A DNA stretch of 32,025 nt, from assembly GCA_030531555.1 (NCBI GenBank), contig JAUNNI010000030.1, positions 1 to 32,025 of the forward strand. The letters are read 5' to 3'. Source of the DNA: Eubacteriales bacterium. Lineage in GTDB: Bacteria > Bacillota > Clostridia > Lachnospirales > Lachnospiraceae. The position numbers and the translations under genes were made by a program. Positions within the stretch are counted from its first letter, which is position 1. Each line of letters opens with the position of its first letter. Shown here piece by piece: positions 1 through 32,025 of this stretch. A model generated the notes under the pieces. That model saw only the letters and a program-made list of their open reading frames with translations, made no database searches and was not told the origin of the DNA.

Positions 1-89
1 TTACGATTAGCCCATTCCGTAAGGAATGGGACTAAGCGTTACTGCGACGCTTCCCATAAAATGGAATGATATTTAATTTGTTTAAAACA
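1..89. other. Non-coding edge with three small hairpins
   Basis: No gene is visible here. Three adjacent inverted repeats can be read: CCCATTCC (11-18) with GGAATGGG (23-30), loop GTAA; AAGCGT (34-39) with ACGCTT (47-52); and CCAT/ATGG around 54-63. They lie just downstream of the minus-strand methyltransferase gene. They may help end its transcript, but neither strand shows a clear T-run after the stems, so I do not call a classical terminator. Confidence 0.45.
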
Positions 90-1127
90 TTAATAAACCC
101 CGTATGTTTTTGCTTCTTCCACAAACACTTTTGCGAAAGCATCATCCATTGGAGCTGGATATTCACATCCTGTAGCCAAGATGAAGCCACCGTCTTTTTT
201 GTAGGCGTCAATCTGTTCACGGATCTGTGTACGAAGTTCTTCTTCGGTACAGGTCATCATGAAACCTGGGTCAACCTGACCGATGAAGGTTGTGCGACTT
301 CCGTATTTTTCTTTCATTTCCTGCATGGTTTTGCAATCTGCTGCGAAGTAAAGTAAAGATACCGCTTCTGGATGCATGCGGGCAATCTGATTTTCCAAAT
401 AAAGGCCTTCTCCACAGTTGTGGATCATAACCATGCGTTCACGTTCGTGAACATGAGTCGCCAGTTCTTCAATATAAGGTCCTTCGAATTCTTCCCACAT
501 TTCTGCAGACATGATGGTCTGGGAAGAATATAAAGTATCAAACATTACTGCATGAGCTCCTGCATCGATGAGGGCATCAGAGTATGCGATTAAGGTATCG
601 GTAATGTTGCGAAGTGCTTTGTGGATTACCTCTTTATCCATGAACATATCAATCATGAGATTATCCAATCCGCGAAGCATACTTAAAATACCAAGTGGAC
701 CAAATACAAAAGCAACGATAGGTTTTTCCTGACCTTTTGCATCGCAGAGGATTTTTGTCATTTTGATCATGTCGGACATACGAGGTGTTTTTGTTGGATC
801 AAGGACAGTGATTTTTTCGTAATCTTCTTTTGTGTCAATGAATTTTTTGCCTTTGGCAGGACCAGCTGCCTTATTCTTTGGGTATTTCATTTTCATGCCC
901 CAGTCAGCTGCTTCTACAGAAAGGTCAACCAGGGTGCAGATTACATCAACATCAAGGGCATCTGTTGCCTTTAAGATGGATTCGGCACATTTTTCAGGAT
1001 CTTGTGTCCATTCTGCATAATTGATGCCAGTGTATTTGTAAGAAATACTATTGATCAATGGATAAACAGGAACACGGTCTGCTTCCTGATGGTTAATAAT
1101 TTTTGTAACACGTTCTAAAGAGTTCAT
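90..1127 (-). CDS. Uroporphyrinogen decarboxylase family / MtaA-type corrinoid methyltransferase
   Basis: The 345-residue product has the URO-D fold signature of the MtaA/CmuA-type methyltransferase branch. Those enzymes move methyl groups between a corrinoid protein and a thiol such as coenzyme M. The expected zinc-site pattern is present: His236-x-Cys238 in MIHNCGE and Cys321 in ATGCEYP near the C-terminus. Length fits the family (about 330-350). The start is supported by AAAGGAG seven bases upstream of the ATG. A weak extended -10 (TGGTAGAAT, minus strand, 1238-1230) lies about 100 bp upstream. No corrinoid protein, MtaB/MtbB-type partner or haem gene is next to it, so true uroporphyrinogen decarboxylation is unlikely but the substrate is unknown. 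It is divergent from gldA. Confidence 0.85.
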   Translation of the reverse strand: MNSLERVTKIINHQEADRVPVYPLINSISYKYTGINYAEWTQDPEKCAESILKATDALDVDVICTLVDLSVEAADWGMKMKYPKNKAAGPAKGKKFIDTKEDYEKITVLDPTKTPRMSDMIKMTKILCDAKGQEKPIVAFVFGPLGILSMLRGLDNLMIDMFMDKEVIHKALRNITDTLIAYSDALIDAGAHAVMFDTLYSSQTIMSAEMWEEFEGPYIEELATHVHERERMVMIHNCGEGLYLENQIARMHPEAVSLLYFAADCKTMQEMKEKYGSRTTFIGQVDPGFMMTCTEEELRTQIREQIDAYKKDGGFILATGCEYPAPMDDAFAKVFVEEAKTYGVY

Positions 1128-1336
1128 ATCTATCTCCTTTATATTTTTGATAACATAGTTTTATCTTTGTAGACTGTGCAAAATTTTTGATCTGCTGATT
1201 CTCCGTAATCTGAGAAATCCTGCGTCTTTATTCTACCATGGAAATGCAAATAACAAAATGAAAATTCACACTTTCGAAAATATTAGCAAAACAAATGGAT
1301 TTATGAAAAAAGTAAGGGCATTTGGAATATATTACC

Positions 1337-1365
1337 TTGACTTTTGGAATAAAGAAAACTAAAAT
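1337..1365 (+). promoter_or_regulatory. Sigma-A promoter of gldA
   Basis: TTGACT (1337-1342) is followed by TAAAAT (1360-1365) with a 17-base spacer, close to the vegetative consensus. A second TATAAT (1387-1392) lies nearer the gene but lacks a good -35. The ribosome site AAGGAGGAG (1396-1404) follows. Strong promoter, strong ribosome site and biased codons in the gene all point to high expression. Confidence 0.7.
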
Positions 1366-1410
1366 TAAAATACCATTGTCAATAGATATAATAACAAGGA
1401 GGAGATTATT

Positions 1411-2508
1411 ATGGCAAAAGTATTAATTGCACCTTCCAAATACCTTCAGGGTGCAGGTGAAATGAACAACCTCGGAACTTACGCAGAAAAATCCGGTAGC
1501 AAAGCTCTTATTCTTATTTCTAAAGGTGGCCACAAGAGAATTGGTGCTCAGATTGAAGCTTCTTTCGAAGGCAAAGATTGTGAAATCATGTTTGATTTCT
1601 TCAACGGTGAATGTTCCAAAGTTGAAATCAACCGTCTTGTTGAAATCGTAAAAGCTAACGGTATCGACCTCGTAATCGGTATCGGTGGCGGTAAGATCTT
1701 CGATACAGCAAAAGCAGTTGCTTATTACACAGAACATCCAGTATTCGTAGTTCCTACTATTGCTTCTACAGATGCTCCTTGTTCCGCACTTTCCGTTATC
1801 TATACAGAAGAAGGCGTTTTCGAAGAATACTTATTCCTTCCAGCAAACCCTAACCTCGTATTAATGGATACAGATATTATCGTTAAATCCCCTACACGTC
1901 TTACAGTTTCCGGTATTGGTGATGCACTCGCTACATACTTCGAAGCACGTGCTTGTCAGCAGTCTGATGCTATTTCCTGTGCAGGCGGAAAAACAACAGA
2001 AGCAGCTATGGCAATCGCTAAATTATGTTTCGATACATTATTAGCAGAAGGTGTTAAAGCTAAAATCGCTTTAGACGCTGGTGCTTGCACACCTGCAGTT
2101 GAAAAGATCATCGAAGCTAACACACTTCTTTCCGGTATCGGTTTCGAATCCGCTGGTCTTGCTGGCGCTCATGCAATCCACAATGGTATGACATGCTTAG
2201 AAGAATGCCACCATATGTATCATGGTGAAAAAGTTGCTTTCGGTACATTAGTACAGTTAGTTCTTGAAGACGTTTCCGAAGAAGAATTAGACGAAATCGT
2301 TTCCTTCTGCATCGAAGTAGGTCTTCCTGTAACTATGAAAGAACTTGGCGTTGAAGAACTTACAGACGAAAAATGTATGGCAGTTGCTGAATTAGCATGC
2401 GCTGATAACGATACATTACATAATATGCCATTCGAAGTAACTCCAGCTTCTGTAGCAGCAGCAATCAAAGCAGCAGACGCAATCGGACATTACTATTTAG
2501 GTGAATAG
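1411..2508 (+). CDS. gldA: Glycerol dehydrogenase (NAD-dependent, metal-containing)
   Basis: This 365-residue protein is an iron-containing/group III alcohol dehydrogenase of the GldA type, oxidising glycerol to dihydroxyacetone with NAD in the cytoplasm. Seen directly: the nucleotide-binding motif GGGKIFDTAK (residues 92-101), SGIGDALATYFEA with the metal ligand Asp171, GAHAIHNG with His254, and YHGEKVAFG with His271. These are the three zinc ligands known for bacterial GldA. Length is typical. The gene is monocistronic: strong promoter upstream and a perfect-looking terminator 40 bases downstream. Heavy use of GAA, GCT and TTC codons suggests a highly expressed gene. Related polyol dehydrogenases share the fold, so the exact substrate is inferred. 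Confidence 0.93.
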   Translation: MAKVLIAPSKYLQGAGEMNNLGTYAEKSGSKALILISKGGHKRIGAQIEASFEGKDCEIMFDFFNGECSKVEINRLVEIVKANGIDLVIGIGGGKIFDTAKAVAYYTEHPVFVVPTIASTDAPCSALSVIYTEEGVFEEYLFLPANPNLVLMDTDIIVKSPTRLTVSGIGDALATYFEARACQQSDAISCAGGKTTEAAMAIAKLCFDTLLAEGVKAKIALDAGACTPAVEKIIEANTLLSGIGFESAGLAGAHAIHNGMTCLEECHHMYHGEKVAFGTLVQLVLEDVSEEELDEIVSFCIEVGLPVTMKELGVEELTDEKCMAVAELACADNDTLHNMPFEVTPASVAAAIKAADAIGHYYLGE

Positions 2509-2540
2509 TCGCGTAAGCATTAAGCCGAGCAAATAGACAT

Positions 2541-2583
2541 AAAAAATTCCCGGAGAGCATTTTATGCTCATCCGGGTTTTTTT
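2541..2583. terminator. Bidirectional rho-independent terminator
   Basis: The stem CCCGGAGAGCAT (2549-2560) pairs with ATGCTC-A-TCCGGG (2564-2576), with one bulged A. It is followed by seven T on the plus strand (2577-2583) and preceded by six A (2541-2546), which give a T-run on the minus strand. It therefore ends gldA and also the convergent secreted-protein gene. Confidence 0.9.
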
Positions 2584-2609
2584 ATGTCCTTTTTAAGCGG
2601 CGACTGCTA

Positions 2610-3281
2610 TTACTTCACTCGAATGGTAACCACCCTCTGGGATTTCTTATATTTCCCATCTTTTGTCGCTGCTGCATAAACCGTAACCTTATAAGTTCCT
2701 TTTTTTGCTTTCTTTTTCAAGGTTACTTTGCCACTTGTGCTGACACAACGGAAATTTGCGAATTCACAATCTGTTAAACCTGGATACTCTTCACGATGAT
2801 CCGTATAGATGAGGTGGCGCATGATATATTCCTCGAGATATCCGGCTTTTTCCTGCATGGAAATGGTGACATTCATTGGTAGTTTTTCTGCTGTAACTCC
2901 GTATTGATTTGCAAAATTGCCAGCATTAATGCTCATTCGAATATTCGCTGAATTTGGTTTGGCAACAAGACATTCTGCACCCGAATCCACATCCAAATAG
3001 TTCGATACCAGAGGCATATTCACACTATTTTCGTCAAATTTTATATTTACAATATCGCCATATTCAAAGCCTGCTGCCAATAGACTTTCGGTATCCAGTG
3101 CTAAAAGGACATTTCCTTTATTCAGGTAATCACTGTTTGGCACACTTGTATCGATAGTTAAAATTTCTTGACTTTGTGTGATAGCTTGTGCCGCGAGCGG
3201 TAACTGGAAAGATGGAGAACAGGCAAAAGTCAATATCAAAAAGAAGGCCAATAATCTCCGTCTTATTTTATTGTTTTTCAT
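2610..3281 (-). CDS. Secreted chimeric protein: phosphatase-associated N-terminal domain joined to an Ig-like tail
   Basis: The 223-residue product opens with Lys/Arg residues and a hydrophobic stretch (about 10-33), a signal peptide probably cleaved after AAQA. Residues about 50-175 resemble a domain that, in larger Lachnospiraceae secreted proteins as I recall them, precedes a tyrosine/dual-specificity phosphatase catalytic domain: MPLVSNYLDVDSG, SINAGNFANQYG, GYLEEYIMRH and EYPGLTDCEFANFR. Here the protein stops being phosphatase-like right after FANFR. It ends in about 45 residues (KKKAKKGTYKVTVYAA onward, to RVVTIRVK) like the C-terminal half of a bacterial Ig-like wall repeat. No catalytic CX5R motif is present. 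The start has GGAGGG upstream. It lies 28 bp behind the Nudix gene and probably shares its transcript. Confidence 0.65.
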   Translation of the reverse strand: MKNNKIRRRLLAFFLILTFACSPSFQLPLAAQAITQSQEILTIDTSVPNSDYLNKGNVLLALDTESLLAAGFEYGDIVNIKFDENSVNMPLVSNYLDVDSGAECLVAKPNSANIRMSINAGNFANQYGVTAEKLPMNVTISMQEKAGYLEEYIMRHLIYTDHREEYPGLTDCEFANFRCVSTSGKVTLKKKAKKGTYKVTVYAAATKDGKYKKSQRVVTIRVK

Positions 3282-3309
3282 ATTTTTTCCCTCCAGGAAA
3301 GTGTAATTC

Positions 3310-3963
3310 TTAATCCCAGATCAATTCCCAATGAACGTCTGCTTTTTCTGGGCTACCATCTTTTACTTCATGGGCCTGGAAACACATTTCCAGCTGTTCA
3401 TAAACCGTTTTGGCTTCCTCAAATTCCAGTTCCTTGGCCTCTTCTAAGGAGAAGAAACGCATGTCAATGGTTTCTAAATTCTCCTGAAAATGCCCACTGA
3501 TTGGAGTGCAGTGAACAAAAGCCACTTCCTCAGCAAATGGATGCATTCTAGGGTTGTGTTTATCTTTGTCGATGAAGGCAATCATATAATCGGCAGTGGT
3601 TTTGATGCCAGATTCTTCTTCCACCTCTTTTACGGCATTTTCACGAATGGTACATCCTGGTTCTGCCCAGCCTCCAGGAAGTGCCCATTTTCCAGAGTTT
3701 TCCTTAATTAAGAGAATTTTGTCATCTTGGAAAACAGCAGCACGAGTTGCCAGCTTTGGTGTCTGATAGCCATCTTCATTGCAGAAGAGGTCTTTCACTT
3801 TCTCTACGGGAAGATCGGTGATATCTGCCATCATGGAAGCGGCGATATCACGGATTGCCTGATAACGTTCTTTGTCAAATGGAGTTCCTCCATAATAAAG
3901 GCCTGCCTGAGCTACAGCCTGTAAGTCTTTGATCCACTGGATCCACTGGTCGGTGCGATTCAT
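3310..3963 (-). CDS. Nudix hydrolase with N-terminal NUDIX_N_2-type domain
   Basis: This protein of about 217 residues has a helical N-terminal segment (DQWIQWIKDLQAVAQAGLYY) typical of the YjhB/ADP-ribose pyrophosphatase-like group, then a Nudix domain. The Nudix box runs from LPGGWAEPG to KEVEEESGI. The acidic catalytic core E-x-x-E-E-S-G is intact, while the first Glu of the textbook box is Cys and the Arg is Lys. Similar departures occur in this subgroup. The likely reaction is hydrolysis of a nucleoside-diphosphate derivative; substrate unknown. Start choice is uncertain: ATG at 3963 gives MNRTDQW, and a TTG at 3981 would add six residues directly after an in-frame TGA. Neither has a well-placed ribosome site; GAAAGG lies at 4012-4007. 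Confidence 0.85.
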   Translation of the reverse strand: MNRTDQWIQWIKDLQAVAQAGLYYGGTPFDKERYQAIRDIAASMMADITDLPVEKVKDLFCNEDGYQTPKLATRAAVFQDDKILLIKENSGKWALPGGWAEPGCTIRENAVKEVEEESGIKTTADYMIAFIDKDKHNPRMHPFAEEVAFVHCTPISGHFQENLETIDMRFFSLEEAKELEFEEAKTVYEQLEMCFQAHEVKDGSPEKADVHWELIWD

Positions 3964-4118
3964 ATTGTCATTTATGACCAATCATTGATAGGGTGATTGG
4001 ATTTTTCCTTTCTGTTATATTTTTTGATTTCTATTCATTTTTTTATACTAACATATTTTCCAGACATTTCCACGTCATTTTTCTTTGCTAAGAAGAAAAG
4101 GTATGATATGATATAAAT
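3964..4118. promoter_or_regulatory. Divergent intergenic region with promoter of the nitrogenase-like/hyp operon
   Basis: On the plus strand TTGCTA (4085-4090) and TATGAT (4107-4112) form a plausible sigma-A promoter with a 16-base spacer. It would start transcription near 4119. On the minus strand a possible -10 TATAAA (4047-4042) could serve the Nudix gene but lacks a convincing -35. CCAATCA (3978-3984) and TGATTGG (3994-4000) form a 7-bp inverted repeat between the minus-strand ribosome-site candidate and the Nudix start. No gene is seen here. Confidence 0.5.
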
Positions 4119-4351
4119 AATACCATCCTAATCGGAAGATTTTCTTTCATGGGAAGACAGGCTCTGAACATAAAACAAAATCGAAAGAGAAGCATGGTAT
4201 ATGAAAAAGGAAATAAATATTATAAATAAAACCATCTTTGAGCGTGAGGAGTACCGAACAGGAATTGTGTGGCAGATTGTGGGCGTATTGGGCCCAGTAT
4301 ACGATTTTCAGGACTTCTGTATCCTCATGGATGGATATAGGAGTCTTTTTT
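4119..4351 (+). promoter_or_regulatory. Long 5' leader with two nested stems, candidate cis-regulatory RNA
   Basis: The predicted transcript begins directly at ATACCAT (4120-4126), which pairs perfectly with ATGGTAT (4194-4200). Inside it TTTTCTTTC (4140-4148) pairs with GAAAGAGAA (4183-4191), with one G-U, leaving a 13/2-nt internal loop and a 34-nt apical loop. A second module pairs 4243-4254 with 4319-4329 through GAGGA(G)TAC and GTATCCTC, and encloses the palindrome TGGGCCCA (4289-4296). It lies just before the ribosome site ATAGGAG (4337-4343). I do not recognise a known riboswitch consensus (Moco, NiCo, SAM, cobalamin, preQ1, fluoride considered). Short stems can occur by chance. Confidence 0.35.
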
Positions 4352-5119
4352 ATGTTAAAAATTGCGATTTATGGAAAAGGTGGTATTGGAAAGTCCACAG
4401 TGACCAGTAATCTGGCCGCTTCCTTTGCTTATCTTGGAAAGAAAGTCATACAGATTGGCTGTGACCCTAAGGCGGATTCCACCATCAATTTATGTGGTGG
4501 TGAGACACCAATTCCTGTGATGAATTATTTAAGAGAATACGACGAAGATCCGGAAACCATCGAGGAGATTTCCAAAGTGGGTTATAAGGATGTGCTTTGT
4601 ATTGAAACTGGTGGCCCTACTCCAGGGCTTGGCTGTGCCGGTCGTGGTATCATTGCCACATTTTCTTTGTTGGAAGATCTGGAGCTTTTTGAGCAGCATG
4701 AGCCCGATGTGGTTCTTTACGATGTTCTTGGAGACGTTGTTTGTGGGGGCTTTGCCGCACCGATTCGCGAGGGCTATGCCAGCAAGGTTCTCATTGTAAC
4801 TTCCGGTGAGAAGATGGCTCTTTATGCGGCGAACAATATCAATACCGCCGTAAAGAATTTTGAAGACAGAAGCTATGCCAAGGTGCATGGCATCATTTTG
4901 AATCATAGAAATGTGGAAAATGAAACAGAGAAAGTGAAGGAATTTGCGGACAAAGCAGGGCTTCCAATCGTGGGAGAGATTCCTAGAAGTAATGAGATCA
5001 ACCGATTTGAGGATCAGGGTATGACGGTCATTGAAGGAGATCCAAGCTGTGCGGTTAGCCAGTGTTTCCTTCAGCTTGCCAAAGAACTTCTTGAACAGAT
5101 GGAGGAAGAAGAATGCTAG
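4352..5119 (+). CDS. NifH-like Fe protein, copy 1 (nitrogenase-superfamily reductase)
   Basis: The 255-residue product is a NifH/BchL/CfbC-family ATPase that would pass electrons to a NifD/K-like partner. The P-loop GKGGIGKST (8-16), CDPKADST (37-44), GLGCAGRGI with Cys95 and [10 protein letters not shown] with Cys131 are all intact. A homodimer can therefore hold the bridging [4Fe-4S] cluster and hydrolyse MgATP. It is shorter than true NifH (about 275-295). The start is set by ATAGGAG at 4337-4343. An upstream in-frame extension to 4238 would add 38 residues unlike any NifH and is rejected. The stop overlaps the next start by 7 bp. Absence of nifB/E/N/V and the odd partners argue against dinitrogen reduction. 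The natural substrate is unknown. Confidence 0.93.
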
Positions 5120-6471
5120 AAGAAAGAAAAGCTTTTTCCATCACCGCCAAGGAAATGGTGGAGCGTGGAAAAGAAGACATTCCAAAGGAATTGATCTCCA
5201 ATGAACATCTGATTTACAGCTCTCCAGCCACTCTGGCTTTTAACTCTCCAGGTGCCCAGGGCTTTGGAGTAAAACGTGCCGGTCTTTCCATTCCGGGTTC
5301 CGTCATGCTTTTGGTGGCACCGGGATGCTGCGGAAGAAATACAACCATTTTAAGTGAACTTGGTGGATACAGTAACCGATTTTTCTATCTGACCATGGAT
5401 GAAACGGATATCGTTACCGGTCGTCATCTTCGTAAGATTCCAAAAGCAGTGGCGGAGGTTTATGAAAGTCTTGAGACAAAACCTACGGTTGTTATGATTT
5501 GTATCACTTGCGTGGATGCTCTTCTTGGCACGGATATGGAACGTGTTTGTAAGAAAGCAACGGATCTGGTGGGTATTCCAGTCCTTCCATGTTATATGTA
5601 CGCTCTGACCCGCGAGGGAAGAAAACCACCAATGGTTCATGTACGTCAGTCTCTTTATTCCCTTCTTCGTGTGCAGAAAAAGAAGAGTACCATGGTCAAC
5701 CTTTTGGGCCATTTTGCTCCCCTTACCGATGATTGTGAATTATATCCCCTTTTACGATCTTTGGGGATTCGAACCATCAATGAGATCTCCCGTTGTGAGA
5801 CCTTTGAAGAATATATGAACATGGGAAATGCCAATTTCAATCTTGTCCTTCATCCGGAAGCAAGATATGCGGCAGCAGACCTTAACAAACGTCTGGGAAT
5901 TCCGTCCATCGAGCTGGCCAGAGTTTACCAGATTGATAAGATTAAAAAACAGTATGAATTATTTGCAGGGGCTCTGGGAGCCACCCTGGATGATCAGATA
6001 TATTATGAGGAAGCAAAGGAAACGGTGGATGCTTTTGTAGCCAAACATCCGGGACTTCGTATTTCCGTGGGAGAAGGCTGCAATGCCAATGCCTTTGAAT
6101 TATCTTTAGCTCTTTTACAGTACGGTTTTCAGGTACCGGAAATCTTTGCCAATCTTACAAGTGTGGATTTTGTCTATCTTCGTAAGATTGCTGAGCTTAG
6201 TCCTGAAACCAGAATCTACTCCAATCTGGAGCCAACCATGATTTATTATGATTGCAGTGAAGCTCAAGCAGATTTGACCATCGGTAAGGACGCTGCTTAT
6301 TACCATCCGGATGCTGCTCATCTTGAATGGAGCAGTGATATCCAGCCATTTGGTTACTCCGGCCTTCGTCATTTCTTTGAGGAATGTGAGAAAGCCCTGA
6401 AGGGAGAGGCATGCAGCTGGTTGGAAGAAAAATGGGATGGAGCAAAGACCAAGAAGGAGGAGATGGCATGA
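5113..6471 (+). CDS. NifD-like catalytic subunit, copy 1 (nitrogenase component 1 family)
   Basis: This 452-residue protein matches the Oxidored_nitro (NifD/NifK/BchN/CfbD) family. Cluster-type cysteines are visible: Cys72 and Cys73 in APGCCGRNT, and Cys133 in [11 protein letters not shown], the position of the conserved Cys-x-x-x-x-I/L-G-x-D motif of NifD. Cys228 in [10 protein letters not shown] falls roughly where NifD carries its cofactor Cys, but the context differs and I cannot align it with certainty. No FeMo-co-type His motif is evident. The C-terminal [14 protein letters not shown] resembles the late glycine/aromatic segment of the family. It overlaps the NifH-like gene (7 bp) and the NifK-like gene (ATGA overlap), so the three products are translationally coupled, probably as one complex. 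Confidence 0.88.
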
Positions 6472-7523
6472 AAGGCTTATGGAAATATATCTCCCCATTT
6501 GCACCGGACCAGTCCGGAGCCACCGCAGTGCTCTGTGAGATGGGTGGATTGATTGTAATTATTGATGCCGGCGGCTGTGCCGGCAACATCTGTGGCTTTG
6601 ACGAGCCAAGATGGTTTGAGAAAAAAAGTGCGATTTTCAGCGCAGGTCTTCGTGATATGGATGCCATTTTGGGTAGAGATGACCGTTTGGTGAAAAAAGT
6701 GCAGATGGTTTGCGAGAAGATTGATGGAGAATTCGTTGCCTTAGTGGGAACACCGGTTCCAGCGGTTATCGGTACGGACTATAAAGCCCTGCAGCGTATG
6801 ATTGAGGTAAAAACCGGAATTCCAGCGCTTCCATTAGATACCAACGGGGTTCGCTTTTATGATTCTGGTTCCGAGAAAGCGTGGCTTTCCCTATTCCAGA
6901 CTTTTGCCGGACAGTCCATTGGCATGGAGCCGGGAACCATGGGTATTATTGGGGCCACTCCATTTGATGTGGGGCTGGAAGGTTTTGACTTCGATTCCCA
7001 GAAGGTTTGGTGTTACGGCATGGGTGCCGGAATCGAGGAAGTGAAGAAAGCATCTACGGTAATGAAGAATCTGGTGGTCGCCCCAAGTGGATTGAAGGCA
7101 GCCAGATATCTTGCCAAACGATTCGGAACTCCTTATGAAGTGGGCTTCCCGCTGGAGCAGATTAAAGGATATGACTCTTTCATAGAAAATGTGAAGAAAG
7201 ATCTCAGTGGAGAAGATGCACCGAAGAAGATCCTGATTGTACATCAGCAAGTGCTTGCCCACAGTTTACGACAAGAACTTCGCCGTCATACCAATGCGCC
7301 GATTGTGGCAGCCAATTGGTTCATGATGGATAAAGAATTAAGAGAGCCATGGGATGTTCCTCTCTCAGAGGAAGACCAGTGGGTGGAATTGGTCATGGAA
7401 GGAGGATATGATTTGATTATCGGGGATCCTCTTTTACAAAAAGCAATTCCGGATTATAAAGGAAGGTATTATTCTCTGCCACATTTTGCGGTTTCTGGAA
7501 AATACCTGGCATTTGAGGAATAA
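6468..7523 (+). CDS. NifK-like subunit, copy 1, short and cysteine-poor
   Basis: The 351-residue protein is a nitrogenase component 1-family member shorter than NifK (about 450-520) and the usual NifD-like proteins. It begins ISPFAPDQSGATAVLCEMGG, then GGCAGNICGFDEPRW with Cys37 and Cys42. The site that normally supplies the later cluster Cys reads VGTPVPAVIGTD, without Cys. It could donate one cysteine to a [4Fe-4S] cluster shared with the NifD-like partner, as in dark-operative protochlorophyllide reductase. The ATG is chosen because AAGGAGGAG lies just upstream and it overlaps the previous stop as ATGA. A longer reading from 6411 lies inside the upstream gene. The second operon copy (14556-15761) shares DxSG, E-x-GG and DEPRWF. 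Confidence 0.87.
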   Translation: MKGLWKYISPFAPDQSGATAVLCEMGGLIVIIDAGGCAGNICGFDEPRWFEKKSAIFSAGLRDMDAILGRDDRLVKKVQMVCEKIDGEFVALVGTPVPAVIGTDYKALQRMIEVKTGIPALPLDTNGVRFYDSGSEKAWLSLFQTFAGQSIGMEPGTMGIIGATPFDVGLEGFDFDSQKVWCYGMGAGIEEVKKASTVMKNLVVAPSGLKAARYLAKRFGTPYEVGFPLEQIKGYDSFIENVKKDLSGEDAPKKILIVHQQVLAHSLRQELRRHTNAPIVAANWFMMDKELREPWDVPLSEEDQWVELVMEGGYDLIIGDPLLQKAIPDYKGRYYSLPHFAVSGKYLAFEE

Positions 7524-7527
7524 AACC

Positions 7528-9876
7528 ATGGAAGATAGAGTAACAAAGCTTGCCCGTGTCTATGGAATTGTACAGGGTGTGGGATTTCGCCCGACGGTGA
7601 GCCGACATGCCAGCACCTATGGTGTGACGGGTAGTGTCTGTAACAAAGGACCATTTGTGGAAATCATCGCCCAAGGGGATGAGAAATTGGTGAATTCCTT
7701 TTTGAATGCAGTGAAGGAGCAGGCTCCGGAACGTGCCGTCATCCTTAAGATGGATGTGGAGATGCTTTCTTCGGAAGAGCAGCTCTTTATGGAAGAATTT
7801 TCTATTATCGAAAGTGAGAAAGTGAAGGGAGACATTTTTGTGTCTCCGGATATCGCCATTTGTTCCAAATGTAAAAAAGAAATGTATGATCCGTCAGATC
7901 GTCGTTATTTACATCCATTTATCAACTGTACCTGTTGTGGTCCAAGGCTGACCATCCTTGATTCCATGCCATATGACAGGATAAGAACCAGTATGTCGGA
8001 GTTTCCGATGTGTGAGGATTGCGAGAAAGAATATTATGGACCGGAAACCAGACGCTATGATGCTCAGCCGGTTTGCTGTAATGACTGTGGACCGGAGGTT
8101 TATCTTCTGGATGAAGAAGGAAAAGGACCGGAGGCCATTACAGCTATTCGAAAAGCCATCTTAGATGGTCAGATTGTAGCAATCAAGGGAATCGGGGGCT
8201 TCCATTTATGTTGTGATGCCAGCAATGCTAAGGCGGTCAGCCTCTTAAGAGAGAGAAAACTGCGTCCGGCCAAACCATTTGCTGTGATGATGAAGGACAT
8301 GAATGCAGTGCGTAGAGAGTGCCAGGTCAGCCCATCCCAGGAGGAAATCCTAACAGGGCATCAAAAACCAATCATTTTGCTTGCTCGCAAAGAAAATGGT
8401 TTGGTTAGCCAACCGGTAGCACCGGACAATCCAAAGCTTGGTGTCATGTTACCATATGCACCGATTCATTTGTTGCTTTTTGACTATCCCGATGGGTTAG
8501 TCATGCCGGACTGTCTGGTCATGACCAGTGCCAACACTTCCGGAGCACCAATTTGCAGAGATGATGAGGACGCAAGAAGGGAGCTGCACCATCTTTGTGA
8601 CCACATCTTATCCCATAACCGTCTGATCCGTCTTCGTGCCGATGATACGGTCATGGATTATTTTGAAGAAGAACCTTATATGATTCGCCGTTCCAGAGGC
8701 TATGCGCCGCTTCCGTTTTCTGTTCATGCAGATTGGGAAGGTGAGGTTTTAGCCATTGGCGGGGAACTGAAAAATACATTTTGTATCGTGAAAAACGGAC
8801 TCTTCTATCCATCCCCATATTTAGGGGACATGGGAGATATCCGCACAGTGAAGGCTTTGTCTGAATCTGTGAAGCGTATGGAGGATCTGCTGGAGGCAAG
8901 TCCTGATCTGGTAGCCTGCGATTTGCATCCAAAGTACAATACTACGGCTTTTGCCAAGGAAATGGGACGCCCTGTTTTTGAGGTGCAGCATCATTATGCT
9001 CATGTGCTTTCCTGCATGGTAGAAAATGATGTGCAGGAGAAGGTCATTGGCGTATCCTATGACGGAACCGGCTATGGAAGCGATGGCACCATCTGGGGTG
9101 GAGAAATCCTTCTTTCGGATTATGCCGGTTTTGAGAGAATGGCATCCATCACTCCATTTGATCAGGTGGGTGGCGACTTATCCTCCAAAGAAGGATGGCG
9201 TATTGCTGTTTCTCTTTTGAAAGATTGTTACGGGGCAGAAGAAGGAGCCCAGCTGGCAGAAGAACTGGGACTTTGCACCAAAGGAATGGCCTTGCTCATG
9301 GGCAAGATGGCAGCGGGAGGAGTGAACTCCGTTCGTTCCACCAGTGCCGGACGACTTTTTGATGGGGTCAGTGCCATTTTAGGCATTCGTAAGGAATCTA
9401 CCTTTGAGGGAGAAGCTTCCTGCCAGCTGCAATTTGAGGCAGAGAAAGCGTTAAAGGATGAGTTAATCCCATTGGTGGAAGCAGAGTTCCAGCCAGAAGA
9501 AGTAGATGGCATGCTTTATATGCCAACTACCCATATGGTGGCACAAATTGTGGAAATGTTGCAAAAGGGAGAAGATTCGAAAGCTTTGGCCTTATATTTC
9601 CATCGTGCTTTGGCGGCTATGACAGTGTTGGCCTGTGAAAAGATTCGTGAAAAAACAGGAGTTTCTTCCGTTGCTTTAAGTGGAGGTGTTTATCAGAACA
9701 CTTTATTATTAAAAGAAACCATGATGGGTTTAAAAGCCAAGGGATTTAAAGTATATAAACATACGCTGTTGCCTCCAAATGATGGAGGAATCTGTGTGGG
9801 ACAGGCTGCGGCAGCGATTTATCATAGAAATAAGATGAAAAAGAGTACAGGTTTCCAAGAGAACCATTTGAAATAG
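7528..9876 (+). CDS. hypF: HypF carbamoyltransferase, [NiFe]-hydrogenase cyanide-ligand maturation
   Basis: HypF uses carbamoyl phosphate and ATP to load a carbamoyl group on the C-terminal Cys of HypE, the first step to the cyanide ligands of Fe(CN)2CO. All domains are present in the 782 residues. They are an N-terminal acylphosphatase-like domain with VQGVGFRP (about 15-22), twin zinc fingers starting CSKCKKEMYDP (Cys112/115, Cys134/137) and CEDCEKEYYGP, a YrdC-like domain (KGIGGFHLCCDASN, ERKLRPAKPFAVM), and a Kae1-like domain (HHYAHVLSC, DGTGYGSDG, SGGVYQN, PPNDGGICVGQA). Length is normal. The start lies 4 bp after the NifK-like stop. No hydrogenase gene accompanies it here. Confidence 0.97.
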   Translation: MEDRVTKLARVYGIVQGVGFRPTVSRHASTYGVTGSVCNKGPFVEIIAQGDEKLVNSFLNAVKEQAPERAVILKMDVEMLSSEEQLFMEEFSIIESEKVKGDIFVSPDIAICSKCKKEMYDPSDRRYLHPFINCTCCGPRLTILDSMPYDRIRTSMSEFPMCEDCEKEYYGPETRRYDAQPVCCNDCGPEVYLLDEEGKGPEAITAIRKAILDGQIVAIKGIGGFHLCCDASNAKAVSLLRERKLRPAKPFAVMMKDMNAVRRECQVSPSQEEILTGHQKPIILLARKENGLVSQPVAPDNPKLGVMLPYAPIHLLLFDYPDGLVMPDCLVMTSANTSGAPICRDDEDARRELHHLCDHILSHNRLIRLRADDTVMDYFEEEPYMIRRSRGYAPLPFSVHADWEGEVLAIGGELKNTFCIVKNGLFYPSPYLGDMGDIRTVKALSESVKRMEDLLEASPDLVACDLHPKYNTTAFAKEMGRPVFEVQHHYAHVLSCMVENDVQEKVIGVSYDGTGYGSDGTIWGGEILLSDYAGFERMASITPFDQVGGDLSSKEGWRIAVSLLKDCYGAEEGAQLAEELGLCTKGMALLMGKMAAGGVNSVRSTSAGRLFDGVSAILGIRKESTFEGEASCQLQFEAEKALKDELIPLVEAEFQPEEVDGMLYMPTTHMVAQIVEMLQKGEDSKALALYFHRALAAMTVLACEKIREKTGVSSVALSGGVYQNTLLLKETMMGLKAKGFKVYKHTLLPPNDGGICVGQAAAAIYHRNKMKKSTGFQENHLK

Positions 9877-9888
9877 GAGGTAAGGAAT

Positions 9889-10071
9889 ATGTGTGTTGGA
9901 TTACCAGCAAAAGTGTTAACCATGAAAGATGGCATGGCAGTTGTGGATGCTTATGGTGCAAAACGTGAGATTTCCGCAGAACTTGTGGATGATTTGGAAC
10001 CGGGTGATTATGTGATGGTTCATGCAGGAATCGCCATTGCAAAAATTACTGATGAAGATGAGGATGAATAA
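9889..10071 (+). CDS. hypC: HypC/HybG-type hydrogenase maturation chaperone
   Basis: HypC binds HypD and carries the Fe(CN)2CO unit to the hydrogenase large subunit. The 60-residue product begins MCVGLPAKV, with the N-terminal Cys2 that binds iron after Met removal, and contains the family signature PGDYVMVHAGIAI with His45. It is slightly shorter than usual (about 70-85) because the acidic tail DEDEDE replaces the longer C-terminal helix. A strong AGGAGG lies upstream and the gene sits 12 bp after hypF and 1 bp before hypD. Because HypC is normally client-specific, the short C-terminus may reflect a different recipient. That is inference. Confidence 0.95.
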   Translation: MCVGLPAKVLTMKDGMAVVDAYGAKREISAELVDDLEPGDYVMVHAGIAIAKITDEDEDE

Positions 10072-10072
10072 G

Positions 10073-11128
10073 ATGGAAGAAAATAAAAAAGAAATGACAG
10101 ATTTGGAGCTGATCCAGTCTTATGATGGTCCGCCTGTGCGTATTATGGAAGTTTGCGGAACCCACACTCATGAGATTTTTAAGCTGGGAGTACGTCAGAT
10201 CCTTCCGGAACAAGTAACGTTAATCTCCGGACCGGGATGTCCTGTTTGTGTCACTCCCGTTGACTTTATTGATAAAGCTATGTATCTGGCTTTAGAAAAA
10301 GGGGTAACTGTATGTACTTTCGGTGATTTGATCCGTGTGCCGGGAACCAAAGGAAGTCTGGCAGATGCCAGAGCCAAAGGTGGCAAAGTACAGATGGTTT
10401 ACTCCCCAATGGATGCCTGCGATTATGCAGCGGAGCATCCGGAAGAAGAGGTTGTTTTCTTATCCGTAGGCTTTGAGACAACCACACCGGCTTCTTGCCT
10501 GGCTGCAAAAAAAGCCATGGATCAGGGACTGAAAAACTTCTCCCTTTTGGTTGCCAACAAAACCATGCCGGCTGCCTATCAGGCTTTAAAGGATAGCGTG
10601 GATGTCTATCTTTACCCAGGCCATGTGAATGCAATCATGGGAACAGACGTCTGCGAAAAACTGGCAGAGGAGGGTGTTAGTGGCGTAGTAACCGGATTTT
10701 CAGCCAAACAGCTTCTTCGCGCTTTTGCAACCATTCTGAGAGAATTTCCAAAAGGAAAACCATTTTTTGCCAACTGCTATCAGAGCGTTGTTAAGAAAAA
10801 TGGAAGTCCTGGTGCAAGAAGAATCATGGAAGAATGGATGGAGGATTGCGACACCCAGTGGCGTGGCCTTGGCGTCATTCCACATTCCGGTCTTCGTTTA
10901 AAAGAAAAATATCAGGCATTTGATGCCGAAATTAAATATCAGGTTCCAAAGATGGAAGGAAGAATTAACCCGGCTTGTCGCTGCGGTGAGGTTTTACAGG
11001 GAAAATGCCTTCCAACAGACTGTAAGGTATTTGGTACCGCCTGCAATCCACAGCACCCAATTGGGGCATGTATGGTAAGTGGGGAAGGCGCCTGCTCTGC
11101 ATATTATCAGTATTCCCTCACGAAATAA
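10073..11128 (+). CDS. hypD: HypD, Fe-S protein for Fe(CN)2CO assembly
   Basis: HypD is the scaffold on which, with HypC, iron receives its two cyanide and one CO ligand. In the 351 residues the conserved motifs are complete: MEVCGTHTHEI (Cys28), GPGCPVCVTP (Cys56, Cys59), and a C-terminal cysteine group (CRCGEVLQGKC, PTDCKVFGTAC, GACMVSGEGAC) that holds the [4Fe-4S] cluster. The ATG at 10073 follows hypC by one base; an ATG at 10064 would add three residues and overlap hypC. Nothing suggests loss of function, so the ligand chemistry should be complete in this operon. Confidence 0.97.
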   Translation: MEENKKEMTDLELIQSYDGPPVRIMEVCGTHTHEIFKLGVRQILPEQVTLISGPGCPVCVTPVDFIDKAMYLALEKGVTVCTFGDLIRVPGTKGSLADARAKGGKVQMVYSPMDACDYAAEHPEEEVVFLSVGFETTTPASCLAAKKAMDQGLKNFSLLVANKTMPAAYQALKDSVDVYLYPGHVNAIMGTDVCEKLAEEGVSGVVTGFSAKQLLRAFATILREFPKGKPFFANCYQSVVKKNGSPGARRIMEEWMEDCDTQWRGLGVIPHSGLRLKEKYQAFDAEIKYQVPKMEGRINPACRCGEVLQGKCLPTDCKVFGTACNPQHPIGACMVSGEGACSAYYQYSLTK

Positions 11129-11154
11129 GTCGTATTGTACAAAGGAGAAAAATT

Positions 11155-12159
11155 ATGGAGAAAACAGTAACCCTTGCACATGGTGCAGGTGGCAAACAGA
11201 CAAATGAATTGATTGATCAGGTGTTTAAAGCACATTTTGCAAATCCTGAGCTCACCAGTGATGATGCCGCAGTTTTACCAGTGGAAGCTGGGAAAATTGC
11301 ATTTACTACCGATGGATTTATCGTATCCCCACAGGAATTTCCAGGAGGAAATATCGGAAAGCTTTCCATCTGTGGTACCGTAAATGACCTTTCCTGCATG
11401 GGAGCAAAACCAAAATATCTTTCCTGTGCATTTGTTATAGAAGAAGGGTATTCCATGGAAAAACTGGAGAAAATTGCCGCCGCCATGGAAGAAACTGCAG
11501 CAAAAGCAGGAGTGAAAATCGTAGCTGGTGATACCAAGGTGGCAGGTCGTGGCCAGGTGGATGGTGTCTTCATCACCACCACAGGAATTGGTGTCATTCA
11601 GGAAGGTGCACAGACCTCAGGCTTCCTGGCAAAACCAGGGGACGCCATTATCGTAAGTGGCGATGTGGGTCGTCATGGTTGTACCATCCTTCTTGCCAGA
11701 GAGGATTTTGGCATTGAGGCAGAGGTGACCAGCGATTGCGCACCTCTTTGGGAATGTGTAGAAGCTATGTTTGATGTAACAAAAGATATCCATGTAATCC
11801 GCGATGCAACTCGTGGTGGTGTTGGTACTGTATTATATGAAATCGCAGAACAGAGCCAGGTAGGAATCCGTTTAATGCAGGATCAGATTCCGGTACAGGA
11901 TGCCGTAAAAGGTGTCTGTGGCATGTTAGGGCTTGAGCCACTTTATCTTGCCTGTGAAGGAAGACTGGTAATCTTCGCTCCAAAAGAAAAGGCAGAAGGT
12001 ATCGTGGAAGCTCTTCGTAAATTAGAGCCATCCAAAGATGCTGCCATCATCGGAGAAGTAACCGAGGAGATGCCTGGCCGTGTTGTAGTGACAACACCAA
12101 TTGGCGCACAGACCCTTCTTCCACCTCCAGGAGGAGAGCTTCTTCCTCGTATCTGCTAG
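11155..12159 (+). CDS. hypE: HypE, ATP-dependent thiocarbamate dehydratase
   Basis: HypE (PurM/AIR-synthetase fold) dehydrates the carbamoylated C-terminal Cys to a thiocyanate and hands cyanide to HypCD. The 334-residue product starts MEKTVTLAHGAGGKQTN, has the nucleotide-binding segments typical of the family (SDDAAVLP, GGNIGKLSICGTVNDLSCMG, ATRGGVGTVL), and ends PRIC. The acceptor Cys334 is therefore the last residue, as required. AAAGGAG precedes the ATG. It follows hypD by 26 bp and its stop overlaps the ribosome site of the next gene. Confidence 0.97.
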   Translation: MEKTVTLAHGAGGKQTNELIDQVFKAHFANPELTSDDAAVLPVEAGKIAFTTDGFIVSPQEFPGGNIGKLSICGTVNDLSCMGAKPKYLSCAFVIEEGYSMEKLEKIAAAMEETAAKAGVKIVAGDTKVAGRGQVDGVFITTTGIGVIQEGAQTSGFLAKPGDAIIVSGDVGRHGCTILLAREDFGIEAEVTSDCAPLWECVEAMFDVTKDIHVIRDATRGGVGTVLYEIAEQSQVGIRLMQDQIPVQDAVKGVCGMLGLEPLYLACEGRLVIFAPKEKAEGIVEALRKLEPSKDAAIIGEVTEEMPGRVVVTTPIGAQTLLPPPGGELLPRIC

Positions 12160-12169
12160 GAGGAAGGCC

Positions 12170-12436
12170 ATGGAGACTAGCACAAGGATTGCTGCCATCT
12201 CCATCATCGTGGAGCAGGCAGAAAGTACAGAAGAATTGAACCGCATTATCCACGAATACTCCGACTATATCGTGGGCAGAATGGGAATTCCTTATCGTCA
12301 GAAAAAGATCAGTATCATCAGTCTTGTGGTGGATGCACCGCAGAACGTGATCAGTGCATTTTCTGGAAAAATCGGACGTTTAGAGGGAATCACTGCAAAG
12401 ATTGCCTATGCCAAAGTGTCTCAGTCTTGTGAATAA
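12170..12436 (+). CDS. TM1266-type ACT-like putative regulator of iron-only hydrogenase systems
   Basis: This 88-residue protein has a single ACT/NikR-like beta-alpha-beta-beta-alpha-beta pattern. It matches the pattern I recall for Thermotoga TM1266 and the family named putative iron-only hydrogenase system regulator. Matching segments are RIAAISIIVEQ, YSDYIVGRMGIPYRQKKISI, SAFSGKIGRLEGI and a short basic C-terminus. Homologues usually lie by hydE/hydF/hydG of [FeFe]-hydrogenase, none of which is here. It has no DNA-binding domain, so it more likely senses a small ligand or metal, or binds a partner protein. The ribosome site TAGGAGGAAGG overlaps the hypE stop. It sits at the boundary between hyp genes and the second NifH-like set. 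Confidence 0.85.
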   Translation: METSTRIAAISIIVEQAESTEELNRIIHEYSDYIVGRMGIPYRQKKISIISLVVDAPQNVISAFSGKIGRLEGITAKIAYAKVSQSCE

Positions 12437-12453
12437 TGTGAGGATAAAATGAT

Positions 12454-13233
12454 ATGTTAAAAATAGCAATATATGGAAAAGGTGGAATTGGCAAATCAAC
12501 CACCATATCAAATGTGGCTGCGGTTTTAGCAGGTCGTGGCTATCGTGTCATGCAGATTGGCTGTGATCCAAAGGCAGATTCCACCATGCTGCTTCGTCAC
12601 GGTGAGCCCATGAAAACCGTTCTTTCCCTGGTTTCTCAGAAGAAGAATGCAGTGACCTTAGAGGAACTTGTGAAAGTAGGATTTCGCGATATTATTTGTG
12701 TGGAAGCAGGGGGACCTTCTCCGGGAACCGGATGCGCCGGTCGTGGAATCATTGCGGCTTTAGAGACCTTGAAGGAAAAAGGAGCTTACGAAAGCTACCA
12801 GCCAGATATCATCTTATATGATGTCCTTGGTGATGTCGTTTGTGGAGGCTTTTCCATGCCCATGCGAAATGGTTACGCCGACCAGGTTTTTGTCGTGACC
12901 TCAGGAGAAAATATGTCCATTTACGCTGCGGCAAATATCGCCACGGCGGTGGATCATTTTAAAAACAGAGGATATGCTCAATTAGGAGGATTTATCTTAA
13001 ATCATAGAAATGTAAAGAGAGAGCGGGAAAAGGTGGAGGAGATGGCAGCAGAATTCCACTCAGAAATCGTAGGTGAGCTTTCAAGAAGTGAGACGGTTGC
13101 AGAAGCGGAGGAACAGGTTTCCACAGTCATCGAAGCTTTCCCGGAAAGTGATATGGCCAGGGAATATGAGGACCTTGCTGATGCCATCTTAGCCCGCTGT
13201 GGTCTTCCTGGCCACAAAGAAAAAGGAGCGTAA
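12454..13233 (+). CDS. NifH-like Fe protein, copy 2
   Basis: The 259-residue protein is a second NifH-family reductase. GKGGIGKST (8-16), GCDPKADST (36-44), GTGCAGRGI with Cys94 and [10 protein letters not shown] with Cys130 are intact. It shares long stretches with copy 1 ([35 protein letters not shown]) but diverges in the middle and C-terminus, so the copies are old paralogues rather than a recent duplication. It is presumably specific for the NifD/NifK-like pair directly downstream. The start is taken at 12454 with GAGGAT about ten bases upstream. The next gene begins 3 bp after its stop. Confidence 0.93.
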   Translation: MLKIAIYGKGGIGKSTTISNVAAVLAGRGYRVMQIGCDPKADSTMLLRHGEPMKTVLSLVSQKKNAVTLEELVKVGFRDIICVEAGGPSPGTGCAGRGIIAALETLKEKGAYESYQPDIILYDVLGDVVCGGFSMPMRNGYADQVFVVTSGENMSIYAAANIATAVDHFKNRGYAQLGGFILNHRNVKREREKVEEMAAEFHSEIVGELSRSETVAEAEEQVSTVIEAFPESDMAREYEDLADAILARCGLPGHKEKGA

Positions 13234-13236
13234 ATC

Positions 13237-14559
13237 ATGTTAAAAAGAGTGATGGCAAAGGAGACGGAGAATGATTTTCGTCTGATGAAGGATGTGTCTT
13301 TTCCCGTTCCATTTGCCCATGGTTTAGAATATAATAGTCCGGCTCATGGCCCTTGGAATATCGTTCATATGGGTATGCTGATGCCGGGATCCCATCAGAT
13401 TTATGTTTGTGGGGCAAACTGCGTTCGAGGCGTTGTTTTAACAGCCGCTGAAATGAATGCCGTGGATCGTTTTTCCACTTTATCTATAGAGGAAGAAGAT
13501 CTTTTCAATGGCAATATCGAAGAGAATCTCATCGAGGGTGTTCTGGAGATTCTTGATAAATTACCTTATAAACCGACGGCAGTGCTTCTTTTTACGGTCT
13601 GTGTGCATCATTTTATGGGATGCGATATTCCATATATCTACGAAGAATTACGCCGACGCCGACCAGATCAGATTTTTGTAGAATGCTATATGGATCCTAT
13701 CATGCAAAAGGAAGGTCTTACACCAGACCAAAAACTGCGATACTCCATGTTGACCATCCTGCCGAAAAGAGAAGAAAAAGAGAAACAGATCAGCATTCTA
13801 GGCAGTGATTTTCCACTGGATTCTGACAGTGAGATCTTCCATATGTTAAAAGAGGGCGGATGGAGCTGGAAACAGACACCGGAGTGTAAAGATTTTGAAG
13901 AATATCTTTCCCTTGGGGAAAGTCCGGTGGATCTGGCAGTTTATCCTCTGGCTCAGTATGGGGTAAAGGAACTGACAAAACGTTTGGAACACCAGTACCT
14001 TTATCTGCCACAAAGTTTCTCTTATGAAGAAATCGAAGAACAGCTGCAACTCTTATCGGTTAAGCTGGAGATTCCGATGATCGATTTAAAACCATATTGG
14101 AAAAAGCTGGAAGAAAAACTTGTGGAAGCGAAAAAACTCATTGGAGATACAGAAATCGCCATCGATATGAATGCTTTTCCAAGATATCTTGGACTTGCCA
14201 GATTCCTTTTGGAGCATGGTTTCCATGTGACCAGACTTTACGGAGATTCCATCTCCTCAGAGGAGGAGAAGGATTATCTTTGGCTGAAAGAACATGCGCC
14301 AGATCTTCGTTTTTACCCAACCATCCAGGCAAGAATGCGTGTCATCTATGGCTCTTATGGAAAAAAGGTTCTTGGAATCGGTCAGAAAGCAGCTTATTTT
14401 ACGGGCAGTCCTTACTTTGTCAATGTGGTGCAAGGTGGAGGATATTATGGAATACAGGGAATGATTAAGATCATGGAGGCCATGATGGAGGCCTTTGAAG
14501 AGAAGAAAGATCTTACGACGATTTCCCACAAAGGATTGGGGTGTGAGTGTGTCTTATGA
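13237..14559 (+). CDS. NifD-like catalytic subunit, copy 2
   Basis: This 440-residue nitrogenase component 1-family protein differs strongly from copy 1. It has Cys58 and Cys62 in YVCGANCVRG and Cys122 and Cys129 in FTVCVHHFMGCD, the counterparts of the family cluster cysteines. Cys217 in TPECKDFEEYLSLG aligns with [13 protein letters not shown] of copy 1, a shared and so probably functional site. The C-terminus GLGCECVL adds a Cys-x-Cys pair (436, 438) that copy 1 lacks. The late glycine-rich segment VQGGGYYGIQGMIKIMEAM matches the family end. AAAGGAG lies upstream, and its TGA overlaps the next ATG. A heterodimer with the next gene product is expected. Confidence 0.82.
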   Translation: MLKRVMAKETENDFRLMKDVSFPVPFAHGLEYNSPAHGPWNIVHMGMLMPGSHQIYVCGANCVRGVVLTAAEMNAVDRFSTLSIEEEDLFNGNIEENLIEGVLEILDKLPYKPTAVLLFTVCVHHFMGCDIPYIYEELRRRRPDQIFVECYMDPIMQKEGLTPDQKLRYSMLTILPKREEKEKQISILGSDFPLDSDSEIFHMLKEGGWSWKQTPECKDFEEYLSLGESPVDLAVYPLAQYGVKELTKRLEHQYLYLPQSFSYEEIEEQLQLLSVKLEIPMIDLKPYWKKLEEKLVEAKKLIGDTEIAIDMNAFPRYLGLARFLLEHGFHVTRLYGDSISSEEEKDYLWLKEHAPDLRFYPTIQARMRVIYGSYGKKVLGIGQKAAYFTGSPYFVNVVQGGGYYGIQGMIKIMEAMMEAFEEKKDLTTISHKGLGCECVL

Positions 14560-15761
14560 AACAGGTATCTTATGTAATTTCAACCTATACTTCGGATGTT
14601 TCAGGCGTATGCTCTGCCCTTTATGAGCTTGGAGGCATGGTGGTGATCCACGATCCTTCTGGTTGTAACTCCACCTATAATACCCATGACGAGCCACGCT
14701 GGTTTGACCAGGACAGCCTGATCTTTATCTCTGGCCTGTCCCAGATGGATGCTGTCATGGGAAATGATGATAAATTTATCGAAGATATTTTACGGGCAGC
14801 GGAAGAATTGTCTCCAAAATTCATTGCTTTAGTAAGAAGTCCCATTCCTTTGATGATTGGTACCGATTTTGAGGGAATTGCCATGGAGATTGAAACAAGA
14901 TCCGGAATTCCGACCTTTTTCATTCCAACCACCGGCATGAAATCTTATGGGAAAGGTGCTGGTATGGCACTGGAGCTTGTAGTGAGAGAATTGATGAAGG
15001 GACCGATCAAAACGGAGCCATTTACAAAAGGCGATGGTTTTAAGGCAAAAGAAAGCAAAGCCAAACTGAATCTTTTAGGAACCACACCTTTGGATTTTTC
15101 CGTCAATGATACATTTTCCGATCTTTGTAAGATAGTGGAAGAGGAAGGCTTTGAGCTTCTCGGCTCTCTGTCTTACGAGACGGATTATGAAACCATGATG
15201 CGTATGCCGGAAGCGGATGTGAATCTGGTGGTAACCTCCTCTGGCCTTGCAGCGGCAAAAGCTATGGAAGAGCGCTTCCATATTCCTTACGTGGTGGGAT
15301 TTCCTTGTGGCAGCGTAAGAGAAGAAGTTTTTTCTAAAGTAAAATTGGCTTTAGAAGAAGGAAAATCCTACTTCTGTCAGCCGCTTCTTGCAGAAGAAGA
15401 AGAAGCTGTGGTGCAGGAAAAAATCTTGTCAGAGAATCAGAATGAAAAAGTTGGCGTTCTCATTCACGAGCCGGTGATTGCAGCTTGTCTATCTGCGGAT
15501 CTTTCCAGACATTATGGCAAGATTCAGCCGGTAACCATGCTGGATTGCCCGGAAGAGCTTCGTAAAGGAAATCTTCTCTGCCTCGAATCCGAGGAAGAAG
15601 TGGAAGACTGCATGAAAGAGGCAGCATTTGCCGTGGCAGACCCCATGTTTGCCCCAATCTGTCCGAAGGAGATTCCATTTTATCATTTGGCCCATGAGGC
15701 ATTTTCCGGAAGAACTTACCGCAAACAGATTCCAAATCTCTTGAAAATTGACTTTTTATAA
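14556..15761 (+). CDS. NifK-like subunit, copy 2, cysteine-poor
   Basis: The 401-residue protein is the paralogue of the copy 1 NifK-like subunit, about 50 residues longer. Shared features are YTSDVSGVCSALYELGG, the single cluster-type Cys37 in DPSGCNST, DEPRWF, and SPIPLMIGTDF, where the usual second cysteine is again missing. Loss of that cysteine in both copies means a full P-cluster (six Cys) cannot form. A simple [4Fe-4S] cluster with most ligands from the D-like partner is possible. The start overlaps the previous stop (ATGA); a GTG at 14547 is an alternative. It is the last gene of the operon. I see no strong terminator after it, only a 4-bp TCCC/GGGA hairpin near 15791-15806. Confidence 0.85.
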   Translation: MKQVSYVISTYTSDVSGVCSALYELGGMVVIHDPSGCNSTYNTHDEPRWFDQDSLIFISGLSQMDAVMGNDDKFIEDILRAAEELSPKFIALVRSPIPLMIGTDFEGIAMEIETRSGIPTFFIPTTGMKSYGKGAGMALELVVRELMKGPIKTEPFTKGDGFKAKESKAKLNLLGTTPLDFSVNDTFSDLCKIVEEEGFELLGSLSYETDYETMMRMPEADVNLVVTSSGLAAAKAMEERFHIPYVVGFPCGSVREEVFSKVKLALEEGKSYFCQPLLAEEEEAVVQEKILSENQNEKVGVLIHEPVIAACLSADLSRHYGKIQPVTMLDCPEELRKGNLLCLESEEEVEDCMKEAAFAVADPMFAPICPKEIPFYHLAHEAFSGRTYRKQIPNLLKIDFL

Positions 15762-15776
15762 TGGCAATGTTAAGAT
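15748..15776 (+). promoter_or_regulatory. Promoter of galE inside the end of the NifK-like gene
   Basis: TTGACT (15748-15753) lies within the last codons of the preceding gene, and TAAGAT (15771-15776) follows after a 17-base spacer. It gives galE its own start of transcription independent of the large operon. Confidence 0.6.
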
Positions 15777-15830
15777 GAAACGTGAGAAAAATCCCGAAAA
15801 AGGGAAATAATATATATGGAGGAGTATTCC

Positions 15831-16844
15831 ATGAAGATTTTAGTAGCAGGTGGCGCTGGTTACATCGGTAGCCATACATGTGTAGAATTATTAAACCAGG
15901 ATTATGAAGTTGTTGTTGTGGACAATCTTTACAATTCCTGTGAAGAAGCATTAGAGCGTGTAAAAAAGATCACAGGCAAAGACCTTACCTTCTATGAAGG
16001 TGACCTCTTAGATGCCCCATTCCTTGATGAAGTATTTGCAAAAGAAAAACCAGATGCGGTTATTCATTTTGCAGGATATAAAGCCGTTGGAGAATCCGTA
16101 TCCAAACCTTTGGAATACTATCATAATAATTTAACAGGTACCTTCCTTCTCTGTGATGCCATGCGTAAAAATGGATGTAAGAAGATCGTATTCAGCTCTT
16201 CTGCAACCGTTTATGGGGATCCTGCAGAGATTCCAATTACAGAGAATTGTCCAAAAGGTCAGATTACCAATCCATATGGTCAGACAAAAGGCATGATCGA
16301 ACAGATTTTAACCGATTTATGTGTCAGCGATCCAGAATGGAATGTGACACTTCTTCGTTACTTTAACCCAATCGGTGCGCATCCATCCGGCTTAATCGGG
16401 GAAGATCCAAAAGGTATTCCAAATAACTTAGTTCCTTATATTGCTAAGGTAGCTGTTGGCAAATTAGATAAGCTTGGCGTTTTCGGTGACGATTATGATA
16501 CCCATGATGGTACAGGCGTAAGAGATTATATTCATGTTGTGGACCTTGCCATCGGTCATATCAAAGCCATCGAACATTTAAAAGAAGGCGTAAGTATCTA
16601 CAACCTTGGAACAGGTCAGGGATACAGCGTTCTTGACGTAGTAAAAGCTTATGGAAAAGCTTGCGGCAAAGAAATCCCTTACGAAATCAAGGCACGCCGT
16701 CCGGGCGATATCGCAACTTGCTATTCGGATCCTGCGAAAGCAGAAAAAGAACTTGGTTGGAAGGCACAGTATGGAATTGAGGAAATGTGTGCAGATTCCT
16801 ATCGTTGGCAGTCTGGCAATCCAGATGGTTATGTAACAAAATAA
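15831..16844 (+). CDS. galE: UDP-glucose 4-epimerase
   Basis: GalE interconverts UDP-glucose and UDP-galactose for galactose use and surface glycan synthesis. The 337-residue product is an extended SDR with the NAD motif [10 protein letters not shown] (7-16), the [10 protein letters not shown] segment with the catalytic Ser/Thr region, and the catalytic pair Tyr149-x-x-x-Lys153 in NPYGQTKGM. The ending [20 protein letters not shown] followed by YRWQ is typical. GGAGGAG (15819-15825) supports the ATG at 15831; an in-frame upstream ATG at 15816 is less well placed. No other Leloir genes adjoin. Confidence 0.95.
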
Positions 16845-16878
16845 AAATGATCATATTGGATTAAAGGGGACACAGATT

Positions 16879-18660
16879 ATGAAAAAAGAATTGTGCTTAT
16901 TGCGCGAACAGATGAAAAAACATAATATTCAGGCATATTTAATCCCTACAGATGATTTCCATGGATCCGAATATGTTGGAGAATATTTCAAATGCCGCAG
17001 TTTTATCTCCGGTTTTACCGGTTCTGCCGGAACCCTTCTTGTGATGGAGGATATGGCAGGTCTTTGGACAGACGGCAGATATTTCATACAGGCAGCATCC
17101 CAGCTTGCCGGTTCAGGAATTAGTTTATATAAGATGGGAGAGCCGGGGGTTCCAACCATTGCGGAATATTTAAAAGAAAACTTAAAAGAAGGCATGACTT
17201 TTGCCTTTGATGGTCGCTGTATGATGGAAAGCAATGCCGACGTATATCGTGAAATTGTCACAGAAAATGGTGCTTCCATCGAGACCGGTTACGATCTGGT
17301 GGATGCTATCTGGGAAGATCGTCCATCCCTTTCCAAAGAACCAGCCTGGATTTTAGAAGAAAAATATAGTGGAAAAAGCAGCAGAGAAAAGATTGCTGTC
17401 ATCCGTCAGGAAATGGAAGAGAAAAAAGCAGATTATTTCCTTTTAGCTTCCTTAGATGATATCTGTTGGCTTTTGAATGTTCGTGGCAATGATGTGTTAT
17501 GTACTCTGGTTGTCTTAAGCTACCTGCTCATGACACAGGAAGAAGTCACCTGGTATGTGCAGAGTGCCTGCCTTACCGATGATGTTCGTGCCATGTTAGA
17601 AAAGGATAAGATCATCGTAAAAGAATACGAAGCAATTTATGAAGATCTTGAAAAAATCCCTGCAGGTGCTTCCGTTCTTTATCAGCCATCCAAAACCAAT
17701 GCGGCTCTTTGCGATAAGATTGCAGACGGAGTGAACCAGATAAAAGATACCAATCCAACAGAATATCATAAAGCAGTGAAGAATTCTGTGGAGGTGGAAA
17801 ATGAGCGTATTGCTCATATTAAAGATGGGATTGCCTTAACCAGATTTATGTATTATCTGAAGACAAAGGCCATTGAAAATGGAGAGTCTGAAGTAAGTCT
17901 TGGCGATAAGTTAGTGGAACTTCGTAAAGTAGACGAACACTACGTAGAAGAAAGCTTCTCTCCAATCGTCGGTTATGAGGAGCATGGTGCCCTTCCACAT
18001 TATAGTGCAAAGCCAGAAACTGACCGAAAAATCGAAGAGAAAGGTTTTCTTCTTGTGGATACCGGTGGCCATTATCTTGAAGGTACCACAGATACCACCC
18101 GTACTTTTGTTATGGGCCCAATTAGTGACAAAGAAAAAGAATTATACACAGCTGTTTTACGCGGACATATCAATCTGTCTGCCGCTCGCTTCCTTCCAGG
18201 ATGTACCGGCCGAAATTTAGATATTCTCGCCCGTACTCCACTTTGGGATCTTGGTTATGACTATAATCATGGCACTGGCCATGGTGTTGGATACCTTCTT
18301 AATGTACATGAAGGACCAAACTCTTTCCGCTATCGTAAAATGGCTACCAAAAACAGCGACTGTGTCATGGAAGAAGGCATGATTACGTCCAATGAACCAG
18401 GCGTTTATCTTGAAGGTGAATTCGGAGTTCGTCTGGAAAATATGGTGGTATGCTGCAAAGATGAAAAATATCAGCCATTCTTATGTTTTGAATCTCTGAC
18501 CATGGTTCCATTTGAAAAAGAAGCAATTTTAGTGGAAAGAATGACCGAGAAAGAGATTCAGTGGCTCAATGAATATCATGCAACTGTTTATGAAAAAGTT
18601 TCACCTGCACTTAGTGAGGAAGAAAAAGCATGGCTTTGTGATGTGACAGCACCACTTTAA
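16879..18660 (+). CDS. Xaa-Pro aminopeptidase (M24B metallopeptidase)
   Basis: This cytosolic enzyme removes N-terminal residues before proline. The 593-residue, three-domain form matches the long aminopeptidase P type. It has two creatinase-like N-terminal domains (about 1-310) and a C-terminal pita-bread domain. All five metal ligands are readable: Asp394 in LVDTGGHYLEG, Asp405 in TTDTTRTF, His468 in NHGTGHGVG, Glu506 in SNEPGVYLEG and Glu520 in RLENM. A ribosome site AAAGGGGA lies upstream. It follows galE by 34 bp and may share its transcript. Confidence 0.94.
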   Translation: MKKELCLLREQMKKHNIQAYLIPTDDFHGSEYVGEYFKCRSFISGFTGSAGTLLVMEDMAGLWTDGRYFIQAASQLAGSGISLYKMGEPGVPTIAEYLKENLKEGMTFAFDGRCMMESNADVYREIVTENGASIETGYDLVDAIWEDRPSLSKEPAWILEEKYSGKSSREKIAVIRQEMEEKKADYFLLASLDDICWLLNVRGNDVLCTLVVLSYLLMTQEEVTWYVQSACLTDDVRAMLEKDKIIVKEYEAIYEDLEKIPAGASVLYQPSKTNAALCDKIADGVNQIKDTNPTEYHKAVKNSVEVENERIAHIKDGIALTRFMYYLKTKAIENGESEVSLGDKLVELRKVDEHYVEESFSPIVGYEEHGALPHYSAKPETDRKIEEKGFLLVDTGGHYLEGTTDTTRTFVMGPISDKEKELYTAVLRGHINLSAARFLPGCTGRNLDILARTPLWDLGYDYNHGTGHGVGYLLNVHEGPNSFRYRKMATKNSDCVMEEGMITSNEPGVYLEGEFGVRLENMVVCCKDEKYQPFLCFESLTMVPFEKEAILVERMTEKEIQWLNEYHATVYEKVSPALSEEEKAWLCDVTAPL

Positions 18661-18701
18661 AAGACTATTTACAATTATATTTTGAAAAAATATTATGTAT
18701 T

Positions 18702-18748
18702 TTAACGCTATATTTTGTAGGATCATTTCTTGTAAAGTATAGCGTTAA
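18702..18748. repeat. Perfect 11-bp inverted repeat between genes
   Basis: TTAACGCTATA (18702-18712) and TATAGCGTTAA (18738-18748) are perfect inverted copies separated by 25 bases, in the 200-bp gap after the aminopeptidase gene. No T-run follows on the plus strand. It is either an unusual terminator-like hairpin or an operator just upstream of the next promoter (18771-18799). Confidence 0.6.
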
Positions 18749-18770
18749 TTATGACCATAGAAACAGACTC

Positions 18771-18799
18771 TTGAAAAGCAATATATTTTTTGATATACT
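18771..18799 (+). promoter_or_regulatory. Sigma-A promoter of the LCP/LytR_C gene
   Basis: TTGAAA (18771-18776) and TATACT (18794-18799) are separated by 17 bases, close to consensus. The ribosome site AGGAGG follows at 18847-18852 before the ATG at 18861. Confidence 0.7.
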
Positions 18800-18860
18800 A
18801 AACGAATGATAAGATAGGACAATCATGTATAGAATATAATGCAAATAGGAGGACATCACG

Positions 18861-20189
18861 ATGAAACCAAGTTTAGGAAAACTTATTTTTTCCATCATAT
18901 CCAAGGTTCTGGTCGTAGCGATTCTTATGGCTGGCATCGGCTTTGGTTCCTATCAGGGAGTAACTTATTATCTTACAGGTAAGTTTGCAGACCTGAATGA
19001 AGACGAACAGGCAGATGGCAGCAAAACTACAGAAGCCAAAAAACAGGAAGAAGTGAAGGATGAAGATGTTGAAAGTTCTCTTCTTTTTGTGGATAGCGAA
19101 GATGGAATGCATACATACATTATCATGTCTATTGTAAATGTAGATACCAATGCCATGGATATCATCTATATTCCTGAAAATGCACAGGTTCAGGTTGGAA
19201 AGGACATTCAGAAAAAACTTTCCAAAAAAATGGAGGGAATCAGTGGTGCAGTAGAATTCCGAGATGTGGAACGTATCTACGGAGATGAAAAGTATGAAAT
19301 TATCACAGAAATCATTGAAGAGATGACAGCTGTTGAGATTGATGGATGGGATCACATGAGTGCTAAGAATGCAGTGTCTTTTTTAGATTCTGTTAGTCAT
19401 GTAAGCATGTCCTTTACAGATTCTTTCTCATATCGCAATGCGAAAGGTGAGCTTTGCGTAATCGATGAAGGTGAACAGCCATTGGATGGTAAACAGGCCA
19501 TGGCTTATATCACATATCTTGATGGAACCAGCAGTCAGGAATCCAATCGTTTGGAACGTTCTAACACATATTTAGAAAAATTCTTTAAACGTATGCTTGC
19601 AAAGAAAAAGGTAAGCAAGATTATAGAAACATATTCTGGTTTGGTAGAATCATCCAAAGGACGTTCTTATGATGCTTTAGAAGCTGCATTAAAAGAAGGA
19701 AAGACAAAAGATTCCATGACATTCCGTATCCTTCAGGGTGGGGAAACCGACAAGGTATTTGCCATTGATTCTCAGAAAGCACAGCTTCAGATTTCTACTT
19801 TGATGAAACAGGCAGCATCTTATAAAAAATCCAGCAAGCTTGGAAAAGATTCGGATGATGATTCCAAAGAAACTTCATTCGATGAAGAAAAGGCAGATTC
19901 CAAAGATCTTTCCATCGAGATTTACAACGTTGCATATGTGCAGGGAATTGCCGGTGAATGGCAGAGTTATTTAGAAGACAAAGGATATAATATTACTCTT
20001 GTCGATACTTATCAGCAGGAAGGACCGATTTCTACAACAAGAATTAAAGTTGTAAAAGATGGAATCGGAGAAGATTTGTTAGAATTCTTCCCTGGAGCAG
20101 AAATTTCCGTGGGATCCATTGATACCGGTGGAGATATCCAGATTTACATTGGTACAGATCATGCATCTGTAAGTGGTGAATCCGAATAA
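18861..20189 (+). CDS. Membrane-anchored LCP-like protein with LytR_C domain, apparently degenerate
   Basis: The 442-residue protein has one N-terminal membrane anchor (about 8-35), then an acidic linker. A domain laid out like LytR-CpsA-Psr (LCP) proteins follows (about 70-270), then a second acidic linker and a C-terminal LytR_C domain (about 345-435; IEIYNVAYVQGIAGEWQSYL). LCP enzymes attach glycopolymers to peptidoglycan using conserved Arg/Asp residues. Here the usual PRD-type motif reads IYIPENAQV, and the later Arg-rich catalytic segment is reduced to ESNRLERSN. Phosphotransferase activity is therefore doubtful and a scaffolding or regulatory role is as likely. It has its own promoter and is followed by a glycosyltransferase-like gene, fitting a cell-envelope unit. 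Confidence 0.72.
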   Translation: MKPSLGKLIFSIISKVLVVAILMAGIGFGSYQGVTYYLTGKFADLNEDEQADGSKTTEAKKQEEVKDEDVESSLLFVDSEDGMHTYIIMSIVNVDTNAMDIIYIPENAQVQVGKDIQKKLSKKMEGISGAVEFRDVERIYGDEKYEIITEIIEEMTAVEIDGWDHMSAKNAVSFLDSVSHVSMSFTDSFSYRNAKGELCVIDEGEQPLDGKQAMAYITYLDGTSSQESNRLERSNTYLEKFFKRMLAKKKVSKIIETYSGLVESSKGRSYDALEAALKEGKTKDSMTFRILQGGETDKVFAIDSQKAQLQISTLMKQAASYKKSSKLGKDSDDDSKETSFDEEKADSKDLSIEIYNVAYVQGIAGEWQSYLEDKGYNITLVDTYQQEGPISTTRIKVVKDGIGEDLLEFFPGAEISVGSIDTGGDIQIYIGTDHASVSGESE

Positions 20190-20247
20190 TTCAGAGAGAA
20201 AACAAAACGAAGGCGATAGGGTTAGGACGCGAAGAAAGGAACAGTAT

Positions 20248-21054
20248 ATGAAAGAGCATACCAGAAAAAAGGTGAATGTGTTTGGAGTAGACGTCTCGGT
20301 AATGCGCCCGGATAAAGCAGTTAATATTACCTTAAATTACATTAACCGAAAAGAACTGAATAAAATTTATTTCCATACGGCAGCCAGCTCCTTATTCTGT
20401 CAGACAAGAGAGTGGGCTGCACAATGGATTGACTCCTGTGATCTTGTGTTTTCTGGTGATAGAGCCTTAGAAGAGCATACAAGCTCTAAGGATTCTGTAG
20501 GTAATCCAGAGAAATCTTCACATGATTTGTTCGCAGATCTCTATATTAAACGATTATTCTACCGCATGAACAAAGAATCCAGAGAAATCTTTGTAATCAT
20601 GTCAACGGAAGAGCATCTTACTGCTTTGAAGGAGTACATGCATGAGAGTTATCCGGAGATTCTGGTGGAAGGAGCCGTGATCACAGAAGGCAGCAGTGCG
20701 GAATCTGAGAAGGTTGTCAACGAAATCAATGGTTTGATTCCCGATGTTGTGTTTGTGTGTTTAGACTCTGAGAAGCAGCTGACTTTGCTTCATGAATATG
20801 AGGCGATGATGAACACACATTTGATCGTTGGAATTGAGACAATTCAGCCCATGATTCAGACGGAAATGGAGATTATTCCAGGATGGGTGGAAACATTCCA
20901 TTTGACAGCTTTTTATAAATGGATTAAAAAAGAAGGAAAGATTCAGGAACAGATTGTTCATTCTTTATTCCGAAGAACCGTTCTTAAGGAAGAGGATTCT
21001 AATACAGAAGAAGATAAGAAAATCATTGAAAATCATGATGAAGGAGAAGAGTAA
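20248..21054 (+). CDS. WecG/TagA/CpsF-like (GT26) protein, degenerate
   Basis: The 268-residue product follows the WecG/TagA layout. It starts with VNVFGVDVSVMRPDKAVN, continues with an FHTAASSLF strand, DLVFSGD, a Rossmann-like IFVIMSTEEHL segment and PDVVFVCLDSEKQ, and ends with a helix near FYKWIKKEG where family members have an EW-x-R-x-x-x-E-P-x-R signature. The usual P-D-G around the catalytic Asp is altered to S-G-D, and the GLG-x-P-K-Q-E motif is lost. It may be an inactive or diverged N-acetylmannosaminyltransferase relative. The start at 20248 follows AAAGGA; an in-frame start at 20173 would lie inside the LCP gene without a ribosome site. Stop codon TAA lies in the terminator loop. 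Confidence 0.6.
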   Translation: MKEHTRKKVNVFGVDVSVMRPDKAVNITLNYINRKELNKIYFHTAASSLFCQTREWAAQWIDSCDLVFSGDRALEEHTSSKDSVGNPEKSSHDLFADLYIKRLFYRMNKESREIFVIMSTEEHLTALKEYMHESYPEILVEGAVITEGSSAESEKVVNEINGLIPDVVFVCLDSEKQLTLLHEYEAMMNTHLIVGIETIQPMIQTEMEIIPGWVETFHLTAFYKWIKKEGKIQEQIVHSLFRRTVLKEEDSNTEEDKKIIENHDEGEE

Positions 21055-21067
21055 TCTTCTCCTTTTT
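21043..21067 (+). terminator. Rho-independent terminator overlapping the stop codon
   Basis: GGAGAAGA (21043-21050) pairs perfectly with TCTTCTCC (21055-21062), loop GTAA, followed by five T. The loop contains the TAA stop of the preceding gene, so the coding end doubles as the terminator stem. Confidence 0.88.
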
Positions 21068-21237
21068 GTATAATATGTATAAATATAAAAAAAGATTCAT
21101 TATTATCTACAAAAAAAAAGATAAAAATTGTGCATTTCCCCTTTTATTTTTTCGCGTTTTGTATTAAAATACTAGAAAAGTAATCGTTTGGGAACAATAT
21201 TTCGCAAAAATGTTGAGAGACAGGGGAGATAAAAGAT

Positions 21238-22326
21238 ATGATTTCAAATCAGATTTTGCAAGACACAATAGATGGAATTAAAGCAATCACCAGGATTGAT
21301 TTATGTGTAATGGATACAGAAGGAAAACCACTTGCATCCACATTGACAGCAGTAGAAGAATATAAAGAAGCCGTATTGGTATTTGCAGAATCACTTGCGG
21401 AAAGCCAGGCATTACAGGGATATCAGTTCTTTAAAGTGTTCGATGATAACCAGCTCGAATACATTATTTTAGTAAAAGGTGAGACAGATGATGTATATAT
21501 GCTTGGAAAGATGGCAGCCTTCCAGATTCAGAGCCTTTTAGTTGCTTACAAAGAACGTTTTGATAAAGATAATTTTATTAAGAATCTTCTTTTAGACAAT
21601 CTTCTTCTTGTTGATATCTACAATCGTGCGAAGAAACTTCATATTGAAACAGATGTAAAACGTTGTGTCTTCATCATTGAAACACAAAATGAAAAAGATA
21701 ATAACACATTTGAAACAGTACGTAATATTTTCTCTGCTAAGTCCAGAGATTTCATCACAGCAGTCGATGAAAAGAATATTATCCTTGTGAAAGAAGTGAA
21801 AGCAGGAGAAAAGTATTCCGATTTGGATAAGACAGCAAAAGGTATCGTTGACATGCTTAACACAGAAGCGATGACGAAGGTTCATGTGGCATATGGTACC
21901 ATTGTCAATGAGATCAAGGAAGTTTCTCGTTCTTATAAAGAAGCAAAGATGGCTATGGATGTAGGTAAGATTTTCTACCAGGATAGCAATGTTGTTGCAT
22001 ACAATCGTCTTGGAATCGGACGTCTGATCTATCAGCTTCCTCTTCCATTATGTAAGATGTTTATTAAAGAAATCTTTGAGGGACGTTCCCCTGATGAATT
22101 CGATGAAGAAACACTTACAACCATCAACAAGTTCTTTGAAAACAGTCTGAATGTTTCTGAGACATCCAGACAGCTTTACATTCATAGAAATACATTGGTT
22201 TATCGTTTGGATAAACTTCAGAAGAGCACCAATTTGGATCTTCGAGTGTTTGAGGATGCGATTACATTTAAGATTGCTCTTATGGTTGTAAAATATATGA
22301 AATATATGGAAAGCATCGAGTACTAA
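21238..22326 (+). CDS. CdaR/PucR-type transcriptional regulator
   Basis: The 362-residue protein has an N-terminal sensory region (about 1-125), a GGDEF-like central domain of the CdaR type (about 130-260), and a C-terminal PucR HTH_30 domain. The last is shown by NKFFENSLNVSETSRQLYIH followed by RNTLVYRLDKLQK and ending ITFKIALMVVKYM. Relatives such as CdaR and PucR activate sugar-acid or purine catabolic genes. No such genes adjoin, so the target is unknown. It is monocistronic: terminators lie before (21043-21067) and after (22355-22397). GGGGAG precedes the ATG. The upstream region holds a CAATATTT/AAATGTTG near-palindrome (about 21197-21217) that could be an autoregulatory site; this is speculative. 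Confidence 0.85.
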   Translation: MISNQILQDTIDGIKAITRIDLCVMDTEGKPLASTLTAVEEYKEAVLVFAESLAESQALQGYQFFKVFDDNQLEYIILVKGETDDVYMLGKMAAFQIQSLLVAYKERFDKDNFIKNLLLDNLLLVDIYNRAKKLHIETDVKRCVFIIETQNEKDNNTFETVRNIFSAKSRDFITAVDEKNIILVKEVKAGEKYSDLDKTAKGIVDMLNTEAMTKVHVAYGTIVNEIKEVSRSYKEAKMAMDVGKIFYQDSNVVAYNRLGIGRLIYQLPLPLCKMFIKEIFEGRSPDEFDEETLTTINKFFENSLNVSETSRQLYIHRNTLVYRLDKLQKSTNLDLRVFEDAITFKIALMVVKYMKYMESIEY

Positions 22327-22354
22327 TTATTGATTCAAAAATATATGATATATA

Positions 22355-22397
22355 AGGTCTGCTGTCAGAAATCCTTTGGCGACAGCAGACCTTTTTT
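22355..22397 (+). terminator. Strong rho-independent terminator
   Basis: AGGTCTGCTGTC (22355-22366) pairs perfectly with GACAGCAGACCT (22381-22392), a 12-bp stem, followed by a T-run to 22397. It ends the regulator gene. Confidence 0.93.
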
Positions 22398-22447
22398 CGC
22401 ATCATAACATGAAAGCGAATATACTGAAGAGAAAGAAGGAATCAAAG

Positions 22448-23701
22448 ATGGAAGAAATGCAGAATGAATTTGAACTTGCTGAAAAGTCAAAACCTAAGAA
22501 ATCAAAAAAAGGTAGAAAACTTTTATGGGTTTTCATCACTGTGATTCTGATGGTTCTTACATTTTTCGGTGGAACAATTTATGGTGCTTATTTCTTGCTG
22601 AATGGCGCAGGAGAATCCATGGGATTCAATACCAACCGTGTCATGCAAAAATTATCTATTTTGGAACAATGTGTCAATCAATTTTATTATAATGATGTGA
22701 AAGCAGAAGATTTGGAAAATGGAGTGTATCAGGGCTTTATGAAGGCCTTGAAGGATCCATATTCTGAGTATTATACCGCAGAGGATTATCGACAGCTGAT
22801 GGAAGAAGATTCCGGAGAATACAAAGGAATCGGAATCACTGTGATAAAAAATACAAGCAACAATTATACCGAAATCGTTACGGTAAATAAAGGAGATCCA
22901 GCATATAATGCCGGAATCAAGGTGGGAGATTTTATCACGAAAGTAAATGGTCAGGATACGCAAGAGATGACTCTTCAGGAAGTAGTTGGTCTCATAAAGA
23001 CAGCGGATGACCCGGTTCAGATTACCATTTTCCGTGAAACAGGAGAAATGGAATTCTCGGTTTCCAAGAGTACCATTACCATCAATACGGTAGAATACTC
23101 CATGCAGGACAATCAGATCGGTTTGATCACGGTTTCTCAGTTCCTTGAAAATACCGATGAAATGTTCTTAAAAGCCGTTGCAGATTTGGAAAAGCAGGGG
23201 ATGAAAGGGCTTGTCATTGATCTTCGTGATAACGGAGGTGGCATGCTTGATACCTGTATTAACATGGTATCCCGTTTTATTGAAAAGGATAAGCTGATTG
23301 TTTACACAGAAACAAAAGATGGAAAGAAGACAGAATACAATAGTAATTCTTCCGATACTTTGAAGGTTCCTGTTGTTCTTCTGGTAAATGGAAATACAGC
23401 CAGTGCTTCTGAAATTATGACAGGATGTCTGAAGGATTACAATTTGGCAACGGTTGTTGGTACTAATACTTTCGGAAAAGGAATTGTTCAATCCATCATG
23501 CCGCTTTCAGATGGCTCCGCATTAAAACTTACGGTTTCTGCTTACTATACTCCAAGTGGTGTGAATATTCATAAAAAAGGAATCGCACCAGATGAAACCA
23601 TTGAAATGACAGATGAAGAATGGAAAAAAGCATTGGAAGATCCGTCCACGGATAAACAGATGAAACGTGCTTTTGAAATCATCAACGAATCCAATAAATA
23701 A
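22448..23701 (+). CDS. C-terminal processing peptidase (S41, CtpA/CtpB type)
   Basis: The 417-residue protein has a Lys-rich cytoplasmic start, one membrane helix (about 28-50), a PDZ domain (about 120-205; YKGIGITV, GIKVGDFITKVNG) and an S41 protease domain. The catalytic dyad is Ser319 in NGNTASASEIM and Lys344 in TNTFGKGIVQ, 25 residues apart as in E. coli Prc. It would act outside the membrane on envelope or signalling proteins. Relatives CtpB in Bacillus and DR-type CtpA process regulatory or wall proteins. Start at 22448 follows AAGGAAT; the in-frame upstream ATGs overlap the previous terminator. Confidence 0.93.
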   Translation: MEEMQNEFELAEKSKPKKSKKGRKLLWVFITVILMVLTFFGGTIYGAYFLLNGAGESMGFNTNRVMQKLSILEQCVNQFYYNDVKAEDLENGVYQGFMKALKDPYSEYYTAEDYRQLMEEDSGEYKGIGITVIKNTSNNYTEIVTVNKGDPAYNAGIKVGDFITKVNGQDTQEMTLQEVVGLIKTADDPVQITIFRETGEMEFSVSKSTITINTVEYSMQDNQIGLITVSQFLENTDEMFLKAVADLEKQGMKGLVIDLRDNGGGMLDTCINMVSRFIEKDKLIVYTETKDGKKTEYNSNSSDTLKVPVVLLVNGNTASASEIMTGCLKDYNLATVVGTNTFGKGIVQSIMPLSDGSALKLTVSAYYTPSGVNIHKKGIAPDETIEMTDEEWKKALEDPSTDKQMKRAFEIINESNK

Positions 23702-23736
23702 AAAACAAAATCGCGAATCCATTCGGATTCGCGATT
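23701..23736 (-). terminator. Minus-strand terminator of the DUF5721 gene
   Basis: AATCGCGAATCC (23709-23720) pairs perfectly with GGATTCGCGATT (23725-23736), loop ATTC. On the minus strand the stem is followed by TTTTGTTTTT. The plus strand has no T-run, so it mainly serves the minus-strand gene ending at 23755. Confidence 0.8.
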
Positions 23737-23754
23737 CGAAGTCTTAGGAAAAAA

Positions 23755-24237
23755 TTATTGAATCTCCAATTTCTGTAAAAAGGAACGGATATAATCTTCA
23801 AAGACATAATCAAGACTTTTATCCATGGAGAAAGTACGATATGATATTCCTGTGGTAATCAGAAGATTATTGGGATCATAAAGGATATTGATATACATAC
23901 CTTCAATATCCTCATTGCGGAAAGACCCCCCGCTCTTTTCTAAAAAGCGAAGAATGGAGCTTCTTGGCACAGCCAGAATGATTTTACATCCGAGAGGAAG
24001 ACGATTTCCCTTGATGAGAGAAAAAATCTTTGGTCGGACTTCTTTCCAGTAACTATATTCACGGACCAGGGAATGCTGGGTATCCGTATCAAAAAAATCT
24101 TTATTCAAATGACCATCAATATGGTAGGATATGCCCATCTTGACGGAGGCTTCTACCAGATAAAAACGGTCGAAAGACTCATTGGATAATAGATGGGACA
24201 TAAAGGTTTTCACATCGTTTATCGATAAGGAAAGCAT
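23755..24237 (-). CDS. DUF5721-type conserved protein
   Basis: This 160-residue protein resembles a family I know mainly from Lachnospiraceae, usually annotated DUF5721. Recognisable segments are MLSLSINDVKTFMSHLL, FYLVEASVKMG, DGHLNKDFF, LIKGNRLPLGCKIIL and a C-terminal TGISYRTFSMDKSLDYVFED. It has no signal peptide, membrane segment or known catalytic motif. AAAGGAG precedes the ATG. It is divergent from the M18 aminopeptidase gene with only 43 bp between, so the two promoters must overlap each other or the coding ends. The function is unknown. Confidence 0.78.
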   Translation of the reverse strand: MLSLSINDVKTFMSHLLSNESFDRFYLVEASVKMGISYHIDGHLNKDFFDTDTQHSLVREYSYWKEVRPKIFSLIKGNRLPLGCKIILAVPRSSILRFLEKSGGSFRNEDIEGMYINILYDPNNLLITTGISYRTFSMDKSLDYVFEDYIRSFLQKLEIQ

Positions 24238-24280
24238 GGGATTTCTCCTTTATGTTTTTAATGAGATAATAGCATAAACC

Positions 24281-25564
24281 ATGAAAAGAGAAAAGAAAAT
24301 GTTATTCGAATGTATAAAAAAAGGAACTGCACCAAATCGTGTGGTCGAGTTTGCAAAAGAGTATTTAAAAAATCATGGCTTTGAAGAACTGTATTATCAT
24401 CAGCATATTCAGCCAATTCACGGAGGTAAGTATTACCTTGCTCCATATCCTGACTGTATTTTTGCTTTCACAATTCCGGAAAAACGATCCTTTTTCCAGA
24501 ATATGCGCATGGCATTTGCCCATGTGGATCAGCCTTGTTTCAAGATTAAAGGAAAGGCTGATGTGAGAAATATGGGATGTGGACAGCTAAATGTGGAAAT
24601 ATACGGTGGGATGACAGACCACACCTGGTTTGACAGACCATTGGGTCTGGCTGGAAGTATTGCTCTTCGAAGTGATGATGTATTTCATCCGGTTATGGTT
24701 TCTTATGACAGCCAGCGTCCGGTGGCAGTGATCCCGGGATTGGCAATCCATATGAAACGCGATATGAATGAGGGATGGAAGATTGATCGACAAAAAGAGC
24801 TGCTTCCGGTGGTAGGACTTGGAAAACAGTGGACGGAGGGAAGCTTTGTTCATTTTTTAGCCACAGAGCTTTCCGTAGATCCGGAAGAAATCTTAAGTTA
24901 TGATCTTTGCCTCTATAACTATGATCAGCCGATGTATGTTGGCATGAAAAATGAATTGATTTTATCTCCTCGTTTGGATAATCTTGTGTCAGTTTCTGCT
25001 TTACTTGAAGCAATCACACAGGCAGACCGAGAGGAAGGGATTAATATTATTGGACTTTTCAACAATGAAGAGGTGGGCAGTATGTCCAAATCGGGAGCGC
25101 AGTCGGGACTTTTTGAACTGATTCTTCGCAGAATTCTCAAGGCTTTAAATGGAACAGAGGATCATTTATCCCTTTTATTGGCAGAGAGCTATTTCCTCTC
25201 TGTGGATGCGGCTCATGCAGCACATCCAAATTATCCGGAAAAAGCAGACATTACTACCAGAGCAATCATGGGAGAAGGAACTGTCCTTAAAACCAGTGGC
25301 AATTGCAGATATGCTTCCGATTGCAAGATGAAAGCAATCATGACTGCCCTTGCGGAAAAATACAACATATTATTCCAGGAAGTTGGAGACCGCAATACCA
25401 TTCGTGGTGGCGCAACCTTAGGTCCACTGATTCAGGCTCAGGTTCCAATGAATGGTTGTGATATTGGTATTCCAATGTGGGCTATGCATTCTGCCAGGGA
25501 AACCATCGCAAGAAGCGACTATGATTCCCTCTCTCAGCTGATTACAGCCTTCCTCAATGATTAG
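24281..25564 (+). CDS. M18 family aminopeptidase
   Basis: This 427-residue cytosolic metallopeptidase cuts N-terminal residues, often acidic ones, from peptides. All expected metal and catalytic residues are visible: His-x-Asp in [17 protein letters not shown], the Glu-Glu pair in FNNEEVGS, Asp in [15 protein letters not shown], and the C-terminal His in MHSARE. Length matches bacterial M18 enzymes (about 425-460). The start is uncertain: ATG at 24281 or the second Met at 24299; neither has a strong ribosome site. RNase HI follows 26 bp downstream and is likely cotranscribed. Confidence 0.93.
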
Positions 25565-25590
25565 ATGAAATCTTAGAAAGAAGTGAAATC

Positions 25591-26073
25591 ATGAAAGTGA
25601 CAATTTATACTGATGGGGCTGCCCGTGGGAATCCCAATGGACCGGGTGGCTACGGAACGGTTCTCATGTATGTCGATTCCAAAGGAGAATGCCATCGAAG
25701 AGAGCTGTCCGCCGGTTATATAAAAACAACCAATAATCGTATGGAGCTGATGGCTGCCATTGCCGGCCTGGAAGCTTTGATCCGTCCTTGTGAGGTGGAA
25801 CTTTATTCTGATTCACAGTACCTTGTGAAAGCCTTCAATGATCATTGGATTGATGGCTGGATCAAAAAGGGATGGAAGAGAGGGAAAAATGAGCCGGTGA
25901 AAAATGTGGATTTATGGAAACGCCTTTTGGCAGCCATGGAGAAGCATGAGGTTCATTTTATCTGGGTAAAAGGCCATGCAGGAACTCCGGAAAATGAAAG
26001 ATGCGATCAGCTTGCAGTAGAAGCTGCATTGGGAGATAATCTCATGGAAGACAAAGGATTGTCTCATGCATAA
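25591..26073 (+). CDS. rnhA: Ribonuclease HI
   Basis: RNase HI cleaves RNA in RNA-DNA hybrids. The 160-residue product carries the four acidic active-site residues: Asp8 in [12 protein letters not shown], Glu52 in [10 protein letters not shown], Asp74 in YSDSQYL and Asp139 in NERCDQLA. The catalytic His129 is in [12 protein letters not shown]. The basic handle ([15 protein letters not shown]) is present as in E. coli. About 15 extra C-terminal residues are unremarkable. Confidence 0.95.
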
Positions 26074-26082
26074 TTCACAAAA

Positions 26083-26126
26083 ACTATAAAAATTAAGTAT
26101 ATTTTTATAGTACAATGTGATATAAT
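26083..26126 (+). promoter_or_regulatory. A/T-rich hairpin followed by an extended -10 promoter
   Basis: ACTATAAAAAT (26083-26093) and ATTTTTATAGT (26101-26111) form a perfect 11-bp A/T-rich inverted repeat just after rnhA. TGATATAAT (26118-26126) then gives an extended -10 element with no good -35. The hairpin could act as a weak rnhA terminator or as an operator over the promoter of the alarmone synthetase gene. Confidence 0.5.
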
Positions 26127-26193
26127 ATGAAAACAAGAATCTAGATATTTATCCTTTCCAAAATAAAAACCTGAAAACAAAGGGGGTGCTTTT

Positions 26194-26997
26194 ATGGATA
26201 TACAGCTTTGGAGAGAGATGCTAGCCCCTTACCAGTTAGCCATCGATGAGCTTCTGGTGAAATTTCGACACATGAAAGAACAACATGAAATACAGGATAT
26301 GTATTCTCCAATCGAGTTCGTGGATGGAAGATTGAAGAGCATCGCCAGCATTCTTGATAAAATGCAGAGAAAAGATGTTTCCATGAATGACCTTCAGGAG
26401 AAGATAGAGGATATTGCGGGAATCCGTATTACATGTCAGTTCGTAGAAGATATTGATCGTGTAGTTCAGCTTATTCGTAATCGCAGAGATATGAAGATTA
26501 CTTTAGAGAAGGACTATATTTCTAATAAAAAAGATAGCGGATACCAAAGTTATCATATTATTATTCAATATACTGTTGAGACAATCCATGGTCAGATGAC
26601 ATTACCGGTTGAGATACAGATTCGAACCATGGCTATGAATTTCTGGGCAACTGTGGAACATTCTCTTCAGTACAAATACAAGGGTAGCATTCCGAGTCAT
26701 ATCCAGCAGAAACTGAGTGATGCTTCTGCAGCAATCGACGATATTGACCATGCGATGTCTGAAGTTCGAGACGAAATATTAGATGCGCAGATTTACCATA
26801 TTCGAAAAGATAATGTGGTTAAGAGCATTCTGAATAATATTCAAAATCTTTTTAAGGTAGCAAATCGAAGAGAAGTGATTAAGATTCAGGAAGAATTTTA
26901 TAAAGTCTATGAGACGGAGGATCTTACACAGTTACAGCATTTTGCGAAGCAGCTTGATATCATTTCCGAGGGGTATCATGCACAGGCGTTAGAATAA
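26194..26997 (+). CDS. Small alarmone synthetase, RelQ/YjbM type
   Basis: The 267-residue protein contains only the RelA/SpoT synthetase domain, with no hydrolase, TGS or ACT domain. It fits small (p)ppGpp synthetases that move pyrophosphate from ATP to GDP or GTP. Motifs are IEDIAGIRITCQFVEDI, KDSGYQSYHIIIQY, LPVEIQIRTMAMNFWATVEH and YKYKGSIP. Coiled C-terminal helices follow, as used for tetramer formation in RelQ. A strong GGGGGTG site precedes the ATG. The following fused rRNA-modification gene is 42 bp downstream. Confidence 0.92.
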   Translation: MDIQLWREMLAPYQLAIDELLVKFRHMKEQHEIQDMYSPIEFVDGRLKSIASILDKMQRKDVSMNDLQEKIEDIAGIRITCQFVEDIDRVVQLIRNRRDMKITLEKDYISNKKDSGYQSYHIIIQYTVETIHGQMTLPVEIQIRTMAMNFWATVEHSLQYKYKGSIPSHIQQKLSDASAAIDDIDHAMSEVRDEILDAQIYHIRKDNVVKSILNNIQNLFKVANRREVIKIQEEFYKVYETEDLTQLQHFAKQLDIISEGYHAQALE

Positions 26998-27039
26998 CGT
27001 AAAAAGCAAAAAACATATTGATAAAAAGGAGACAGGCAT

Positions 27040-28983
27040 TTGTATTTACCAGAGCAGTTTTTGGATCGTTTGCGTACATTACTGGGAGATGATTTTGAAA
27101 ATTATCTTGGCAGTTTTGATACCATATATGGACAGACACTCCGGTTGAATCGCCTTAAAACAGAACCGGCGGATTTTATTCGCCGGTTTTCTTGCGAGCC
27201 GATTCCATGGTGTGAAAATGGATTTTACTATAAAGGGGAAGAGAGGCTTTCTCTCCATCCTTATTATTATGCGGGAGCTTACTATTTACAGGAACCAAGC
27301 GCTATGGCACCGGCACAGTTTCTTCCGGTAGAGCCAGGCGAGCGTGTACTTGACCTATGTGCTGCCCCGGGTGGAAAGACCACCGCACTGGCAGCGAAAC
27401 TTGGACAAAAAGGTGTATTGGTAGCCAATGACATCAGTGCATCAAGATGTAAGGCACTTCTTAAGAATATGGAGATGGCTGGAGTGAAAAATGCCATTAT
27501 CACATGTGAGTCTCCACAGAAACTGGCTCGTCGCTTTCAGGGATATTTTGACAAAATTTTAGTAGATGCGCCATGTTCTGGAGAGGGAATGTTTCGAAAA
27601 GAGCCAGCCATGGCCAAAGAATGGACTCCAGAGCTGGTAGAAGAATATGCAGCTCTTCAAAAAGAGATTTTAGAGTCTGCGGTGAAAATGCTTCATCCAG
27701 GAGGAAAGATTCTTTATTCTACTTGTACCTATTCTCCACAGGAGAATGAACAGTCGGTGGAGTACCTGATCACAGAACATGGTTTTCATATGATGCCTTT
27801 GCCATTTCTTGATGGGATGGCGGAAGGGATGCCAGAACATTCTCTGTCTGGAGAGGAAAGTCTGAGAGAATGTCGTCGTTTCTGGAGCCATCGAGTAAAA
27901 GGTGAGGGACAGTTTGCAGCACTTTTAGAAAAACCTGGGAAGGCAAGAGAAATCATTCTTACAGAGAACTCTGAGATTGCCAGACAAGAGCTTTTGGAAG
28001 ATAGCATAAAAGAAGGAAAGAAAGAATCTGGAAAGAAATCAAAGAAAAATGCCCGGAAAAAGACTACTCCAAAAGAAGAAAATAATAGCTGGTCGGAAGA
28101 AATGACACAGTTTTTTACCGATTTGGGATGGAATTTCTCCAAAAAACAAGTTATTTTTATAGAAGAAAGAGCATTTCTTCTGCCAGATGATCTTCCGAGT
28201 CTGCAGGGAATCCGACAGATTCGATTGGATAAATATATTTGTCAGGTTAGTGGTGCGAGCCGCAGTGAGGTGAAAACCTGGCTGAAAAAAGGTCGTATCA
28301 TGGTTGACAATCAGGTGGAAAAAGATGCAGGGAGAAAGGTATCAGATGACGATCACATTTGCATCGATGGAAAAGAAGTAAAAAACAGCAGCTATCATTA
28401 CCTTATGCTTCATAAACCAGCCGGTGTGGTGTCTGCAACCAGAGATGATAAAGAACGGACCGTTTTGGATCTGGTTATGGAACAGGAATGGGGTGATGGA
28501 ACCTTTGGCATGGCAGCATATGAAAATGTTTTTCCAGTGGGCCGTTTAGACAAAGATACCGAAGGGCTTTTGCTTCTCACAGATGATGGAAATTTATCTC
28601 ACAATCTTCTTTCCCCAAAGAAGCATGTAGATAAATGTTATTTTGCTCTTCTCGATGGGATGATTGGAGAAGAAGATGTGAAGGCTTTTGAAGAAGGTTT
28701 GGATATCGGAGACGAGAAACTGACGATGCCGGCTGTGATTCGAGCCGCCAGAGAAGAAGAATTGAAAACACATACACCAAACCAACTTCAGGGATACGGT
28801 GTCTGTATCACCATAAAAGAAGGAAGATTTCATCAGATAAAGCGTATGGCAAAGGCGGTTGGGAAAGAGGTATTATACTTGAAAAGACTTACCATGGGTC
28901 CTTTAACTTTGGATCCTGACTTAAAAGCAGGACAGTGCCGACCATTATCTGAGAAAGAACTAGAAAGATTATTACACCCGTAA
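27040..28983 (+). CDS. Fused rRNA m5C methyltransferase (RsmF/RsmB type) and RsuA-type pseudouridine synthase
   Basis: This single 647-residue frame joins two rRNA-modifying enzymes. Residues 1-305 form a NOL1/NOP2/Sun methyltransferase with DLCAAPGGKTTALAAKLG for SAM binding, Cys179 in VDAPCSGEG and Cys229 in STCTYSPQENE as the two active cysteines. A Lys/Glu-rich linker (about 312-350) follows, then a stub of the usual C-terminal region (FFTDLGWNFSKK to LPSLQGI, about 356-391). In place of its RNA-binding tail comes an S4 domain (RLDKYICQVSGASRSEVKTW, from 395) and an RsuA-family catalytic domain with PVGRLDKDTEGLLLLT, catalytic Asp504, and RFHQIKRM. The start is TTG with AAGGAG at 8 bases. 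Both catalytic sites are intact, so a bifunctional enzyme is likely. Confidence 0.9.
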   Translation: MYLPEQFLDRLRTLLGDDFENYLGSFDTIYGQTLRLNRLKTEPADFIRRFSCEPIPWCENGFYYKGEERLSLHPYYYAGAYYLQEPSAMAPAQFLPVEPGERVLDLCAAPGGKTTALAAKLGQKGVLVANDISASRCKALLKNMEMAGVKNAIITCESPQKLARRFQGYFDKILVDAPCSGEGMFRKEPAMAKEWTPELVEEYAALQKEILESAVKMLHPGGKILYSTCTYSPQENEQSVEYLITEHGFHMMPLPFLDGMAEGMPEHSLSGEESLRECRRFWSHRVKGEGQFAALLEKPGKAREIILTENSEIARQELLEDSIKEGKKESGKKSKKNARKKTTPKEENNSWSEEMTQFFTDLGWNFSKKQVIFIEERAFLLPDDLPSLQGIRQIRLDKYICQVSGASRSEVKTWLKKGRIMVDNQVEKDAGRKVSDDDHICIDGKEVKNSSYHYLMLHKPAGVVSATRDDKERTVLDLVMEQEWGDGTFGMAAYENVFPVGRLDKDTEGLLLLTDDGNLSHNLLSPKKHVDKCYFALLDGMIGEEDVKAFEEGLDIGDEKLTMPAVIRAAREEELKTHTPNQLQGYGVCITIKEGRFHQIKRMAKAVGKEVLYLKRLTMGPLTLDPDLKAGQCRPLSEKELERLLHP

Positions 28984-29052
28984 AATGAGAAAAAATTACA
29001 ATAGAAACCGATAAAAAAATAAAACGAGATAGACAGGAGTAATGGGAACGCC

Positions 29053-30999
29053 ATGAGTCAAAAGAATCGCTTTTTGCCGATGAATTTAAAAGAGATGAAA
29101 GAGAGGGGATGGGATCAGGCCGATTTCGTCTATATCAGTGGGGATGCCTATGTGGATCATCCTTCTTTTGGTATGGCGATCATTACCCGTATGTTGGAGG
29201 ATGCAGGTTATAAAGTGGCTGTGATTGCACAGCCGGACTGGAAAGATGACAGAAGTATTACGGTTTGTGGAGAACCAAGACTGGCCTTTTTGGTTTCTGC
29301 CGGTAATATGGATTCCATGGTCAACCATTATACTTCCTCGAAAAAAAGAAGACATCAAGATGCTTACACACCAGGTGGAGGTTTTTCAAGAAGACCGGAC
29401 AGAGCCACCATCGTATATGGAAACCTGATTCGTAGAACTTATAAAGATACGCCGATTCTTCTTGGCGGTATTGAGGCGTCTTTGCGCCGACTTGCCCATT
29501 ATGATTATTGGAGTGATAAAGTAAAACGAAGTGTATTATTAGATTCCGGAGCAGATCTTCTTATGTATGGAATGGGAGAGAAATCTGTCATTGAGATTGC
29601 GGAAGCTTTGGACAGTGGGATCGATGTGAAAGATATTACTTATGTAAGAGGAACCGTATTCAAATGTCGTGATCTTAGCGATTTAGAAGGAGAGTATACC
29701 ATACTTCCTTCCTGGGATGAGATCAACACATCGAAAAAATCTTATGCGAAAAGCTACTATAAACAATATATCAATACAGATGCCATTACAGCAACGCGAT
29801 TGGTCGAGCCTTATAAAGAGAAAGAATATGTGGTACAAAATCCACCGGCTCTTCCGCTTACCATGGAAGAAATGGATCATGTTTATGAACTTCCATACAT
29901 GCGAACCTGGCATCCATCTTATGCTGCGGAAGGAGGAGTTCCTGCTACCGCAGAGATTAAATTCTCTTTGGTCAGCAATCGAGGATGCTTCGGCGGATGT
30001 AGCTTCTGTGCGCTTACTTTTCATCAGGGAAGAAGAATTCAGGTTAGAAGCCATGAATCCATCATAAAAGAAGCACAGCTTATGATTAAGGATCCAGAAT
30101 TTAAAGGATATATTCATGATGTTGGAGGTCCTACCGCAGATTTTCGTCACACTGCCTGTAAGAAGCAGCTGACGAAGGGGGTTTGCACCAATCGACAGTG
30201 TCTTTTCCCAACACCTTGCCCTAACGCTGATGCGGACCACAGCGATTACATTTCTCTGCTTCGTAAGCTGAGAAATCTTCCGGGAGTGAAAAAAGTATTT
30301 ATCCGTTCCGGAATCCGATTTGACTATGTTCTTGCAGATAAAAAATCTGATTTTCTGCGAGAATTATGCAAATATCATGTCAGCGGTCAGCTGAAAGTTG
30401 CACCGGAACATGTCTGTGATACTGTATTGAAACGTATGGGTAAGCCGAACAATCATGTTTATGAGGCCTTTATGAAAGAGTACCAAAAGATCAATGAAAA
30501 ACTGGGATTAAAACAGTATCTGGTGCCTTACCTCATGTCCTCTCATCCGGGTTCCGGCTTGAAAGAGGCCATCACATTGGCAGAATATGTTCGTGATCTT
30601 GGCTATATGCCAGAGCAGGTGCAGGATTTTTACCCAACACCGGGAACCATATCCACAACCATGTTTTATACTGGTCTTGATCCAAGAGACATGAAGCCGG
30701 TATATGTGCCGGTTACTGCCAGAGAAAAACAAATGCAGAGAGCCTTGATTCAATATCGAAATCCAGACAATTATGAAGTGGTGAAAAAGGCACTTTTAGA
30801 GGCAGGACGTGAAGATTTGATCGGTTATTCTGAAAAATGTCTGATTCCACCTAGAAAATGGAATAAAGATAAGAAACAGGCTGCATCCGGTAGTAAAAGA
30901 AGCGGAAGCACAAATGGCAATCAGAAAACAGGAATGGGAAGCAAGCCAAATGGCAAGAAGACGATTCGTAATGTACACAAACAGAAGAAAAAGAAATAA
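29053..30999 (+). CDS. YgiQ family radical SAM protein
   Basis: The 648-residue protein belongs to the UPF0313/YgiQ group. Its N-terminal region (KRRHQDAYTPGGGFSRRPD, ILLGGIEASLRRLAHYDYWS) is typical. The radical-SAM cluster motif is Cys312-x3-Cys316-x2-Cys319 in RGCFGGCSFCALTFHQGRR. A second group of cysteines (CKKQLTKGVCTNRQCLFP) and VAPEHVCDTVLKRMGKP also fit. A basic, low-complexity tail ends in Lys repeats. The reaction is not established for the family. An AGGAG lies about 12 bases upstream of the ATG. The SDR gene follows 3 bp later, so they form one operon. Confidence 0.92.
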   Translation: MSQKNRFLPMNLKEMKERGWDQADFVYISGDAYVDHPSFGMAIITRMLEDAGYKVAVIAQPDWKDDRSITVCGEPRLAFLVSAGNMDSMVNHYTSSKKRRHQDAYTPGGGFSRRPDRATIVYGNLIRRTYKDTPILLGGIEASLRRLAHYDYWSDKVKRSVLLDSGADLLMYGMGEKSVIEIAEALDSGIDVKDITYVRGTVFKCRDLSDLEGEYTILPSWDEINTSKKSYAKSYYKQYINTDAITATRLVEPYKEKEYVVQNPPALPLTMEEMDHVYELPYMRTWHPSYAAEGGVPATAEIKFSLVSNRGCFGGCSFCALTFHQGRRIQVRSHESIIKEAQLMIKDPEFKGYIHDVGGPTADFRHTACKKQLTKGVCTNRQCLFPTPCPNADADHSDYISLLRKLRNLPGVKKVFIRSGIRFDYVLADKKSDFLRELCKYHVSGQLKVAPEHVCDTVLKRMGKPNNHVYEAFMKEYQKINEKLGLKQYLVPYLMSSHPGSGLKEAITLAEYVRDLGYMPEQVQDFYPTPGTISTTMFYTGLDPRDMKPVYVPVTAREKQMQRALIQYRNPDNYEVVKKALLEAGREDLIGYSEKCLIPPRKWNKDKKQAASGSKRSGSTNGNQKTGMGSKPNGKKTIRNVHKQKKKK

Positions 31000-31002
31000 A
31001 TT

Positions 31003-31776
31003 ATGAGAATTGCAATCATTACAGGTGCCACATCTGGCATGGGAAGGGAGATGGCGAAAATCGTCCTCTCCAAAGAAAAAGATTTCGATGAAATCTGGCT
31101 CATTGGACGAAGAGAGAACCGCTTAAAAGTCTTTGAAAGAGCAGACAAAAAGAAAATCGTTCGCCTTTTTCCAATCGATCTTTTAGATAATGGGCAGATG
31201 AAGATCTTTTATGAACAATTAAGAGATGAAAATCCAGAGATCGCGCTTTTTATCCACGCTGCCGGTGTCGGAAAAATGGGAGCCATTGAGGAGATTTCTG
31301 TGGAAGAGGCAGAGCAGATGGTAGATCTCAATGTCAGATCTTATGTTAGTCTCACGGGACATCTCTTACCATATATGGAAAAAAGAGGAAGAATGATCTT
31401 TTTTGCTTCCGCGGCCGCATTTTTACCACAGCCGGGCTTTGCCGTATATGCTGCCAGTAAGGCATTTGTTTTAAGCTTTGTCCGCAGTCTTCGTGCAGAA
31501 CAAGGCTACCGACATCTGCGTATTACAGCAGTGTGTCCGGGAGCAGTGGATACCGAATTTTTAGATCATGCTGCTAGTGAGCAGGAGATTCCATTTTATA
31601 AAAAAATGGTAATGGCAAAAGCAGATCAGGTTGCGAAAAAGGCCTGGAAAGACAATCTGTCTGGAAAAGAACTGTCTGTCTATGGGCCATTTATGAAGGG
31701 ATTTGCCCTTTTCACTAAGATAATTCCGCACCGTTTTATTCTTCATTTTATGGGAACACGGGGCGATAAAGAATAG
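31003..31776 (+). CDS. Short-chain dehydrogenase/reductase
   Basis: This 257-residue classical SDR has the cofactor motif TGATSGMG (7-14), NVRSY where the family has NNAG-type segments and a following structural Asn, a catalytic Ser in FFASAAAF, and Tyr149-x-x-x-Lys153 in VYAASKAF. PGAVDTEF follows the active site. IGRRENRLKVF at the end of the second strand favours NADP through the Arg pair, which is inference. A C-terminal hydrophobic stretch (FMKGFALFTKIIPHRFILHF) may touch the membrane. The substrate is unknown. The ribosome site is weak and coupling to ygiQ is likely. Confidence 0.88.
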   Translation: MRIAIITGATSGMGREMAKIVLSKEKDFDEIWLIGRRENRLKVFERADKKKIVRLFPIDLLDNGQMKIFYEQLRDENPEIALFIHAAGVGKMGAIEEISVEEAEQMVDLNVRSYVSLTGHLLPYMEKRGRMIFFASAAAFLPQPGFAVYAASKAFVLSFVRSLRAEQGYRHLRITAVCPGAVDTEFLDHAASEQEIPFYKKMVMAKADQVAKKAWKDNLSGKELSVYGPFMKGFALFTKIIPHRFILHFMGTRGDKE

Positions 31777-31788
31777 AAAGATAAAAAA

Positions 31789-32025
31789 ATGAGAGAAATA
31801 CCGATTACGAAAGCACAAGAAGGGCAGCGTCTCGACCGCTTTTTGGGAAAATGTCTTCCCCTGGCATCAGGCGGCTTTCTTCATAAGATGCTTCGCAAGA
31901 AAAATATAAAATTAAATGGACAAAAAGCAGAAGGTAATGAAAAACTGAAACAGGGGGACGCCATTCAGATTTTCTTTTCTGATGAAACTTTTTATAAATT
32001 TACAAATAATGTTGATTTATCTGTA
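31789..32025 (+). CDS. RluA-family pseudouridine synthase, N-terminal part (cut by window edge)
   Basis: Translation of the last 237 bases gives 79 residues without a stop. It begins MREIPITKAQEGQRLDRFLG, then FLHKMLRKKNIKLNGQKA and LKQGDAIQIFFSDETF, an S4 RNA-binding domain as found at the start of RluA/RluC/RluD-type enzymes. The catalytic domain lies beyond the window, so the call rests on the S4 layout and the typical RLDRFL entry. It starts 12 bp after the SDR stop, in the same operon. Confidence 0.72.
   Translation, partial: MREIPITKAQEGQRLDRFLGKCLPLASGGFLHKMLRKKNIKLNGQKAEGNEKLKQGDAIQIFFSDETFYKFTNNVDLSV

Follow-up and report, generated by a model that had tools for sequence, protein, structure and literature searches.

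What would a gut bacterium make with two nitrogenase-like gene triads that enclose hypF, hypC, hypD and hypE in one operon? The window, which is the whole 32,025-nucleotide stretch that was analysed, carries eleven genes in the order H1-D1-K1-hypF-C-D-E-TM1266-H2-D2-K2, all on the + strand, with spacings of -7 to +26 bp and no internal stop in any of them. The start codons are our choice, and the encoded proteins were scored against Pfam and NCBIfam models as follows:

4352..5119, +, H1, nitrogenase-like reductase, NifH-type ATPase, 255 aa; PF00142, 287 bits
5113..6471, +, D1, nitrogenase-like subunit, 452 aa; PF00148, 107 bits
6468..7523, +, K1, nitrogenase-like subunit, 351 aa; PF00148, 64 bits
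7528..9876, +, hypF, carbamoyltransferase; TIGR00143, 740 bits (cut-off 466)
9889..10071, +, hypC, Fe-binding chaperone, 60 aa; TIGR00074, 64 bits (cut-off 48)
10073..11128, +, hypD; TIGR00075, 380 bits (cut-off 193)
11155..12159, +, hypE, cyanide carrier with C-terminal PRIC; TIGR02124, 428 bits (cut-off 252)
12170..12436, +, TM1266-family protein, putative regulator; TIGR03959, 110.7 bits (cut-off 60.8), and PF21699
12454..13233, +, H2, nitrogenase-like reductase, 259 aa; PF00142, 296 bits
13237..14559, +, D2, nitrogenase-like subunit, 440 aa; PF00148, 53.5 bits
14556..15761, +, K2, nitrogenase-like subunit, about 401 aa; PF00148, 101 bits

An earlier note on this DNA had listed the genes in this order, with overlaps or gaps of at most 26 bp, and both points hold; its count of ten does not, as the order it gave makes eleven. 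The small protein that it called ACT-like belongs instead to PF21699/TIGR03959, the "TM1266 family iron-only hydrogenase system putative regulator". No HypA or HypB family was found among the window proteins scanned. K2 has an alternative GTG start at 14547. The next gene 3' of K2, galE, starts at 15831 after a gap of 69 bp; we considered it as a part of the operon and rejected it, its family being that of a sugar epimerase, and it also adjoins the short version of the operon in three genus mates (G010, G012 and G016). The flanks vary among genus mates (galE, an M24 peptidase, and what look on inspection like a kinase and a dehydrogenase), with HydE recurring.

The hydrogenase genes of the window's genome suggest an answer. 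This genome encodes three [FeFe] domains, two of which have intact H-cluster motifs and score above the TIGR02512 cut-off, together with HydE (TIGR03956, 543 bits, cut-off 254.6) and HydF (TIGR03918, 578 bits, cut-off 325.6). No protein of this 95.7% complete genome passes the HydG cut-off of 312 bits. Two HydG-like matches were inspected: the best, at 185 bits, is ThiH (508 bits to the thiH model) and the other is HydE itself, and a HydG hidden behind a weak score was rejected on finding that the candidate is ThiH. Because HydE, HydF and the TM1266-family protein are present and HydG is absent, we connect the operon with the H-cluster that ordinary [FeFe]-hydrogenases carry. Judging from these sequence comparisons, the operon very probably takes the place of HydG, with HydE and HydF kept. 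The products proposed in the earlier note, a new Fe-CN/CO metalloenzyme or a reductase that remodels such a species, both missed this link to the H-cluster, and remodelling may yet be one step of the pathway.

A relative of D1 is encoded in 168 stretches at E<=1e-3, of which 80 were kept and mapped, and a chance arrangement or one confined to a single strain was rejected on these numbers. The gene order recurs in genus mates and in loci of several phyla, and the operon was seen in Clostridia, in Megasphaera and in MAGs labelled Lentisphaeria and Spirochaetaceae. Among the 80 D1 loci, 63 show D1-K1-hypF-C-D-E in one stretch; the other 17 are mostly interrupted where a contig stops. This supports the earlier proposal that the Hyp and nitrogenase-like proteins serve one product. 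Fifty operon genomes were drawn from the 80 loci; 30 loci were left out, first 11 (mostly short contigs) and then 19 that include long ones (e.g. L106, L108, L120, L123, L133, L134, L137 and L148) and three already covered. All 50 genomes have an [FeFe] domain and 49 have no HydG over cut-off, the exception being Clostridium drakei, which has HydG and the operon together. Cultured carriers in which HydG was not found include Anaerobutyricum hallii, Ruminococcus bicirculans and Clostridium ljungdahlii.

In a sample of 393 genomes of the class Clostridia, a true D1 was found in 13, HydG in 241 and HydE in 259. All 13 D1 genomes have HydE and no HydG (p = 9e-16 within the HydE-positive genomes, a value that is uncorrected for relatedness and overstates independence because the sampled genomes are related). 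Both states occur within genus g75: of the members sampled, six carry the operon but no HydG, and four carry HydG but no operon. In the genus of the window, G007 is the sole mate with HydG (952 bits) and has no HypD match; G002, the other mate without a HypD match, does have the operon, broken by a contig end (L170). These absence calls rest on draft genomes and HMM cut-offs. Some draft genus mates also miss other parts: HydE falls short of its cut-off in G010, G012 and G019, and HydF in G001, G010, G014 and G023, genomes that are 70-89% complete. In total the class sample has 24 genomes with HydE and no HydG, 11 of which have no D1, and these 11 count against a simple rule by which the operon replaces HydG. 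Of the nine that were inspected, four have triad 2 only and five have no triad in the stretch examined.

HypCDEF are known for the maturation of [NiFe]-hydrogenase, and the hyp genes could serve that purpose here with the nitrogenase-like genes as unrelated neighbours. A [NiFe] large-subunit match does occur in 7 of the 50 operon genomes and in 9 of 41 relatives (two sets that must not be summed, because at least eight genomes with the same match coordinates, e.g. G042 = G017, belong to both). A genome search found no large subunit in the window's genome, however, and none was found in 43 of the 50 operon genomes, and we therefore reject [NiFe] maturation as the purpose of the operon; the earlier note had named confinement to one strain, or hypA, hypB and such an enzyme in every carrier, as grounds against its reading, and neither holds. 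In the seven genus mates that do have a large subunit, a HypD lies on the same contig as that subunit; five of these mates (G008, G013, G019, G020 and G021) have the operon HypD as a separate copy on another contig. A tree of 38 operon HypD sequences (every second one plus that of the window) and eight [NiFe]-linked ones places the two types on either side of a branch, a separation that also favours one product for the operon. Together with the conservation of the D1-K1 gene order across phyla, this leaves the [NiFe] explanation hardly any credence.

A different possibility, in line with the earlier note, is that the product is a distinct Fe-CN/CO cofactor destined for some other enzyme, and that the operon lies near hydrogenase genes by chance. 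In favour of this, the product is so far a predicted one, and small molecules are frequent substrates of nitrogenase-like pairs, as in DPOR and CfbCD. Against it stand the finding that the operon genomes of the class sample keep HydE and lack HydG, and the gene neighbourhoods, in which hydE, hydF and the TM1266 gene occur within the same gene runs. Among the 80 neighbourhoods, hydE occurs in 18, hydF in 29, either of them in 39, the TM1266 gene in 45 and hydG in none. In L143 hydE sits between D1 and K1, and five islands (L138, L145, L147, L166 and L192) combine TM1266, hydF, hydE, both triads and hypFCDE. The other recurring neighbours, in 14 genus loci, are by eye of household type. We regard a separate cofactor as decidedly unlikely.

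The nitrogenase-like proteins themselves are predicted to be component-1 type D and K subunits, since D1, K1, D2 and K2 all exceed the PF00148 (Oxidored_nitro) cut-off of 28.6 bits, and D1, K1 and K2 have profile matches in the PDB. For these three the nearest solved structure in the profile searches is NifE, with nitrogenase alpha chains close behind; in one of the D1 searches the alpha chain came just ahead of NifE. D2 aligns with D1 as a homologue across 400 columns (E 1.9e-50), as does K2 with K1 across 342 (E 4.2e-76), and the A1 profile picks up D2 weakly (108-148 bits). H1 and H2 match Fer4_NifH (PF00142); H1-type sequences have the P-loop and both cluster-cysteine motifs in 89 of 89 cases, and H2 sequences the P-loop and the second motif in 62 of 62 and the first in 61 of 62. 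Invariant cysteines were read from alignments of the window protein with up to 45 sequences of less than 85% mutual identity, from which over-long or cut ones had been removed by hand. They are Cys72, 73, 130, 133, 146 and 160 in D1 (42 of 42 rows), Cys37 and Cys42 in K1 (41 of 41), Cys58, 62 and 122 in D2 (41 of 41), and in K2 a single one, number 40 counted from 14547 (40 of 40).

A paired D/K with a NifH-type ATPase would fit a cofactor-assembly role like that of the NifEN/NifH scaffold. Unlike NifEN, the operon proteins lie far below the Nif equivalog cut-offs (D1 reaches 77 bits against the NifE model, cut-off 505) and are linked to Hyp and Hyd genes. A NifE cysteine near position 250, the cofactor ligand, also aligns with a residue of D1 that is not cysteine. 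The H plus D/K architecture is shared with CfbCD of F430 synthesis, DPOR/COR and methylthio-alkane reductase, but H1 falls below the cut-offs for nifH, CfbC (303 against 402 bits), BchL (207 against 345) and BchX (195 against 331), and D1 below those for CfbD (methan_mark_13, 26 against 268), BchB (34 against 490) and BchY (27 against 425).

The Hyp proteins keep intact active-site motifs as in HypABCDEF maturation. All 70 HypC sequences have the N-terminal Met-Cys and a conserved His motif, HypD has CGTHxH and GPGCPVC in 73 of 73, and HypE ends in PRIC in 72 of 73. HypF scores over its family cut-off and has one finger motif in 75 of 75; an "HxHxH" pattern matched none of the 75, the window included, and is set aside as a wrong pattern from which nothing is drawn.

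These features allow a pathway to be proposed. HypF and HypE would convert carbamoyl phosphate to a thiocyanate on the C-terminal cysteine of HypE, and the cyanide would pass to iron on HypC-HypD as it does for [NiFe]-hydrogenase. The iron-ligand unit may then move to D1-K1 as a NifEN-like two-subunit scaffold, supplied by H1 with ATP-driven low-potential electrons. D2-K2, working with H2 or, in loci that lack H2, with an H1-type protein, would perform another reductive step or an adjustment of the ligands. On HypCD each iron is known to carry two CN and one CO; the H-cluster precursor has one CN and two CO, and this mismatch counts against the scheme in calling for a hypothetical adjusting step. 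The D2-K2 step could plausibly supply CO, so that the result would be an Fe(CO)2(CN)-type unit, the same as HydG makes. HydE would join two such units and HydF would carry the product into the apo-hydrogenase as in known organisms, with TM1266 as the presumed regulator. The scheme resembles HydEFG maturation in its presumed product and in its use of HydE and HydF, often in the same gene run, and differs in that HydG was not found, its place being taken by HypCDEF together with nitrogenase-like HDK sets, one or two of them. We consider the whole reading, a HydG-free route to the H-cluster through Hyp and nitrogenase-like proteins, likely with good confidence, and the Hyp proteins are probably the cyanide source; the roles assigned to D1-K1 and D2-K2 are tentative.

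The loci with a single triad bear on these roles. Triad 1 and Hyp occur without a triad 2 nearby in L085, L113, G012 and G016, and the triads are therefore not strictly coupled. Conversely, the four HydG-less genomes with triad 2 only have H2-D2-K2 and no hyp genes in the stretch inspected, as would be expected if the nitrogenase-like proteins alone replaced HydG (supplying CO and CN or an iron synthon), with triad 2 as the core and Hyp as an addition. Three of these loci (L153, L154 and L155) lie beside hydE, and L154 and L155 beside hydF too; in G405 (L156) triad 2 is beside TM1266, with hydE on a different contig. All four contain FecBCD-type transporter genes, however, and the precursor may therefore be imported, while in full operons hyp genes with intact active sites follow D1-K1 wherever contigs are long enough. 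Replacement of HydG by the nitrogenase-like proteins alone, with triad 2 as the core, is on this evidence improbable.

The operon might also supply only the dithiolate bridge or the iron of the H-cluster, with CO and CN coming from elsewhere. H-cluster assembly needs the bridge too, and HydE and HydF are linked to the operon. Yet HypCDEF is itself a CN/CO-iron pathway. Moreover, HydG, the very component that is missing, is the CO/CN source (PMC3105041), and the bridge is built with the aminomethyl-lipoyl-H-protein (PMC12752695). A supply of bridge or iron alone thus appears very improbable indeed.

Returning to the HydG-free route, for which we found no description, its broadest form would be a third way to an Fe-CN/CO unit, in which iron cyanide made by HypCDEF is converted on nitrogenase-like scaffolds, with ATP-driven low-potential electrons, to an H-cluster synthon, with a variant in which a FecBCD-type importer replaces Hyp and triad 1. 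In that variant some bacteria may import a ready-made iron complex, which triad 2, HydE and HydF would then complete. We give an even chance to this broad form, taken jointly with the variant and with its corollary that tyrosine is not the origin of CO and CN in many [FeFe]-hydrogenases of gut and acetogenic bacteria. If the route is confirmed, the rule that HydG is required for maturing [FeFe]-hydrogenase would be overturned, the Hyp, Hyd and Nif-like assembly systems would be joined in one pathway and a set of nitrogenase-like proteins would gain a concrete function. It would concern how gut bacteria (Anaerobutyricum, Ruminococcus, Megasphaera) and gas-fermenting Clostridium metabolise hydrogen.

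For the acetogens, a 2022 survey independently reported HydE and HydF without a typical HydG in Clostridium ljungdahlii and relatives, and HypCDEF without HypAB in the same organisms; its Table 4 gives neither HypA nor HypB for five organisms, C. ljungdahlii and C. ragsdalei among them (PMC9431212). C. autoethanogenum was assigned a HydG by motif, and for the other acetogens the first scenario offered was that HydG has diverged and bears an unusual motif at its C terminus (PMC9431212). C. ljungdahlii also has a [NiFe] group 1a enzyme. Our searches found no match to the HydG model at E<=1e-40 in C. ljungdahlii or C. ragsdalei, which at the level of sequence argues against the diverged HydG and does not exclude it. 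Both species carry the operon, and this offers one answer to the two observations, hydG not found and HypCDEF without HypAB.

The operon comprises eleven plus-strand genes in the order H1-D1-K1-hypF-hypC-hypD-hypE-TM1266-H2-D2-K2, spaced by -7 to +26 bp, where H is a NifH-type reductase, D and K are nitrogenase-like subunits and the numerals mark the two triads. Domain searches with the window proteins make these family assignments secure. The H-D-K, hypFCDE, H-D-K arrangement described in an earlier note is confirmed. The small protein that the note called ACT-like is instead TM1266-like; the name of that family refers to iron-only hydrogenase systems. The proposal that the Hyp and nitrogenase-like proteins serve one product is supported as to a shared function and takes a more specific form than first proposed: this is very probably an H-cluster assembly operon that replaces HydG. 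Scans of the window for tRNA genes and for Rfam families at gathering score found neither.

The genome carrying the operon (G000, a draft of 3.12 Mb in 165 contigs, 95.7% complete) encodes three PF02906 [FeFe]-hydrogenase domains, together with HydF (578 bits) and HydE (543 bits), both on contigs other than that of the operon. Its single HypD is the operon copy, and no PF00374 [NiFe] large subunit was found in it. A HydG profile search of G000 gave two matches only, both below the cut-off; one is ThiH (508 bits to thiH versus 185 to HydG), and the other falls within the gene for HydE. Of the hydrogenases, two score above the group A cut-off and contain the motifs TSCCPGW, MPCxAKKAE and EVMACxxGC. 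The third PF02906 protein (L175:483-2279) keeps TSCCPAW and has variant second and third motifs (GPCAAKKLE, EGMGCPGGC); it is presumably group B-like.

The distribution of D1, the marker for the operon, was determined in a class sample of 393 Clostridia genomes at least 90% complete, G000 included. D1 (at least 561 bits) was found in 13, HydG in 241 and HydE in 259; 24 genomes have HydE without HydG and six have HydG without HydE. All 13 D1 genomes, G000 among them, fall within the 24 (p = 9e-16, a value that ignores relatedness). Within a single sampled genus (g75), six genomes have the operon without HydG and four have HydG without the operon. This pattern looks like repeated gene replacement.

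Patterns from the D1 alignment, searched in 84,980 species genomes, matched 227 stretches; in 168 of them a D1 relative is encoded (E<=1e-3). From these 168, the best 80 were annotated over up to 10 kb per side using HMMs built for this analysis with our own thresholds, and they include loci from Anaerobutyricum, Clostridium ljungdahlii, C. ragsdalei, C. muellerianum, C. drakei, Anaerostipes, Ruminococcus bicirculans, Megasphaera and MAGs labelled Lentisphaeria, Spirochaetaceae and Synergistaceae. D1 is present in all 80, with H1 in 79, K1 and hypF in 74 each, hypC and hypD in 70 each, hypE in 66, D2 in 67, K2 in 65, H2 in 54, TM1266 in 45, hydF in 29 and hydE in 18. By these thresholds hydE or hydF lies in 39 of the 80 neighbourhoods and hydG in none. 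The Hyd genes join the operon in varied ways: in the class sample G433 (L166) has H1-D1-K1-hypF-C-D-E-TM1266-H2-D2-K2-hydF-hydE and G268 (L192) has the same gene set with the Hyd side placed first, and R. bicirculans (L138) has TM1266-hydF-hydE-H2-D2-K2-H1-D1-K1-hypF-C-D-E. D1 and K1 flank hydE in L143, and hydF is on the opposite strand in L083 and L124. A single open frame in L192 (12209-14341) matches H2 as well as D2, so that the reductase and the catalytic subunit appear to be fused there. Five g75 loci (L168, L169, L188-L190) read TM1266-D2-K2-hydF, with no H gene in triad 2; therefore H1 may serve both D/K pairs.

Fifty operon genomes taken from these loci all encode an [FeFe] domain, seven a [NiFe] large subunit, and one, C. 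drakei, HydG above the cut-off. The C. drakei genome (G047, L093), whose HydG is a true one (948 bits), thus has both routes side by side in the same cell, the sole such case among the 50. Megasphaera relatives including M. cerevisiae, M. massiliensis and M. micronuciformis carry the operon, and none of them has HydG above the cut-off; the [FeFe]-hydrogenase of Megasphaera elsdenii has been studied (PMC11376134, PMC10016341).

In the genus group (24 genomes, G000-G023), true HydG (952 bits) occurs solely in G007, and a HypD match in 22, all except G002 and G007. Operon parts were directly observed in G000, 18 mates, G002 and G022; G005 and G011 were judged from HypD only. The HypD match of G022 is [NiFe]-linked; G002 (L170) and G022 (L171) carry the operon too, because in each a contig begins inside hypE and continues TM1266-H2-D2-K2-hydE. 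HydE is encoded downstream of K2 in G001, G002, G006, G008, G009, G013, G020 and G022, and was confirmed there for G001, G008 and G009 by NCBIfam (549-581 bits). A short version, with galE directly after TM1266 and the second triad absent, is found in G010 (where the contig begins inside hypD), G012 and G016. HydE above the cut-off was not found in G010, G012 and G019, nor HydF in G001, G010, G014 and G023, all drafts 70-89% complete, and these missing genes count against a perfect pattern. Seven mates encode a PF00374 protein of 361-377 aa that matches just the first ~70 model positions and is accompanied on its contig by a separate HypD (L005-L008, L024, L033, L034, L037-L043); we take these proteins to be group 4-like. 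Five other genomes, G026 (69% complete), G027, G029 (80% complete), G036 and G039, have strong PF02906 domains and no HydE, HydF or HydG above the cut-off; these are cases either of non-catalytic PF02906 proteins or of a more unusual maturation.

A genome without HydG need not have this operon: 11 HydE-positive, HydG-negative genomes of the class sample lack D1, which is evidence against a one-to-one rule. Four of them, G150 (L153), G283 (L154), G412 (L155) and G405 (L156), have triad 2, and no hyp genes were found in the stretches fetched. Triad 2 adjoins hydE in three of the four (that of G405 is on another contig, L162), hydF in G283 and G412, and TM1266 in G283, G412 and G405. The triad 2 run of L153, L154 and L155 also includes FecCD, Peripla_BP_2 and ABC-ATPase genes, and a FecCD gene was confirmed in L156; triad 2 with FecBCD-type transporter genes suggests precursor import. 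One frame of L155 joins an ABC ATPase and a TM1266 domain. Another five genomes, G040, G215, G273, G375 and G474, have hydE (G040 and G375 also hydF and TM1266) and no triad in the stretches fetched; G215 and G474 belong to the same genus as G405. TM1266-hydE-hydF clusters in G040 (L157) and G375 (L159), genomes rated 99% complete and without HydG, have no nitrogenase-like gene within about 10 kb and possibly use yet another source of CO and CN. The remaining two, G146 and G330, stand outside this neighbourhood comparison. Nitrogenase-like genes of the HydG-positive G152, G206, G220 and G318, and of G445 and G214, score far lower to the D1 and D2 models than operon members, lack hyp genes and hydE within the fetched stretches, and look like another kind. 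The nitrogenase-like genes at L183-L187 and L172, in Clostridia, give middling scores to both triads, with neither hyp nor hydE in the fetched DNA, and represent a further kind.

A published survey of eight acetogenic Clostridium reports HydE and HydF in all eight and typical HydG in only three (C. autoethanogenum, C. drakei, C. scatologenes); five have HypCDEF and neither HypA nor HypB (PMC9431212). For the missing hydG its authors offer no straightforward explanation and consider either an atypical HydG, with candidates named in every species except C. autoethanogenum, or free CO and CN taken up in unknown ways; for the absent HypAB they suggest unreported nickel traffic (PMC9431212). Those eight species alone would not settle the matter, since all have a [NiFe] group 1a enzyme (PMC9431212). 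C. carboxidivorans has two HypCDE sets (PMC9431212); from locus tags, one appears to lie by HypA, HypB and the large subunit and the other by the sole HypF, a pairing such as this operon would predict. Our search of open-licence literature (bioRxiv excluded), judged mostly by title and abstract, found no description of this operon or of such a HydG-independent pathway, which may be described elsewhere.

The operon proteins appear intact by their motif patterns: HypC has N-terminal Met-Cys and the conserved His motif in 70/70, HypD has CGTHxH and GPGCPVC in 73/73, and HypE ends in PRIC in 72/73. The P-loop and the two cluster-Cys motifs are present in 89/89 H1 sequences and in 62/62 H2 sequences, save one H2 miss of the first Cys motif. 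Alignments give six invariant Cys in D1 (42 rows), two in K1 (41), three in D2 (41) and one in K2 (40). Triad 2 is a distant relative of triad 1, since D1 and D2 match over 400 columns and K1 and K2 over 342. NifE is the best solved relative of K1 and K2, and of D1 in one comparison; in another, the nitrogenase alpha chain narrowly precedes it. The second Cys of the D1 motif ICITC and Cys37 of K1 each align with a different NifE Cys, and a further NifE Cys aligns to a non-Cys in D1. In a HypD tree, to be read with a long-branch warning, a branch with 99/97 support separates the operon HypD from eight [NiFe]-linked HypD.

HypEF convert carbamoyl phosphate to cyanide and HypCD assemble Fe(CN)2CO, an Fe(CO)2(CN) unit passes from HydG to HydE, and nitrogenases and NifH can reduce CO2 to CO. 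The Hyp proteins of the operon would make iron-bound cyanide, which the NifEN-like D/K pairs, with electrons from the NifH-like proteins, may finish to the HydE substrate. Whether by reductive remodelling or by supplying CO, the D/K step would have to bridge the two CN and one CO of the Hyp product and the one CN and two CO of the HydE substrate; two distinct D/K pairs fit two putative steps. Each chemical step is less certain than the replacement of HydG itself. In HydG-type maturation tyrosine is the source of all CO and CN (PMC3105041), and the cluster is built by HydG, HydE, HydF and aminomethyl-lipoyl-H-protein, with [Fe2(SH)2(CO)4(CN)2] able to substitute for HydG and HydE (PMC12752695).

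Downstream of the operon, window positions 15831-31776 hold ordinary-looking genes for galE, an M24 peptidase, a LytR-like protein, a WecG-like glycosyltransferase, a PucR-like regulator, S41 and M18 peptidases, RNase H, RelA/SpoT, an RsmF-like protein, YgiQ and a short-chain dehydrogenase.
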